Part shown: piece by piece, positions 1-64,000 of the stretch
Numbering within the stretch: position 1 is the first letter of the stretch
Layout of the letters: each line of letters opens with the position of its first letter
Source: Nonomuraea sp. NBC_00507
Lineage (GTDB): Bacteria; Actinomycetota; Actinomycetes; Streptosporangiales; Streptosporangiaceae
Assembly: GCF_036013525.1 (NCBI RefSeq)
Contig: NZ_CP107853.1
Span: 8,432,001-8,496,000, forward strand
Direction of reading: 5' to 3'
DNA: 64,000 nucleotides
Translations under genes and position numbers: made by a program
Notes under the pieces: generated by a model
What the model saw: only the letters and a program-made list of their open reading frames with translations
What the model was told of the DNA's origin: nothing
The model's database searches: none

Positions 1-54
1 CTCTGACCATTCGTCCAGCGACGCTGTGATGAACCGGAAATCTCTGCACCATGA

Positions 55-399
55 ATGCCCGTGAATCTCAACGGCCGCAAATTCGTGATGGTGAGCTCGA
101 CGGCGAGCGTGGTGGACCCGGACAGTCCCACGGAGTTCCTGTACTGGGAGGCCGACGGGGTGGTGTGGGGCAGCTACACCGGCGACACCGTGACCCACGG
201 GCGCTTCGTCGGAACCCGCGACGGCGAGCAGGTGTCGATCGCCTACGTGCACGCGCTGAAGGCCGGCGGGACGGCGGGCGGCAGGAGCAGCAGCCGCGTC
301 GAGGCCGGGGACGACGGGCTGTTGCGCCTGGTGGAGGAGTTCACGTTCGAGGGTGACGACACACCGCACGTCAGCGTCTGTGCGGAGATCCCGGACTGA
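55..399 (+). CDS. Small conserved protein of the family often labelled 'N-acetylglutamate synthase'
   Basis: A 114-residue protein beginning with the family-typical NLNGRKF, followed by a beta-rich body with FLYWEADGVVWGSYTG and a C-terminal LVEEFTF segment. I recognise this as the small actinobacterial family that databases label N-acetylglutamate synthase, although it has no GNAT acetyl-CoA motif, so that name should not be taken as function. The ATG at 55 and a GTG at 61 are both possible starts. Its stop codon lies right at the junction where the following epimerase gene begins without its normal 5' end. Function unknown. Confidence 0.6.
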   Translation: MPVNLNGRKFVMVSSTASVVDPDSPTEFLYWEADGVVWGSYTGDTVTHGRFVGTRDGEQVSIAYVHALKAGGTAGGRSSSRVEAGDDGLLRLVEEFTFEGDDTPHVSVCAEIPD

Positions 400-428
400 A
401 CGCGCTGACCGCCGCAGGCCATGACGTC

Positions 429-1304
429 GTGGTGCTCACCCGGCATCCGGTACGCGGCCGTGACGTCCGCTGGGACGGCGAGACCCTGGGTCCATGGGCA
501 GAGGAGATCGACGGCAGCGACGTCGTGGTCAATCTGGCCGGACGCAGCGTCAACTGCCGCTACACCGCCGCCAATCTGCGGGCCATGATGGATTCGCGGG
601 TGCGTTCCACCCGTGTCGTGGGTGAGGCGATCGCCGCCGCCGTGCGGCCTCCCCGGGTCTGGCTGCAGATGAGCACGGCCACGGTCTATTCCCACCGTTT
701 CGACGCGCCCAACGACGAGGCGACCGGTGAGCTCGGCGGGGCCGAATCCGGCGTTCCGGGCTACTGGGCCTACAGCGTCGAGATCGCACAGGCGTGGGAG
801 CGGGCACAGGAACAAGCGGAAACTCCGCACACCCGCAAGGTCAGCATGCGCGCGGCCATGGTGATGAGTCCCGAGCGCGGTGGCGTCTTCGACGTGTTGC
901 TGCGGCTGGTGCGGCTGGGCCTCGGCGGCCCGGTCGCGGGTGGCGCGCAGTACGTGTCATGGATCCACGACGGTGATTTCGTCCGCGCCGTCGAGTTCCT
1001 GGCCGGCCGCGACGACCTCACCGGGCCGGTGAACCTCGCCGCTCCCGTTCCCTTGCCGCAGCGCACGTTCATGCGCGTGCTGCGCGCCGCGTGGGGTGTT
1101 CCGGTGGGCCTGCCCGCAACGCGATGGATGGCCGAGCTCGGCGCGTTCGCGCTGCGCTCGGATACCGAACTCCTGCTGAAAAGTCGCCGGGTCGTCCCCG
1201 GCCGCCTGCTCGAAGCCGGCTTCGCCTTCGACTATGCGCAGTGGCCGGAGGCCGCCGCCGACCTCGTGCGGCGCGTGCGCGGCGGGCCCGGCTCCACCGG
1301 CTGA
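429..1304 (+). CDS. TIGR01777-type (SulA/YfcH-like) epimerase, N-terminally truncated
   Basis: A 291-residue SDR-like nucleotide-sugar epimerase-family protein. Seen: VVNLAGRSV, the STATVYS active-site-like segment, PGYWAYSVEIAQAWE, and a C-terminal DUF1731-like part (LLLKSRRVVPGRLLEAGFAF). Intact members begin with a Rossmann GxxGxxG motif about 20 residues before the segment that here reads LTAAGHDVVVLTRHP. In this frame the codons upstream of 420 run into the end of the previous gene and encode no glycine motif. The only starts are internal (GTG 429), so the protein probably cannot bind NAD(P) and may be a decayed copy. A deletion between the two genes, or an assembly deletion, would explain it. 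Confidence 0.65.
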   Translation: MVLTRHPVRGRDVRWDGETLGPWAEEIDGSDVVVNLAGRSVNCRYTAANLRAMMDSRVRSTRVVGEAIAAAVRPPRVWLQMSTATVYSHRFDAPNDEATGELGGAESGVPGYWAYSVEIAQAWERAQEQAETPHTRKVSMRAAMVMSPERGGVFDVLLRLVRLGLGGPVAGGAQYVSWIHDGDFVRAVEFLAGRDDLTGPVNLAAPVPLPQRTFMRVLRAAWGVPVGLPATRWMAELGAFALRSDTELLLKSRRVVPGRLLEAGFAFDYAQWPEAAADLVRRVRGGPGSTG

Positions 1305-1333
1305 GCATCCGGCTCCTGCCGCACGCGAAGACC

Positions 1334-1969
1334 CTAGTCGTCCTTCTTGAGCGCGGCCCGGCCCTCGGCGGCGCCGACGAAGCGCATCTTGCCGAGCGGC
1401 ACGTCGCCCTGCGTCTCCTGCGCCGGGCGCGGGCTCCGGCGCGCCTGCCGGCCGTCGCTGGGCAGCACATACGGCCGCTTGAGCACCTCGTCCAGGATGA
1501 AGACCGTCTCGGTCGCCTTGACCGCCGGGATGTTGGCCAGCCGGTCGGTCACCATGGTGTGCACCGCCGCCACGTCCGCCACCCGTACCTGGATCATCGC
1601 GTCGTGCTGGCCGGTGGTGATCGCGCAGTACTCCACCTCCGGCATCCTGGCGAGCTCGGCCCTGAACTGCTTCCACATCTGCTGCCGCACGGTCACGAAG
1701 ATCAGTGCGGTGATGCCGAGCCCGGCCCGCACGTGGTCGATCTCGGCGGTGAACCCCTTGATCGCGCCGTCCGCGCGCAACGCCTCGAAGCGGGTGTAGG
1801 CGCTCGCGCGGGAGATGCCCACCCGCTCGGCCAGCGCGGCGACCGAGATCCTGCCGTTCTCGCGCAGGACTTCGAGCATCTTCATGTGGACGTCGTCCAA
1901 TTCGAGCCCGATGCCGATCCGTCCAGACGGACCACCACCGCTGCCAGCATTTCTGGATATTTCACTCAT
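1334..1969 (-). CDS. Lrp/AsnC-family transcriptional regulator
   Basis: A 211-residue protein. An N-terminal winged HTH (LDDVHMKMLEVLRENGRISVAALAERVGISRASAYTR in pieces) is followed by a RAM effector domain (ITALIFVTV, EVEYCAITTGQHDAMIQV, PAVKATETVFIL) and a basic/charged tail of about 50 residues beyond the usual 150-160. Two ATG codons lie in tandem at 1972 and 1969; GAGGT is better spaced for 1969. It is divergent from the dipeptide ABC operon with about 110 bp between starts, so it probably controls that operon and itself in response to an amino acid or dipeptide. Family assignment is firm; the target is inferred from position. Confidence 0.85.
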   Translation of the reverse strand: MSEISRNAGSGGGPSGRIGIGLELDDVHMKMLEVLRENGRISVAALAERVGISRASAYTRFEALRADGAIKGFTAEIDHVRAGLGITALIFVTVRQQMWKQFRAELARMPEVEYCAITTGQHDAMIQVRVADVAAVHTMVTDRLANIPAVKATETVFILDEVLKRPYVLPSDGRQARRSPRPAQETQGDVPLGKMRFVGAAEGRAALKKDD

Positions 1970-2078
1970 CATTACCTCGTCGATCTCATATACGTCTTGC
2001 CGGTCGCGCAGTGCCTGGACATTCTGCCGCACAATCCTCGACATCTTTCTGCCAGACGTCCACATGTGGAGGACCACC
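1970..2078. promoter_or_regulatory. Divergent regulatory region, Lrp gene / dipeptide ABC operon
   Basis: About 110 bp between oppositely oriented genes. The heptamer TTCTGCC occurs at 2022-2028 and 2047-2053, 25 bp apart, and a GGAGG ribosome site for the binding-protein gene sits at 2068-2072. Lrp-type regulators bind phased repeats, so these are candidate operator elements; the motif itself is not established. Confidence 0.3.
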
Positions 2079-3659
2079 ATGGCGACCCGCTCGCAGACGG
2101 CGGCTGTGCTGCTCGCCGCTGCGCTCACCCTCGCCGCCTGCGCAAGCGGCGGCGGCACCTCCCAGTCGCCCGCGGCCTCCGGCGGCGGCAAGACCCTCGT
2201 CATCGACACGTCCTTCGACCTCAAGACGGCCGACCCGGGCCGCACGTACGAGCCGACGGGACTGATCGTCGGCAAGGCCGTCTACGAGACGCTGCTCACC
2301 TTCGACGGGGCCGACGTCACCAAGCCGATGCCGGCCCTGGCCGAGTCGTACGAGCTGAGCGAGGACGGCAAGACGCTGACGCTGAAGCTCAAGCAGGGCG
2401 CCACGTTCGCCGACGGCGCGCCGGTGACCGCGGACGACGTGGTGTTCTCGCTGACCCGTGTGCGGGACATGAAGGGCACCCCGTCGTTCCTGCTGGACGG
2501 CGTCGAGGTGGCCAAGACCGACGACACGACGATCACGCTGACGTCGAAGGCGGCGAACCCGGCACTGCCGTACATCCTGCCGAACCCGGCGCTCGGCATC
2601 ATCAACAGCAAGCTCGCCCAGCAGCACGGCGCCACCACGGACCCGCAGGACAAGGCCGAGCAGTGGCTGAACTCCGCCTCCGCGGGGTCCGGCCCGTACA
2701 TGATCGAGTCGTTCAACGTGAGCAGCCAGGTCACGCTCAAGGCGAACCCGAAGTACTACGGCACGAAGCCCGCCTACGACAAGGTCGTGCTGCGTAACGT
2801 CGAGGCCGCCACCCAGAAGCTCAACGTGGCGCGCGGCGACAGCCAGGTGGCGCTGAACCTGTCCGGCGACCAGGTCGCCGGCATGCCCGCGACGCTCCAG
2901 GTCAAGAAGACCGCCTCGGCGAACGTCATCTTCCTGCTGGCCAACCAGGACTCCGCGATCAGCAAGACCACGCCGAACGCCAAGTTCGTCGAGGCCGTGC
3001 GCAAGGGCGTGGACTACGCGGGACTGCTGGAGCTGGCCGGCGAGGGCTCGACCCAGGCGCCCGGCGTCATCCCGTCGCAGCTCCTCGGCGCGCTGCCGCC
3101 CGAGCAGGCCGCCCAGCGGGACGTCGAGGGTGCCAAGGCGGCGCTGGCCGCCAGCGGGCTGTCCAACCCGACCGTGAAGCTGGAGTACCCGAGCGAGCTG
3201 ACCGTGAACGGGCTGTCGTTCCAGCCGCTGGCCGAGCGGATCCAGGCCAACCTCAAGGAGGTCGGCATCACGGTGGACCTCCAGCCGGCGCCGGTCACCA
3301 CGGCGCTGGACAACTACCGCAACGGCAAGGAGGAGATGGGCCTGTGGTACTGGGGCCCTGACTACCCCGACCCGAGCGACTACCTGGCCTTCCTCCCCGG
3401 GAAGCTGGTGGGGCTGCGGGCCGGCTGGAAGGCGGGGGCCGCCAAGGAGATCGAGGCCGCGGGCGACAAGGCCGCCACCGCGATCGGCGACGACGCCCGC
3501 AAGAGCGCCTACGCCGACGTGCAGACCAAGCTCAACGCCTCCGGGCCGTTCATCCCGCTGATCCAGCCGAGCCAGAACATCGTGACGGCGGGGTCGGTGA
3601 CCGGGCTCGAGTACCACCCCGTGTGGACGGTCGACGTCGCCGATCTCGGCGTGAAGTAA
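2079..3659 (+). CDS. ABC transporter solute-binding lipoprotein (SBP_bac_5, dipeptide/oligopeptide type)
   Basis: A 526-residue extracellular binding protein. The N-terminus has a signal peptide ending in a lipobox (LTLAACASGGG), so it is lipid-anchored at the membrane face. The body has family-5 landmarks: YETLLTFDG near the start, DGAPVTADDVVFSLTR, GSGPYMIESF and LWYWGPDYPDPSDYL. The ATG at 2079 is chosen because GGAGG lies 6 bp upstream and it starts the signal peptide; a longer upstream reading has no signal. It is first of an operon with two permeases and two ATPases, and captures substrate for import. The exact substrate (di/oligopeptide or N-acyl amino acid) cannot be read from the sequence. 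Confidence 0.9.
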   Translation: MATRSQTAAVLLAAALTLAACASGGGTSQSPAASGGGKTLVIDTSFDLKTADPGRTYEPTGLIVGKAVYETLLTFDGADVTKPMPALAESYELSEDGKTLTLKLKQGATFADGAPVTADDVVFSLTRVRDMKGTPSFLLDGVEVAKTDDTTITLTSKAANPALPYILPNPALGIINSKLAQQHGATTDPQDKAEQWLNSASAGSGPYMIESFNVSSQVTLKANPKYYGTKPAYDKVVLRNVEAATQKLNVARGDSQVALNLSGDQVAGMPATLQVKKTASANVIFLLANQDSAISKTTPNAKFVEAVRKGVDYAGLLELAGEGSTQAPGVIPSQLLGALPPEQAAQRDVEGAKAALAASGLSNPTVKLEYPSELTVNGLSFQPLAERIQANLKEVGITVDLQPAPVTTALDNYRNGKEEMGLWYWGPDYPDPSDYLAFLPGKLVGLRAGWKAGAAKEIEAAGDKAATAIGDDARKSAYADVQTKLNASGPFIPLIQPSQNIVTAGSVTGLEYHPVWTVDVADLGVK

Positions 3660-3672
3660 GAGGTCCCCGCAC

Positions 3673-4773
3673 GTGTCCGACACTCCGGACGCCGTCAAGG
3701 CGACGCGACCCGAGCGACAGGGGCAGGGGCGGCCGAGCTCCGGCAGGCAGGCGCATCCGCTGGCGCGGTTCCTCGTCCGCCGCATCCTGCTCGCCGTCCT
3801 CATGGCCTGGGGCATCACGCTCGTCACGTTCGTCCTGACGAATCTCGTCCCCGGCGACCCGGTGGCCGCCAACCTGGGCCAGCGCGCCCTGGGCGACCCG
3901 GCGATCGTCGCCCAGTGGCGGGCCGAGCACGGCCTGGACAAGCCGCTCTGGCAGCAGTACGCCCTGCACCTGCAGGGCCTGCTCCAGGGCGACCTGGGCA
4001 CCAGCCAGCAGAGCCACCGCCCGGTGAGCCAGGACCTGGCCGAGTTCGTGCCGGCGACGCTGGAGCTGGCCGGGGCGGCGATCCTGGTGTCGCTGGTGCT
4101 GGGGGTGGCGTTCGGCGTGGTCGCCGCCCTGCGCAGGGACCGGCTGGCGGATCACACGCTGCGGCTGCTGAGCCTGATCGGCATCTCCGTCCCGACGTTC
4201 TGGCTGGCGCTGCTCGCGTTCTACGTGTTCTTCTACCGCCTGCAGCTCACCCCGGGCAGCGGCCGGGTGGACGCGGCGCTCGGCTCGGCGCCTGCCGTGA
4301 CCGGGCTGCAGACGGTGGACGCGCTGCTGGCGGGCCGGTGGGACATCTTCACCTCCGCCGTCGGCCACCTGATCACGCCCGCGCTGGTGCTGGCGCTCTA
4401 CACGATCGGGCTGCTCACCCGCTTCACCCGCTCGGCGGTGCTGGAGGTGCTCGGCCAGGATTATGTCCGCGCCGCCCGCGCCAAGGGCCTGCCCGGCCGG
4501 GTGATCCTCTTCCGGTACGTGCTGCGCTCGGCCCTGGTCCCGATCATCACGGTGGCGGGCCTGGCCTTCGGCAGCCTCCTATCGGGGACGGTGCTGGTGG
4601 AGGCCATCTTCGCCTGGCCCGGCGTCGGCCAGTACGCCTACAAGAGCGCCACCACCCTCGACCTGCCCGCCGTCATGGGCGTCGGCCTGGTCGTGGGCGT
4701 CGTCTACCTGGTCATCAACCTGATCGTGGACGTCCTATACGGCGTGATCGACCCCCGAGTGAGGCTGCAATGA
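3673..4773 (+). CDS. ABC transporter permease, DppB type
   Basis: A 366-residue inner-membrane protein with a cytoplasmic leader, a TM segment (ILLAVLMAWGITLVTFVLTNLVPGDPV) and the BPD_transp_1 domain. The EAA-like loop RAARAKGLPGRVILFRYVLR contacts the ATPase subunits. GTG start at 3673, 13 bp after the binding-protein stop. The last codon overlaps the next gene by 4 bp (ATGA), indicating translational coupling with the DppC-type partner. Confidence 0.9.
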   Translation: MSDTPDAVKATRPERQGQGRPSSGRQAHPLARFLVRRILLAVLMAWGITLVTFVLTNLVPGDPVAANLGQRALGDPAIVAQWRAEHGLDKPLWQQYALHLQGLLQGDLGTSQQSHRPVSQDLAEFVPATLELAGAAILVSLVLGVAFGVVAALRRDRLADHTLRLLSLIGISVPTFWLALLAFYVFFYRLQLTPGSGRVDAALGSAPAVTGLQTVDALLAGRWDIFTSAVGHLITPALVLALYTIGLLTRFTRSAVLEVLGQDYVRAARAKGLPGRVILFRYVLRSALVPIITVAGLAFGSLLSGTVLVEAIFAWPGVGQYAYKSATTLDLPAVMGVGLVVGVVYLVINLIVDVLYGVIDPRVRLQ

Positions 4774-5627
4774 CACGCCCCTTGTTGAGCAGGCTTCCGG
4801 AGGCGTGGCGGCAGCCGCTGGCCGTCGCCGGCGGCGTGCTGGCGGCGGCCTGGCTGGTGATCGCCCTGGCCGCGCCCCTCCTCGCGCCGCACGACCCGCT
4901 GGCGCAGGACCTGCCGCGGCTGGCGGCGCCCGGCCCCGGGCACTGGTTCGGCACCGACCAGCTGGGGCGCGACATCCTGAGCCGCGTCATGTACGGGGCG
5001 CGGGTGTCGATCCCGCTCACGTTGCTGCTGGTGACGCTGTCGGTGCTGATCGGCGGCCTGCTGGGCGCGTGCGCCGGGTACTTCGGCAGGTGGGTGGATG
5101 AGACGATCATGCGGGTGGCGGACCTGGTGTTCGCGTTCCCGACCGTGATCCTGGCCATGGTGGTGGCCGCGGCGCTGGGCGCGAGCCTGGCCAACGCGGT
5201 GCTGGCCGTGCTGGTCGTGGCCTGGCCCGCCTACGCCCGGGTCACGCGCGGGCTGGTGCTGGGGGTGCGGGAGCGGGAGTTCGTGCTGAGCGGGCGGCTG
5301 CTGGGCTTCTCGGTGTGGCGGTCGCTGCGGGTGGACGTGCTGCCCAACGTGACCGGCCCGGTGCTCGTGCTGGCGACCCTGGACATCGGCACGGCCCTGT
5401 TGCTGCTGTCCGGGCTGTCCTTCCTGGGCCTGGGGGCCAAGCCGCCCTCTCCCGAGTGGGGGGCGATGGTGGCCTCGGGGGTCGAGGTGTTCGACAGCTG
5501 GTGGGTGGCGACGTTCCCGGGGCTGGCGATCCTGACGGTGGTGCTGGCGTTCAACTTCCTCGGCGACACGCTGCGTGACGCGCTCGACCCCCGTACGGCC
5601 CGCGCGATCAAGGAGCGTGCGCTGTGA
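4770..5627 (+). CDS. ABC transporter permease, DppC type
   Basis: A 285-residue permease with the N-terminal segment typical of DppC/OppC, the conserved HWFGTDQLGRDILSRVMYGARVS (read in two parts), and the BPD_transp_1 domain ending LGDTLRDALDPR. It pairs with the preceding permease to form the membrane pore. Coupled to both neighbours by 4-bp overlaps (ATGA at its start, GTGA at its end). Confidence 0.9.
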   Translation: MTRPLLSRLPEAWRQPLAVAGGVLAAAWLVIALAAPLLAPHDPLAQDLPRLAAPGPGHWFGTDQLGRDILSRVMYGARVSIPLTLLLVTLSVLIGGLLGACAGYFGRWVDETIMRVADLVFAFPTVILAMVVAAALGASLANAVLAVLVVAWPAYARVTRGLVLGVREREFVLSGRLLGFSVWRSLRVDVLPNVTGPVLVLATLDIGTALLLLSGLSFLGLGAKPPSPEWGAMVASGVEVFDSWWVATFPGLAILTVVLAFNFLGDTLRDALDPRTARAIKERAL

Positions 5628-6400
5628 CAACGACGACTCTCGACATCGCGGGGCTGACGGTGTCGATCGGCGGCAAGGAGATCCTGCTCGGCGTCGACCT
5701 GCGGCTGGAGCCGGGCAGGGTGCACGGGCTGGCCGGCGAGAGCGGGTCCGGCAAGACGATGACCGGGCTGGCGGTCCTGGGCCTGCTGCCGCACGGCGCG
5801 CGGACCTCGGGCGCCATCCGGCTCGGCGAGCGCGACCTGCTCACCCTGCCGCCCAAGGAGCTGAACCGGGTACGCGGCGGCGAGGTCGCCATGGTCTTCC
5901 AGGACCCGGCGACGAGCCTGCACCCGATGCTGACGATCGGGAAGCAGCTCACCGAGCACATGCGGCACCATCTGGGGCTGGGCAAGGCCGAGGCCCGGGC
6001 GCGGGCGGTGGAGCTGCTGGGCAAGGTCCGTATCCCCGGCCCGCAGGAGGCCTACCGGCGCTTCCCCCACCAGTTCTCCGGCGGCATGCGGCAGCGGATC
6101 GCGATCGCGATCGCGCTTGCCTGCTCGCCCAAGGTGCTGATCGCCGACGAGCCGACGACCGCGCTGGACGTGACCGTGCAGGCGGGCGTGCTGCGGCTGC
6201 TGCGCGGGCTCTGCGACGAGCTGGGGCTGGCGGTGCTGCTGGTCACCCACGACCTGGGGGTGATGTCGGCGGTCGCGGACGAAGTGAGCGTGATGAAGGA
6301 CGGCCTGGTCGTCGAGTCGGGGCCGCGGGGCCGGGTGCTGCGCGAGCCGGAGCACGCCTACACCCGTTCGCTGCTGGAATCCCTGCCGGAGGCGCAGTGA
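5624..6400 (+). CDS. ABC transporter ATP-binding protein, DppD type
   Basis: A 258-residue ATPase. Walker [10 protein letters not shown]-loop [11 protein letters not shown], signature SGGMRQR, Walker [13 protein letters not shown] and H-loop THD are all present. It is shorter than typical DppD/OppD (about 320 residues) because the C-terminal oligopeptide-specific extension is absent; the partner ATPase retains it. GTG start overlaps the previous stop. Confidence 0.88.
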
Positions 6401-6420
6401 GCGAGCGCAGCGAGCGAACC
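6397..6420 (+). repeat. Actinobacterial intergenic repeat of the GAGCGAGCGCAGCGAGCG type
   Basis: The junction of the two ATPase genes carries GTGAGCGAGCGCAGCGAGCG followed by AACC. This short self-similar sequence recurs between genes in Streptosporangiaceae and other actinobacteria (from memory). It reads through as [10 protein letters not shown] if translated from the overlapping GTG at 6397, and explains why that start is less likely than GTG 6466. Confidence 0.45.
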
Positions 6421-6465
6421 AATGAGCACGGGACCCTGGCTCACAGGACCGACGAAGGAGGGCCT

Positions 6466-7374
6466 GTGAGCCTGCTGAGCATCGACGACCTGGTCGTCGA
6501 GCACCGCTCCCCCGGCCGTCCCGCCGTGCGGGCGGTGGCGGGGGCCAGTCTGCAGGTCGCTCCCGGCGAGGTCGTCGGGCTGGTCGGCGAGTCCGGGTGC
6601 GGCAAGTCGACGCTGGCGCGCGCGGTCTGCGGGCTGAACCCGATCACCGAGGGCTCGATCACGTTCGAGGGGCAGCCGGTCACGCCGCTGGGCCTGCGGC
6701 ACAGGAAGCTGACCGGCATCCAGATGGTGTTCCAGGATCCGTACACGTCGCTGAACCCGCGCCGGCGGGCCGGCGACCAGATCGCCGACGGGCTGCGCAC
6801 CTCGGGAGACACCGGCACCACGGCCGCCGACCTGCTGGAACGGGTGGGGCTGCCGCGGGACTTCGCCGGGCGGCATCCGCACGAGTTCTCCGGCGGGCAG
6901 CGGCAGCGCGTCGCGATCGCCCGGGCCCTCGCCGCCCGGCCGCGGCTGCTGATCGGCGACGAGCCGATCTCGGCGCTGGACGCCTCGGCGCAGTCGCAGG
7001 TGGCCACGCTGATGCGGGACCTGGCCGTGCAGTCGGGGGCGGGGCTGCTGTTCATCAGCCACGACCTGTCCGTGGTGCGGGTGATCGCGGACCGGATCGC
7101 CGTCATGTACCTGGGCAAGATCGTCGAGGTGGGCCGCACGGAGGAGGTGTGGGCCGAGCCGCGGCATCCGTACACGCAGGCGCTGCTCAAGGCCATTCCC
7201 CGGCCGGACGGGAGAGGCGTGCTGCCCGCGGAGTTGCCCGGGGACGTACCGGATCCGGCGAATCCGCCGGAGGGGTGCAGGTTCCACCCGCGGTGCCCGT
7301 TCGTGATGGACGTGTGCCGGGTGAAGGAGCCCGCGTTCGGGCCGGTGGCCTGCTGGCTGCACGAGCCGACGTGA
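6466..7374 (+). CDS. ABC transporter ATP-binding protein, DppF type
   Basis: A 302-residue ATPase with Walker A GESGCGKST, Q-loop VFQDPYTSLNPR, signature SGGQRQR, Walker B LLIGDEPISALD and the C-terminal cysteine-rich oligopeptide-transporter motif GCRFHPRCPFVMDVC. The GTG at 6466 has AAGGAGG 4-10 bp upstream and is preferred over the GTG at 6397, which lies in a repeat. Forms the ATPase heterodimer with the preceding gene. Its TGA overlaps the next GTG start. Confidence 0.88.
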   Translation: MSLLSIDDLVVEHRSPGRPAVRAVAGASLQVAPGEVVGLVGESGCGKSTLARAVCGLNPITEGSITFEGQPVTPLGLRHRKLTGIQMVFQDPYTSLNPRRRAGDQIADGLRTSGDTGTTAADLLERVGLPRDFAGRHPHEFSGGQRQRVAIARALAARPRLLIGDEPISALDASAQSQVATLMRDLAVQSGAGLLFISHDLSVVRVIADRIAVMYLGKIVEVGRTEEVWAEPRHPYTQALLKAIPRPDGRGVLPAELPGDVPDPANPPEGCRFHPRCPFVMDVCRVKEPAFGPVACWLHEPT

Positions 7375-8360
7375 CGCGGGAGCGGGTGGAGGCGCGGCTG
7401 AAGGCCGTGCGGACGGCGATGGCCGACGAAGGCGTCGATGCGCTGGTGTTGCGGCCGTCGCCGGACTTCCGCTTCCTCGGCGGTCATGGGGCGGACTTTC
7501 TCGTGGTGACGCGGGACACGCTCGCCGAGACCGCCGATCCGGCGCGATGGGTGCCGGAGGGGGCGCGGCGGGTCGGGGTGGACGCGGAGATGCGGGTGCG
7601 GGAGCTGTTCGGGCTGGCGATCGAGGCCGAGCTGGTGCCCGCGTCCGCGGTGCTGGCCCCGCTGCGGCTGCGTAAGGAGCCCGACGAGCTCGCCGCCCTC
7701 GAGCGGGCGGCGCTGCGGGCCGAGGAGGTGCTGGGGCAGGCGCGGGAGCTGGCCTGGTTCGGCGCGTCCGAGCGGGCGATGGCGGCCGCGCTGCGGATGC
7801 TGGCGCTGGAGTCGGGCTGCGAGGAGGTGCTGGCGCTGCGGGTGGCGGCGGGCGAGCACACGGCGCGGCCCGCGCACCTGCCGGGCGACCGCGTGATCAA
7901 CCCTGGGGACGCGCTGCTGGTGTCGTTGTGCGGGCGGTGGGACGGCTACTGCGCGGAGGTGGCGCGGGTCTTCGCGGTGGCCGAGCCGCCGGAGGACTTC
8001 GAGGCCATGTACTCGGTGGTGCTGGCCGCCTACGGCGCCGCTCTGGCGGCGGCCCGGCCGCCCGCGCCTGCCTCGGATGTCGTGCGGGCGGTCGGCGCGG
8101 TGATCGACGGCAGCGGGTACGGCCGGTTCGCCGCCGCGCATGCCGGCCGCGGCGTCGGCCTGGGCCCGGACGAGGGGCCGCAGCTGGGCGAGGACACGCC
8201 GCTCGCGCCCGGCATGACGTTCTGCCTGGAGCCGGCGATCTATGTGCCCGAGCTGTTCGGCGCGCGGGTCGCGGACGTGGTGGCCTGCACGGAGGCGGGT
8301 CCTGTGGTGCTGAGCTCCGGCCCGCCCGGGGTGGACTCCCTGTACGTGCTCGAACGCTAA
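7371..8360 (+). CDS. M24 'pita-bread' fold protein, probable non-metal or inactive peptidase homologue
   Basis: A 329-residue homologue of Xaa-Pro peptidases/creatinases, coupled by GTGA overlap to the dipeptide importer. The fold is clear (PGDRVINPGDALL, GYCAEVARVF, HAGRGVGLGPDEGP, GMTFCLEPAIY). Aligned by eye to the five M24 metal ligands, only one remains: the first Asp is Ser (LLVSLCG), the second Asp is Glu (CAEVAR), the His is Arg (GRGVGL), the penultimate Glu is kept (CLEPAIY), and the final Glu is Ala (ARVADVV). Creatinase shares this fold and is metal-free, so the protein may act on a substrate without metal or be a pseudoenzyme. The operon context suggests a role with the imported compound. 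Confidence 0.75.
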   Translation: MTRERVEARLKAVRTAMADEGVDALVLRPSPDFRFLGGHGADFLVVTRDTLAETADPARWVPEGARRVGVDAEMRVRELFGLAIEAELVPASAVLAPLRLRKEPDELAALERAALRAEEVLGQARELAWFGASERAMAAALRMLALESGCEEVLALRVAAGEHTARPAHLPGDRVINPGDALLVSLCGRWDGYCAEVARVFAVAEPPEDFEAMYSVVLAAYGAALAAARPPAPASDVVRAVGAVIDGSGYGRFAAAHAGRGVGLGPDEGPQLGEDTPLAPGMTFCLEPAIYVPELFGARVADVVACTEAGPVVLSSGPPGVDSLYVLER

Positions 8361-8478
8361 TGGTCATCGGTGCCGGCCAAGGCGGGCCGCACACCATGCC
8401 TGACCTGCGCGGTGGTTTGATGGCCAGGGGACCGCACCGCGACGGGTCGTTCTAGCACGTCCTACTTGGGGAGAGAGT

Positions 8479-9579
8479 GTGAAGATCACAGGGGTTGAGC
8501 TGCGGCGGATCGCGATGCCGCTGGTGGCGCCGTTCCGCACCTCGTTCGGCACCGAGACCGCCCGCGACGTCCTGCTGGTCAGGGTCGTGACACCGGACGC
8601 CGAAGGATGGGCCGAGTGCGTGGCCATGTCCGAGCCGCTCTACTCCCCCGAATACGCCGACGGCGCCGCCGAAGTGATCCGCCGCTTCCTGCTACCCGCC
8701 CTGCCCAAGAACCTGAACGTCCACGACGTCGGCCACACCCTCGAACCGATCAAAGGCCACCGCATGGCCAAGGCCGCACTGGAAACCGCCGTACTGGACG
8801 CCCAGCTGCGGGCGGCGGGCGAGTCGTTCGCCCGGTTCCTCGGCGCGACCCACACCCGGGTGCCGTGCGGGGTGTCGGTCGGCATCATGGACTCCATCCC
8901 GCAACTGCTCGACGCCGTCGCCGGCTACCTGGACGAGGGCTACCTCCGGATCAAGCTGAAAATCGAACCCGGCTGGGACCTCGAACCGGTCCAGGCGGTG
9001 CGCGAGCGGTTCGGCGACGACGTGCTGCTCCAGGTGGACGCCAATGCCGCCTACACGCTGGTCGACGCCCCGCGGCTGGCCCGCCTGGACGCGTTCGACC
9101 TGCTGCTCATCGAGCAACCCCTGGCCAACGACGACCTCATCCAGCACGCCAAACTGGCACAGCATCTCAAGACGCCGATCTGCCTGGACGAGTCCATCGA
9201 ATCGGCCGAACACGCCGCCGCCGCAATCGCCCTCGGCTCCTGCTCCATCATCAACATCAAACCCGGCCGCATCGGCGGCTACCTGGAAGCCCGGCGCATC
9301 CACGACCTGTGCCGGGCCAACGGAATCGCCGTGTGGTGCGGCGGCATGCTCGAAACCGGCCTCGGCCGAGCCGCCAACGTGGCACTGGCCGCACTCCCCG
9401 GCTTCACCCTCCCCGGCGACACCTCGGCATCGCGCCGCTACTACACCACCGACATCACCGAACCGTTCGAGCTCGCGGATGGGCACCTGGACGTGCCCAC
9501 CCGCCCCGGCATCGGCGTCGAGCCGCTCCCGGACGTGCTCGACGAGGTGACCACCTCCACCGAGTGGATCACCCTCTGA
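8479..9579 (+). CDS. Enolase-superfamily racemase/epimerase (OSBS / N-succinylamino-acid racemase / dipeptide epimerase group)
   Basis: A 366-residue muconate-lactonising-enzyme-type barrel. Catalytic elements are complete: the KxK motif in LRIKLKIEPG, Asp in LQVDANAAY, Glu in LLLIEQPL, Asp in CLDESIES and the opposite-face Lys in NIKPGRIGG. These abstract and return an alpha proton of a carboxylate substrate via Mg2+. GTG start at 8479 with GGGGAGAG upstream. Adjacent to a dipeptide importer, an M24 homologue and Lrp, so racemisation of N-acylamino acids or dipeptides is more likely than menaquinone synthesis, but sequence alone does not separate these. Confidence 0.8.
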   Translation: MKITGVELRRIAMPLVAPFRTSFGTETARDVLLVRVVTPDAEGWAECVAMSEPLYSPEYADGAAEVIRRFLLPALPKNLNVHDVGHTLEPIKGHRMAKAALETAVLDAQLRAAGESFARFLGATHTRVPCGVSVGIMDSIPQLLDAVAGYLDEGYLRIKLKIEPGWDLEPVQAVRERFGDDVLLQVDANAAYTLVDAPRLARLDAFDLLLIEQPLANDDLIQHAKLAQHLKTPICLDESIESAEHAAAAIALGSCSIINIKPGRIGGYLEARRIHDLCRANGIAVWCGGMLETGLGRAANVALAALPGFTLPGDTSASRRYYTTDITEPFELADGHLDVPTRPGIGVEPLPDVLDEVTTSTEWITL

Positions 9580-9741
9580 GCTTAGGTGTCGCCAAGTTAG
9601 GTAAACCAGTGAGTACCAGGAGAAAACGCCCAATCGGCGATATTCTGCGCCCGCGGTCGGAACGGACATCCGGAAAAGTGTTATCCGGTCGCCCACGGCC
9701 AGTCTCCTCCGGACGAGAGATCGTCTCGCGAAAGGACTCAC

Positions 9742-11367
9742 ATGGTTCTCCAGACCAGCCGGCGAAACCTGCTCAAGGCGGCGGCGGGTGTGGCAGTGCT
9801 CCCGGCGCTCCCGGCGCTGCCGTCCGCGGCGCGGACCTCGGCGGCGTTCAAGCACCCGGGGCTGCTGCACACCCAGGCCGACTTCGACCGGATCGCGGCC
9901 GCGGTGCAGGCCGGGGCGCAGCCGTACAAGGCGGGGTGGGAGAAGCTGGTCGCCAACGGGCGTTCGGCGAGCACGTGGAAGGCACGACCGCTGGAGACGG
10001 TGGTGCGGGGCGGGACGGGACAGAACTACGTCCAGTTCTACAACGACGTCCACGCCGCCTACCAGAACGCGCTGCGCTGGAAGATCTCCGGGGAGAAGGC
10101 GCACGGCGACGCCGCCCGTGACATCCTGAACGCCTGGTCGGGCACGTTGAAGGCGATCAACGGCAACGCCGACCGGTTCCTGGCGGCGGGCATCTACGGC
10201 TACCAGATCGCCAACGCCGCCGAGCTCATGCGCGGCTACCCGGGCTTCAACGTCGAGCGGTTCCAGAAGATGCTGCTGAACGTCTTCTACCCGGTGAACG
10301 ACCGTTTCCTGCGCGAACACAACGGCGCCTGCATCACCAACTACTGGGCCAACTGGGACCTGTGCACCATGGCCTCGGTCATGGCGATCGGGCTCTTCTG
10401 CGAGGACCAGGCCACGTTCGAGCGGGCCGTCGACTACTTCAAGAACGGCAAGGGCAACGGCTCCATCATGAACGCCATCCCGTTCCTCCACCCGGGCGGT
10501 CTTGCCCAGTGGCAGGAGAGCGGGCGCGACCAGGCACACAGTCTTATGGGCATCGGGCTGATCGGCACCATCGCCGAGATGGCCTGGAACCAGGGCGTCG
10601 ACCTGTACGGCTACGCCGACAACCGGATCATGAAGGCGTCCGAGTACGTCGCCAAGTACAACCTGGGCCAGGACGTGCCGTTCACCACGTACAAGTGGGG
10701 CCACGGCCAGAACTGCGCCCCCCGGGAGCAGACGGTCATCTCGAGCGCGGCGCGCGGCCAGGACCGTCCCGTGTGGGAGCTGATCTACAACCACTACGCC
10801 AACCGGCGCGGGCTGGCGGTGCCGTACACGAAGGCGTACGCCGAGCGGGTGCGGGCCGAGGGCGGGGGCGGCAACTACGGGCCGAACAGCGGCGGCTTCG
10901 ACCAGCTCGGTTTCGGGACCCTGCTGTTCACCCGCGCGGCCGCCGCCTCCGGCGGCTCCGGCGGCCTGCTGCCGACCGGGGCCACCCGCGTGCTCCAGTC
11001 GATCAACGTGCCGAAGGAGGGCATCGCCGCCTCGGGCGCCCTCGGCGTGCTCGGCGAGGCGGCGCCGCTGCGGATCGTGCCGGGGCTGGCCGACGCCAAG
11101 GGTTACTCGTTCATGGACGAGGACGGCCGCTACCTGCGGCACAAGGACTACCGGCTGCGGTTCGACACCGACAACGGCACCGAGTTGTTCGAGCGGGACG
11201 CGACCTTCCTCGCCCGCCCGGGTGGGGCGAGCGGGAGGGTGCGTCTGGAGTCGCTGAACTATCCCGGCCGGTTCATCCGCCACCGTCACCACCAGCTGTG
11301 GCTGGACAAGGCCCAGGACACCTCCGCCTTCCGCGCCGACAGCACCTTCAGACCCGCCTCCTCCTGA
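9742..11367 (+). CDS. Secreted alginate-lyase-family (PL5-like) protein with C-terminal AbfB domain
   Basis: A 541-residue secreted enzyme. A Tat signal (TSRRNLLKAAAG) precedes an alpha-toroid alginate_lyase domain (HPGLLHTQADFDRI; NYWANWDLCTMAS; SGRDQAHSLMGIG), roughly residues 35-395. The C-terminal part, about residues 410-541, resembles the arabinofuranosidase-B carbohydrate-binding domain (LQSINVP, YSFMDEDGRYLRH, NYPGRFIRH). It probably binds an arabinose-containing or uronic polysaccharide and cleaves uronate bonds; the substrate is not proven. Followed after 49 bp by a pectate lyase in the same direction. Confidence 0.82.
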   Translation: MVLQTSRRNLLKAAAGVAVLPALPALPSAARTSAAFKHPGLLHTQADFDRIAAAVQAGAQPYKAGWEKLVANGRSASTWKARPLETVVRGGTGQNYVQFYNDVHAAYQNALRWKISGEKAHGDAARDILNAWSGTLKAINGNADRFLAAGIYGYQIANAAELMRGYPGFNVERFQKMLLNVFYPVNDRFLREHNGACITNYWANWDLCTMASVMAIGLFCEDQATFERAVDYFKNGKGNGSIMNAIPFLHPGGLAQWQESGRDQAHSLMGIGLIGTIAEMAWNQGVDLYGYADNRIMKASEYVAKYNLGQDVPFTTYKWGHGQNCAPREQTVISSAARGQDRPVWELIYNHYANRRGLAVPYTKAYAERVRAEGGGGNYGPNSGGFDQLGFGTLLFTRAAAASGGSGGLLPTGATRVLQSINVPKEGIAASGALGVLGEAAPLRIVPGLADAKGYSFMDEDGRYLRHKDYRLRFDTDNGTELFERDATFLARPGGASGRVRLESLNYPGRFIRHRHHQLWLDKAQDTSAFRADSTFRPASS

Positions 11368-11416
11368 TCGTCGGCGCAGCGCACCCGACGCATCCAACCC
11401 CCTGGAAGGAATCCGT

Positions 11417-12724
11417 TTGCTCCCCACAACCACGAAGATGTCCGCCCTTGCCGGCGGCATCCTCCTGGCGGCCTCCGCGCTGACCGCCGCCACGCCCGCC
11501 GTGGCGTCGGCGACGCCGGGCACGTACCAGCTCGTCAACGCGGGCAGCGGCCTGTGCCTGAGCGTCCCCGCGAACGCGAAGGTCGACGGCGTCCAGCTCA
11601 CCCAGCAGGCGTGCGCGGGCGCGGCGAACCAGGCCTGGACGCTCACGTCCGTGAGCGGCGGCTACCGGCTGAGCGTCGCCCACAGCGGGAAGTGTGCCGG
11701 GGTCAAGGGCGGCAGCACGTCGGCGGGCAAGGCCGTGCAGCAGCAGTCCTGCGCCGCCGGGGCGTTCCAGACCTGGACGTTCAAGGCCGTGGCCGGCGGC
11801 GCGCGGCAGCTCGTCAACGCGGGCAGCGCCAAGTGCCTGAACGTCAAGTCGTCCGCGAAGGCGGCCGGCGCGCTGATTCAGCAGAACTCCTGTGACACGG
11901 TGAGCAGCAAGCGCTGGACCCTGCGCCCCGCGGCCGCCACCCCGGCCCCGAGCGCGGGTCCCACGACGACCCCGACGCCGACCGCGACGGCAAAGCCGAC
12001 CCAGACGGCAACGGCAACCCCGACGGCGCCTTCCTCTGGCGCCTGGCCGACACCGACCGGCAAGGAAGCGGTCACCGCGACCATCACCGTCACGGGCGTC
12101 CACGACGGGGGCCTGAAGCGCTTCTACGGCTCCGGCGCCCTCGGCAGCGGCAGCCAGAGCGAGGGCCAGCCCCCGATGTTCAAGCTGGCCGACGGCGCGA
12201 CCCTGCAGAACGTCATCATCGGCGCCCCGGCCGCCGACGGTGTCCACTGCATGGGCACGTGCACGCTCAAGAACGTCTGGTGGGAGGACGTCGGCGAGGA
12301 CGCCGCCACCTTCAAGGCCACCTCGGCCACCCAGACCATGACCATCGTCGGAGGCGGCGCCCGCGCCGCCTCCGACAAGACGTTCCAGCACAACGGCCCC
12401 GGCACGATGGTCATCAAGAACTTCCGGGCGGAGAACGTCGGCAAGCTCTACCGCTCCTGCGGCAACTGCTCCAAGCAGTACGCGCGGCACGTCGTGATCT
12501 CCAACGTGACGATCACGACGCCCGCCAAGGTGATCGCCGGGATCAACACCAACTACGGCGACACGGCCACGTTCTCCTCGATCATGATCGTCAACGACCC
12601 CAGCAAGAAGGTCGTGATCTGCGCCAAGTTCAAGGGCGTCACAAGCGGCGAACCCACCCAGATCGGCAGCGGCCCGGACACCACCCACTGCCGCTACACC
12701 GCGGTTGACATCACGTACAAGTAG
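11417..12724 (+). CDS. Secreted PL3 pectate lyase with N-terminal ricin-type CBM13
   Basis: A 435-residue secreted protein. Signal peptide, then a ricin-type lectin domain (about residues 35-170; three LVNAGSGLCL / GKCAGVKGG / SAKCLNVK repeats), a Pro/Thr linker (about 172-212) and a PL3 beta-helix (GVHCMGTCTLKNVWWEDVGE, KTFQHNGPGT, GKLYRSCGNCSKQYARH). PL3 enzymes cut polygalacturonate by beta-elimination with Ca2+. TTG start at 11417 with GGAAGGA 6 bp upstream; the ATG at 11438 is the alternative. The neighbouring lyase and shared secretion suggest plant cell-wall degradation. Confidence 0.9.
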   Translation: MLPTTTKMSALAGGILLAASALTAATPAVASATPGTYQLVNAGSGLCLSVPANAKVDGVQLTQQACAGAANQAWTLTSVSGGYRLSVAHSGKCAGVKGGSTSAGKAVQQQSCAAGAFQTWTFKAVAGGARQLVNAGSAKCLNVKSSAKAAGALIQQNSCDTVSSKRWTLRPAAATPAPSAGPTTTPTPTATAKPTQTATATPTAPSSGAWPTPTGKEAVTATITVTGVHDGGLKRFYGSGALGSGSQSEGQPPMFKLADGATLQNVIIGAPAADGVHCMGTCTLKNVWWEDVGEDAATFKATSATQTMTIVGGGARAASDKTFQHNGPGTMVIKNFRAENVGKLYRSCGNCSKQYARHVVISNVTITTPAKVIAGINTNYGDTATFSSIMIVNDPSKKVVICAKFKGVTSGEPTQIGSGPDTTHCRYTAVDITYK

Positions 12725-12733
12725 CGCACTCCT

Positions 12734-12766
12734 GCCGGTGGGGCACTGAATGCATGCCCCACCGGC
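12734..12766. terminator. Bidirectional terminator hairpin
   Basis: Perfect 12-bp stem GCCGGTGGGGCA / TGCCCCACCGGC (12734-12745, 12755-12766) with a 9-base loop, lying between the convergent ends of the pectate lyase and the HTH-NTPase gene. No long T tract, as is usual in actinobacteria. Confidence 0.75.
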
Positions 12767-12802
12767 GCCGCGAGACGCGACCGCGCCGGACGTGCCAGGG
12801 GC

Positions 12803-15361
12803 TCAGAGCTCACATGCGGACCTGATCAGCTCCGAGATCGGCTGGGAGGAACCGGCCGCGACGGAGTCGGCCCCCAGCGCGGCCCGGATCGCGTCGAGCG
12901 TACGCGCGTGACCTGCGGGGTGCATCGGCGGCATCCGGGAGCCCAGCCTGTCGAGGAGCGCCTCGCGGGCGGCGCAGAGCTGCGCGGCCAGCTCGTGCCT
13001 GCCCCGATCGGCGGCGACGCCTGCCAGCCCTTCGAGGCACCAGGACAGATAGATCGGGTTACCGATGGCCTGGAAGACGGCGGCGCTCTCGGCGAACAGG
13101 GCATGCGCCTGCCCGATCCGGCCCAGGGCCAGCTCCGCGTGGCCGAGCTGGTTGGTGCTCATGGCGATGGCCCACTGGTCGGCGAACCTGCGAGCCGTGA
13201 CCAGCGACTCCTCGGCCAGGTCCCGCGCGCGGAGCGGGTCGCCGGTGTTGAGCGCGACGTGGCTCAGGTGGGCGAGCAGCTGAGGGGCGACCCGCTCGTC
13301 GCCGCACGCCCGGTAGAGCGCCAGCGCCTCCTGGTGACAGGCGGTGGCCCGTTCGGGCTCGTCCTGCATCTGCGCGCTGGTACCCAGGATCCGCCACCCT
13401 TCGGCGGTGTTGCGGGTGTCCTTCAAGGTGCCGAGGAGTTCGACCGCTTCCGCGGCCATCGCGTCGGCGCTCTCGTACTTTCCTGCGTGGAGGTTCTGCC
13501 AGGCCAGCGAGAGCAGCGCGTCGCCGAGGTCGCGTGGGCTGAATGCCCGGCGGGCGGCGGCCAGCCCGCGTTCGGCGAGTTCGTAGGCGGGGGCGGAGTC
13601 CCCGCCGAAGAACGTCGCGTAGGACAGGCCGATGAGCGCCCTGACCCGCCCGATGGCGTCCCCGCATCGCTCGGCGAGGGCGGCGGCCTCCTCATGGTCG
13701 CTGATCGCCTCGCTGTACCTGTCCTCCTGGCGCGCCAGCAGGCCACGCGTGTTGAGTGCGGTGACCAGGTCGCGCTCGGTGCCCTCGCGCCTGGCCATGG
13801 CGACGAGCCGGGCGCACCAGCCGCGGGCGGCTTCGAAGGCGGATCGGTCGGTGGCCAGGCGGGCCGCACCGGTCAGTACGGCCAGCTGCACGTCAACGGG
13901 CAAGCGGTCGGCTCCCTCGAGCGCGAGCGCGTCACGTACCCTGCTCAGGCCCTCGCCGATGTCTCCGTGCTCGGACCAGAAGCCCCACAGCGCGGCGCAC
14001 AGGCGCATGGCGACGTCCACGTCCTGGCCGTCGAGCGCCCTGTCCAGCGCGGCTCGCAGATTGTCCTGTTCCTGGGCAAGCACGGGTGAGTCCACGTCCT
14101 CGCGCTCGGCCAGGGCGAGGGCGAGGAAGTATTCGGTGTGCCGCCGGGTCACCTCGGCTCCTGCGGCCGAGTCCCGCAGCCGCGCGAGACCGTACTCGCG
14201 GATGGTCTCGAGCATGCGCACCCTGGGCACGGTCTCGATGAGGCTGGCCTCGGCCAGCTCGTCGAGGTTGCCGAGGAAGGCGGGGTCCGCGCTGACCGTC
14301 TCGGCCGCGGCGAAGGTGGCGCCGCCCGAGAACACGCTCAGCGCCTCGAACAGCGCCTTGGCCGGTTCGGACAGCAGCCGGTAGCTCCAGGCGATGGCGT
14401 CGCTCATGGTCTTCTGCCGGGCGGGAAGGTCGTGCGGCCCTCCCACGAGCAGCGGAAGCCGCTGGTCCAAGCGTTCGAGCAGCGCTTCTGGAGCCAGCAG
14501 GCGCACGCGGGCGGCGGCGAGTTCGATGGCCAGCGGCAAGCCCTCGAGGCGGCGGCAGATCTCCGCGGTCACGGAGTCCTCCGGCAGTTCGGTCCCCGCC
14601 GCGCGGGCACGCTCGACGAACAGCGCTCCGGCGGGCGAGGTGTGTTCGCCTTCCGCGGGCAGTTCCAGCGGCGCGATGCGGTACTCCCGCTCCCCGCGCA
14701 CGCGCAGCGGGATCCGGCTCGTCACCAAGATGGTCACCCGCGGACAGGCGGTCAGCAGATCGAGCAGGCCGGAGCGCGCCGGTGCCACATGTTCGAAGTT
14801 GTCCACCAGCAACAACGCCGACTTCTCCCGCAGCACCGCCGCGAGCCGCTCGCTGACCGGGACGGTGTCCCGCTCGGCGACCCCGAACCGGCGCGCGATG
14901 GCGGCCATCACCAAGTCAGGGTCGGACAGCGGCGCCAGATCGGCGAAGATCACGCCGTCCGGGTAGTCGGACGCCAGCCGCGCGGCCACCTCGAGTGCCA
15001 GGCGGGTCTTGCCCACGCCGCCCGGCCCGGTGAGCGTGAGCAGCCGGGTCTCACCGTGGCGGAGCAGCTCCACCAGGGCCGCCGCCACGCCCGCCCGCCC
15101 GATCAGCGGGGTGAGCGGACGGGGGATCGGCGGCAGGTCCGCCACCTGGCGGGCGGCGGCGACCAGCTGCGCGCGTGGCCCCGGCTCCAGCCGCAGCGCT
15201 TCGGCGAGCAACCGCACGGTGTCCAGCCGCGGCGTCCTGCCGGGATCGCGTTCGAGGTCGCTGACCGCCCTGGCGCTGATCCCCGCCCGTTCGGCCAGCG
15301 CCTCCTGGGTGAGACCCGCGGCCAGCCGCAGGCGTTTGAGCGTCGCGCCGAAGTCCGCCAT
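12803..15361 (-). CDS. HTH-XRE / NTPase / TPR transcriptional regulator (AfsR/LuxR-like)
   Basis: An 852-residue regulator. Order: Xre-type HTH (LRLAAGLTQEALAERAGISARAVSDLERD, residues about 10-60), a STAND/NB-ARC ATPase with Walker A TGPGGVGKTRLA and Walker B ALLLVDNFEHV, then a long TPR region to the C-terminus. Such proteins couple ligand or partner binding to DNA binding. The ATG at 15361 begins at the HTH; no clear ribosome site is visible, and in-frame ATGs at 15406 and 15463 are alternatives. No adjacent operon reveals the target. Confidence 0.8.
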   Translation of the reverse strand: MADFGATLKRLRLAAGLTQEALAERAGISARAVSDLERDPGRTPRLDTVRLLAEALRLEPGPRAQLVAAARQVADLPPIPRPLTPLIGRAGVAAALVELLRHGETRLLTLTGPGGVGKTRLALEVAARLASDYPDGVIFADLAPLSDPDLVMAAIARRFGVAERDTVPVSERLAAVLREKSALLLVDNFEHVAPARSGLLDLLTACPRVTILVTSRIPLRVRGEREYRIAPLELPAEGEHTSPAGALFVERARAAGTELPEDSVTAEICRRLEGLPLAIELAAARVRLLAPEALLERLDQRLPLLVGGPHDLPARQKTMSDAIAWSYRLLSEPAKALFEALSVFSGGATFAAAETVSADPAFLGNLDELAEASLIETVPRVRMLETIREYGLARLRDSAAGAEVTRRHTEYFLALALAEREDVDSPVLAQEQDNLRAALDRALDGQDVDVAMRLCAALWGFWSEHGDIGEGLSRVRDALALEGADRLPVDVQLAVLTGAARLATDRSAFEAARGWCARLVAMARREGTERDLVTALNTRGLLARQEDRYSEAISDHEEAAALAERCGDAIGRVRALIGLSYATFFGGDSAPAYELAERGLAAARRAFSPRDLGDALLSLAWQNLHAGKYESADAMAAEAVELLGTLKDTRNTAEGWRILGTSAQMQDEPERATACHQEALALYRACGDERVAPQLLAHLSHVALNTGDPLRARDLAEESLVTARRFADQWAIAMSTNQLGHAELALGRIGQAHALFAESAAVFQAIGNPIYLSWCLEGLAGVAADRGRHELAAQLCAAREALLDRLGSRMPPMHPAGHARTLDAIRAALGADSVAAGSSQPISELIRSACEL

Positions 15362-15456
15362 GTCATGCGTCCGGTGTTCGGTGAGTCTTCGGTGAGCGCT
15401 CGTCATGGTATGGAGCCACGCGCGGAACCACGCTGGGTGCTGGCGGGAGGATGAGG

Positions 15457-15615
15457 ATGTCACCCGAGGAACTCAAGGCCCGTGGGCGGCGCACTGCTGA
15501 GGAGCTGTTCAACCAGGGGCCTTTCGGACGCACTCATCGATCCCGGCTACACCGAGTTCATCGTGGCTGATCAGGCATTCGTTTCCGGCGTGGCCGCGAT
15601 GACGGACCGCTTGAG
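15457..15615 (+). pseudogene. Remnant of a SnoaL-like polyketide-cyclase/ester-cyclase gene
   Basis: Starting at ATG 15457, one frame reads SPEELKARGRRTAEELFNQG, the usual start of a SnoaL-like protein. The expected continuation, LSDALIDPGYTEFIVA, is found in another frame from about 15518. The original frame stops at 15570. A frameshift plus missing 3' half make this a dead fragment squeezed between the regulator and the DUF6220-like gene. Confidence 0.5.
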
Positions 15616-15632
15616 TAACTGGAGAGAGCATC

Positions 15633-16091
15633 ATGAGATCTGCCTACAGAACACTGGCCTACCTCATAGCGGCCCTGGTGGTCGTCCAGTCGATGTCGGT
15701 CGTCTTCGGCATCGCGGGAGAGAGCCGCTGGATCAGCGAGGGCGGCGTGATGGACAAGGCGGTCGTGGAAGCCCAGGAATTCGTCTTCCCCGAAGTGCTC
15801 GGCTTCCTCATTCACAGCATCAACGGGACGATCCTCATCCCGCTGGCCGCGCTGATCATGCTGATCCTCTCGTTCTTCACCAAGCTCCCGGGAGCGGTGA
15901 AGTGGGCAGGCCTGATCCTGTTGCTGGTCGCGGTGCAGGCCAACCTCGGGTTCTTCAGTCACAGCATGCCGATCTTGGGCGCCCTGCACGGGTTGGTCGC
16001 GCTGCTCCTGCTCGGCGCGGCGGTCTACGCCGGACTCCGGGTCCGCGACACCGCCGCCGCCGGGGAACCGCGCCACGTGACGACGAGCTGA
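15633..16091 (+). CDS. Four-TM membrane protein, DUF6220-like
   Basis: A 152-residue protein with hydrophobic segments near residues 6-28, 55-85, 88-108 and 112-132 and a histidine-containing FLIHSINGTILI. The pattern resembles the DUF6220 family, of unknown function. ATG at 15633 has GGAGAG upstream. Only 7 bp before the multicopper oxidase start, so probably co-transcribed; a haem/copper-related membrane role is possible but not shown. Confidence 0.6.
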   Translation: MRSAYRTLAYLIAALVVVQSMSVVFGIAGESRWISEGGVMDKAVVEAQEFVFPEVLGFLIHSINGTILIPLAALIMLILSFFTKLPGAVKWAGLILLLVAVQANLGFFSHSMPILGALHGLVALLLLGAAVYAGLRVRDTAAAGEPRHVTTS

Positions 16092-16098
16092 AATCCAC

Positions 16099-17523
16099 AT
16101 GTCCGGCCGTGTCATCGCCGTCGCGGCGGCCGCCGTCGTCCTCGGGCCCTTGATCTGGCTCTGGCAGGCCAGCCTGCTGCCTTCGGCATACTCCGTCATG
16201 GACAGGGGCCACGCGGGTCACGGCGGGCCGACTCGCAGCGTCACCTCGCTGATCGCCGACCCGGACCGCCGGGCCGACGTCCTGGTCACGCTGACGGCTC
16301 GCGAGCAACGCTTCCGTCTGCCGTCGGGCCGGCCGGTCGACGGGTACACCCTCAACGGCCGGTCGCCCGGCCCGGTCATCCGCGCCGCCGCCGGGCAATT
16401 GGTCCAGGTGCGGTTGATCAACGAGTCGGTGCCGGACGGCGTCACGCTGCACTGGCACGGGGTCGACGTGCCCAACGCGGCGGACGGTGTCGCCGGCGTC
16501 ACTCAGGACGCCGTCCGTCCCGGCCAGGAGTTCACCTACCGGTTCGTTGCCGGGCGGGCGGGAACCTTCTGGTACCACTCCCACCAGATGTCCCATGAGC
16601 AGGTCCGCCGGGGCCTGCTCGGCGCCCTGGTGGTGAGCGAGCCGCGGCCACCCACCGGCGTGGCCGACGTCGTGGCGCTGACGCACGTGTACGGCGGAGT
16701 CCGCACGCTCAACGGTTACGAGGGCGAGGTCCGCGCCGAGGCGCCTCCCGGTGGACGGACACGGGTACGCGTCATCAACACCGACAACGGCGAGATGCCG
16801 GTGTGGGTGGCCGGTGCACCGTACCGGCTTCTCGGCGTCGACGGCACCGAGCTGAACGGCCCCGCCCAGGTTTGGGACGCCCGGGTGCTCGTCACCGCCG
16901 GCGGCCGCGCCGACCTCGAGGTGGTCATGCCCGAGGACGGCTCGCCGGTCCGGATCGAGATCGGCGGTTCAGCCGCCGTCGTGCTCGGTTCCGGGTCCTC
17001 CACCACCTGGGCGACGCCACCGCCCGCGCAGGCCCTGGATCTGCTCTCGTACGGCAAGCGGACGCCGGTGTCATTCGACCCTGACCGGCCGGACCGCCGG
17101 TTCCCGTACGAGATCGGGCGCCGCCCCGGCTTCCTCGACGGGGTCCCGGGGATGTGGTGGACCATCAACGGCCACCTGTACCCCGACATCCCGGCCTTCA
17201 TCGTCGCCGAGGGCGACGTGGTGCGCATGCGCATCGCCAACCGCAGCGGCGAGGCCCACCCCATGCACCTGCACGGCCATCACGCGCTGGTGCTCAGCCG
17301 CAACGGGGTGCCCGCCACCGGGAGCCCCTGGTGGGTGGACTCGCTCGACGTGGGCGACGGCGACATCTACGAGATCGCCTTCGTCGCCGGTAACCCCGGC
17401 ATCTGGATGGACCACTGCCACCAGCTCGTCCACGCCACCGAGGGGCTCGTCGCGCACCTGATGTATGAGGGGGTTACCACCCCGTTCCACGCCGGGGGTG
17501 AGGCGGGCAACGAGCCGGAGTGA
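16099..17523 (+). CDS. Multicopper oxidase (three-domain laccase-like)
   Basis: A 474-residue secreted or membrane-tethered oxidase with an N-terminal hydrophobic signal/anchor (VIAVAAAAVVLGPLIWLW). All four copper motifs are present: HWHG (near residue 118), YHSH (near 159), HPMHLHGHH (near 388) and HCHQLVHATEGLVAHL (near 439). The last contains the Cys for the T1 site; the axial position is the Leu/Met after it. It oxidises phenolics or metal ions with O2 reduced to water. No copper chaperone is adjacent. Confidence 0.88.
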   Translation: MSGRVIAVAAAAVVLGPLIWLWQASLLPSAYSVMDRGHAGHGGPTRSVTSLIADPDRRADVLVTLTAREQRFRLPSGRPVDGYTLNGRSPGPVIRAAAGQLVQVRLINESVPDGVTLHWHGVDVPNAADGVAGVTQDAVRPGQEFTYRFVAGRAGTFWYHSHQMSHEQVRRGLLGALVVSEPRPPTGVADVVALTHVYGGVRTLNGYEGEVRAEAPPGGRTRVRVINTDNGEMPVWVAGAPYRLLGVDGTELNGPAQVWDARVLVTAGGRADLEVVMPEDGSPVRIEIGGSAAVVLGSGSSTTWATPPPAQALDLLSYGKRTPVSFDPDRPDRRFPYEIGRRPGFLDGVPGMWWTINGHLYPDIPAFIVAEGDVVRMRIANRSGEAHPMHLHGHHALVLSRNGVPATGSPWWVDSLDVGDGDIYEIAFVAGNPGIWMDHCHQLVHATEGLVAHLMYEGVTTPFHAGGEAGNEPE

Positions 17524-17537
17524 GGCGTGACCGATCT

Positions 17538-18032
17538 TCAGGCACGGACCACGACCTGGATCTCAGCGTCGTCCATCAGGTCCAGCAGGACGGAAGGCGG
17601 ACCCTCCACCGGCGTGCCGTTGACCCGTACGTCGCCGGTGAACCGGCCAGGGAGGTGAAGGGTGGCGGTCACGGCGCCCGGCGGCCCTGCCTGCCGCCGG
17701 ACGACGCGCACCTCCAGGGTCTCCGCGCTCGCCCGTACGTCGAGCGTGATGCGGCCGAAGCGCGTCGTCGTCCGCTCGACGTGGATGGCAGAGCCAGGCT
17801 CGAACCATCCGGGTGGCACGCCGGGCAGCAGGCCGAGGCCGTGGCCGCGTTCGAAGACGAGCAGGTGGCGCACGAGACGGACGAATTCGGCGGAGGCCCA
17901 GTCATGCAGCGTCGGGCCGGTGATGCGCATGTCGCCAGGTCTGTGCTGCGCCGGCACATCGGCGATGCGGCGATCGGGCTTTGGGGCATCGGCCAAGGCG
18001 GCTGGGGCGCGCCACTGACCGCCGTCGCCCAG
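17538..18032 (-). pseudogene. 3' remnant of a large glycoside-hydrolase-like gene
   Basis: About 165 codons in one frame, open back to a stop at 18057-18059, with no ATG in front; the only usable start is TTG at 17996. The text (TGPTLHDWASAEFVRLVRHLLVFE, GVPPGWFEPGSAIHVE, then a small beta domain) looks like the C-terminal end of a much longer trehalase/glucoamylase-like enzyme. The catalytic part is absent. It abuts the end of the ArsR gene, so an upstream deletion is likely. Confidence 0.45.
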
Positions 18033-18039
18033 GGGCTTC

Positions 18040-19029
18040 CTAGGCGCCTGTCCCGATCAAGAACGCTCCCAGCTCAGTTGTCATGTACAGGACGTTGCGC
18101 CCGGATCGCTCGCGCGCGACCAGCCCGCTCTCGCGCAGCACGCCGAGGTGCTGTGACACCGCGCTGGGCGTGACGCCGAGCGCGCGAGCCAGATCCGTCG
18201 TGGTCGCGGGGGACCGCAGTGCCTCGAGCAGTTCCGCTCGCGCCCGGCCGAGCAACCGGACCGCGCTGCCCGCGGGCGCCCGCGTCCCCGCGGTCCACAA
18301 GGCCCCGACACCCCTCGCCGGATAGCGCACCGTGGTCTGCGTGGAGGTTCTCTTCTTGATCAGTACGTGAGGCGAACCGAGAACGACGGGCATGAGAACC
18401 AGCCCGCCCGGACCGCGATCCACCACGCACTCGGCCCGCCAGCGCTCTCCTCTCAGCATCAGCCGGCCATCGCACCAGTGCAGATCCGGGTGCAAGCCGG
18501 CGAACAACTTCCCCGCTCCGCCCGCGGCCAGCTGCTTGGCGCGATGGATGACGTCCGCCTCGAGTACGGCCCGGATCCGTGCCCAGTGCGGCGCGATGAG
18601 CCGGTCGTGTGCCGCCCGCAGCTCCGCGGCGATCGCCCGCAGTCCTGCCGCCGGCTGCTCGGCGAGCGCGGCCACCGGGTCAGGGGGTGCTTCGCCGAAC
18701 ACCCGCAGGAGGCTGATCCGGACTTGTGAAGCAGGCGTCCTTTGCAATGCTGCCAGATCCTCCTCGATGGATCCGCCGGCGCCAGACGGGGCGGGAACGA
18801 GGAACTCCGGCCAGTTCGGCCGGTCGCTCACGAGCAGCGGCCACGTGTGCGAGAGGTCGAGGGGATCCGTGGCGAGCTCATCCGCCGCCCAACGCAGCCA
18901 CCGCAGGTTGATCGGGTGCCGGTCGCGATCACCCAGCTGCCGCAGGGCGGACACGGTCTCGGACAGCGGCGAGATAGCGAATCGGGTCGCCGCCAACTCG
19001 GCCACGCCGAGATTGATCGTCAACGCCAT
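18040..19029 (-). CDS. DUF5937 / ArsR-family winged-helix regulator
   Basis: A 329-residue protein. The first about 240 residues are an actinobacterial sensor region (DUF5937-like, beginning MALTINLGVAELAATRFAISP). The C-terminal 90 residues are an ArsR HTH (LLEALRSPATTTDLARALGVTPSAVSQHLGVLRESGLV in pieces). ATG at 19029 is chosen because the family starts there. Divergent from the MFS exporter, with only 65 bp between starts, so it probably represses that exporter. No metal-binding cysteines typical of true ArsR are seen. Confidence 0.8.
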   Translation of the reverse strand: MALTINLGVAELAATRFAISPLSETVSALRQLGDRDRHPINLRWLRWAADELATDPLDLSHTWPLLVSDRPNWPEFLVPAPSGAGGSIEEDLAALQRTPASQVRISLLRVFGEAPPDPVAALAEQPAAGLRAIAAELRAAHDRLIAPHWARIRAVLEADVIHRAKQLAAGGAGKLFAGLHPDLHWCDGRLMLRGERWRAECVVDRGPGGLVLMPVVLGSPHVLIKKRTSTQTTVRYPARGVGALWTAGTRAPAGSAVRLLGRARAELLEALRSPATTTDLARALGVTPSAVSQHLGVLRESGLVARERSGRNVLYMTTELGAFLIGTGA

Positions 19030-19094
19030 GGATCGATTATGTAGCGACGGCCTAAATGCTGTCGTGACGGCGTCCGGCGCCGGAGGATCCCGGC

Positions 19095-20312
19095 ATGAAG
19101 CAGGAGATGACGCAGCCCGACGCGGGGCCACGGTTGTCCGGGGCGTACTGGCGGTTGTGGTGGGCGACGGGTGTCAACAGCGTCGGCGACGGGGCGTTCG
19201 CCGCGGTTGTTCCGCTGCTGGCCGTGACCATCACGCGCGACCCCCGGCTCGTGTCGATCGTGTCCGCGGCGACGTACCTGCCCTGGTTGCTGCTGTCCCT
19301 CCCCGCCGGCGCGCTCGTCGACCGGCACGATCGCGTCGGCCTCATGTGGCGGGCGCAGGCGATCCAGGCAGTGATCGTCAGCGTCATCGCCGTCCTTGCC
19401 GCGCTTGGCCAGGTCGGCATCCCGGCACTCGCGATCATGGCCTTCGGGCTGGGGTCGTGCGCAGTCGTTTTCGCCAATGCGGCGCAGGCGGTGTTACCGG
19501 ACATCGTCGCCAAGCCTCTGCTGCACAAGGCGAACGGCCATCAGCAGGCGATCACCACGATCGGCCTGCAGTTCGCCGGGCCTCCGCTCGGCAGCCTGCT
19601 CTTCGCGGTCGCCGTGGCGCTGCCGTTCGGGATGGACGCCGCCTCGTTCGCCCTGTCCGCCGCACTGCTGGCGACACTGCCCAGGCGTACACGCCGGCGG
19701 ATCGAGCACCCACCGATGCGCACGGCGATCGTGGACGGCCTGCGCTGGCTGGCCCGCCACCGGCTGCTGCGCACGCTCGCCGTTCTGCTCGGGGTCAACA
19801 CCTTCTGCTGGCAACTCGGTAACGTCACCCTTGTCCTCCTGGTCACCCAGACGCTGCACCTCGACGCGCCCGGCTACGGCCTGCTGCTCGCCGGCGCCGC
19901 GCTCGGGAGCCTGCTTGGCGGCCTGGTCAGTGCGCGCGTGGTCACACGGATCGGCGCACTTCCCGCACTGCTCACCGCGCTCGCCGTGAACGTCTTCATC
20001 TTCGTCGGGATCGGGCTGAGTCCGAACGCGATCGTGCTCGGCACCCTGCTGGCCATCAACGGCTTCCTCATCACGCTCTGGAGCATCGTGACCGTCAGCC
20101 TCCGGCAGCAGATCGTGCCGTCGGAGATGCTCGGCCGGGTGAACAGCGTCTACAGGATGCTCGGCTGGGGACTGATCCCGCTCGGGGCGCTGGCCGGCGG
20201 ACTCGTGGCGCACGCATTCGGGTTGCGCGCCTCCTACCCCGTCGCGGGCGTGCTGCGGGGGATCGCCTTGCTGGCCGCGATGCCCGTATTGATCCATGCG
20301 ATGCGTGACTAG
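19095..20312 (+). CDS. MFS exporter (MFS_3, macrolide/enterobactin-exporter-like)
   Basis: A 405-residue, 12-TM transporter with the motif-A-like loop LPAGALVDRHDRVGLM between TM2 and TM3 and the related ARVVTRIG loop in the second half. MFS_3 members export drugs or siderophores using the proton gradient. ATG at 19095 with GGAGGA upstream. Likely regulated by the divergent ArsR-type protein. Confidence 0.82.
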   Translation: MKQEMTQPDAGPRLSGAYWRLWWATGVNSVGDGAFAAVVPLLAVTITRDPRLVSIVSAATYLPWLLLSLPAGALVDRHDRVGLMWRAQAIQAVIVSVIAVLAALGQVGIPALAIMAFGLGSCAVVFANAAQAVLPDIVAKPLLHKANGHQQAITTIGLQFAGPPLGSLLFAVAVALPFGMDAASFALSAALLATLPRRTRRRIEHPPMRTAIVDGLRWLARHRLLRTLAVLLGVNTFCWQLGNVTLVLLVTQTLHLDAPGYGLLLAGAALGSLLGGLVSARVVTRIGALPALLTALAVNVFIFVGIGLSPNAIVLGTLLAINGFLITLWSIVTVSLRQQIVPSEMLGRVNSVYRMLGWGLIPLGALAGGLVAHAFGLRASYPVAGVLRGIALLAAMPVLIHAMRD

Positions 20313-20376
20313 GGCTTATCGCGGAGTCCATCCTCGCCGTGGCCTCACCGACTCGACGACCCAGATGGAGGGGCTT

Positions 20377-20820
20377 GTGTCACGCAGTTCTCGGGTGCGC
20401 ATTGTCGCCTACTTCGGAGCGACGCTCCTCGTCGCCGCGGTCGCCTTGGTCGCGATCCTGGCCTCGGCCCGGACCCACGGGGAACGCTTCGCCGACTCGG
20501 TCGGTCAGATGGAAGCGGTCGCCCGCACGCTAAGGGAGAGCGACGAACTCGACGATCCCATGATCGGGAAGCTCACCTTCGACGCGGTCTTCAAGAAGGA
20601 CGGCGTGGTCAACTTCCAGCTCGGCACTGACCTGGGGCCCGATCCGTACGGCTACGTCTGGAGCCCAGATGGCCGCCGGAGAACACCGAACATGTCCACG
20701 GCCCTTGGTATCTCTGGAGAGACTGAGCGCCGACGTCGACCGCACCTCACGCGGTGCTACGTCCTCGGATGTCGATCGGTGGCGGCAGGAGCCATAGTTC
20801 GGTGGCGATGCGCTCGGTGA
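20377..20820 (+). CDS. Hypothetical single-TM protein, C-terminus probably disrupted
   Basis: GTG at 20377 with GGAGGGG upstream starts a 147-residue reading: a cytoplasmic stub, one TM segment (RIVAYFGATLLVAAVALVAIL), then an extracellular region (GLTFDAVFKKDGVVNFQLGTDLGPDPYGYVWSPDG without the first residue in exact form) that looks conserved up to about residue 105. After WSPDG the composition turns to Arg-rich low-complexity text typical of out-of-frame reading, so a frameshift near 20680 is likely. Family not recognised. Confidence 0.35.
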   Translation: MSRSSRVRIVAYFGATLLVAAVALVAILASARTHGERFADSVGQMEAVARTLRESDELDDPMIGKLTFDAVFKKDGVVNFQLGTDLGPDPYGYVWSPDGRRRTPNMSTALGISGETERRRRPHLTRCYVLGCRSVAAGAIVRWRCAR

Positions 20821-20892
20821 CGATCCACTTGATGGCGTGCCCGACCCGTTGCCGCGCCGGCATAAGGCCTGGCCGCCGCGAGCATGCTCGTG

Positions 20893-21978
20893 TCATCGGT
20901 TGATCAGGTAATCGTAGCTTGGGCTCAACCGGTAGGACCGCGCCTTGCGCGATGGATCGTGGATCTCAAGGAAACCGTCGTCGACCCACTTCCTGGCTAG
21001 TGCGCTCATGGTGCGGGGACTGATGGACAGATAGGCCGCCATCTCGGTGGTGGTTGCCGTTCCGCGGTCACGAAAGAACTCCAGGAGGCGGCGGCGGCGT
21101 GGATCGAGCCGCCTGAGCAGTGCCGAGTCGTCACGACCTGGTGTGCGGTCCTGGACATCGGCGGCGCGTGCTCGGACGGCCCCCAGCGCATCCGCCATGC
21201 TCTGACAGAAGTAGTTGACAAAGCCGGTGATGTCGGCCTCGGCACGCCCCATGTAACAGTTATGCGATGGTCCGACCGTGAGCGCTGCGTAGTACGCGTG
21301 GAGGTTACGGGCATAGTGCTCATCGAGGGAATAGATTCCCTTCAGCCCATATCCTGCCCGATGGAGAACGAGGGTCGTCAGCAGCCGTGCTGTGCGGCCG
21401 TTGCCGTCGTAGTAGGGATGGATCGTCGCATACTGGTAGTGCGTGATGGCCGCGACGATCGGGATAGGCAGTTCCCGGCTGGATAGGCATCGGTTGAGCC
21501 ACTTGAACAGATCCCCCATGAGCGCGGGGACATCGTGCGCCTCCGGCGGCATGTAAACGATGCGCCCGGTGGCAGCGTCGCGGATGACATTCTGCCCTGG
21601 CCGGTACGGGGAGGGTGCCGCCTTGCCGTCCTGGACCAGACCATGAACGCGGCGAAGTTGGAGCTCATCGATCGGACCTTCCGCTGTGGCTAGTGACTCC
21701 ACATACTCAAGCGCCCGATGGTAGTTTCGCACCTCTGCCTCATCACGTTCCCTTCCGGGGAAGTGGGCGCCGTGGAGAGCCTCCGCCACCTGTGCCTGGG
21801 TGAGGCGATTACCTTCGATCTGCGTGGAGTAGTGAGTCGCGGCGAGCCTGGCCGTGTGGCGGAGGCCGGCCAGCACCTCGACGTTGATCGGCAGCTCCAT
21901 GATCGCTTGACGATCGCCCTCAATGGCCATGAGAGCTGTGGCGACCGAAGGGGTAATCGTGAACGTCGGCGAGAACAC
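20893..21978 (-). CDS. Fic/DOC-family protein (AMPylase), class II auto-inhibited
   Basis: A 361-residue protein. The N-terminal inhibitory helix carries STQIEGN, matching the (S/T)xxxE(G/N) motif that blocks the ATP site. The Fic core has HPYYDGNGRTAR, matching HxFx(D/E)GNGRxxR with Tyr for Phe. A C-terminal winged-helix follows (TTTEMAAYLSISPRTMSALARKW). Fic enzymes transfer AMP to a target hydroxyl. GTG at 21978 gives the expected N-terminus. No antitoxin gene is adjacent, consistent with intramolecular inhibition. Confidence 0.85.
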   Translation of the reverse strand: MFSPTFTITPSVATALMAIEGDRQAIMELPINVEVLAGLRHTARLAATHYSTQIEGNRLTQAQVAEALHGAHFPGRERDEAEVRNYHRALEYVESLATAEGPIDELQLRRVHGLVQDGKAAPSPYRPGQNVIRDAATGRIVYMPPEAHDVPALMGDLFKWLNRCLSSRELPIPIVAAITHYQYATIHPYYDGNGRTARLLTTLVLHRAGYGLKGIYSLDEHYARNLHAYYAALTVGPSHNCYMGRAEADITGFVNYFCQSMADALGAVRARAADVQDRTPGRDDSALLRRLDPRRRRLLEFFRDRGTATTTEMAAYLSISPRTMSALARKWVDDGFLEIHDPSRKARSYRLSPSYDYLINR

Positions 21979-22490
21979 CGCTCTAGGATACGGATTCGAG
22001 CCGATAAATAGCAAATAACTTGCTGTTAATGAGCTGTTATTGTGTCGATCGCGTGAGGGTCTCGCCCTGGCAGGCAGATGCTGGGTCCGGCGGGTCTCCA
22101 CGGTGATGATCTGATGGTGACTCACCGCTGACCTTGCCGAGCAGGCACGCACGGCGATCCAGAAGCACACCGGTACGGTCACTGGAGTCCGGTCAGTGCC
22201 AGGTCGAGGATAGCGGGCTCTCGCTTCTCGCTGGTGGCCCAGCCTCCTCACTATGGACTGGTCGGAGGCTGAGCCGAGAGACATCCCAGCCCCAGCGTGG
22301 GCATCGGTCGGCCCACCGCCTCGCCAGGCAACGGGTGGGCTGATTGGCACCGGAGGCGCGGGGGTTGCGCCGAAGGCGCCTCAATAAGGACGCCCGAGCG
22401 TCAGCGAGGACCTTTGGGGTGGGATCCCGTCAGCCCACTTGGTAACGGGGCAACGGGTGGGCGGGCGAAGGGAACCTACTGGGCGGAATA
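21979..22490. other. Non-coding region upstream of the EF-Tu paralogue
   Basis: No convincing gene. Several inverted repeats are present: CAGCCTCC/GGAGGCTG (22240-22247, 22264-22271), GCCCACC/GGTGGGC (22311-22317, 22334-22340) and GCCCAC/GTGGGC (22433-22438, 22457-22462). The last two share the word CAACGGGTGGGC and look like a degenerate duplicated hairpin. Confidence 0.5.
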
Positions 22491-22495
22491 ATCGG

Positions 22496-22524
22496 TTGCC
22501 CTTTAGTGCTGATGATCGCACTAT
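22496..22524 (+). promoter_or_regulatory. Candidate promoter for the EF-Tu paralogue and its leader
   Basis: TTGCCC at 22496-22501, a 17-bp spacer, and CACTAT at 22519-22524. The predicted start point is at about 22531-22532, which coincides with an ATG and would give a leaderless short ORF. Not experimentally known. Confidence 0.4.
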
Positions 22525-22531
22525 GTTCCTC

Positions 22532-22612
22532 ATGTTCCTGCGCGCTCGCCCCACGACGCCCACCCTGCCGGTGGGCGCGTTCGAGCGTGTCTGCGACGGC
22601 CTGGAGCGCTGA
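22532..22612 (+). CDS. Putative 26-codon leader peptide upstream of EF-Tu paralogue
   Basis: Reads MFLRARPTTPTLPVGAFERV and six more residues, in frame with an ATG at 22523 that would add MFL. No ribosome site is visible; it fits a leaderless start from the promoter described above. An 8-bp hairpin (CGCCCACC / GGTGGGCG, 22557-22577) lies inside it and a second one follows before the EF-Tu gene, the layout of a ribosome-dependent attenuator. Small and unproven. Confidence 0.35.
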   Translation: MFLRARPTTPTLPVGAFERVCDGLER

Positions 22613-22633
22613 CCTCTTCCCGTAAGTCCTGAG

Positions 22634-22674
22634 GTGACCCGGCGGGGGGAGGTTGACCGGCCCTGACGGGTCAC
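22634..22674 (+). promoter_or_regulatory. Hairpin in the EF-Tu paralogue 5' leader
   Basis: GTGACCCG (22634-22641) pairs perfectly with CGGGTCAC (22667-22674), ending 31 bp before the ATG. There is no T run after it, so it could affect translation or pausing rather than act as a simple terminator. Confidence 0.4.
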
Positions 22675-22705
22675 GAAGCATCCAGATGTCTCAGGAGAGG
22701 GAATC

Positions 22706-23878
22706 ATGGCCAAGCAGGCCTACGTACGGAACAAGCCGCATCTCAACATCGGCACGATGGGCCACGTCGACCACGGCAAGACCACGCTGACCGCGGCGAT
22801 CACGAAGGTGCTGGCGCAGCGGGGGCAGGCGACGTACACGCCGTTCGAGCGGATCGACCGCACGCCGGAGGAGGCGCAGCGGGGCATCACGATCAACATC
22901 TCGCACGTCGAGTACGAGACCGCCACCAGGCACTACGCCCACGTCGACATGCCGGGCCACGCCGACTACGTGAAGAACATGATCACGGGGGCGGCGCAGC
23001 TCGACGGTGCGATCCTCGTCGTGTCCGCGCAGGACGGGATCATGCCGCAGACCAGGGAGCACGTGTTGCTGGCCAAGCGGGTCGGCGTGGAGCACCTGGT
23101 CGTGGCCGTCAACAAGGCCGACGGCGCCGACCCGGAGCTGACCGACCTGGTGGAGCTGGAGCTGCAGGAGCTGCTGGCGGAGCACGGCTACGACGGCGTC
23201 CCGATGGTGCGGGTGTCCGGGCTGCGGGCGCTGGAGGGCGACCCGGTCTGGACCGCGTCGGTGGAGGCGCTGCTCCAGGCGGTGGACGAGCACATTCCCG
23301 TGCCGGTGCGGTACGTGGACGCGCCGTTCCTCATGCCGATCGAGAACGTGCTGACGGTCACCGGCCGTGGCACGGTCGTCACCGGCGCCATCGAGCGCGG
23401 CACGGTCCGCGTCGGCGACACGGTGGAGGCGGTCGGGTTCGGTGACGGGTTCAGCGCCGTCGTGACGGGCGTGGAGACGTTCGGCAAGACGATGGAGCAG
23501 GGCGAGGCCGGCGACAACGCCGCCGTGCTGCTGCGCGGGGTGCGCCGCGAGCAGGTGCGGCGGGGCATGGTGCTGGCCCAGCCGGGCAGCCAGCGGGCCC
23601 GCACGTCGTTCACCGCCCGCGTCTACCTCCTGACCCCGGAGGAGGGCGGGCGGCGCAGGGCGATCGCGTCCGGTTACCGGCCGCAGTTCTACCTGCGGAC
23701 GACGGACGTGCCCGGGGAGCTCAAGCTCGACGAGGCCGCCCGGCCGGGTGACACGGTCGAGGTGGAGGTCGCGCTGGGCAAGCCGGTCGCCGTCGAGCCG
23801 GGGCTCGGCTTCGCGATTCGCGAGGGCGGGCTGACGGTGGGCGCGGGCACGATTCTCACCGTGCCGTCGTCCGGTTGA
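22706..23878 (+). CDS. tuf: Divergent elongation factor Tu paralogue (tuf2/tuf3-like)
   Basis: A 390-residue EF-Tu. G1 GHVDHGKT, switch [16 protein letters not shown]3 DMPGHAD, G4 NKAD and domains 2-3 ending [16 protein letters not shown] are all present, so it should bind GTP and aminoacyl-tRNA. It differs from housekeeping EF-Tu: DCPGH is DMPGH, and the residue matching E. coli Gln124 is Arg (LLAKRVGV vs LLGRQVGV). Q124K in E. coli gives kirromycin resistance (established). Actinobacteria often carry such second tuf genes. Ribosome site GGAGAGGG precedes ATG 22706. It stands alone, away from rpsL/fusA, and is probably specially regulated. Confidence 0.9.
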
Positions 23879-23884
23879 CCCGAG

Positions 23885-23917
23885 CCGGGTCCCGCATGTC
23901 CGTGCGGGACCCGGTTT
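23885..23917. terminator. Terminator between convergent EF-Tu and beta-galactosidase genes
   Basis: 12-bp perfect stem CCGGGTCCCGCA / TGCGGGACCCGG (23885-23896, 23903-23914), 6-base loop, followed by TTT on the + strand. Serves the EF-Tu gene and possibly the convergent lacZ. Confidence 0.85.
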
Positions 23918-23929
23918 CGTGTCCCCGGC

Positions 23930-27909
<3,980 letters not shown>

Positions 27910-28068
27910 CTGGCCAGGATAGGGGAGCCACCCCGCCGTCCCCGAGCGCACGCGCCGCCCAGCCCCGATCCCACCGCCCGCCCCTCCCCCACGGGCTCCG
28001 CGCCGCAGCATCTGGAGCCCCGGCGCCCGCCTGGCAGACGACCGTGTCGGCGGGGGTGGTGCGGGCGC

Positions 28069-28250
28069 AGCAGTGCGCCGTGGCAGTGCGCCGTGGCAGC
28101 GCGCCGTGGCGGCGCAGCATGGCGGCGCAGCATGGCGGCGCAGCATGGCGGCGCAGCATGGCGGCGCAGCATGGCGGCGCAGCATGGCGGCGCAGCATGG
28201 CGGCGCAGCATGGCGGCGCAGCATGGCGGCGCAGCATGGCGGCGCAGCAT
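28069..28250. repeat. 13-bp tandem repeat array, 11 perfect copies plus degenerate lead-in
   Basis: From 28108 to 28250 the unit GGCGGCGCAGCAT is repeated exactly 11 times without a mismatch (143 bp). From about 28069 to 28107 about three diverged 13-mers (CGTGGCAGTGCGC type) precede it. Since 13 is not a multiple of 3, all frames are open on both strands, giving artificial long ORFs (LRRHAAPPCC-type periodic text). It lies between the 5' end of the amidohydrolase gene and a pair of terminator hairpins. Confidence 0.95.
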
Positions 28251-28257
28251 AGGGGGC

Positions 28258-28289
28258 GGAGCGCTCGTTTGCTGCGGGACGAGCGCTCC
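28258..28289. terminator. Hairpin beside the tandem array
   Basis: Perfect 11-bp inverted repeat GGAGCGCTCGT / ACGAGCGCTCC (28258-28268, 28279-28289), 10-base loop, immediately after the 13-bp array and next to a second, stronger hairpin. Confidence 0.6.
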
Positions 28290-28294
28290 GCCGT

Positions 28295-28338
28295 GGCTCG
28301 GCCGTGGGGCGGTCAGGTGGCCGCCCCACGGCCGAGCC
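28295..28338 (-). terminator. Strong terminator of the phosphodiester glycosidase gene
   Basis: Perfect 18-bp stem (28295-28312 with 28321-28338; left arm GGCTCGGCCGTGGGGCGG) with an 8-base loop, directly abutting the stop codon at 28340 of the minus-strand gene. Confidence 0.85.
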
Positions 28339-28339
28339 G

Positions 28340-31300
28340 TCAGGCGGCGGCCTTGGCCGTGAGGGCCACGCTCGCCTGGCGGGTCACGCCGCTGACCGTG
28401 ACGGCAACCGTCACCTGCCCCTCGCGCAACGCCGTCAGCGTGCCCGTAGCCGGGTCGAGCACGGCCACGTGCCACGGCTTGGCCGTCTGCCGGGCGCCGA
28501 CGTGCAGGTTCGGCGAGCCGGACCAGGCGGCCGAGACCGGGTGGACGGCGGGAACCGTCCGCGACCCCTGTTGGACCGCCGCCGTCACCGGCCCGGGCAT
28601 GCCGATGGCGACCGTGGCGGGCGCGGTGAGCACGAGGTCGTCCACGTGCGGCCGGACCTGCGTGCCGATCCAGGCCGGCGCGTCGACGAACCAGTTGCGC
28701 TTGACGTGCTCGGCCTCGGTCCGCGTCACCGGGTCCACGCCCCACAGCGACCAGCCGGTGAAGCCGCCGTCGCCGGGTGAGGTGGCGGGGTTCTTGCCGG
28801 AGTTTCCGTTGATGAAGTACGGCACCGCGTCCACCCGCGCCGCGTGGAACGTCCCCACGTGCGCCCCGATGTAGGCGGCCCCCTTGCCGGTGTCGCGCTG
28901 GAAGTCGGCCAGCCAGCCCTCCACCAGCGCGGCCTCCTTGCGGTCGCCGAGCTGGCTGCCCTTGCCGGGCGTCGGGTCCCGCGGCGGCACGTGGAACAGC
29001 ACCGCGACGGACCCGATCGAGGCGTCCTTCGCGGCCTTGTCCAGCTCGGACCTGAGCATGGCGACCTGGTCGTAGCCGCCGCCCCTGAGGTTCAGCCGGG
29101 AGGTGTCCAGGGTGATGAAGCGGGTGCCCTTGTGGTCGAAGGTCCGGTACGTGTCTCCGAAGACGGCCTTGAAGTTGTCGATCTTGCCGCCCATCACCTC
29201 ATGGTTGCCGGGAATGTAGTGATATTTCAGTGCACCGCCCAGCTCCTCATCGAGGATCCGCTTCGCCAGCGCGAAGTCCTCGGGCGACGCCTCGTCAACC
29301 AGGTCACCGTTGATGACCAGGAAGTCCGGCTCGGCCGCCTTGATCTCGCGCAGCGTTCTGCGCGCGTTCTTGACGATGTCGCTGTCCGGGGCCCTGGCCA
29401 CGAACTGCGCGTCCGACATGACCGCGAACCGCCACGGCATCTCCGCCACCGACGGCTTGACCACGGGGTCGGCGACCTTGGCCGCCGCGGGCGCGGAGAC
29501 CGCCGGCGGCACCTTGGCGACCAGCCCGTCGATGAGGATCTCGTTGGTGTACTTGGCGTCGGCCTTGGTCTCGGCCACGTAGAAGCGCCGCAGCTTGAGC
29601 GGGTAGTTGACGCCCGCGGGCACGGCGAACTCGACGAACCTCCAGCCGGTCCACGTCATGTACGGCCCGCGCAGGATCTGCGATTGCCCGAGCGCGTCGT
29701 AGAACTCCAGGCTGGGCCACTCCCCCTTGCCGGTGGAGTGGATCCACAGCCCGAACGCCTGCGGCTGCCCGTCCACCACGATCTGCTGCGGCGGGCTGGC
29801 GTACGCGGCCCGGGTGGCGGTCGAGGTGGTGAAGTCGTACGACAGCTTGAGCCCGCCCCCGCTCTGCCCGGGCGCCGCCGACAGCGAGCCGGTGGCGCGG
29901 GCCGCGGCGAACGTCCACGTGGCGGCATCCTCGAAGTCGGCGACCGGCTTGTCCTCGAAGCCGACGGTCACCGGCACGGCGGTGCTGAGCTTGCCGACGC
30001 GCGCGGTGATGAGCCCGGACCCGGTGGCCTGCTTGGCCTTGACGGTGAAGGAGCCGTGCTCGGCCGCGGTGACCTCGAACAGGTTCTTGTCGTAGTCGAG
30101 CGTGAGGTCGGCCGGCTCGATGGGCGCGGAGTTGCCGTTGCGGTCGTAGCCGACCACGCCGAACGTGGCGGTGCGGCCCTGGCCGGGCATGCCGAGCCGG
30201 TCGGCGGTGGTGCCGAGCCGCTGCAGCGGCTGGAGCACGGTCAGGTCGACGGTGCCCTGGGCGCCGCCGCGCGAGGCGGTGACGATGGTCTGGCCGGGCA
30301 CCAAAGCGTGAAATCTCCCGTCTCGGACCACGCCGTGGACGGCCGGGTTGGCACGCCACGACGGGGTCCCGGCGGCGGGCCCGTACGTCTCGTCGTAGCC
30401 GGCGGCGGTCAGCCGCCTGGTGAGGCCGGGGAAGACCCGGTCGGGACGGCCGCCGGCGACGGGGGCGGCGCCGGGCGCCCTGGCGGGGTCGTTCGCGGTC
30501 TCCAGCCAGAAGCCCTTGAGCTTGCCGCTGCCCTGGGGCGCGTAGAGGGCCAGGCCGTTGGGGACGTGGCGCTCGCCGCCGTCGGACGGGCTGTTCTCGA
30601 CCTGCACGTCGGCGGAGCCGGGCTCGCGGGCCAGCATGGTGGAGGAGCCGCCGCCGTCGAGGTTGAGCGCGTTCGCGGCGCCGAGGTCGACCATCAGCGC
30701 GGCCAGCTCGTTGAGCGTGACGCCGCGGCTGTCGGCTTGGCGGCCGTCCACGGTCAGCAGGTACATCTTCCTGCCGTCGGCGGAGAACCCGACGGCGGTA
30801 CGGGGGTGCGCGGCCTGGTCGGTGGAATTCTGCGCGACGCCGTCCTTGACCAGCACCCAGTTGCCACCGACGGCCGCCTTGACCGTGCTGCCATCGGACG
30901 ACTTCGGCTGATATTTCACGTCAACTCGGTCGCCGACCTTCAACGCGGACAGAGCCGTCGCCCCCGCGTCGCGGCCCAGCAGGATCGTGGTCCCGGCGGG
31001 GATCGGCCCTGAGCCCGCGGAGGTGCGTACCTCCGAGACGACCCCGTTGACCAGGACGACCTCGGCGACGGACGCCGCGCCCGCGACGGCGCGGGCCCGC
31101 GTGTAGGAGCCCCACAGGGATGTGAACAGCCCTACGCCGCCGCCCTGCACGATCTGGTTGAACTGGGTGAGCTTGATCGGCGATCCGCCGGCCGGCGTGG
31201 CGGTGCCCTCGAAGTACATCTTCAGCACCCGGCCGACGCCGTCCCCGGTGACCGCGACCGCGTTGTCGTGGCCGGCGACGGGCGACTGGATGAGGTTGCC

Positions 31301-31738
31301 GTTCTGCACGCCGATGCCCTGGGCGGCGCCCGAGTTGTTGATGTCGAAGAAGTCGCCGTTGACGGCCGCGACGGCGTGGGAGCGTTTGGCGGGCCCGGAC
31401 AGCGGCTCGGTCTTGGACACCTCGCCGGAGAACACGTAGTCGGCCGTCGCGCCGCCGAGGTCGGCGGTGATCGCGTCCGCACGCAGCCAGCCGAGCGCGT
31501 CATAGGTGTCGAACGAGGTCAGCGAGATCCCCGGCGCGACCGGCCGGGTCCTCTTGGCCGTCTCCAGCCGCGGTTGCCCGGCCGCGGCCCGGGCCAGCAA
31601 CGTGGACGGCGGTGGATAGGACGACGCCTCGAGCGCGTCCTCTGCGGGGGGTACGGGGTCGGCCTGCGCGGGCGCCACGGTCACGGCCAGAGGGCCTAAC
31701 AGCAGCGCGGTGGCGGCCAGCAATCGGAGGGTCTGCAC
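28340..31738 (-). CDS. Secreted phosphodiester glycosidase (NAGPA) fused to metallophosphoesterase
   Basis: An 1132-residue exported protein. After a signal peptide (LLAATALLLGPLAVTVAPAQA) comes a NAGPA domain, which removes sugar-1-phosphodiester caps (VAAVNGDFFDINNSG; LNLDGGGSSTML near residue 359), then Ig-like and lectin-like beta domains (about 440-760). A calcineurin-type phosphoesterase follows (MSDAQF near 774, INGDLVD, IPGNHE near 843, LFHVPP, AHVGTFHA near 958), and a C-terminal Big2-like domain. The first metal motif DxH reads DAQ. It may act on exopolymer or wall-polymer phosphodiesters. GTG start at 31738. Confidence 0.82.
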   Translation of the reverse strand: MQTLRLLAATALLLGPLAVTVAPAQADPVPPAEDALEASSYPPPSTLLARAAAGQPRLETAKRTRPVAPGISLTSFDTYDALGWLRADAITADLGGATADYVFSGEVSKTEPLSGPAKRSHAVAAVNGDFFDINNSGAAQGIGVQNGNLIQSPVAGHDNAVAVTGDGVGRVLKMYFEGTATPAGGSPIKLTQFNQIVQGGGVGLFTSLWGSYTRARAVAGAASVAEVVLVNGVVSEVRTSAGSGPIPAGTTILLGRDAGATALSALKVGDRVDVKYQPKSSDGSTVKAAVGGNWVLVKDGVAQNSTDQAAHPRTAVGFSADGRKMYLLTVDGRQADSRGVTLNELAALMVDLGAANALNLDGGGSSTMLAREPGSADVQVENSPSDGGERHVPNGLALYAPQGSGKLKGFWLETANDPARAPGAAPVAGGRPDRVFPGLTRRLTAAGYDETYGPAAGTPSWRANPAVHGVVRDGRFHALVPGQTIVTASRGGAQGTVDLTVLQPLQRLGTTADRLGMPGQGRTATFGVVGYDRNGNSAPIEPADLTLDYDKNLFEVTAAEHGSFTVKAKQATGSGLITARVGKLSTAVPVTVGFEDKPVADFEDAATWTFAAARATGSLSAAPGQSGGGLKLSYDFTTSTATRAAYASPPQQIVVDGQPQAFGLWIHSTGKGEWPSLEFYDALGQSQILRGPYMTWTGWRFVEFAVPAGVNYPLKLRRFYVAETKADAKYTNEILIDGLVAKVPPAVSAPAAAKVADPVVKPSVAEMPWRFAVMSDAQFVARAPDSDIVKNARRTLREIKAAEPDFLVINGDLVDEASPEDFALAKRILDEELGGALKYHYIPGNHEVMGGKIDNFKAVFGDTYRTFDHKGTRFITLDTSRLNLRGGGYDQVAMLRSELDKAAKDASIGSVAVLFHVPPRDPTPGKGSQLGDRKEAALVEGWLADFQRDTGKGAAYIGAHVGTFHAARVDAVPYFINGNSGKNPATSPGDGGFTGWSLWGVDPVTRTEAEHVKRNWFVDAPAWIGTQVRPHVDDLVLTAPATVAIGMPGPVTAAVQQGSRTVPAVHPVSAAWSGSPNLHVGARQTAKPWHVAVLDPATGTLTALREGQVTVAVTVSGVTRQASVALTAKAAA

Positions 31739-31800
31739 GACCGAACTCAATCGTTCGTGGATATAACTTTCAAGACTTCGGGGTGAACTAAAAGATAATT
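31739..31800 (-). promoter_or_regulatory. AT-rich promoter region of the phosphodiester glycosidase gene
   Basis: A short AT-rich gap, unusual for this DNA. On the minus strand it contains GTTCACCCCG (31779-31788), similar to one half of an actinobacterial Pho box, then TTGAAA and TATATC-like elements. Phosphate control would suit the encoded phosphodiesterase, but only one half-site is clear. Confidence 0.3.
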
Positions 31801-34026
31801 TCAGCGCTTGACCCTGGTCAGCCGGTCGAGCGCCTCGCCGTAGAGCGGGTCGAGCCAGTAGTCGCCGTGCCCGCGCGCCTCGGGCAGCGGCTGTCCCGGC
31901 CGGGGCCGCGGCGGGTCCCAGCAGAACCGGTCGACGCCGTCGCCGCCGCCGGGCCCTTCGCCGAGCGGGTCCACGCGCCGGAACACGGGCCCGCCGATGG
32001 GGTCGCTCAGCCGGTAGAGGTTGTGCCAGGGCACCGCGTCGCGTACCGCGGCGAGCGCCGGCGCGCCGAAGTAGGCCGGGAAGAAGGCGGTGTACAGGCG
32101 GCGCAGCGGCGATCCGTGGGTGAGCAGGCCGATGCGCCGCCGCAGCTCGGGCTCGAGCTGCAGCACGAGGGCGGCGGCGATGACGCTGCCCTGGCTGTGC
32201 CCGGACAGGATCACCTGGTCCCGGTCGGTCCTGGCCAGCCTTCCCACACGAGTGATCAGCTCGGGGATGACGCGCTCGGTGTAGCAGGGCGGGGCGAGGG
32301 GATGGACGGCGCGGGGCCAGAACGTGCACACGTCCCAGAGGATGCCGATCGTCCTGCGCAGGCGGAGGTCGGTGTAGGTACGGCGGCCGAGCAGCACCAG
32401 GCCGGCCACGAGCGCGGCCATGGCCCAGCTCCCCGTCGCGGCCGGCAGCCCGGCGACCCCGCCGGCCGGGGTGAACAGGTGGAATCGGTGGATCACGGTG
32501 ACCGCGGCAAGCCCGGCCACGCCGGCGCCGGTGAGCACGGCCAGCACCAGCCCGGCGCGGTCGGTGAGCGCGGCCAGCGCCCACGTGCCCGCGACCGCGC
32601 CGCCATGGCGCTGGCCGTAGTGATGCGCCAGCCGCGGCGCCAGCCTGGCCGTCTCGGCCTTGTGGATCAGCCGGAGGGCGAGCGCGACGGCGAGCACCCC
32701 TAGCAGCAGGAGGGGCACCAGAGCCGCCGTCCACCAGACGGGGTCGCCGAGGACGATCCCGCGGTCCGGCCCGCCGAGGGAGGTGGCGGTCCAGAACAGC
32801 AGGCCGAGCCCCAGCACGTGCGCGGCGCCCGCGGCGATCATGAGCGTGAACCAGCCGGCCAGGCCGCCCAGCGCCGGCGGCACGGCCGGGCGGTCCATCC
32901 GGGCGAGCACCCAGGTGGCGAGCAGGATGAATCCTCCGGCCCCGGCCATCAGGGCCATGTGGAGCGCTCCAATCTCCGCACCGGGCAGCCGCCGCCCGGG
33001 CGCGCCGGCGCCCAGACCGGCCACCGCCAGCACGATCGTGGCCGCCAGGACCAGCGGCGCGGCCAGCCTCAGCCCGCGGCACGCGTACGTGAGCCACCGC
33101 GGAACCTCCTCCCCCGGATCCAGCCGTCTGGCGATCCACGGCAGCAGTACCAGCACCACGGCCGCGGCCTGGACGGCGGCGTTGGCCACGGTCAGCGCCA
33201 GCCCTCGCGGGGTGCCCGCGAACGGCACGGACACGGCCAGCCCGATCGAGGCGAACGCGAAGGCGACGTGCACGACCCGCAGCCGCCACACCGGCGCGCC
33301 GCCGTGCCACAGCCGCGGCCGCGCCAGCGGCAGACCGGCCCATGGCACACCGGCCCGAGGCACACCGGCCTGCGGCACGCTGGCCCGCAGCACGCCGCCG
33401 GGCGGGATGGCGGTCCGTTCGTCACGCTTCCAGGTGCGCCGGGCCGGCCACCACAGCACCACGACGACCAGCAGGGGCGCCAGCGCGGTGACCGCCAGCC
33501 GCTTGGACGGCTCGCTCCCCCACAGCGCGCCCAGCCAGCTCAGCCAGCCGGGAGCCGCATCGCGGGTGCAGGCCCCTCCCGCGGCCGTGCACTGCCAGCC
33601 GACGAGGTCGACCGCGGCCCGGGTGACGGCGCCGACGAGCGTGCCGGTGAGCAGCAGCGCGAACAGCCGCTGGGCCGCCTCCGTGACGTGCCGCAGCCGG
33701 GCGCCGCGCGCCGGTCTGGGCAGCATGAAGTAGGACAGGTTCGCCAGCGAGAACGGCAGCAGGGGCAGCCACAGCGCCACACTCCAGCCGCCGGAGGTGA
33801 GGCCACCCCACGCGTACGCCTCGCGGCGGCGCTGCTCCGGCACGTCCGCGTCGTCGCCCGACGGCCGCCCGCCCGGCCACCAGCGGCGGTGGAATCCGGT
33901 GACGCCGTCGCCCGCGACCCGCCGGGGGTGAGGGTGGTTGAGCGTGCCCTCCGGCGGCGTGCCGGCGACGCCGTGCACGCGCAGCTCGGTCACCCCGCCG
34001 CAGGTCTCATCGAGGAATCCGTCCAC
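31801..34026 (-). CDS. Large polytopic membrane protein with C-terminal alpha/beta-hydrolase (GHSQGS)
   Basis: A 741-residue protein. A soluble N-terminus (VTELRVHGVAGTPPE, resembling the start of an alpha/beta-hydrolase fold) is followed by about 8-10 TM segments (residues about 80-560). A C-terminal domain has the nucleophile elbow ILSGHSQGSVIAAAL, with SPLRRLYTAFFPAYFG and a late GHGDYW His. The catalytic fold appears split by the membrane block. A lipase or esterase role is inferred. GTG start at 34026. Followed downstream by the secreted phosphodiesterase. Confidence 0.65.
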   Translation of the reverse strand: MDGFLDETCGGVTELRVHGVAGTPPEGTLNHPHPRRVAGDGVTGFHRRWWPGGRPSGDDADVPEQRRREAYAWGGLTSGGWSVALWLPLLPFSLANLSYFMLPRPARGARLRHVTEAAQRLFALLLTGTLVGAVTRAAVDLVGWQCTAAGGACTRDAAPGWLSWLGALWGSEPSKRLAVTALAPLLVVVVLWWPARRTWKRDERTAIPPGGVLRASVPQAGVPRAGVPWAGLPLARPRLWHGGAPVWRLRVVHVAFAFASIGLAVSVPFAGTPRGLALTVANAAVQAAAVVLVLLPWIARRLDPGEEVPRWLTYACRGLRLAAPLVLAATIVLAVAGLGAGAPGRRLPGAEIGALHMALMAGAGGFILLATWVLARMDRPAVPPALGGLAGWFTLMIAAGAAHVLGLGLLFWTATSLGGPDRGIVLGDPVWWTAALVPLLLLGVLAVALALRLIHKAETARLAPRLAHHYGQRHGGAVAGTWALAALTDRAGLVLAVLTGAGVAGLAAVTVIHRFHLFTPAGGVAGLPAATGSWAMAALVAGLVLLGRRTYTDLRLRRTIGILWDVCTFWPRAVHPLAPPCYTERVIPELITRVGRLARTDRDQVILSGHSQGSVIAAALVLQLEPELRRRIGLLTHGSPLRRLYTAFFPAYFGAPALAAVRDAVPWHNLYRLSDPIGGPVFRRVDPLGEGPGGGDGVDRFCWDPPRPRPGQPLPEARGHGDYWLDPLYGEALDRLTRVKR

Positions 34027-34321
34027 GTCGATCAGGATCCCGCGCGCCGTCTTGTGACGTAAAGTAATTGTCCCGTTACAGTGAGGTTATCTTCAGCTTG
34101 TGCGCTGCCGAGATGGCGATGAGCGCGGCCGAGGTGAGCAGGACGACGCGGTCACCGCGATGCCGGGCACAGCCAGCGTCGCCAGGCCAAGAGACGTTTC
34201 TGGACACCGATCCGGGGCAGGCGGAGGGAACGTTCATGACGAAGACGGTCCGTCTCTGGCGTTGTCGCGCACGACGGCGCAGACTGGATAGACGGCGATC
34301 GCGTGGAGCAGTGGAGCATCC

Positions 34322-35005
34322 GTGGACAATCACCTTGATCACCTGCCGGTCCTGTCCCGCGGCAGACATCGCAACCCGAAACGCGGTGCCTGTTTCATGG
34401 AGCTGGCCTCCTACCTGGCCGGCGAGCGGTGGAGCGACCATCCGGCCTGCACGCATCCGTTGCTGGCCGCACTCGCCCGTCTGGTCAACGACAACGTCAG
34501 CGACGACAGCCGCGCCAAGCTGGTCGGACTCGTGCCGTCGATCATCGGGCTGGCCAGCGACGACCTGCGTGTGGACGCGCGGATCGCGCTGCGCTGCGCG
34601 ACGACGGCGCTGCCGGTGGCCGCGGCCGAGCGCCAGCTCGCGCTGGCCGTCTCGGTGCTCGCGGCGGAGGAGATGCTGGCCAGGCTCGACGGCGCCCCGC
34701 CCGGGCGGCTGAGCGCCGAGAGCCGCCGGGCGATGGAGGAGGTGCCGCACGCGACCGAGCAGGCCAGGCGCTTCAGCCGGGCGGCCCGGATCACGCAGAA
34801 GGGGTTCCGCAGGTACGCCGCGCCGAACGCGGTGCAACTGTCGGTGGTGGGCATCGTCCAGGCCTGCATCCCGGACCCGGACGCGCTGCTGCGGCGGCTG
34901 CTGGAGGAGGCGATCGCGGACTGCGACGCCTTGATCCGCGGCTCCGGGACCGAGGTCCCCGAGGTGGAGACGGTCGCCCCCGCTCCAGCTCCGGCCCACG
35001 TCTGA
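34322..35005 (+). CDS. Conserved actinobacterial hypothetical protein
   Basis: A 227-residue soluble, mostly helical protein with a conserved-looking N-terminal block (RGACFMELASYLAGERWSDH, PLLAALARLVNDN, LVGLVPSIIGL). I have seen this family as uncharacterised in actinobacteria; no catalytic motif is visible. GTG start with GGAG 5 bp upstream. The 295-bp gap before it holds GTAATTGTCCCGTTAC, an inverted repeat near 34069-34084 that may be an operator. Confidence 0.6.
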   Translation: MDNHLDHLPVLSRGRHRNPKRGACFMELASYLAGERWSDHPACTHPLLAALARLVNDNVSDDSRAKLVGLVPSIIGLASDDLRVDARIALRCATTALPVAAAERQLALAVSVLAAEEMLARLDGAPPGRLSAESRRAMEEVPHATEQARRFSRAARITQKGFRRYAAPNAVQLSVVGIVQACIPDPDALLRRLLEEAIADCDALIRGSGTEVPEVETVAPAPAPAHV

Positions 35006-35251
35006 CCGGCACCGGCACACCGATCTCCCCCGCGGCATCGCCCGCGGGGGTTCTCGTGTGCACATGCGTGCCGGTGGACGTCGTGCGGACGTGCTAACCC
35101 AGGCTGCTTGTGCGCACATGCCCGCGCACGTAGCGTAACGAAACGCTCATCGAGACGGCCTTTCCCCAGCTCAGGAAAGCCTCTCCTTCGTTGCGGATCT
35201 TGTCGGCGTATGCCTAAATTTGGGACAAGACACCCGAAGCGGAGGAGTTAC

Positions 35252-35974
35252 ATGACCATCGAGCTCACCCGGCCGTACTCTCCTGAGCAGCACCACCACC
35301 ACCGCGACGTCACCGGTGGCTGGCTGCGCCCGGCGGTGTTCGGCGCCATGGACGGGCTCGTGTCGAACTTCGCGCTGATCGCCGGCGTCGTGGGGGCGGC
35401 GGGCGCCGGGCGGGCCGCGGTGCTGGCCGGGTTCGCCGGGCTGGCCGCCGGGGCGTTCTCCATGGCGGCCGGCGAGTACACGTCGGTGAAGTCCCAGACC
35501 GAGCTGATGCGGGCGGAGATCGCCGTGGAGCGGCGCGAGCTGGCCCGCAACCCGGAGGGCGAGCAGGCAGAGCTGGCCGCGCTCTACCGGGCCCGCGGCC
35601 TGGATGCCGACCTGGCGCGGCGGGTCGCCGCGGGGTTGTCGGCCGATCCCGAGCAGGCGCTCCGGGTGCATGTTCGCGAGGAACTGGGCGTGGACCCGGA
35701 CGATCTGCCCTCGCCGTACGTGGCCGCCGCCTCGTCGTTCGGCGCGTTCGCGGCCGGGGCGCTGGTGCCGCTGGCGCCGTTCCTGTTCGGCGCGTCCGGC
35801 CTGGTGCTGGCCGTGGTGCTGAGCGTGCTGGGGTTGTTCGGGTTCGGCGCGGCGGTGGCGGCGATGACGGCGCGGCCGTGGTGGCTGGGCGGCCTGCGGC
35901 AGCTCGCGCTCGGTGTGGGCGCCGCGACGGTGACCTTCGGCCTGGGACACCTGCTCGGCGTCACGGTGTCCTAG
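35252..35974 (+). CDS. VIT1/CCC1-family iron/manganese transporter
   Basis: A 240-residue membrane protein. TM1 has the family sequence GAMDGLVSNFALIAGV, then MAAGEYTSVKSQTE, a cytoplasmic charged metal-binding region (EIAVERRELARNPEGEQAEL), and three further TM helices. It exports Fe2+/Mn2+ from the cytoplasm. ATG at 35252 with GGAGGAG upstream; a longer ORF upstream has no support. An N-terminal HHHH cluster may bind metal. Confidence 0.88.
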   Translation: MTIELTRPYSPEQHHHHRDVTGGWLRPAVFGAMDGLVSNFALIAGVVGAAGAGRAAVLAGFAGLAAGAFSMAAGEYTSVKSQTELMRAEIAVERRELARNPEGEQAELAALYRARGLDADLARRVAAGLSADPEQALRVHVREELGVDPDDLPSPYVAAASSFGAFAAGALVPLAPFLFGASGLVLAVVLSVLGLFGFGAAVAAMTARPWWLGGLRQLALGVGAATVTFGLGHLLGVTVS

Positions 35975-35987
35975 CGCCTGCAGGCGG

Positions 35988-36101
35988 CCGGCGTCGCGAG
36001 CTGACAGCGCGGCTGGCAGCGCGGCTGGCGTCGCAAGCTGACAGCGCGGCTAGCGTCGCAAGCTGACAGCGCGGCTAGCGTCGCAAGCTGACAGCGCGGC
36101 C
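35988..36101. repeat. About four tandem copies of a 25-bp unit
   Basis: The unit GCGTCGCAAGCTGACAGCGC plus GGCTA is repeated with few changes; the first copies are partial or contain a 10-bp internal duplication. It fills the gap between the convergent VIT1 and LysE genes. No CRISPR-like spacers. Confidence 0.8.
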
Positions 36102-36123
36102 GCCCGGGAACGGCGGACCCGGC

Positions 36124-36762
36124 CTACGGACGGCCGGCGGCAGCGAGCTTGACGCCGAGGCCGATGAGCGCGACCCCGGTCAATCCGTCCACGGCCCGGC
36201 GCACGGCGGGCCTGGCGAACACCTTGCGCAGCGTGCCCACGATGGTGGCCACCACCAGGAACCACAGGACCGTCCCTGCCAGCGCGATCAGCGAGAGCAT
36301 GAGCGTGTCGGCCAGGGAGGCGCCGCCGCTGACGAACTGCGGCACGAGGGCGACGAAGAACAGCGCCGCCTTGGGGTTGAGCGCATTGGTGAGCAGCCCC
36401 TCGGCGAAGGCCGCCCACGGGCTGCGCCGCCCAGGATCGGCCGCCACGTCCAGCGTCGGCTCCCCGCCCCTGCGCAGGGCTGAGCGCAGCGCCTTGACCC
36501 CGAGATACAGCAGGTAGGCCGCGCCGACCACCTTGACCACGGTGAACGCCGCCGCCGAGGCGGCCAGCAGCGCCGCCACGCCGGTGGCCGCGGCCACCAC
36601 CCAGGCGAAGACGCCCACGGAGATTCCGAGCGCGGCAGCCATGCCGTAGCCGCGCCCGGAGACGGCGGAACGTCGTACGACCACCGCGAAGTCCGGACCG
36701 GGCGACATGGCCCCGAGCAACACGACACCACCGAAAGCCACGAACTGCGTCACAGAGCTCAC
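36124..36762 (-). CDS. LysE-family amino-acid exporter (RhtB-like)
   Basis: A 212-residue protein with six TM helices and the family motif GAMSPGPDFAVVVRRS near the N-terminus, then LLTNALNPKAALFFVALVPQF. Exports an amino acid or small metabolite. GTG at 36762 starts directly before the first helix; the longer reading adds an implausible hydrophilic lead. Confidence 0.85.
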   Translation of the reverse strand: MSSVTQFVAFGGVVLLGAMSPGPDFAVVVRRSAVSGRGYGMAAALGISVGVFAWVVAAATGVAALLAASAAAFTVVKVVGAAYLLYLGVKALRSALRRGGEPTLDVAADPGRRSPWAAFAEGLLTNALNPKAALFFVALVPQFVSGGASLADTLMLSLIALAGTVLWFLVVATIVGTLRKVFARPAVRRAVDGLTGVALIGLGVKLAAAGRP

Positions 36763-36797
36763 GACGTTCACTCTATGAGCCCAGACCGCCTTGACCA

Positions 36798-37151
36798 TCA
36801 GCGCTTACGGCGCCGCCTCTTGAAGATGGCGCGCAGGGTCAGCAGTAACACGATCGCGACGGCCTGGCCACCCAGCACGATGCGGTTGACGTCCACAGCG
36901 GGCCGCCACAGGACATCGCCGTCCTTCAGCACGAACACGCCTGCCGGCGTGGCCCCGAAGCCGAATCCGCCGCCGCTGCCCCCGCTCTCCTCGCCCTTCT
37001 CCCCCTTGCCCTCGCCCTGACCGCCGCCGCCTCCGTGGGCGACCCTGGCGACGGGGATGACGACGACGTCGCCGTGCTGGATCGGCTCACCGAAGACTCG
37101 CTTGACGGTTGCGGCGTCCTTCGACCGTTCCACCAGTTCCATGATGTCCAT
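36798..37151 (-). CDS. GerW-family sporulation protein (YtfJ-like)
   Basis: A 117-residue protein: KRVFGEPIQHGDVVVIPVARV, a Gly/Glu/Lys-rich low-complexity middle, then GFGFGATPAGVFVLKDGDVLWRP and a C-terminal hydrophobic helix followed by KRRRRKR. The family is found in spore formers and sporulating actinobacteria. ATG at 37151. Located 35 bp upstream of the LysE gene on the same strand. Confidence 0.82.
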   Translation of the reverse strand: MDIMELVERSKDAATVKRVFGEPIQHGDVVVIPVARVAHGGGGGQGEGKGEKGEESGGSGGGFGFGATPAGVFVLKDGDVLWRPAVDVNRIVLGGQAVAIVLLLTLRAIFKRRRRKR

Positions 37152-37215
37152 TGACCCATCGTCGTCCCCGATCGGCCGATGCACCACCCGCGTGGCGGGT
37201 GTGTCCGTTGTGCGA

Positions 37216-38847
<1,632 letters not shown>

Positions 38848-38886
38848 GCTTCCTCCTCGGGTTGCCAATGACTGATCCATCGTCCC

Positions 38887-38970
38887 TTGACTTGCTCCCC
38901 GGACTGACGACCAGGGATTCCCGTGCCGCTTACGCGGCAGCTCGCGGCGCGTCACCCACGCCGCGAGCTA
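38887..38970 (-). ncRNA. Probable omega-RNA (reRNA) scaffold at the tnpB 3' end
   Basis: TnpB guide RNAs are made from the tnpB 3' end and right end. Here the region holds an 11-bp stem AGCTCGCGGCG / CGCCGCGAGCT (38939-38969), then TGCCGC-TTAC-GCGGCA (38924-38939) spanning the stop codon, then the right-end hairpin. The guide would be the about 16-20 bases beyond 38887, beginning GGGACGATGGATCAGT on the minus strand. Confidence 0.5.
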
Positions 38971-40267
38971 TGGTACGGGGTGCTTGACGCTTCACCGACC
39001 CGGGAGGGTCTCCACGCCCTGACACGACCAGCCCGGCCGCGTATCCTCTGGCTTCGATGTTCTTCGCCGCGTTCACATCAGCGTGCTCGACATGCCCGCA
39101 GGAGGTGCATCGAAAGTCCGCTTGACCCTCGCGGCTCTTCGCGTCCACCGTCCCGCAGAGCGGGTTCGAGCACGTCTGTGACGTGTACGCAGGATCCACG
39201 ACCCGAATCGAGGTCCCGGTGTAGCGGGCCTTGGACCGCAACGCGGTCTCCAGCCCGTACCACCCCTTATCCAGAATCGACTTGTTCAATCCGGCTTTCG
39301 CCGCGCGCCCGTTGGGCAGGTACCCTCCCGGCTTTCCGGGATCGGGCTTCGGCGCGACCGACGCGGTCATCGCCCGGATGTTCAGCTTCTCCAGCGTGAC
39401 GATCGCGTTGTCGCGGGTGAGCCGATGCGCGGTCTGGGCATTGAAGTCCGCGCGCCGCCACCGCGCCCGCCGCATCAGATCGCCCATCGCCCGCACCACC
39501 CGCCGACGCCGGTTCGAGCCCTTCTTCGACCGAGCCAGCTTGCGCTCCAGCCGCCTGTACCGGATGGCCTCACCCGCCGACAGGAACCCCGTCTCGCCCG
39601 GGCCGTCGCCGCCCTCAACCGGCGGCGCTGTCGACGAAACGCCGTCCTCATCGGCGTGCCGGCGGTCGAAGAACTCCCCCTCGCTGGTGACGGCGGCGGT
39701 GACCACCCCCCGGTCGACCCCCACATGCCGGCCGGGACGGGCGTGCTCGCCCACCTCGCCGAGGCCATCGTCGACGAGGAAGCTGATGAACCAATGCTTG
39801 CCATCGCGGGCCACGGTCGCCGACTTCACGCTCCCTCCCAAGGGGCGGGACAGGCGGAACCTTATCCACCCGAACTTCGGCAGGAACACCCGCCCCCACT
39901 TACGATTGATCCGCTCGACCGGGATGTGTTTGGCCGTTGGGAACCGAAAAGACGGCCTCCACCTTGCCTTGCTCTTCCACCGCACCTTCCATGTGCCGTG
40001 CTGGCGGCAGGCGAGATCCAGATCCTTCAGCGTCTGCTGGACGACCTGCGCGGGAGCCTCCGACAACCAGGCACAATCCGGGTCGCTCTTCGCCTCGGCG
40101 AGCTGGCGGCACTGCGCCTCATAGCCGATGAACGCACCCCGGCGCCGATAGGCGCGACGCTGCTCCAAACCGGTGTTCCACACACTGCGGCAGATCCCGC
40201 CCAACCGCTCCGCGAACAGCCGCTGACCGAAATCGAACTCCAAGCAGTACCTCCGACCTGCCAACAC
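38930..40267 (-). CDS. tnpB: TnpB RNA-guided nuclease, IS200/IS605 accessory protein
   Basis: A 445-residue TnpB. N-terminal DNA-binding region ([18 protein letters not shown]), RuvC residues Asp in HVGVDRGVV, Glu in [12 protein letters not shown] and Asp in [11 protein letters not shown], with the zinc-finger pair CSNPLC / CTSCGH between the last two. All three acidic residues are kept, so nuclease activity is plausible. GTG at 40267 with GGAGGT 9 bp upstream matches family starts better than the longer reading. The TAA stop lies within an RNA hairpin. Confidence 0.85.
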
Positions 40268-40513
40268 CAGCGCAACACCTCCCCCACCAGCCACTCTCGC
40301 CCCACGACTCGAACACATCATCCCGTCCGCGAGCCAGCAGACGAAATATCCATACGGTAAGCACGTGGTTACCCACGATGCATGCTCCGCCTGATCAAGA
40401 TGATTGTTTCCAAGCGGTTCGGTGGTCGCAGGCGGTCGGAGTTGGCAGACAGGCTGGCCCTTTCGATCCGGATGCTGACCTGGACGACGTGATGATCTCG
40501 GCGTGTCACGCTC

Positions 40514-41207
40514 CTAGCGCAGGAAGGCAGGAGCCTGCTGGAGGTTGTGCTCGGCGATGTCCTGCATGAAGGCGCGGTCGGGGAAGTCGCCGTCGAGCAG
40601 CCGTAGCGGTCCGGCGACGAGCGACAGGTGCATCGCCAGCGTGTAGCAAGTCAGGCGCTGCTCGTCGAGACCGCTTCTGTGCAGCCACCGGTAGTGCTCG
40701 CCAAAGCGGAGTCGCAAACACGCCTGCTCCCACTCGATTCGAAGAACATCAGGCCCTCGATGTCGATGAGGACCGGGCGTCCGTGCCGGTCCACCAGCAC
40801 GTGGTCCGGTCCGAGTTCGCCGTGGACGGGCCCGTACTCCGAGCGCGGGCCCACCGTGTCGGCCAGCCCGCGAACCATGGCCTCCAGGCGGTCGCGGGCG
40901 GTCGCGATCCGCGTGTCGCGCGAGGCGGCTTCGTCGAGGTCTTCGAAGGGCACGGTCGAGGACGACCTGCTCACACGAGTGGCCCTGGGAGAAGCCGTTG
41001 TCGATCAGGGCGCCTTTGCCGAAGCCTGGTCCTGGTGTCTTCTTCCTGGTCCGAGCGGAACGCGGTGCGGCCGATGATGTGGCGGATGGCGTCTCGGCCG
41101 CCGTACTCCCACAGGGTGGGTGCCACGATCTGGGCCAGCCGGTCTCGTTCCTGCTCCGGGGTGAACGCGCTCGCGTGGTGCTGCAGCACGGCGTACGGGC
41201 GGGTCAC
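40514..41207 (-). pseudogene. Frameshifted phosphotransferase (APH-like) gene
   Basis: Pieces of one kinase-like protein in shifting frames: an N-terminal piece (about 41040-41207), a middle piece with GPVHGELGPDHVLVDRHGRPVLIDIEG (40740-40974), and a C-terminal piece with EQACLRLRFGEHYRWLHR (40514-40735). The HGELGPDHVL / IDIE motifs match the catalytic and Mg-binding loops of the aminoglycoside-phosphotransferase fold. At about 40738 one base must be added to restore the frame, and others near 40965 and 41030. No intact product. Confidence 0.65.
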
Positions 41208-41209
41208 TG

Positions 41210-41344
41210 GCGTTCCACGTGCTTGAGATCATGGAGTCGCTGCTGGCCTCGGCGCGTTCCGGGGCGGCGGACACCGTCACGAGCGAGTGCGAACGGCCCG
41301 CGGCGGTGGCACTGGCGCCCGGCGTGCCGGGCCGTACGGACTGA
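41210..41344 (+). pseudogene. C-terminal remnant of a Gfo/Idh/MocA oxidoreductase
   Basis: 45 codons (AFHVLEIMESLLASARSG ... SECERPAAVA) to TGA 41342-41344 match the usual C-terminal end of this NAD(P)-dependent sugar dehydrogenase family. No start or Rossmann domain precedes it, so it is a leftover of a deleted gene joined to the phosphotransferase remnant. Confidence 0.5.
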
Positions 41345-41895
41345 TCAGACAGGGTCGGCGGCCGGGAGGCGGACCTGGAAGGCGGCGCCTTCGCCGGGCG
41401 CCGAGCGGACCTCCACCCGGCCGCCGTGGCGGTGACGATGGCCAGCACTGACTCCCCATCGGAGGTGCCCACGCCGATCCTGACCGCAGTGCCGGCGGGC
41501 GTGTGGGTGACGGCGTTCCCGACCAGGTTGCTGACCACCTGCCGCAACCGGGCCTCGTCGCCCAGCACCGGCGCGCTCGCCGTCGGCCCGCCGAACGGCT
41601 CGGTGAAGGCGATGGGCCGGGACGGGTCCAGCGCGGCGAAATTGTGCCGGGCGTCGGCGGCCAGGGTACGGAGGTCCGTCGGGGTGAGGTCGAGTCCGGG
41701 ATCGCCGGCCTCGACGAGGCCGGCGAGCAGCAGCAGGTCCTCCACCAGGCGCGCCAGCCGCCCGGACTCGCTCTCGATGCGGGCCAGCGCGGGCCCCGCC
41801 TCCGTGCCGCCCATCCGGTACAGCTCGGAGAAGCCCTTGATGCCGAACAGCGGGGTCCGCAGTTCGTGGCTGACGTCTGCGACGAACCTGCGCAT
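41345..41895 (-). pseudogene. Truncated histidine kinase, ATP lid deleted
   Basis: Begins in the HisKA helix (FVADVSHELRTPLFGIKG), then helix 2, DEARLRQVVSNLVGNAVTHTP (N box), and stops being colinear at ESVLAIV, where the G1/F/G2 boxes should be. The distal strand HGGRVEVRSAPGEGAAF is in a different frame. The membrane and HAMP parts are absent. Internal deletion plus frameshift mean no activity. Confidence 0.7.
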
Positions 41896-42412
41896 GCGGG
41901 CCTCGGACTCCGAACGCGACCCTCAAGCCTGGAACGCCTACCTCGCCGAAGGTAACGCCCGTCAACCCCGCAAGCGAGTGGGTGCCGACGTCCTGATCCG
42001 CGACGAACACGGCCACGTCCTGCTCGTGGACCCGGCCTACAAGCCAGACTGGGATCTCCCTGGCGGCATGGCCGAAGCCAACGAGGCGCCCGCCTCGGCG
42101 GCCCATCGAGAGCTCAAGGAGGAACTCGGTCTCGACCTTGAAATCGGCCGCTTGCTGGTCGTGGACTGGGTGCCACCTCACGGGCCGTGGGATGACTCGC
42201 TGATGTTCATCTTCGACGGCGGAGTCATGAAGCATCGGCACCTTGCACATCTGAAAGTCGTCGACCCCGAACTCGCCAGCGTCCGCCTCGTCGACCCAGC
42301 CGAGATGCAGGAGCTACTGCGGCCCTACGTATGGCGCCGGGTCCGCGCCGCCCTCCACGCGCTCTCTAACGCACTAGCGGTGTATTGCGACGACGGGTAC
42401 CCACTTACTTAG
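41894..42412 (+). CDS. NUDIX hydrolase
   Basis: A 172-residue protein with a complete Nudix box GMAEANEAPASAAHRELKEE-LGL (G-x5-E-x7-REUxEExGU), which binds Mg2+ and hydrolyses a nucleoside-diphosphate linkage. The first conserved stretch is RKRVGADVLIRDEHGHVLLVD. The ATG at 41894 lies at the junction with the kinase remnant, so the natural 5' end may have been replaced; the domain itself is intact. Confidence 0.8.
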   Translation: MRASDSERDPQAWNAYLAEGNARQPRKRVGADVLIRDEHGHVLLVDPAYKPDWDLPGGMAEANEAPASAAHRELKEELGLDLEIGRLLVVDWVPPHGPWDDSLMFIFDGGVMKHRHLAHLKVVDPELASVRLVDPAEMQELLRPYVWRRVRAALHALSNALAVYCDDGYPLT

Positions 42413-42466
42413 ATAGCTTCACCCCGGTCTGTGGACGCGACCTTGTCTAGGGACCGTACTCAGCCA

Positions 42467-42706
42467 CACCTCTACCGGCGGGTCAAGCAGAACGTGGCAC
42501 TGGTCTTCGTCTTCAACCGGTGGGCATCCCCGCTGGCGGCTACCGGCATGCTGTATCCGGTGTGGGCCATGGTCGCCGTGGCCGCCTCCGCGACCACGAT
42601 CTTCCTCAACTCCGTCGACGGCCGATCACGGCTGCTGTTCGCCGCCATCGCCATCATCGGCCGCCATCCCACACTTGAGCAAAGCCCCACCTCCGCGCCG
42701 GGATAA
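42467..42706 (+). pseudogene. C-terminal fragment of a heavy-metal P-type ATPase
   Basis: RRVKQNVALVFVFN, SPLAATGMLYPVWAMVAVAAS and TTIFLNSV match the last two TM helices of P1B ATPases. The catalytic region is missing. Possible GTG start at 42431 is only fortuitous. A full CopA-type gene lies 3 kb away, so it may be debris of a paralogue. Confidence 0.6.
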
Positions 42707-43083
42707 CCACCCCGGTAAGGGGGAGGGCGCCGACCGACAACCGATGAGCACTCAAGCAACCGTACGAGGGCGATACCGTGCGGGCCTGGACCCACCGCGA
42801 TGGAGCGCTTGCCTCCATGAAAGACCACGACGGTGCCAGTACCGTGCACAGCGACCGCCATGATGCCGTCGAGTATCGCGGCGCTGCTCGGAGAACAGCC
42901 CGAGCAGGTAGACCCCGCCCCACCCCGCGCCCACCGGCGCGGGCCGTCGGCATGGGCAGCTCGGGCTGCCACCCGGTCAGCACAAGGAACGCCGCTGGCA
43001 GGCGTCGTCCTGAGCAAGTCGTCCCCGAGCAAAAGGTCCCTGCGCAGTTCCCCGGATCCGAATATCTCCTATGAAGCTTAGGT
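42707..43083. other. Non-coding or decayed stretch before the cyclodipeptide synthase
   Basis: No gene recognised in any frame. Short readings are Pro/Arg/Ser-rich, typical of out-of-frame GC-rich DNA. It ends in a more AT-rich promoter-like segment from about 43060. Confidence 0.5.
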
Positions 43084-43098
43084 ACTAAGTTACACAGG
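43084..43098 (+). promoter_or_regulatory. BlaI-like operator upstream of the cyclodipeptide synthase
   Basis: ACTAAGTTACACAGG matches the near-palindrome CCTAAGTTACTTAGG (51436-51450) at 12 of 15 positions. An overlapping CTTAG-GTA-CTAAG dyad lies at 43077-43089. Located 58 bp before the ATG. Confidence 0.5.
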
Positions 43099-43156
43099 AG
43101 AATGATCGGGCGCATACCGAGCGGCGAAAGTGCGACACGACCAGACGGGGGATCGC

Positions 43157-43912
43157 ATGTCAGAGACCAAGGAAAACACCTGCGCTCACGAACCACTACA
43201 GAGAGTGACCCGTAGAGCGCATGACGTACGCTCCGGGCAAGATTTCTCCGTACGACCGATCTCGCCGTCGTGCGTGCGCCTTCTCACCGAGCAGGTCCAT
43301 GCGTGCCTGGGAATAAGCCCGTTCAACAGCTACTTCACCACCGAGCGCATCACCGAACTGACAGCCTGGGCGTTGGACACCTTCACCGCCGTCCACCTGT
43401 TCGTCCCGGACGTGCCCGCTGCTGTGACCCTGCAAGCACTTGGCTACACGCAGGAACGAGCCGCTGCCAAAGCGCGCCGCCAGGCGCGCTACTTGCGCAA
43501 CAAGATCTGCCGTGCTCTGGCCTCCCTAGGCGTGACCGGCCCGGAGGCGATGATCCTCGACTGGGCGGTCCTGTCGCAGAACACCCGCTACCAGGAGTCC
43601 CTGGACGCCACGTACGAGGCGTTCGCATCCGACGAACAGTTCGCCGGCACCTGCGTCGAGGCCAGCCGCTGGGTATTGCAAGGCCGCCTCGAACCGCACG
43701 AGATCACCGCGACCCGGCTGGAGACCGCCGTGGACTACCTGCTCGCCGAACTACCGCTGTTCCTCGACACGGCGGCGATCGTGGGCCGGCCCGCCTCGGT
43801 GTTCTGCTACCACCAGTCGACCGGCTTCCTTGAGCGGCTTTACGCCCGGGAACTACCGATGAAGCCGGCCGACCGACAGGGCTTCGTCGTTGTCCCGCCG
43901 GAACTCAGATGA
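43157..43912 (+). CDS. tRNA-dependent cyclodipeptide synthase (NYH subfamily)
   Basis: A 251-residue CDPS, which uses two aminoacyl-tRNAs to make a 2,5-diketopiperazine. Catalytic Ser54 in GISPFNSYFT, Tyr194/Glu198 in DYLLAELPLF, and Tyr218 in CYHQST match AlbC Ser37, Tyr178/Glu182 and Tyr202 with the same spacing. Asn57 with Tyr218-His219 defines the NYH type. The basic helix AAAKARRQARYLRNKICRAL would bind tRNA. ATG at 43157 has GGGGG upstream. No oxidase, P450 or methyltransferase is adjacent. Its end overlaps the convergent M56 peptidase gene by 8 bp. Product amino acids cannot be read by eye. Confidence 0.88.
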   Translation: MSETKENTCAHEPLQRVTRRAHDVRSGQDFSVRPISPSCVRLLTEQVHACLGISPFNSYFTTERITELTAWALDTFTAVHLFVPDVPAAVTLQALGYTQERAAAKARRQARYLRNKICRALASLGVTGPEAMILDWAVLSQNTRYQESLDATYEAFASDEQFAGTCVEASRWVLQGRLEPHEITATRLETAVDYLLAELPLFLDTAAIVGRPASVFCYHQSTGFLERLYARELPMKPADRQGFVVVPPELR

Positions 43913-44855
43913 TCATGCAGTAGTCCTGGGCAGCCGCGACCACCGCAGGCGTGACCGCGATAATCAGCGGCGTCACCGCCGCGGCAAGCGCAAGAACACC
44001 GGCCGGGACGATGACCGCCGCCTTCAACGGAGCCGTGCGGACCAGAAGCCTCCGTACGCGGTGCCCCGTGTCACGACCGGACGCAGCCAGCGCGGACCGG
44101 GGGGTCACCTGACCGTCGGCCAGCCTCAGCAGCGCGTCGGCGACGGTCAACCGGTCGGCGGCCTTGACGGCGACATCGTCGGCGGCCAGTTCGGTCAATC
44201 GGCCGATCTCCCGCGCGGCCAGCCTGAACAGCAGTACCCGCGGAAAGGCCCGCTTCACGCCCCGGGCCACCGCCACCACCAGGTGGTGATGCCCGCGCAG
44301 GTGGGCCCGTTCGTGGGCGAGCACCGCCGCCAACTGACGGTCGTCGAGGGCGGCCAGCGTCGAGGTGGTCAGTACGATCCGGCCACCTCCGCCAGGTAGG
44401 CAGTAGGCGGCGGCGATGTCATGATCCAGCACCAGCGCACCGAGCGCCGTGTCCCGGCGGGCCACCATCTCCAAAACCGCCACGTGCCGCCGCCGCTCGC
44501 CGCCGGCGGCCACCAGTTCGAGACTGATGCCGTAGAGCAGCCGTCCTATGATCCCGACAGAGACCACAAGTCCCACAGTGGCCACCAGCGCCCCGCCTGG
44601 GGTGGCATAAGCGGCGCGCACCATGAGCACGCACGCGTTGAGGAACTGCGCCAGATCAGCGCCGGGCGCGCTGACCGGTATTACCACCGTCAATCCTGCC
44701 AAGACGGCCGCTCCCACGACCGCCGCGCTGAGCGACTGCCAGCACAGGATGGCCAGCCGCGGCGCTCGGTCCAGCCATACGGCTCGGCGCAGAACGAGCG
44801 GGCCCAGCACGGCGACGGCGACGCCGTACGCCAGCAGGATGAGGGCGACGTTCAC
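43905..44855 (-). CDS. M56/BlaR1-like membrane metalloprotease
   Basis: A 316-residue membrane protein with TM segments at residues about 4-22, 37-60, 85-110 and near 270-300. The zinc motif LAHERAHLRGHH (HExxH) has a downstream Glu in ELAADDVAVKAADR. It lacks the external penicillin-binding sensor of true BlaR1, like the M. tuberculosis Rv1845c type. It overlaps the BlaI gene by 4 bp; the pair likely forms a signal-protease/repressor unit. What it senses is unknown. Confidence 0.85.
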   Translation of the reverse strand: MNVALILLAYGVAVAVLGPLVLRRAVWLDRAPRLAILCWQSLSAAVVGAAVLAGLTVVIPVSAPGADLAQFLNACVLMVRAAYATPGGALVATVGLVVSVGIIGRLLYGISLELVAAGGERRRHVAVLEMVARRDTALGALVLDHDIAAAYCLPGGGGRIVLTTSTLAALDDRQLAAVLAHERAHLRGHHHLVVAVARGVKRAFPRVLLFRLAAREIGRLTELAADDVAVKAADRLTVADALLRLADGQVTPRSALAASGRDTGHRVRRLLVRTAPLKAAVIVPAGVLALAAAVTPLIIAVTPAVVAAAQDYCMII

Positions 44856-45238
44856 TGGACGGACTCATCCGATCTGGCCGCGTCCAGCAGCGCTCGCAGT
44901 TGGGCGACCTCGCCCTGATCCATCCGCTCGACGAACCGCGCCAGGGCGGCGGTCCGATCCAAGCTCGCATCCAAAGCGTCGGCCATCAGCCCGGCCACGT
45001 AGTCTTCGCGGCTGGCCTTGGCCCAATACAGGTAGGCGCGACGCTTCAGCTCCCTGTCCACCCATCCCTTGCGGTAAAGAATCTCCATCACGGTCTGCAC
45101 GGTGGTGTAGGCCAGCTCGCGCTCCTGGCGTAGCCGAGTGAGCACCTCGCGCACCGGCAGCGGGCCATCGGCCGCCCACATCACGTCCATGATGGCGGAC
45201 TCCAGGTCACCCAATCCCCGCACCATTCTGCCGCTCAC
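44852..45238 (-). CDS. blaI: BlaI/MecI/CopY-family repressor
   Basis: A 128-residue protein with the family winged helix (LGDLESAIMDVMWAADGPLPVREVL, AYTTVQTVMEILYRKGWVDRE, AYLYWAKASREDYVAGLM) and a C-terminal dimer helix. Dimers bind dyad operators and are inactivated by the partner protease. GTG at 45238 is taken as start; the ATG at 45226 is an alternative. A near-palindrome overlaps the promoter upstream, implying autoregulation. Confidence 0.88.
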   Translation of the reverse strand: MSGRMVRGLGDLESAIMDVMWAADGPLPVREVLTRLRQERELAYTTVQTVMEILYRKGWVDRELKRRAYLYWAKASREDYVAGLMADALDASLDRTAALARFVERMDQGEVAQLRALLDAARSDESVQ

Positions 45239-45269
45239 GCCTCCAGGCCCGTCTTTCGCACCCTAATCA

Positions 45270-45284
45270 CCTAAGTTCCATAGG
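45270..45284 (-). promoter_or_regulatory. BlaI-like operator upstream of blaI
   Basis: CCTAAGTTCCATAGG, 13 of 15 identical to the best site at 51436-51450. On the minus strand it overlaps a TATGGA-like -10 element, 32 bp before the GTG, as expected for autorepression. Confidence 0.55.
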
Positions 45285-45363
45285 CAAACTTACCTGTCCG
45301 ATGACATCGATGTGGTGCCTACGGGCACGCCGGGTACTGCGGCCATGCCGTGCAGAACGGCCA

Positions 45364-45733
45364 TCAGACTCTTCTCGGGTACCGCATCGCGTACTTGCGA
45401 GCGAACGCCGGCAGGCTAAGCGTCCGGCCTGCCCAGCCACGCAAATCAGCGCCGGAGTGTCCGCCCGGCACGGCGCACACAGCGACCCCAGTAGTTGCCC
45501 ACCACCACCTTGCCCAGCAGCGTGCCGACCTCGAAGGCGCGCCCGCCCAGGTCCGTGCCGCGCGACTCAGAGGCGATCGTGCGTTCACTAGCTTGGAGCG
45601 CCTCGGACGCCACGGCCGTCCCCGACACCCGCAAGTGGGAGCTGTCGACCTGCTGCCCGGCGCAGGCGAACACAACCATGACGATCCCGGTGGCAGCCGC
45701 CACGGTCCTGATCCGCTTGCGAGGGGCCGTGAC
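45364..45733 (-). pseudogene. Broken TlpA/ResA-like thiol-disulfide lipoprotein gene
   Basis: From GTG 45733: a lipoprotein signal (GIVMVVFACAGQQ), then DLGGRAFEVGTLLGKVVVGNYWG, which is the start of a redoxin domain. The catalytic WCxxC should follow but the text changes to RCVRRAG. A later family piece, FARKYAMRYP, is in another frame near 45375-45400. Deletion and frameshift have removed the active site. Confidence 0.6.
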
Positions 45734-45752
45734 GTCCCCCGGAGCCCTCGGC

Positions 45753-48428
45753 TTACCGCACCTTGGCGAGGAACGCATCGCGGCAGCCCGTCGAGCAGAA
45801 CCATTCGGTCACGCCGGCGTGCTCGACAGAAGCAGCAGCGGTAGCGGGCTCGACCTGCATGCCGCAGATCGGGTCGGTGACGGTCGCGGGTTCCGCACCG
45901 GTTTCCACCCTGACCTCCAGGTCGGCCGATACAGATGAGGCCCGGGGAAGGTGAGGGGCGGTGAAGCGGCGCAGCCGGTTGGCGTTGCCGACCACCGACA
46001 GCGAGGACAGCGCCATCGCCGCCGCGGCGATGATCGGGCTGAGCCGGATACCGAAGAACGGGTAGAGGACGCCGGCCGCGATCGGGATGCCCACCACGTT
46101 GTAGACGAAGGCCAGGAACAAGTTCTGGCGGATGTTGCGCATGGTGGCCTTGGACAGCCGGATCGCGGTGACCACGCCGCCGAGCGCCCCGGAGATCAGC
46201 GTGACGTCGGCGGCCTCGATGGCCACGTCGGTCCCGGTGCCGATGGCGAATCCCACGTCGGCCTGGGCCAGGGCGGGGGCGTCGTTGATGCCGTCGCCGA
46301 CCATGCCGACGCGCCGGTTCTCGCCCTGTAGCCGGGCGATCTCGGCGGCCTTATGCTCCGGCAGCACCTCGGCCAGCACCCGGGTGATGCCCACCTGGCG
46401 GGCGATCGCCTCGGCGGTCCGGGCGTTGTCGCCGGTGATCATCACGACGTCCAGGCCGAGGTCCTGGAGCGCGGCCACCGCGTCGCGGGAGCCTTCCTTG
46501 ATCGTGTCGGCCACCGCCAGCACCCCTGCGGGTCCGCCATCGACGGCGGCCAGGATCGAGGTACGGCCGGCCGCGGCGAACTCGCCGGCCGCCTCCTCCA
46601 GGGCGGCAACCTCCACGCCCTCCTCAGCCAGGAAGCGGGAGCGGCCGACGAGCACCTCGTGCCCGCCTGCGGTGGCCCGGATTCCCTTGCCGGTCACCGA
46701 GTCGAAGTCAGTCACCTCCGGAATGTTCAGGCCACGCTCGTCGGCCCCTCGGGCGATCGCCTCACCCAGGAGGTGCTCCGACGACCGCTCGGCGGCCGCC
46801 ACCAACGCCAGCAGGTCGTCCTCGGCCCACCTGTTCGTCGGCGCCACATCGGTGAGGGCGGGCTGGCCACGGGTGATGGTGCCGGTCTTGTCCAGCACCA
46901 TGGTGTCCAGCTTGTGCGCGGTCTCCAGCGACTCGGCATCCCGGATCAAGATCCCAGCCTGAGCACCTTTTCCGGTCCCGACCATCACCGACAGCGGAGT
47001 GGCCAGGCCAAGCGCGCACGGGCAGGCGATGATCAGGACGGCGACCGCCGCCACCAGGGCCAGGGTGAATGCGGGCGGGGGCCCGGCGACGAACCAGACG
47101 GCGAAGGAGACGATCGCAATGGCGATGACGGCGGGCACGAAGTAGCCGGACACCAGGTCGGCCAGGCGTTGGATGGGTGCTTTGGAGGCTTGGGCCCGTC
47201 GGACCAGAGTGATGATCTGGGCGAGCATCGTCCCCGCGCCGACCTTGGTGGCCTCGAACCGGAACGCGCCGGTCTGGTTGACGGTCGCGCCGACCACCTC
47301 ATCGCCCACCCCCTTGGTCACCGGGATGGATTCGCCCGTCACCATGGATTCGTCCAGCGTGGAGCGGCCGTCGACGATGACGCCGTCCACCGGCACCTTC
47401 TCACCCGGCCGGACGACGATGACGTCGCCGGGCATGACTTGCTCGATCGGAACTTCGGCCTCGGTGCCGTCGCGCAGCACGCGGGCGGTCCTGGCCTGAA
47501 GCCCGATCAGCGCGCGGATAGCCTCGCCGGTGCCCGCCTTGGCCTTGGCCTCGAACAGCCGGCCGAGCAGGATCAGCGTGAGGATCACTCCGACGGCCTC
47601 GTAGTAGACGTTACGGACGTCCTCAGGCAGCAGGCCGGGAGCGGCGGTGGCCAGCAGGCTGTAGCCGTAGGCGGCCGAGGTTCCCAGCGTGATGAGCGCG
47701 TTCATCTCCGCGCCCCGGTGGGCCAGGGTCAGCCAGCCGATCCGGTGGATGGGCCAGCCGGTGTAGAACATCACCGGTGTGATCAGCAGCAGTTGCACCC
47801 ACGGGTTCAGCAAGAGGCCCGGCACCCATCCTGCGCCGAAGACCTCGTGCGCCATCACCGCCACCGCCACCGGCGCCGTGAGGACCGCGCCGACGAGCAC
47901 CCGCCGGGACAGGTCGGCGATCTCCGCGCGACGCTCGGCGGCCTCGCCGTTCTCCGCCTCGCCCGCACCCACCGCGAGTTCGCCGCCTTCGGCGGCACGC
48001 TCAACGCGCCGGGCCGGTTCGGGGGCGCTCTGGGGCGCGCCCCCGTCGCCGGAGTCCGGCTCGACGATCAACTTCCCACGGACCATGTTCATGCCGCAGG
48101 CAAAGCCGTACTCACCGGCACGATTTGGCATCAGCTCCACGGTGGTCTTGCCGAACGCCGGCAACGCCTTGCTCGTCCCGAAGTCCGGGAAGACCACCTG
48201 AGAGGTGCACTCCCCGCTCTCGCGCCGGTCGAACGTGATGCGCAGCGGCACGCCCTGCCGTACTCGAATCTGGTCCGGCGAGTAGCCGCCCTTGACCGTG
48301 ATTTCGACCTCCTGGGCGCCCTCGCGCACCTCGGCGAGTCTGGCCTTCTTCGGCCCGAAGAAATACCAGGCCAGAAACCCGAGGAGGCCCACCGAACCGA
48401 CCAGGACCCCGATCTCTGAACCGGTCAT
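45753..48428 (-). CDS. Copper-type P1B ATPase with N-terminal cupredoxin-like and C-terminal YHS domains
   Basis: An 891-residue fusion. One TM anchor (residues 5-20) and a cupredoxin-like domain (about 40-125: [32 protein letters not shown]) precede a full CopA core. The core has actuator TGES, intramembrane CPC (ACPCALGLA, near 469), DKTGT (near 514), HP motif SSEHLLGEA and [10 protein letters not shown]. The C-terminal 40 residues are a YHS domain ([18 protein letters not shown]). It pumps Cu+ (or Ag+) out with ATP. ATG 48428 with AAGGGG upstream; the promoter holds two different operators. Confidence 0.9.
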
Positions 48429-48457
48429 GTCGTCACCCCTTCGGTGCGTCTACTCAC

Positions 48458-48502
48458 AGAATACCCATATGGGGTATTTCAGCGTCAACTAAACACCTTA
48501 GG
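48458..48502 (-). promoter_or_regulatory. Promoter of the copper ATPase with CsoR-type dyad and BlaI-like site
   Basis: On the minus strand: -35 TTGACG (48483-48488), a 19-bp spacer, -10 TATTCT (48458-48463). The spacer holds AATACCC-N5-GGGTATT (48460-48478), a dyad typical of CsoR (or, with a 19-bp spacer, MerR/CueR) operators. ACTAAACACCTTAGG at 48488-48502 matches the BlaI-like site at 10 of 15 positions and touches the -35. Confidence 0.55.
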
Positions 48503-48529
48503 CGAATAGGACAGAGATCGGGTGACAGG

Positions 48530-48829
48530 TCAGCCCATCATGCCCGAGCCGTGCTGGGACATTCCGCCCATCATCGAGCCGGACATCATGTCCTCCATCT
48601 GCTGGCGGGCCTTGTCACGTTGATCAGCCGGCAGGTGGTCGGTGCAGTGCCGGATCATGGCATCTCGGTCCATGCCATCGTGGTTGCCATTGGGCGTCGG
48701 AGTGGACGTCGCACTCGGCGTCGGAGCGGGTGCCGGTGTCGCCGCAGACGCCGTGGCAGCACCGTAAACGCTGGCGCCGCCGAGAAAGGTCGCGGCCACT
48801 GCGAGCCCGATGACCTTACGCCTGATCAT
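48530..48829 (-). CDS. Small secreted Met/His-rich protein, possible copper binder
   Basis: A 99-residue protein: signal peptide (IGLAVAATFLGGASVYGAATASA), Pro/Thr linker, a helical part (MIRHCTDHLPADQRDKARQQ) and a Met-rich tail (MMSGSMMGGMSQHGSGMMG). Methionine-rich tails bind Cu+ in other exported proteins (established for CopC/CusF-like and PcoE-like proteins); here it is inferred from composition and from the adjacent copper ATPase and two-component genes. Confidence 0.7.
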   Translation of the reverse strand: MIRRKVIGLAVAATFLGGASVYGAATASAATPAPAPTPSATSTPTPNGNHDGMDRDAMIRHCTDHLPADQRDKARQQMEDMMSGSMMGGMSQHGSGMMG

Positions 48830-48877
48830 GATGTGCTCCTCTCATTCGAATCCTCACCCAGGACGCTAGGCAGGCGG

Positions 48878-48895
48878 TGTGAAGGATCTGTGAAG
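48878..48895. promoter_or_regulatory. Direct-repeat response-regulator box
   Basis: TGTGAAG-GATC-TGTGAAG: two heptamers 11 bp apart, the one-turn phasing of OmpR/PhoB-type binding sites. It lies between the divergent Met-rich protein gene and the two-component operon and could control both. Confidence 0.5.
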
Positions 48896-48989
48896 AGGCC
48901 GTGTGCGAGCTCTGTGGCCGGTCGCCGCGGTGCGGACCAGGCTGCTCGGTGAGGGGAGAATCGGAGGTATCCACGCGAAGGAGGGTCGC

Positions 48990-49688
48990 ATGACCAGCAC
49001 CGTTCTCGTCATCGACGACGAGCCGAAGCTTCGCCGCCTGGTCAAGGACTACCTGGAGCGTGATGGGTTCATCGTCTTGGAGGCTGGCACAGGGCGACGG
49101 GCTCTGGAGCTGATCGCCGCGGGCCGACCCGATCTGGTGATCCTCGACCTGGGGTTGCCGGACCTGCCTGGGGAGGAGGTGGCCCACCTGGTACGCCGGG
49201 ACAGCGACGTGCCGATCGTGATATTGACCGCCAAAGCCGGCGAGAACGACCGGGTGATGGGGCTGCGCCTCGGCGCCGACGACTACGTCGTCAAACCGTT
49301 CAGCCCGCGCGAGCTCGTGGCCCGGGTCGAGGCCGTGCTACGTCGCACCCGCGCCGGCCGTACCGCCGAGCTGGAAATCGCCTCCTACGGGGGCGGACGC
49401 CTGTCGATCGACGCCGAGCGGCGCGAGGTACGCGTGGACGGCGAGCCAATCACGCTCACCCGTACCGAGTTCGACCTGCTGGCCGCGCTGGCTTCGCGCC
49501 CGGGCCGCGCCTGGACTCGGCTGGAACTCACCTCCCGGGTGCAGGGTTACGACTTCGAGGGATACGAGCGCACCATCGACGTGCACGTGAAGAACCTGCG
49601 CCGCAAGCTCGGCGACACCCCGCCGTCGCAGCTGATCCTCACCACACCGGGCGTCGGCTACAAGCTCGGGGTCGAGCGCGATGCGTGA
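48990..49688 (+). CDS. OmpR/PhoB-family response regulator
   Basis: A 232-residue regulator. Receiver domain with acidic pair DDE at 10-12, phospho-Asp in LVILDLGLPDL, Thr in VILTAK and Lys in VVKPFSP. The C-terminal winged helix has LTRTEFDLLAALASRPGRAW and YERTIDVHVKNLRRKLGD. ATG at 48990 with AAGGAGG upstream. It overlaps the sensor kinase gene by 8 bp. Confidence 0.92.
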   Translation: MTSTVLVIDDEPKLRRLVKDYLERDGFIVLEAGTGRRALELIAAGRPDLVILDLGLPDLPGEEVAHLVRRDSDVPIVILTAKAGENDRVMGLRLGADDYVVKPFSPRELVARVEAVLRRTRAGRTAELEIASYGGGRLSIDAERREVRVDGEPITLTRTEFDLLAALASRPGRAWTRLELTSRVQGYDFEGYERTIDVHVKNLRRKLGDTPPSQLILTTPGVGYKLGVERDA

Positions 49689-51045
49689 TCTGCTGCGCGG
49701 CCCGTTCGCCCGCCGACTCGCCCTGGCCTTCGCCGCCCTCGGCCTCGGGGCGGCGGCGCTGACCGCGCTCCTGGTCAACGCGGCTTTCGGGGCTCGATTC
49801 GACGACTATCTCGCCGACCAACAGCACGTGCGCGAGCAGCAGTTGGCCGCACTCTTCGCCGACAGCTACGAGCGTGAGAGCAGCTGGGATCAGCGATCGC
49901 TGGACGAATTGGCGCCGAGCCTTGCCATGACCGGATCCCAGGCGGAGCTCCGCGGACCGAACGGACAGCTCATCTGGTCCCTCGATCCCGGCATGGCGGA
50001 GATGCACCAGGAGATGATGGGCACCAGCCCGCCCGGGCCGCCTCGCGACGTGCCGATCATGGTGGACGAACGCCGCGTCGGCACGTTGACCATCCGGCTC
50101 CCGCAGGGTGCGATCCCCGCCGTGGACAGGGAGTTCCGCACGGCGGTCAACTGGTTGCTGATCGCCGGCGGCATGGCCGCCGGGCTTGTGGCGCTCGCCA
50201 CGGGCTTGTTCTTCGCACGCCGCGCCACGGCGCCGATCATTGAGCTAACTCGGGCCGTCGACGATCTGGCTGCCGGACATCGGGACCGGCGCGCCGCGCT
50301 ATCGTCTCGCGATGAGATCGGCAGGCTCGCCACGGCGTTCAACACCATGGCTGACCGCGTCGAGAAGGAAGACGAGCTGCGTCGCCTGTTCGCCGCTGAC
50401 GTGGCGCATGAACTGCGCACCCCGCTGGCGATCCAGCGCAGCCAGATCGAGGCCATCCAGGACGGCATCGCCGAACCTACATCCGAGGTCATCGACTCCC
50501 TGCACGAGGAGACCCTCCGGCTGAGCCGACTCGTCGCCGACCTGGAAACGCTGGCTTCGGCGGATGCGGCGGCCTTCACACTGGACCGCGGGACGCTGGC
50601 CCTGGACGCGCTTGTGGAGGAGACCGTCGCCGGGCTCGCCGGACAGTTCACGGAGGCGGGAATCGCGCTACGCACCCACCTGGCCAAGGTGCGGGTGGAC
50701 GGCGACGCGGTACGACTGCGCCAGGTCGTCACCAACCTGCTCACCAACGCCCTCAAGTTCGTCCCTGCCGAGGGCGCCACCACCGTCACCCTGCGGCGCG
50801 TCGGTGGACGAGCGGAGTTGAGCGTCGCCGACACCGGGATCGGCATCCCCGACGACGAGCTCCCCCACGTCTTCGACCGGTTCTTCCGCGGCAAGGCCGC
50901 CCGCGCCAGAGGCTCCGGCATCGGCCTGGCCGTCGTCGCCGAACTCGTCGCAGCTCACCACGGCCAGGTCACCGTGGAGAGCCGGGCGGGACATGGAACC
51001 ACCTTCACGGTCGTTCTGCCCGCCTGCGATGAGGCGGCACGGTAG
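49681..51045 (+). CDS. Membrane sensor histidine kinase
   Basis: A 454-residue kinase: TM1 (residues about 10-35), a 110-residue extracytoplasmic sensor, TM2 (near 155-180), HAMP, HisKA with phospho-His in DVAHELRTPLAIQRS, and a complete ATPase (NLLTNALKF N box, DTGIGIPDDEL G1, FDRFFRGK F, GSGIGLAVV G2). The sensor contains MAEMHQEMMGTSP, a Met/His cluster that could bind copper; together with the Met-rich neighbour this suggests copper sensing (inference). Confidence 0.9.
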   Translation: MRDLLRGPFARRLALAFAALGLGAAALTALLVNAAFGARFDDYLADQQHVREQQLAALFADSYERESSWDQRSLDELAPSLAMTGSQAELRGPNGQLIWSLDPGMAEMHQEMMGTSPPGPPRDVPIMVDERRVGTLTIRLPQGAIPAVDREFRTAVNWLLIAGGMAAGLVALATGLFFARRATAPIIELTRAVDDLAAGHRDRRAALSSRDEIGRLATAFNTMADRVEKEDELRRLFAADVAHELRTPLAIQRSQIEAIQDGIAEPTSEVIDSLHEETLRLSRLVADLETLASADAAAFTLDRGTLALDALVEETVAGLAGQFTEAGIALRTHLAKVRVDGDAVRLRQVVTNLLTNALKFVPAEGATTVTLRRVGGRAELSVADTGIGIPDDELPHVFDRFFRGKAARARGSGIGLAVVAELVAAHHGQVTVESRAGHGTTFTVVLPACDEAAR

Positions 51046-51161
51046 CCGACGCCCCGTTAACCGATGTCAGCCCGACGAGCGACACCGAATACGTAGTTGC
51101 TGCCGACGGGACTTCGCCAGTCTGGCCCGCACCCACCGCGAACTCATCCGTATCCCACCAC

Positions 51162-51422
51162 CTACCCGATGCCTCCACCCATGGAGTGGCCGGTCGCCGA
51201 GGAATTTCTCGCGAAGCGCGACGAACTCGAATGGCACACCTGATGACCTGCGCGTTGCCATCGACCCGGACGGCAGGGTCGGGCGTCCCGCAGGTAACCC
51301 GGCACCAACGGCAGACAGCACGGAGAGGCGAAGGTGATGGCACCCGCCGCCAGCGCGATCGGCGCGGCCAGCAACAGCGGACCGGCGGTGACCACCTCAG
51401 AGACATCCGACAACATCAACAC
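51162..51422 (-). pseudogene. 5' remnant of a CcdA/DsbD-like thiol transporter gene
   Basis: The first about 45 residues (GPLLLAAPIALAAGAITFAS, PCCLPLVPGYLRD) match the start of CcdA, with its PC motif in TM1. After LRD the text becomes Arg/Ser-rich and unrelated, so the other five helices are gone. The BlaI-like dyad lies 14 bp before its start. The gap 51046-51161 holds nothing recognised. Confidence 0.6.
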
Positions 51423-51435
51423 GACCGCCTATACG

Positions 51436-51450
51436 CCTAAGTTACTTAGG
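51436..51450. promoter_or_regulatory. Best copy of the BlaI-like operator
   Basis: CCTAAGTTACTTAGG, two perfect 7-bp arms around one central base. Immediately upstream of the ccdA remnant on the minus strand, where TATAGG could be the -10. Confidence 0.6.
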
Positions 51451-51509
51451 GAATTCTAGGAACGGTCATGGCCGCTCTCCTCACCGGGACGGCCACGGCG
51501 CCGATCGGG

Positions 51510-51923
51510 TCACGAAGCGAGGAGGCTGGCGTGCAGTTGCTGGTTGACTTCCAGCGCAATTACGGCCAGAGCCAGCACGACGAGCAGAGGCTTGCTCCAA
51601 CGCCACTCGATGGTCAGCCAGCGGCCGGACAACGCACCCACCAGATGGCGCATCAGCGCCAGCACCGCACCGACGCCCAGCACCGGGCTCAGCGGGTTGT
51701 AGGTCCAGGCCAGGCGCCACTCTGTGAGCATGGTGTAGCGCAATGCCCGTGTGCCGCCGCACAGCGGATCCATGATCTCAAGACGATGCAACGGAGAATG
51801 CAGATCGACAGGCGGCAACCCGAAGATCGCGAGCATGGCGCCAACGAGCAGACCGGCTGTGGCGACATACGTCCACACCCGGTGCCGATCCGACGAGTCC
51901 CAGCGCAGGCCCACAGAGGCCAC
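51510..51923 (-). CDS. DUF2752-family membrane protein
   Basis: A 137-residue protein with three TM segments and the DUF2752 core LEIMDPLCGGTRALRYTMLTEW and YNPLSPVLGVGAVLAL. Function unknown. GTG 51923 is preferred: TAAAGT lies 7 bp upstream, the arrangement of a leaderless promoter, and a strong hairpin sits further upstream, outside the gene. Longer in-frame starts (GTG 51977) would run through that hairpin. Confidence 0.65.
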   Translation of the reverse strand: MASVGLRWDSSDRHRVWTYVATAGLLVGAMLAIFGLPPVDLHSPLHRLEIMDPLCGGTRALRYTMLTEWRLAWTYNPLSPVLGVGAVLALMRHLVGALSGRWLTIEWRWSKPLLVVLALAVIALEVNQQLHASLLAS

Positions 51924-51946
51924 ACGCCCGACTTTATACGAGGACG

Positions 51947-51975
51947 GGAGGTGCAGGGATTTACCCTGCACCTCC
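51947..51975. terminator. 12-bp perfect hairpin upstream of the DUF2752 gene
   Basis: GGAGGTGCAGGG / CCCTGCACCTCC (51947-51958, 51964-51975) with a 5-base loop. Could terminate transcription from the sulfur operon side before the leaderless promoter of the DUF2752 gene. Confidence 0.6.
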
Positions 51976-52254
51976 ACCCATGATTTCCGCCTCGCCCGGC
52001 GCGCTCCTGCTCTGGCGCGATGTGATCGTCGGTGTGCAGTGGCCGGCAAGGTCTCCCGAAACGAACAGATCTTGGGTGGACGCGGGGCACTCCCGCTCGC
52101 CCTGGGGCCCAAGGCAGGTTGGTAGGCGTGGAAGAGCCGCCGCAGTGGTGGCGATGAGGCGCCGGACCGAAGGCGTCGGAGGTCGCCGCGGTCACCGTTG
52201 CCAAAGGCGGCGACAACATCTGGTGTACGTTCCGGTGTTCGCCATGAGTCGCTC

Positions 52255-53028
52255 TCACAGCAGCGCACCCGCGGCGACCACGGGCGCCAGCGCCAGCACA
52301 GTCCAGGCGAACCAGCGGTGCACCTGCCCAGCCGGCAGCCGTGCGGCTATGCGTCCCGCGGCCAGGGAGGTGAGCAGGGCCGTGCCGGCGAAGGCGGCCA
52401 CGATGCCGTAATCCAGGTGCGCACCAGCGTGTCCGGCGAACCCGGCCGCCGAGTTGATCAGGATGATGACCAGCGAGGTGCCGACGGCCTCGGTGGCGGT
52501 CAGGCCGAGCAGCAGGCTGAGCGCGGGCACGACGGCGAATCCGCCGCCGACGCCGAGCACGCCGGTCATGAGCCCTACTCCGGCGCCCGCGGCGAGCGTG
52601 CGCGGCAGGCAGCGGCGGCGGTTGATCCGTCCCGTTTCGGTACGGCAGGCGCCGCCGCTGGACTCCCGGCCGCGGAGCATGCGTACGGCCACCACGGCCA
52701 TGATGACGGCGAAGGCGGGCAGCAGCAGCGCGTCCGGCAGGCCGCGGCCGAGGAGCGCGCCGGCCAGCGCGGCGGGAACGCCGCTCACGGCGAACACGGC
52801 GGCCACGCTCCAGCGCACCTGCCGCCCGCGCAGGCGTGGGATGAGGGCGCCGATGCTGGAGACGGCCACGACGACCAACGCGGTCGGGATCGCGACCGCC
52901 ATGGGCTGGCCGGCGCCGTACACCAGCACGGGCACGGCCAGCACCGAGCCGCCCGCGCCGAGCAGGCCGAGGCTGACGCCCACGACCACGGCGCCGATCA
53001 GCACCAGGGCGAGCGTCGCCGTCGTCAT
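52255..53028 (-). CDS. TauE/SafE (TSUP) sulfite or sulfur-oxyanion exporter
   Basis: A 257-residue membrane protein with two repeated halves, each beginning with a Gly-rich TSUP motif ([40 protein letters not shown]). In cst operons this family exports sulfite/thiosulfate or related products. ATG 53028 overlaps the rhodanese gene stop (ATGA). Last gene of the sulfur operon. Confidence 0.85.
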
Positions 53029-53585
53029 CGGCGACAGGCCTGCGCGAGCGCGGCGGCGGGGTCGGTGGCGGCCGCCCGGTTGTACGGCAGCCGGGCCAGC
53101 AGCAGTCCCATCGTGCAGGTGTCGCTCGCCCCGGCATAAGTCAGCCCGGCCCCGACGAAGGCGGTGACGAGCAGGCTCCAAGGCGTCAGGAGGCTCAGCA
53201 GGACTGAGACGAGGACCAGCAGACCGGCCACGAGACGGACCTGCCGTTCCAGGCTCCAGCGCTGCCGACCGCGGGTGACGGGCGCGCCGGACGCGAGCCA
53301 GGCGTTCATGCCGCCGGTCATGACCAATGACGTGGACAGCCCTGCCCCGGCCAGCATGGCGTGCGCGGTGCTGGCCCGGGCGCCGGACTGGCAGACGAGC
53401 ACGACTTGGCCGGGCGCGGCGTCGCTGAGCTGGGGAAGATGGCCCTGCAGCCGGTCCAGGGGCACGTTCACGGCGCCGTCGATGTGCGCGGTCTCGAACT
53501 CGGCGGGGGTACGCACGTCCAGCAGCAGAACGTCGGCATCGGTGGCGGTCATGGCGCGGGTGGTGGCCACGTCGATGGTGGTCAA
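53025..53585 (-). CDS. Rhodanese fused to a DUF2892 membrane domain
   Basis: A 186-residue protein. Residues 1-105 are a rhodanese with active-site Cys in [10 protein letters not shown] and substrate motif [16 protein letters not shown]. The C-terminal part has two TM helices ([33 protein letters not shown]) and [14 protein letters not shown], as in DUF2892. It transfers sulfane sulfur at the membrane. TTG start at 53585 with GGAGA upstream. Confidence 0.85.
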
Positions 53586-53648
53586 GAGGGGTTCTCCGTT
53601 CAGATGGTCGGGACTACTCAGACGGCAGGTTCGACCGGTCGGGGCTGC

Positions 53649-54971
53649 TCAGGCGGCCAGTGCGGCGGCGACCTGAGGGGCTCCGGCTCCGGTGAGCACG
53701 ACGGGCTCGAAGCCGTGGCGGGTCAGGATGGTGGCGGCGATGGCGGCGCGGCGGCCGGAGCCACAGGTCACCAGGACCGGCCGGCCCGGGTCCAGTTCGG
53801 CGGGGATGCCGTCGGTGAGCAGGTCCGGCAGGAAGCGCTCGCTCGCGCCCGGCAGCGGGGCGGCACTGCGTTCGCTGGGCATGCGCACGTCCAGGACCTG
53901 GGCGCCGGTCAGCCGTTCCAGGAACGCCGGCAGCTCGGCCAGCTCGAAGCGGGCGGTGGCGGCCGTGCCGAGGTCGTGGATGACGCCGCGCACGTCGTCG
54001 AGTCCGATCCTGGCGAGCTGGGTGCGGGCTTCGGCGACGTCCTGGCCAGGCTCTGCCACCAGGGCGATCGGCTCGCCGTACCGCAGCAGCCAGCCGGCCC
54101 AGCTGCCGAAGTCCTCACCGAGCTCGATGCCGGTCGCGCCGAGCAGGAACCCGGCGGCCTGCGCGGCCCGGGGCCGGATGTCGAGCACCTGCTCCTCATC
54201 GGTCAAATCGGCCACCGTGATCTCGGGCAAATCCGAGCTTGGAACCGAACGTGCGCCGAGGAGGTTGGCCGGCCCCATGTGCGCGTAGAAGGCGGGGATG
54301 GGCATGGGCTCAGCCAGCAGCTCGTCGGCGAGCGCATCAGCGGAGGGCAGCGCGAGGAGCGGGTTGCCGTCCTGCTCGGCGCCGATGGTGGAGGTGTAGC
54401 GGCCCGCGCCGGTCGTGGTGCAGAACGATCCCTCGCCGTGCGTCGGGAACAGGCCGACGTCGCGGGGCAGCGCGGCCAGCCGGTGCAGCGAGCCGTACTG
54501 CAGCCTGGCCAGAGTGCCGGCGCGCTCAGGCCCGAGCAGGTCGGGACGACCGGCCGAGGCCACCAGCAGACTGCCCCCAGAGAACACCGCCACCGGCTCC
54601 CCGTCGATCAGCACCAGATAGCTGGTGTGCTCAGGCGTGTGCCCAGGAGTATGCATCGGCCGAATACTCAGGCTGTCGCCGCCGTCCAGGTCCTCCAGGT
54701 GAAAGGCCGGCGTGTGCGGATATGAGGCCGCCGCGCCAGCCGGCAGCACCAGCTCCGCGCCAGTACGCAAAGCGGCATGGCGCGCGCCGGAGACGTAGTC
54801 GTTGTGTAGATGAGTTTCCAGCACGTACCGCAGCTCCAGGTCGCGTTCCGCCGCGACGTCCAGGAACCGGTCGATGTCACGCTGCGGATCGACGAGCACA
54901 CCCTTGCCTTCATGGGCGAGCAAGTAGCTCTGGTCGCCCAGTCCAGGCGTGCGAAACGTGACGATCTCCAT
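53649..54971 (-). CDS. MBL-fold persulfide-dioxygenase-like enzyme with rhodanese domains (CstB-like)
   Basis: A 440-residue protein. The N-terminal metallo-beta-lactamase fold has LETHLHNDYVSGARHA, MHTPGHTPEHTSY and an FSGGSLL ligand region, the Fe(II) persulfide dioxygenase pattern. Two rhodanese-like domains follow; the first has no Cys loop, the second has VTCGSGRRAAIAA. CstB-type enzymes turn persulfide into thiosulfate/sulfite. ATG 54971 with GGAAGGA upstream. The operator lies 26 bp further up. Confidence 0.87.
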   Translation of the reverse strand: MEIVTFRTPGLGDQSYLLAHEGKGVLVDPQRDIDRFLDVAAERDLELRYVLETHLHNDYVSGARHAALRTGAELVLPAGAAASYPHTPAFHLEDLDGGDSLSIRPMHTPGHTPEHTSYLVLIDGEPVAVFSGGSLLVASAGRPDLLGPERAGTLARLQYGSLHRLAALPRDVGLFPTHGEGSFCTTTGAGRYTSTIGAEQDGNPLLALPSADALADELLAEPMPIPAFYAHMGPANLLGARSVPSSDLPEITVADLTDEEQVLDIRPRAAQAAGFLLGATGIELGEDFGSWAGWLLRYGEPIALVAEPGQDVAEARTQLARIGLDDVRGVIHDLGTAATARFELAELPAFLERLTGAQVLDVRMPSERSAAPLPGASERFLPDLLTDGIPAELDPGRPVLVTCGSGRRAAIAATILTRHGFEPVVLTGAGAPQVAAALAA

Positions 54972-54996
54972 CCGAGTCTTCCTTCCACAGCTCAAG

Positions 54997-55010
54997 TACC
55001 CTGGGGGGTA
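54997..55010. promoter_or_regulatory. CstR/CsoR operator of the sulfur operon
   Basis: TACCCTGGGGGGTA: arms TACCC/GGGTA with 4-bp spacer. On the minus strand it overlaps a TATACC -10 element. It is the exact reverse complement of the site at 55343-55356. Confidence 0.75.
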
Positions 55011-55073
55011 TATGACAGGCACAATCTGGCCCTTCGGGCGTTCGACGAGGATCCCGACGACCCTCTAGGCGCG

Positions 55074-56022
<949 letters not shown>

Positions 56023-56038
56023 TTCCTAGCAGGGGATG

Positions 56039-56449
56039 TCACTCTCGCTGCAGCGTGGTTGGCGTGGGTGTAGTGAGGTGGGAGACGGGTAGGCCGGCGC
56101 TTTTCCAAGCTTGGAAGCCGCCGATGACATCGGTGGTGTTGTGCAGGCCGAGTTGTTGCAGGGTTGCGGCGGCCAGGGAGGAGGAGTAGCCCTCGTCGCA
56201 GAGCACGATCCAGGTGGTGTCGCGGCTGGTGGCCTCGGCGATCCGTCTGGTGCTGCTGGGGTCCAGCCGCCATTCGAGGTGATTGCGTTCGATGACGATG
56301 GCGCCGGGGATCTCGCCGTCGGCCAGACGTTGGTAATGGGGGCGGGTGTCGACCAGCCTAGCGCCGTTGCCGACGGCTTCGGCGGCTTGGAGCGGATCGA
56401 GACGGTGCAGGCGGGCACGTGCGACGGCGAGCATCTCGTCGATGGTCAT
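56039..56449 (-). CDS. Single-domain rhodanese-like sulfurtransferase
   Basis: A 136-residue protein: LVDTRPHYQRLADGEIPGAI at the start of the fold, active-site loop WIVLCDEGYSSSLAA with Cys present, and GGFQAWKSAGLPV at the end. It transfers sulfane sulfur to a nucleophile. ATG at 56449 with GGAAGA upstream. Cargo of the transposon-like unit inserted beside the sulfur operon; its gene end is 17 bp from the IS end. Confidence 0.85.
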   Translation of the reverse strand: MTIDEMLAVARARLHRLDPLQAAEAVGNGARLVDTRPHYQRLADGEIPGAIVIERNHLEWRLDPSSTRRIAEATSRDTTWIVLCDEGYSSSLAAATLQQLGLHNTTDVIGGFQAWKSAGLPVSHLTTPTPTTLQRE

Positions 56450-56486
56450 GGGCGGATCTTCCTCTGGCTGAGGTGGGATGGGCGGG

Positions 56487-57287
56487 CTACCGCTGTGCAT
56501 CGTGGCCCAGGTAGTCGGTCAGTACGGGTGCGAGGATCTCGGCGGGGACGACATGACCCTGCCCCTGGAGGACCTGGTATTGCCCATGCGGCATGGCGTC
56601 GGCGATCTGCCGGCCCGCCTCGACCATCCACTCAGCGCTGGTGCTGCCGCACAGGACCAGTGTCGGGATGGCGACGCCGCTGGCCTGCTCGATCGGTGTG
56701 CGGCCTGCTCTGCTGGTTTGGCTTAGGACCTCAAACGGATCGTGGGGAAGGGTGTGCGCGTTCGCCTGTGTCGCGGGGTCATGGCTCATGTGCTCGATCA
56801 GCTCGGGCGGCAGCCCGGTGAGGGCCAGGAACGCCGTGACCGCCTCGGCGCGGCGGTCCTGGGCGAGCAGCGCAGTGATGGTGGCGAGCTGGGCTTGCGT
56901 CCTATCGCGTTCTTCTTGGTCCTCCTGCAGGGAGAAGGGGGGCTCATGGAGGACAAGCCTGGTGATGGGCAGGCCGTGCGCGGCGGCGTGCAGCGCGAGG
57001 GCCGCTCCGGAGGAATGGCCGTACACCGCCGCCGTCCCTCCGGCCTCGGTGATGAGCGCCGCCAGATCTTCGATCTCGCGCTGGACCGCGTACGGTGCGG
57101 TGTCGTCGCTGTCGCCTCGTCCCCGCCGGTCGTAGTTGATCACTGTGAAGGTGCGCGCCAGTTCCTCGGCGAGGGCGCGCGTGGCTGAACGGTCGCAGAG
57201 CGCCCCGGTCACCAGGACGACCGGCGGGCCATCCCCGAGCCGATCGAAGACGATGGGAGTGCCGTCGGCCGATTTCACGGTGTTCAT
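56487..57287 (-). CDS. Alpha/beta-hydrolase
   Basis: A 266-residue hydrolase. Oxyanion region LVTGALCDR, nucleophile Ser in VYGHSSGAALALH, acid region VLCGSTSAEWM and His in GQGHVVP. No substrate motif recognised. ATG 57287 with AGGAG upstream. It is divergent from the dead ECF41 sigma gene, a common arrangement for ECF41 and its partner, and 37 bp upstream of the rhodanese gene on the same strand. Confidence 0.85.
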   Translation of the reverse strand: MNTVKSADGTPIVFDRLGDGPPVVLVTGALCDRSATRALAEELARTFTVINYDRRGRGDSDDTAPYAVQREIEDLAALITEAGGTAAVYGHSSGAALALHAAAHGLPITRLVLHEPPFSLQEDQEERDRTQAQLATITALLAQDRRAEAVTAFLALTGLPPELIEHMSHDPATQANAHTLPHDPFEVLSQTSRAGRTPIEQASGVAIPTLVLCGSTSAEWMVEAGRQIADAMPHGQYQVLQGQGHVVPAEILAPVLTDYLGHDAQR

Positions 57288-57361
57288 GCCGCTCCTGTTC
57301 GCGCGGTTGATTGATGTGCGTTCATCGGTAGGACTGTCACTGTGGGGCAGAATCGTCGCTT

Positions 57362-58352
57362 GTGAGCGACGTGTTTTCCGCACCGGCCGCGGACACGACA
57401 GCCCAGGATGCGGAGGATCTCGACCTGACCCGGGCGCGCGCCGGGACGATGCCGCCTTCACCCGCCTGGTGACGCCGTTGCGCCGGCAACTGCACGCGCA
57501 TTGCTATCGGATGCTCGGTCGGCTCACGACGCCGAGGACGCTTTCCAGGACGCCCTGCTACGGGTCTGGCGGGGCTTGGCGCGCTTTGAGGGGCGCAGCT
57601 CGCTGCGCTCGTGGCTGTACGCGGTGGCCACTCGGACCTGTCTGGATCTCATCGCGGCCCGTAACCGGCGGGCTCTGCCGTTGGATCTCGGCCCGTCCAG
57701 CGACCGCGCCGTGGTCGACGGCGCCCCGCTGGCCGATGTCGCCTGGCTGGGCCCCTACCCGGATGCGGATCTGGCCGATGGGCCGGCCGCTCCGCATGCC
57801 CGCTACGAACAACGGGAAGCCGTGGAGCTCGCCTTCGTTGCCGCCCTTCAGTACCTGCCGGGCAACCAGCGTGCGGCGCTGCTGCTCATCGACGTGCTCG
57901 GCTTCGGCCCCAACCGAGGTCGCCACCATGACAAACACCTCAACTACGGCGGTGAACTCGGCCCTGGCGCGAGCTCGACGACGCACGCCTGCGCGACCTC
58001 GTCGCCAGGTCGCCATCGCGCTAGAACGCGGCGACGCCGACGCCCTGATCGGGATGCTGACAGAGGACGTCACCTGGTCCATGCCGCCGCTGCCGACTGG
58101 TACTACGGCATCGCGGCCGTCACCGACTTCGCCGTGCGGGTCCCCTGAAACGACGCTGGCGACATCTGTCGACCCGTGCGAACGGCCAGCCCGCCGTGGG
58201 TTTGTACCTGTGGGACGACGCTATGTGCTCGCACGTGGGCTGGATGATCACGGTCCTCACCTTGCGCGGCGAGCATCGCCGAGATCACCTCATTCATCGG
58301 CGCCGACCTCTTCACGCTGTTCGGGCTGCCGGCCTCGCTGACCAGGAGGTAG
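57362..58352 (+). pseudogene. ECF41-type sigma factor (SigJ-like), multiply frameshifted
   Basis: GTG at 57362 starts an N-terminal piece. The sigma2 region (AEDAFQDALLRVWRGLARFEG) is in another frame from about 57510. Sigma4 (EVATMTNTSTTAVNSALARAR) is in a third from about 57915. The fused SnoaL-like C-terminal domain ([53 protein letters not shown]) is also broken. At least four indels mean no functional factor. It ends 26 bp before the right IS fragment. Confidence 0.75.
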
Positions 58353-58378
58353 ATGGGCAGGCTGGGACCGCGACAACC

Positions 58379-58654
58379 CAGCGCTTCAGGAGGGATGGCC
58401 GATCGCGACCGGCGTGATCGAAGGCGCCTGCCGTCATCTGATCGCCGACAGATTCGACCTCTCCGGAGCACGCTGGGGCCTGACCGGAGCCGAGGCGGTG
58501 TTAAAACTCCGCGCGCTGACCGCCAATGGGCATCTCGACGATTACTGGAGCTACCACCTCGCCCGGCAACACGATCGTGTCCACCAGACCAGCTACCAGG
58601 ACGGATATGCCCTCACTGCTTGATCGCTCCGGTCACTGAGAACGAGCTACACCC
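58379..58654 (+). mobile_element. Truncated ISKra4-like end, right copy
   Basis: 276 bp nearly identical to 55646-55371 reversed; one difference seen (AACGGG vs AATGGG in the transposase C-terminus). Only the outer terminal repeat (58638-58654) is present. The transposase tail reads through to the stop at 58621-58623. Confidence 0.75.
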
Positions 58655-58663
58655 TTCCGACAT
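58655..58663. repeat. 9-bp target duplication, right copy
   Basis: TTCCGACAT directly after the right terminal repeat, matching 55362-55370. Confidence 0.8.
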
Positions 58664-58716
58664 TTAATCCCAAATTCGGGCAGGCTAACCACCAGAGGCA
58701 CGCCTGCATCGGTCAA

Positions 58717-59136
58717 TCACGCGTGAGGTGTGGTCGGGACAAGGTGAACGCGTTCCGCAAGCATCGCCTGAAAGTCCGCGCAACTGGCAAAGTCCTCGTG
58801 GTCGCAGTTCAGCGCGCAGTCGATCAGCTCGAGCGACGCCTGCGCCTGAGCGATACGCCGCTCCAGGTCGCCGCGATGGCGGTGGAGGATCTTCCGCCGG
58901 ACGACCGGGTCAGAGGTGGTGAGCATCGCGCGGAGATCTTCCAAGGCGATGCCTGCTTCCCTGGCTCGCAGGATCACCGCGATGCGGTAGAGATCGTCGC
59001 GGCTGTAGCGGCGGCGTTCACCCTCGACACGCATGGGAGCGAGCAGTCCCATCGACTCCCAGTGCCGCAAAACGTGGGGTGCCAGTCCGAAGCGGGCCGC
59101 CACTTCGCCGATCGCCATCTCCGGATTTGACCTCAT
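58717..59136 (-). CDS. MerR-family regulator
   Basis: A 139-residue protein: MerR HTH (AIGEVAARFGLAPHVLRHWESMGLL ... RRRYSRDDLYRIAVI) and a coiled-coil dimer helix, then a C-terminal Cys/His cluster (DCALNCDHEDFASCADF) that could bind a metal or sense thiols. Divergent from a methyltransferase gene with only about 28 bp between starts, as in typical MerR-controlled promoters. ATGs at 59118, 59136 and 59154 are possible; 59136 chosen. Confidence 0.8.
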   Translation of the reverse strand: MRSNPEMAIGEVAARFGLAPHVLRHWESMGLLAPMRVEGERRRYSRDDLYRIAVILRAREAGIALEDLRAMLTTSDPVVRRKILHRHRGDLERRIAQAQASLELIDCALNCDHEDFASCADFQAMLAERVHLVPTTPHA

Positions 59137-59164
59137 GTCGACATTAAGTCGCATGGTGACGTGT

Positions 59165-59914
59165 ATGTCGAACCACACAGAACTCATCAGGCTGCTCGAC
59201 ACCGCCGACGCCATCCCAGCCGCCGCGATGCTGCGCGCTCGCTCGTACGACCTGCTCAGGCTCCAGCCGGGAGATGTCGCCGTCGACGTGGGCTGCGGCG
59301 CAGGCCGGGCGGTGGCCGAGTTGCGCGACAAGGGGATCAAGGCCGTCGGCGTGGACACCAGCGCGGAGATGATCGGGGTTGCCCGTGCGCGCTGGCCCGG
59401 CGCGGATTTCCACGTCGGGAACGCTTGCGAGCTTCCCTTCCATGACAGCGAGATCGCCGGCTACCGAGCGGACAAGGTCTACCACGAGATCGCCGAGGCT
59501 GCCCGGGCGCTGACGGAGGCCAAACGTGTGCTGGCCCCTGGCGGCCGGATCGTCCTCATCGGGCAGGACTGGGACGCCTTCATCATCGATTCCGATCATC
59601 CTGTGCTGACACGGACGATCGTGCATTCCCGTGCCGACCTGACCTCCAATCCACGCGCTGCCCGCGGCTACCGTAATTTGCTGCTGGACGCCGGCTTTCA
59701 TGAGGTGGAGGTCGAAGTACACGTCGGAGTCTTTACCGACGGGATGATGCTCGGCATGCTGACCGGCATCGCCCAGGCCGCTCACGCAGCCGGAGTCATC
59801 ACACGCGAGCAATATGAGACCTGGACGGGCGAGCAGACCCGACGTGCCGAGCAGGGCCGGATGTTCCTCGCGCTGCCGCTATTCGTCGCCTCCGCCACAC
59901 GGGGCGAGGAATAG
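59165..59914 (+). CDS. SAM-dependent methyltransferase
   Basis: A 249-residue class I methyltransferase: motif I VAVDVGCGAGRAVAEL, acidic residue in AVGVDTSAEMI, motif post-I NACELPFHDSEI, then VLAPGGRIVLIGQDWDAF. Resembles small-molecule methyltransferases of the ubiE/arsM type. ATG 59165; ATG 59153 also in frame. Probably controlled by the divergent MerR protein; substrate unknown. Confidence 0.82.
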   Translation: MSNHTELIRLLDTADAIPAAAMLRARSYDLLRLQPGDVAVDVGCGAGRAVAELRDKGIKAVGVDTSAEMIGVARARWPGADFHVGNACELPFHDSEIAGYRADKVYHEIAEAARALTEAKRVLAPGGRIVLIGQDWDAFIIDSDHPVLTRTIVHSRADLTSNPRAARGYRNLLLDAGFHEVEVEVHVGVFTDGMMLGMLTGIAQAAHAAGVITREQYETWTGEQTRRAEQGRMFLALPLFVASATRGEE

Positions 59915-60019
59915 CCAGGGGGATGCATTCGCGAGCCAGTCGGTCCACGTGATGCGGTGGGCGCGGCTCCTGCGGCTTTGTTTCGGCGTCTCTCGAATGC
60001 GCACGGTCGAGCATCCAAG

Positions 60020-60673
60020 CTAACCGGTCGACGGGTGACTATCGCGCCCCGGCGGTTTGCGGGCCGCGAGCCGCTCAACAATGCCGATCTTGAATCGGTC
60101 ATGGCGTTCGATGCTGAGGCCTTGCTCTCGTACCGCGTCGATCGGGCGCCGCAGGAAGTGTTCCTCGCCCAAGGGGACCGTGACGAGTTCGAGCAGGCGT
60201 TGCACGGCGCGGGCGGGCCAGGCCGAGGCGGCAACGTGATCGGCGAGCAGCAGAAGCCCGCCGGGCCGTAGCACGCGCACCATCTCGATGACCGCTCGGC
60301 GATGATCCTGGATGGAGCACAGGGAGAAGGTGCAGACGACGGTGTCGAAGGTGTCGTCGGCGAAGTCGAGCGCCTGCGCGTCGCCTTCACGCAGGTCGGC
60401 CTGCAGGCCGAGCTTGGCCGCCCGCTGCCGGGCGCGCTGGAGCATGGCCGGGCTCCATTCGATCGCAGTCAACCGAACGTCCTCGGGATAGTGCGGAAGG
60501 TTGAGCCCCGTACCGATGGCCACCTCGAGCACGTCGCCAGCGGCCTGGGAGCAGATCCAGGCGCGGGTGTCGCCGAAGACATGCCGGTCGAAGAATCCCA
60601 TCTCCTTGTCATAGGAGCGGGCGTGCTTGTCCCAATAGCGACGTAGGCGTTCGGTGCGCTCGTTGGAGGCCAT
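60020..60673 (-). CDS. Class I SAM methyltransferase (UbiE-like)
   Basis: A 217-residue protein: YWDKHARSYDKEMGFFDRHV at the N-terminus, motif I VLEVAIGTGLNLPHYP, LTAIEWSPAML, GDAQALDFADDTFDTVVCTF and VLRPGGLLLLADHV. The pattern is that of small phospholipid/quinone-type methyltransferases. ATG 60673. Convergent with the previous methyltransferase; the 105-bp gap has no gene. Confidence 0.82.
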   Translation of the reverse strand: MASNERTERLRRYWDKHARSYDKEMGFFDRHVFGDTRAWICSQAAGDVLEVAIGTGLNLPHYPEDVRLTAIEWSPAMLQRARQRAAKLGLQADLREGDAQALDFADDTFDTVVCTFSLCSIQDHRRAVIEMVRVLRPGGLLLLADHVAASAWPARAVQRLLELVTVPLGEEHFLRRPIDAVREQGLSIERHDRFKIGIVERLAARKPPGRDSHPSTG

Positions 60674-60940
60674 GGGTGGCTTCTACCCTCTCTCGAACGC
60701 CTTCCAAGGACGGCACCCGAGCGGGCACCATAACCGCCGTCCTGAGCCGGGCACGTGGCGCGCAGGTGAATGGTGTCGCCGACGCCACCCGTACGCGCCC
60801 GTTGATTCGTCTTTCCTGGGCCGGCCGACCTAGCCGGAACCGCAAAGGCGGGGAGAGTCCTACCCCGATGCCGCTACCTGTGGACTGGTCGACAGCCGAG
60901 GAATTGCACGCCGGAGGGGACTCTTGACGGTTCAAACGCA

Positions 60941-60984
60941 ACGGGTGGTGCAGGGAGCCGCACCGCGCCCCCTGCACCACCCGT
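60941..60984 (-). terminator. Terminator of the CHAP gene
   Basis: Perfect 15-bp stem ACGGGTGGTGCAGGG / CCCTGCACCACCCGT (60941-60955, 60970-60984), 14-base loop, 50 bp after the minus-strand stop. The stretch 60674-60940 has no gene. Confidence 0.8.
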
Positions 60985-61033
60985 GCTTCCCCGACCATCG
61001 CAACTGGCAAGGAGTCTGTTGGCCTTCTTGCGG

Positions 61034-61717
61034 TCAGGCCGACTTGTATTCGGGGTGGCCGTAGCCGACGACCTGGGACTTGGGCCGGATACGCTGCTCG
61101 ACCTTGCCGTTCCCGGTGTTGCCCTCGATCGTGGTGATCGTGCCGTCGCCGTTGTCCTTCTTCACCAGGCCCATGTGGTCGATGCCAGTAGTGCTCTTGC
61201 CGTTCCAGTCGAAGAAGACCACGGAACCGGGCTTGGCCACGGTGTCCCACCGGTTGTTGGCCTGGAACCACTTGGCCCAGGTGACGGTGTAAGCGTCCCA
61301 GCCGACCGTCGGGCGGGCGCCGGCTTTCTCACCCACCCAGGAGACGAACATGGCGCACCACGGGGCGTTGGCGTAGGCCTGCACGCTGCCGCCGTCGCGG
61401 GACAGGGTCTCGGCCGCCCGCGGGGAGGACATGTACCAGCTGTGGAACGGCGTGCCGCCGCCGGCAGCGTTCTCCGTCACGCCGATCTGCGACTCGGCGA
61501 TCTTCAATATGGCGTCGGCGCTCACCTGAGCGGCACCCTTCTGCGGGATTGCCTGGGAGGAGACGACGTTGGATCGCGAGGATTGCGCTGTGGAGTGGTG
61601 GTCGGCGGCAAAGGCCGGGCTGCCGGCAAAAGCCGCGCCGGCTGCCACGCTGATCCCGGCGGCGAACAGGGAAAGGCCTGCGGGCTTCAGGGCATGGGGG
61701 ATGACGTTCTTGGGCAT
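61034..61717 (-). CDS. Secreted CHAP-domain cell-wall hydrolase
   Basis: A 227-residue exported protein. Signal peptide (LSLFAAGISVAAGAAFAGSPAFA), a linker, then a CHAP amidase/endopeptidase domain: Cys in APWCAMFVSWVGEKAG, His in GIDHMGLVKKD, Asn/Glu region TTIEGNTG. It cleaves peptidoglycan stem peptides. ATG 61717 with GGAGCAA-type site upstream. The 5' leader carries a c-di-AMP riboswitch, as is known for wall hydrolase genes in actinobacteria. Confidence 0.88.
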   Translation of the reverse strand: MPKNVIPHALKPAGLSLFAAGISVAAGAAFAGSPAFAADHHSTAQSSRSNVVSSQAIPQKGAAQVSADAILKIAESQIGVTENAAGGGTPFHSWYMSSPRAAETLSRDGGSVQAYANAPWCAMFVSWVGEKAGARPTVGWDAYTVTWAKWFQANNRWDTVAKPGSVVFFDWNGKSTTGIDHMGLVKKDNGDGTITTIEGNTGNGKVEQRIRPKSQVVGYGHPEYKSA

Positions 61718-61737
61718 TACTTGGGATTGCTCCTTGC

Positions 61738-61862
61738 TTCCATGCCGCCTACCGGGTTAGCTGACGGGTTCGGGCGTGGAAGTGCCCTACGGAGCGCACC
61801 GGTATGGAGCGCGCCGATTCACCCCAGGGAAATGGGTCCCCGGCTCCGCGAGATCGCGAATT
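61738..61862 (-). promoter_or_regulatory. ydaO/yuaA c-di-AMP riboswitch
   Basis: On the minus strand the conserved blocks appear in order: GCGGAGCCGGGGACCC (61853-61838), CCTGGGGTGAATCGG (from about 61829), a variable hairpin, then CCCGTCAGCTAACCCGGTAG (61771-61752) followed by GCGG. These are the signature segments of the ydaO class. It ends about 20 bp before the CHAP start. In this class c-di-AMP binding generally turns expression off. Confidence 0.88.
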
Positions 61863-62727
61863 CGGCGGCCGCGGTCACCTTCACGAACATGATGTTCGCG
61901 CTGGTGAGACACGGTCTCGGCAATACGGAGGCGTCACACGGCATGAAGTGCTACCAGGCGTACGCCCTAAGTCATTGAAGGTAAGCGAATGGCATAGAAA
62001 GATGCAAGCCGGGTTCGAATGAACGCAACAGAATCCCCTACGGCGTAGGCGATTGCGGCAAAATTCTTTACCTACATCCGATCGTAGAAGGGGTTTACTA
62101 GGGCACTTTGCGCGCCGTTCAGGACACATCGCGCAGGGCCGGGGACGAGAGTTGTTTCGTAAGGACCGCCACGCCCGCTAAGCCTGCAACGGGTCAATGG
62201 GGAGCACGTGACGTGCCCACCAGTGGGACACCTGCGGGACCGGGGCCGCTTCGGTGAGGCCGGGCGCATAGTCGTCGAACGAGAAGTCGTAGACGTATCC
62301 GACGATGACGCCTGGACGACGCAGTTCGGCGAGTCGTTGCACTCTGGCCAGCCCGCGTCCACGCTGCATCGGAAGCCCTATGATCGTTGGGTGGCAGCGA
62401 TGCCGGGGCCTTAACTACTTGCGCAGCCAGCAGGCTTTGCGAGCCTGCCCGCCCATTCGCCGGGCTGCCGGTCGCTGAGGCCGAACATCAAGTAGCGGCC
62501 GCCGGGCGGGGTCACGGAGTTCAGCCCGTTGGGGAAGGCGACGGGGCCCTGGTCGTTCCGCTTCACGTGGGGCCATGGGTCCGTCACAGAGCCTGTACGT
62601 GCTTTGTACTGCAACACTCGGCTTCGGTCAGGGAGCCGCCTCTAACGTCCCCCGCGGCCATCGTTTCGGTGAGGAGTGGAATGGCTGGGTAGGGAGGCGG
62701 ACACGCGGCTGCCTCCCCACCCGCTCG
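61863..62727. other. No clear gene; palindrome and decayed reading frames
   Basis: Upstream of the riboswitch is CGAACAT-G-ATGTTCG (61884-61898). Two minus-strand readings (62178-62369, ending ARHVLPIDPLQA; 62411-62617, with KRNDQGPVAFPNGLNSV) have some protein-like character and may be 3' fragments of lost genes, but no family is recognised. AT content is higher than average at 61970-62100. Confidence 0.4.
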
Positions 62728-63141
62728 TCACGGGCGAGGTGCCCGGCGGTCCCGGCGCGCCTCGAGCTCTTCCGCGCTCACCGGTATGACCACCGGCTGT
62801 CCGGGCGCACAGAGCAGCGTGGCGAGGTATACGGTTTCGCCGTCCGAAAGGTTGTTGCCGCCCTGGTAATGGATGACGTCGCCGCCCGGCTCCCAGAACG
62901 TCTCCCCGGCCTTGATGACGCGCTCCGGTTCGCCCTCCAGCTCGAAGAGCATCTCGCCCTTGACCACGTACCCGAACCCGGGGCCGGGGTGGCGGTGCGG
63001 CGGGTTACCCGGGCTGCCAGGCGGCAGAGTGATCAAGACAGTCGTCGCCTCAGCATTGTCGGGGATCGGTGCGTTCGGGACCGACGCGAGGATCTGCACC
63101 GTCGGCGACGGCGGAGTCGTATTGGTGTCTTCCATGCTCAT
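62728..63141 (-). CDS. Cupin-domain protein
   Basis: A 137-residue single cupin. Motif 1: PPHRHPGPGFGYVVKGEMLFELEG (two metal His, the Glu position altered to Gly/Gln-like), motif 2: FWEPGGDVIHYQGGN. Such small cupins are often enzymes or sensors of unknown substrate. ATG 63141 with GTGAGG upstream; ATG 63135 alternative. Confidence 0.82.
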   Translation of the reverse strand: MSMEDTNTTPPSPTVQILASVPNAPIPDNAEATTVLITLPPGSPGNPPHRHPGPGFGYVVKGEMLFELEGEPERVIKAGETFWEPGGDVIHYQGGNNLSDGETVYLATLLCAPGQPVVIPVSAEELEARRDRRAPRP

Positions 63142-64000
63142 GATGGGAAACCTCACCTTCTCCGGTTGTGTTGGTTCTCTTCAATAAGGACAAGGCAGCA
63201 CAGGGATCTGTGACAGCCGAATTATGGCCGCCTTGCCCTCGACCCCGGTTCAAGTCAGGGAGCGTGACCGATTTACGGTCATGGAGGTCTGGCCTCCCGA
63301 GTTTGGTGCTGCTGGGTTTGCGGTAGCGCGTCCAGCACCCCCCGACCTTGGACGTCGCAGTGAACTCCGGTTTCTCAGCCCAGGTCGAACATCACCGCCC
63401 CTCCGGGCCGATCTGCCCGTACAGCAGCGGCTCCCAGAGGTTGCCGCGGTGGTGGACTTCTCGATCTGCTCGTACTGCTTGGCGAGCCTCCGGAGCCCTC
63501 CGCCGTCTTGGCGACCGCGCCGAGCCAGACCAACGGCCGAGGCGGGTCTCACAACCCCATTCGAGCGTGCCCCCACAATGGGCGGGACGATCCTGGCAGC
63601 GGATGCGACAGCGACTCCTCCCTCGGTTCGAATCCTCGCTGCCGCCAGGTCCTGATCGAGTACGCGCTCATGAGCCCCCGCTCCGCCCAGCCCTCGCGGT
63701 GACGCTGACCGCCTGGGGCCCCTAGATGGAGGTGAAGAAGTCGCCGGACCCGCGGGTCGACGATTTCCTCGAGAAGTACGTGCACGGCAAGCGGACTCCC
63801 GAACCGGGGCCCCTACACCGCAGGGAAAACGGCATGACCTCAGCCCGACGCGGGAGGCGGTAGCTGTCAGGTTGGCCCTTCCCTGCCCGGCGACTCGGCG
63901 GTCCTCAGCCTGGTGGCGTAGAACACCGCCACGGCCTCGCAGTGTGATGAGAATCACGATCGCGCCGTCATGCGACATCTCCGTGGACCCGTTCGGGGGT
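63142..64000. other. Apparently non-coding or decayed DNA
   Basis: No recognised gene in six frames. A 45-codon reading (63726-63863, starting MEVKKSPDPRVDDFLEKYV) has plausible composition but no ribosome site and no known family; it could be the edge of a broken gene. A GGTTCGAATCC at 63639-63649 is not part of a foldable tRNA. Confidence 0.4.

Follow-up and report, generated by a model that had tools for sequence, protein, structure and literature searches.

A BlaI-type operator family probably linking a cyclodipeptide synthase gene with copper and thiol genes in Nonomuraea sp. NBC_00507

Overview

A family of palindromic dyads was identified in a 64,000-nt window of the genome of Nonomuraea sp. 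NBC_00507 (GCF_036013525.1; NZ_CP107853.1:8,432,001–8,496,000, forward strand), and the consensus palindrome, CCTAAGNWNCTTAGG, is concluded to be the putative operator of a BlaI-family repressor. It is probable that this BlaI represses a cyclodipeptide synthase (CDPS) gene, its own gene and copper/thiol genes through this palindrome, with repression being relieved by a sensor-less BlaR protein that may respond to copper or thiols. That BlaI/BlaR governs the CDPS together with copper/thiol genes was first proposed from a sequence-only reading of the same DNA, and the proposal gained from the matrix ranking, the genome-wide placement of the dyads, their recurrence in three families and a helix motif. 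It was corrected in three respects: ccdA is a stub here, copA is possibly under dual control and BlaR has no beta-lactam sensor domain.

The predicted operators and neighbouring features are listed in Table 1. Four of the dyads (51436, 45270, 43084 and 48488) had been located in the earlier reading, and re-checking found all four positions to be correct, along with the 7-bp arms of the perfect dyad at 51436 and the matches of 13/15 at 45270 and 12/15 at 43084. The match of 10/15 given for 48488 holds on the plus strand and becomes 11/15 against the reverse complement. A second CDPS-promoter dyad, CCTATGAAGCTTAGG at 43068, was absent from that list. It forms a tandem with the dyad at 43084 (centre spacing 16 bp, half-sites in an 8-bp register), the two centres lying 55 and 39 bp 5' of the CDPS start.

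Table 1. Predicted operators and genes of the locus (positions within the window)
Feature	Position	Strand	Sequence or remark
Tandem predicted BlaI-type operators, CDPS promoter	43068–43082 and 43084–43098	+	CCTATGAAGCTTAGG and ACTAAGTTACACAGG
Cyclodipeptide synthase (CDPS), NYH type	43130..43912	+	Catalytic residues present
BlaR-like M48/M56 membrane metalloprotease	43905..44855	-	HERAH motif; tail QDYCMII
BlaI-family repressor	44852..45238	-	Recognition helix AYTTVQTVMEILYRKGW
Possible degenerate remnant of a TlpA-like redoxin, copA–blaI interval	45237..45703	-	Weak
Predicted BlaI operator, blaI-blaR promoter	45270..45284	.	CCTAAGTTCCATAGG; centre 39 bp 5' of blaI
Copper P-type ATPase (copA)	45753..48428	-	N-terminal cupredoxin domain; C-terminal YHS match below Pfam cut-off
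Candidate CsoR-like box in copA promoter	48462..48476	.	TACCCATATGGGGTA
Weaker predicted BlaI-type operator upstream of copA	48488..48502	.	ACTAAACACCTTAGG; centre 67 bp from copA start
ccdA stub, 39 residues	51291..51407	-	85% identity to full-length CcdA of locus L090
Perfect predicted operator upstream of ccdA stub	51436..51450	.	CCTAAGTTACTTAGG

Statistical support for the dyads

The dyads are real and lie far beyond chance. With up to three mismatches allowed, six strand matches were found in the window against 0.05 in shuffles. A scoring matrix trained on 30 sites, all from other genomes and none from the window genome, placed five window sites at ranks 1–5 of the 64 kb, namely 43068 (29.5), 45270 (28.8), 51436 (28.4), the copA site at 48488 (21.7) and 43084 (16.3), although core agreement is partly built in because the matrix sites were picked by their likeness to the window consensus, and the AT-rich flanks in the matrix may mirror promoters generally. 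The score of the copA site was reached by no position in 200 shuffles, and at a score of ≥18 four sites were observed per 64 kb against 0.005 expected, the shuffles behind the matrix test being an approximate first-order resampling.

Across the whole genome, 19 strand matches (16 places) with up to three mismatches were counted against 52 for a reversed-pattern control; since it lies below that control, the raw count is no evidence, and the signal is the clustering, with four of the 16 places falling within 8.4 kb of 12.9 Mb. Six sites in the genome, the highest number among 54 genomes of the genus, have at most one mismatch to CCTAAGNNNCTTAGG (reversed control, 7), and three of them are in this locus. 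The genome-wide search had been suggested in the earlier reading, with a random frequency as the outcome that would count against the regulon; the raw count gave the motif no support, and the clustered placement was in favour of it. Raw counts were below the reversed-pattern controls in the present genome (G000) and in nearly all scanned genomes, as would be expected if short AT-rich dyads had clustered by chance in a 70% GC genome. This explanation has almost no probability and was rejected on the shuffles, on the matrix ranking, and on the finding that dyads in other genomes sit at blaI and CDPS loci.

Occurrence in other genomes

The combination of CDPS, blaI/blaR and dyad was found in Streptosporangiaceae, Streptomycetaceae and Pseudonocardiaceae. 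Among 70 CDPS loci, dyads were present in 6/6 with blaI/blaR within 1.5 kb versus 1/64 without (Fisher, 5e-8), and leaving out the training loci gave 3/3 versus 1/64 (8e-5). In three congeneric genomes carrying a close blaI orthologue (G165, G170 and G172), all sites with up to one mismatch (1/1, 1/1 and 2/2) lie at the blaI-blaR orthologue. Two 16.5-kb CDPS regions of G134 (6.1 Mb) hold six and four of its 32 sites with up to two mismatches (Poisson, 5e-10 and 2e-6), and perfect sites in G134 and G062 occur only in CDPS regions. In Streptomyces cellulosae, seven of nine sites (up to one mismatch) fall in one 50-kb stretch of the CDPS contig, the bounds of which were set post hoc.

Gene calls in the fetched loci were made with a simple ORF caller and their starts are rough; on this basis the dyad lies 30–100 bp 5' of blaI in eight of 15 blaI-bearing loci, with none within 100 bp of blaI in the other seven. 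The dyad of L094 and L095 precedes a neighbouring gene and that of L241/L243 is 340 bp from blaI. Eight of 12 CDPS-bearing loci carry a dyad just 5' of the CDPS (L241 and L243 being near-identical and L242 weak), and none directly precedes the CDPS in L165 (S. cellulosae, whose CDPS carries an in-frame TGA), L167, L169 and L244. In relatives' loci, dyads are likewise found in front of blaI, ccdA, redoxin, SCO1 and CopC-CopD genes and of a secreted-protein gene, and the 16-bp-spaced tandem recurs upstream of ccdA in L164 and L168. An upstream dyad at copA was seen in this window only; a dyad in L167 was rejected as a copA promoter site, as it lies downstream of CopA. Neither this CDPS nor this blaI is present in the same-species genome G182, where the CopA homologue (73%) has no dyad.

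It should also be noted that no blaI and no copper gene lies within 1.5 kb of most of the clade's CDPS genes (a 36-row branch), and that descent of the blaI-linked CDPS from one origin is unsupported, with the tree requiring two changes of that label. A recurring 440-residue membrane protein had no NCBIfam name, and the HFHAHLD secreted protein gave nothing above the NCBIfam cut-offs.

The CDPS and the copper/thiol genes

Identification of the CDPS gene was supported by Pfam (PF16715, 236.7 bits) and NCBIfam (TIGR04539, 269.6 bits), and in alignment the protein has S, Y, E, Y and H at AlbC positions 37, 178, 182, 202 and 203, which places it in the NYH subfamily. Against the NCBIfam equivalog for cyclodityrosine (cYY) synthase it scored 147.7 bits, below the cut-off of 300. 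Its pocket motif, CGFPWLFF, is nearest Pro- or Leu-accepting motifs, and the CGYPS(L/F/M)FF motif of the CDPS in L090–L092 is nearest a Cys-accepting one; the accessible part of one source gives the Cys-incorporating (cCX) group a P1 motif like VGYPSIFF (PMC5816076). A P450-tailored cYY pathway was rejected, the only match in a haem-motif scan of 20 sequences being a spurious one to a CDPS itself.

The copper ATPase was confirmed (TIGR01511, 611.7 bits). Its promoter also contains TACCCATATGGGGTA, a candidate CsoR-like box, because of which copA may have two controls. The ccdA gene named in the earlier reading holds for its N-terminal 39 residues and not as a full gene, as no match was found to the remainder; fuller ccdA genes elsewhere carry the dyad. 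A tblastn search with the L090 redoxin matched the possible redoxin remnant in two collinear segments, at identities of 30% and 25% (E 0.007). The locus looks partly decayed.

The BlaI and BlaR proteins

BlaI was confirmed as a member of the Penicillinase_R winged-helix family (PF03965, 96.8 bits; cut-off 22.6), and the solved sequence closest to it is 2g9w, which we take to be Rv1846c. The recognition helix contains VQTVM in 12 of 14 dyad-linked BlaI versus none of six other aligned BlaI, and Rv1846c is without it. The two dyad-linked exceptions are L166 and L240, and the BlaI of L096 is without the motif, yet a dyad lies ~2 kb away. This distribution of the helix motif argues against binding of the dyad by a regulator other than the locus BlaI, such as a trans-acting copper or redox repressor, which is quite improbable. 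The CsoR-like box at copA would suit such a regulator, as would two perfect sites in G141 and G154 (same genus, both without a close blaI orthologue) and the weak dyad upstream of the L242 CDPS, which has no adjacent blaI. However, L243, the other CDPS locus in the genome of L242, does carry blaI, and dyads occur at promoters of blaI and, in three genomes, nowhere but at the blaI locus.

The blaR gene is convergent with the CDPS gene and overlaps its end. An M48/M56-type protease was confirmed, with M48 at 49.4 bits (cut-off 20.3) and M56 at 26.1 bits, below its cut-off of 31; as with BlaR1/MecR1, it is an HExxH membrane zinc metalloprotease encoded beside blaI, the membrane segments being judged by eye. 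The window protein (316 residues) extends only a little beyond its final hydrophobic segment and had no Pfam match to a penicillin-binding sensor domain, the domain searches having covered this protein with Pfam and the L166 protein with NCBIfam. The 14 aligned BlaR proteins are 314–356 residues long and so have no room for that domain. A short C-terminal tail with Cys is present in 13 of the 14, L093 being without Cys. This tail would face outward if the proteins follow BlaR1, described as N-out, C-out in the accessible part of PMC9834060.

Beta-lactams trigger classical BlaI/BlaR, and the dyads could be BlaI operators answering to cell-wall or beta-lactam stress, with the CDPS and copper genes as passengers of a mobile region. 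A dyad of the window genome (C1:8510743) does lie between GH25 and M15 carboxypeptidase genes near a blaI paralogue, and S. cellulosae L163 has two dyads between redoxin-like and L,D-transpeptidase genes. The explanation is nevertheless unlikely given the length of the aligned BlaR, the recurrence of the CDPS-blaI-dyad linkage in three families and the number of dyad targets that are copper/thiol genes.

Proposed mechanism

From the operator family, the gene linkage, the protein families, the missing sensor domain and the tail Cys, we infer a scheme for BlaI binding, derepression, the signal and the role of the dipeptide. The locus BlaI would bind CCTAAGNWNCTTAGG, at times in tandem arrangements whose half-sites recur every 8 bp. 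It would repress its own operon and the adjacent CDPS gene, as well as copA and the now-truncated ccdA here and, in relatives, the ccdA, redoxin, SCO1 and CopC-CopD genes plus one for a secreted protein. Copper or thiol/disulfide stress at the outward Cys tail, as the presumed sensor, would activate the BlaR protease, leading to cleavage of BlaI, and the cyclic dipeptide would then be made together with copper- and thiol-handling proteins. Tentatively, and with considerable doubt, BlaR may read the extracytoplasmic copper/thiol state through this tail, with BlaI switching on a cyclic dipeptide, predicted to carry Cys in some relatives and hence to be a thiol there, that binds or buffers copper.

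A penicillin-resistance-type repressor/protease pair so employed in several soil actinobacteria would suggest a new use of a familiar switch, connecting a small-molecule gene with the handling of copper and disulfides, and the operator, defined and tested across genomes, provides a concrete, assayable regulon. The Cys tail is offered as a hypothesis for what BlaR proteins without the penicillin sensor detect. If true, a CDPS-made copper ligand would be controlled by a penicillinase-type switch, hinting at the signal of sensor-less BlaR proteins, mycobacterial ones included.

Comparison with known systems

The locus shares with BlaI/BlaR1 and MecI/MecR1 of staphylococci and bacilli a PF03965 repressor beside an HExxH membrane protease, and dyads both at the operon of the repressor and at an adjacent target gene. 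It differs in its targets, which are the CDPS and copper/thiol genes rather than a beta-lactamase or PBP, in a BlaR without the beta-lactam sensor domain, and in its operator, CCTAAGN3CTTAGG, as BlaI/MecI operators are of the TACA/TGTA type.

CopY/CopR share the Pfam family and the copper-gene link. CopY repressors have a Cys-rich, metal-binding C-terminus (metal hook), and the window BlaI (128 residues) contains no Cys and hence no such hook; its score with the NCBIfam CopY model was 31.7, below the cut-off of 122. The CopY/CopR operator given in the accessible part of PMC7253601, TACANNTGTA, had 0 matches in the window at up to one mismatch, and a CopY-type operator was rejected.

In the literature searched, no earlier report of a CDPS within a BlaI regulon was found, nor, in its accessible parts, a printed operator motif of Mycobacterium tuberculosis BlaI. 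The M. tuberculosis pair Rv1846c/Rv1845c resembles the present one in containing the closest solved BlaI and in its BlaR, which, according to the accessible part of PMC5473688 on the mycobacterial protein, also has no sensor domain. The recognition helix differs (TVMAVL there, TVQTVM here). In M. tuberculosis, sigC is reported to belong to the BlaI regulon (PMC8265638), and SigC to counter copper starvation (PMC7924339); the targets named in the accessible text are blaC, ATP synthase genes and sigC, with no cyclodipeptide synthase among them. With Rv2275-like and other NYH cyclodipeptide synthases the window CDPS shares the family and the catalytic residues, and the difference lies in the pocket, with CGFPWLFF in the window CDPS and CGYPSxFF in L090–L092 instead of the cYY motif.

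Predicted BlaI operators in the window and the whole genome

A sequence-only reading had proposed that a BlaI-like palindrome (dyad, CCTAAGN3CTTAGG type) links genes for a cyclodipeptide synthase (CDPS), BlaI and BlaR, a copper ATPase (CopA) and CcdA over positions 43077–51450. All four dyad sites it named were found in place, and six strand matches with at most three mismatches were detected in the window against 0.05 expected from shuffles. The CDPS promoter also holds a second dyad, CCTATGAAGCTTAGG, with a centre-to-centre distance of 16 bp from its neighbour. The proposed ccdA is only a 39-residue stub, with 85% identity to a full-length CcdA.

Genes and predicted dyads of the window locus
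Feature	Position	Domain or remark
CDPS	43130–43912	PF16715, TIGR04539
BlaR-like M48/M56 protease	43905–44855	
BlaI	44852–45238	
CopA (copper ATPase)	45753–48428	cupredoxin domain
Dyad	43068	CCTATGAAGCTTAGG, CDPS promoter
Dyad	43084	
Dyad	45270	
Dyad	48488	
Dyad	51436	

Across the whole genome (12.9 Mb), 19 strand hits with at most three mismatches, representing 16 places, were fewer than the 52 of a reversed control, so the raw count is uninformative. As regards a random genome-wide frequency of the motif, the total is thus not enriched, but the sites are clustered, with four of the 16 places falling inside 8.4 kb of the window. At most one mismatch to CCTAAGNNNCTTAGG gave six sites, the maximum among 54 genomes of the genus; the others had zero to four each, 19 of them none. 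Three of the six lie in the window locus and a fourth is 27 kb beyond, near a blaI paralogue. The dyad near this paralogue (L096:13821–15759; same genome, contig C1:8509821–8511759) has a GH25 gene on one side and an M15 carboxypeptidase gene on the other, and the BlaR of the paralogous blaI/blaR pair has an HHCH tail. It should also be noted that one site, CCTAATGATCTTAGG, turns up singly in numerous congeneric genomes that have no close blaI orthologue (e.g., loci L176, L179 and L181). Judging by the names borne by the best BlaI relatives, the genus is probably Nonomuraea, of the Streptosporangiaceae.

A position matrix trained on 30 dyad sites from other genomes only ranked the window dyads first to fifth in the 64 kb (scores of 29.5, 28.8, 28.4, 21.7 and 16.3), with agreement in the core being partly built in because the training sites were chosen by likeness to the window consensus. 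This choice did not build in where the sites lie, which bases flank them (A/T at −3 and −2, T at +16) or the outcome at held-out loci. The next hits scored 15.1, overlapping the copA site, and 12.0, at 9572. Scores of at least 18 were expected 0.005 times per 64 kb from shuffles versus four observed.

Variability of the window locus

A candidate decayed redoxin was detected between copA and blaI (E 0.007), and 42476–42571 resembles a copper ATPase C-terminus (E 0.004). Positions 36070–40474 share 98% identity with G182, a genome of the same species, with matching pieces continuing to about 41037; past this point G182 has no counterpart of the window CDPS, blaR or blaI, which suggests that the region is variable and partly decayed. 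The G182 CopA homologue (73% identity) has no dyad. Near the end of this synteny, 38930–40321 reads as a putative TnpB/OrfB-like transposon protein. On the other side, 52255–55370 was read as rhodanese, MBL-type and TauE-like genes (NCBIfam matches below cut-off), followed by a CsoR-family gene (PF02583); CsoR-like boxes occur at 54997 and 55343, and the gene set resembles a persulfide operon.

Recurrence in other genomes

A CDPS match was present in 55 of 341 genomes of the family, the closest (53–57% identity) being at two G134 loci and a G062 locus. All three loci carry a BlaI homologue (44–51%), a BlaR homologue (45–48%) and the same dyads, with varying surroundings of full-length CcdA, SCO1, redoxin and cupredoxin proteins; in L091 CDPS and blaR are convergent and overlapping, as in the window. 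In Streptomyces cellulosae (L025/L165) and Streptomyces sp. TRM68367, dyads accompany blaI-blaR, ccdA, DUF305, DUF3105, VKOR, SCO1, redoxin and CopC-CopD genes. Three Pseudonocardiaceae loci (L240, L241 and L243) have a variant dyad upstream of CDPS; in L241 and L243, near-identical loci from two genomes, it is the sole site scoring at least 14 and sits between divergent CDPS and blaI-blaR.

Seventy CDPS loci with 1.5-kb flanks were sampled (the best 30 of one listing, 10 of 10, and the best 30 of 56). Matrix sites scoring at least 14 were found in all six loci where BlaI and/or BlaR adjoins CDPS, versus one of the 64 others (Fisher 5e-8; 8e-5 without three training loci). Eight of the 15 loci with blaI have a dyad 30–100 bp upstream of a blaI gene, and eight of the 12 loci with CDPS have one immediately upstream of CDPS. 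The motif VQTVM in the recognition helix occurs in 12 of 14 dyad-linked BlaI proteins (exceptions L166 and L240) and is absent from the six other aligned BlaI and from Rv1846c, a contrast weakened because one of these six, that of L096, is encoded about 2 kb from a dyad.

With at most two mismatches, G134 has 32 sites genome-wide, six and four of them in its first and second 16.5-kb CDPS regions (Poisson 5e-10 and 2e-6), and G062 has 27, of which its CDPS region holds three (4e-5). The overall counts show no enrichment, since reversed-pattern controls were larger (170 and 177, respectively). Each genome has one perfect site, inside a CDPS region and, for G062, at the CDPS promoter. G141 and G154 also have one perfect site each. 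In G165, G170 and G172, which hold the closest blaI orthologues (70–74%), all sites with at most one mismatch are at the blaI-blaR locus (1/1, 1/1 and 2/2). At this threshold ten CDPS-bearing genomes, accessed via named contigs, were scanned: S. cellulosae has nine sites, seven of them in a single 50-kb segment (bounds set post hoc) of the contig that bears CDPS; TRM68367 has nine over four contigs; and the remaining eight have zero to two each.

Several further features were observed at these loci. A membrane protein of about 440 residues (74–79% identity), adjoined by a cupredoxin-like protein, is shared by the CDPS-blaI clusters L090–L092 (L090:13176–14510, L091:10996–12333, L092:4205–5530), with no hit in Pfam for L090 or L091, nor in NCBIfam for L090. 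A conserved HFHAHLDxxVDG-like segment marks a probably secreted protein encoded at L092:6437–7186, L095:6172–6888, the C-terminus of L091:9280–10458, L019 and L022, with a dyad 42–50 bp upstream in L092 and L095. The S. cellulosae CDPS (L025:7962–8678) has an in-frame TGA at a Trp position of L024, reflecting a pseudogene or a sequencing error. One 10.6-kb contig of an Acidobacteria MAG (L029) carries CDPS pieces with BlaI-like and redoxin-like stretches, hinting at a possible CDPS-BlaI-redoxin association outside actinobacteria.

CDPS product and copper link

Pocket motifs were taken from excerpts of PMC5816076, with our own position mapping checked on Rv2275. The window pocket (CGFPWLFF) is near motifs assigned there to Pro or Leu, and that of L090–L092 (CGYPS(L/F/M)FF) is near one assigned to Cys. 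In four Streptomyces loci (L018, L019, L022 and L023) a copper ATPase (47–49% to the window CopA) lies directly downstream of CDPS, which is a further copper link; these loci have neither BlaI nor dyads. In a CDPS tree, blaI-linked and copper-ATPase-linked proteins all fall within one 57-row branch (support 93/88, not starred), but most members of it, forming a 36-row branch, have neither copper genes nor blaI in their 1.5-kb flanks.

No earlier link of CDPS to BlaI or, among the matches listed, to copper was found in the literature searched (open-licence, lacking most subscription journals). Open-licence searches on diketopiperazines as chalkophores gave nothing on a CDPS-BlaI-copper link and, among the matches listed, those on BlaI/BlaR with CcdA in Streptomyces and on BlaI/CopY with copper in actinobacteria gave nothing on a CDPS link. 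The words 'copper' and 'ATPase' are both absent from the main text of a CDPS neighbourhood survey (PMC5767969).

BlaR and the proposed signal

The 14 aligned BlaR proteins all contain HExxH and are 314–356 residues long, leaving no room for a sensor domain. All except that of L093 carry a C-terminal tail with Cys (single Cys, CC or HHCH). BlaR1 is described, in the portion of PMC9834060 on its topology, as having both termini outside and the protease facing inside. We infer that the tail would act as an outward copper or thiol sensor, triggering cleavage of BlaI. Mycobacterial BlaR likewise has no sensor domain, its mode of sensing being left open in the relevant part of PMC5473688. As far as extracts of two further papers go, sigC is a named member of the Mycobacterium tuberculosis BlaI regulon (PMC8265638) and SigC counters copper starvation (PMC7924339), a BlaI-sigC-copper chain that offers a parallel to, rather than proof of, the system of the window.
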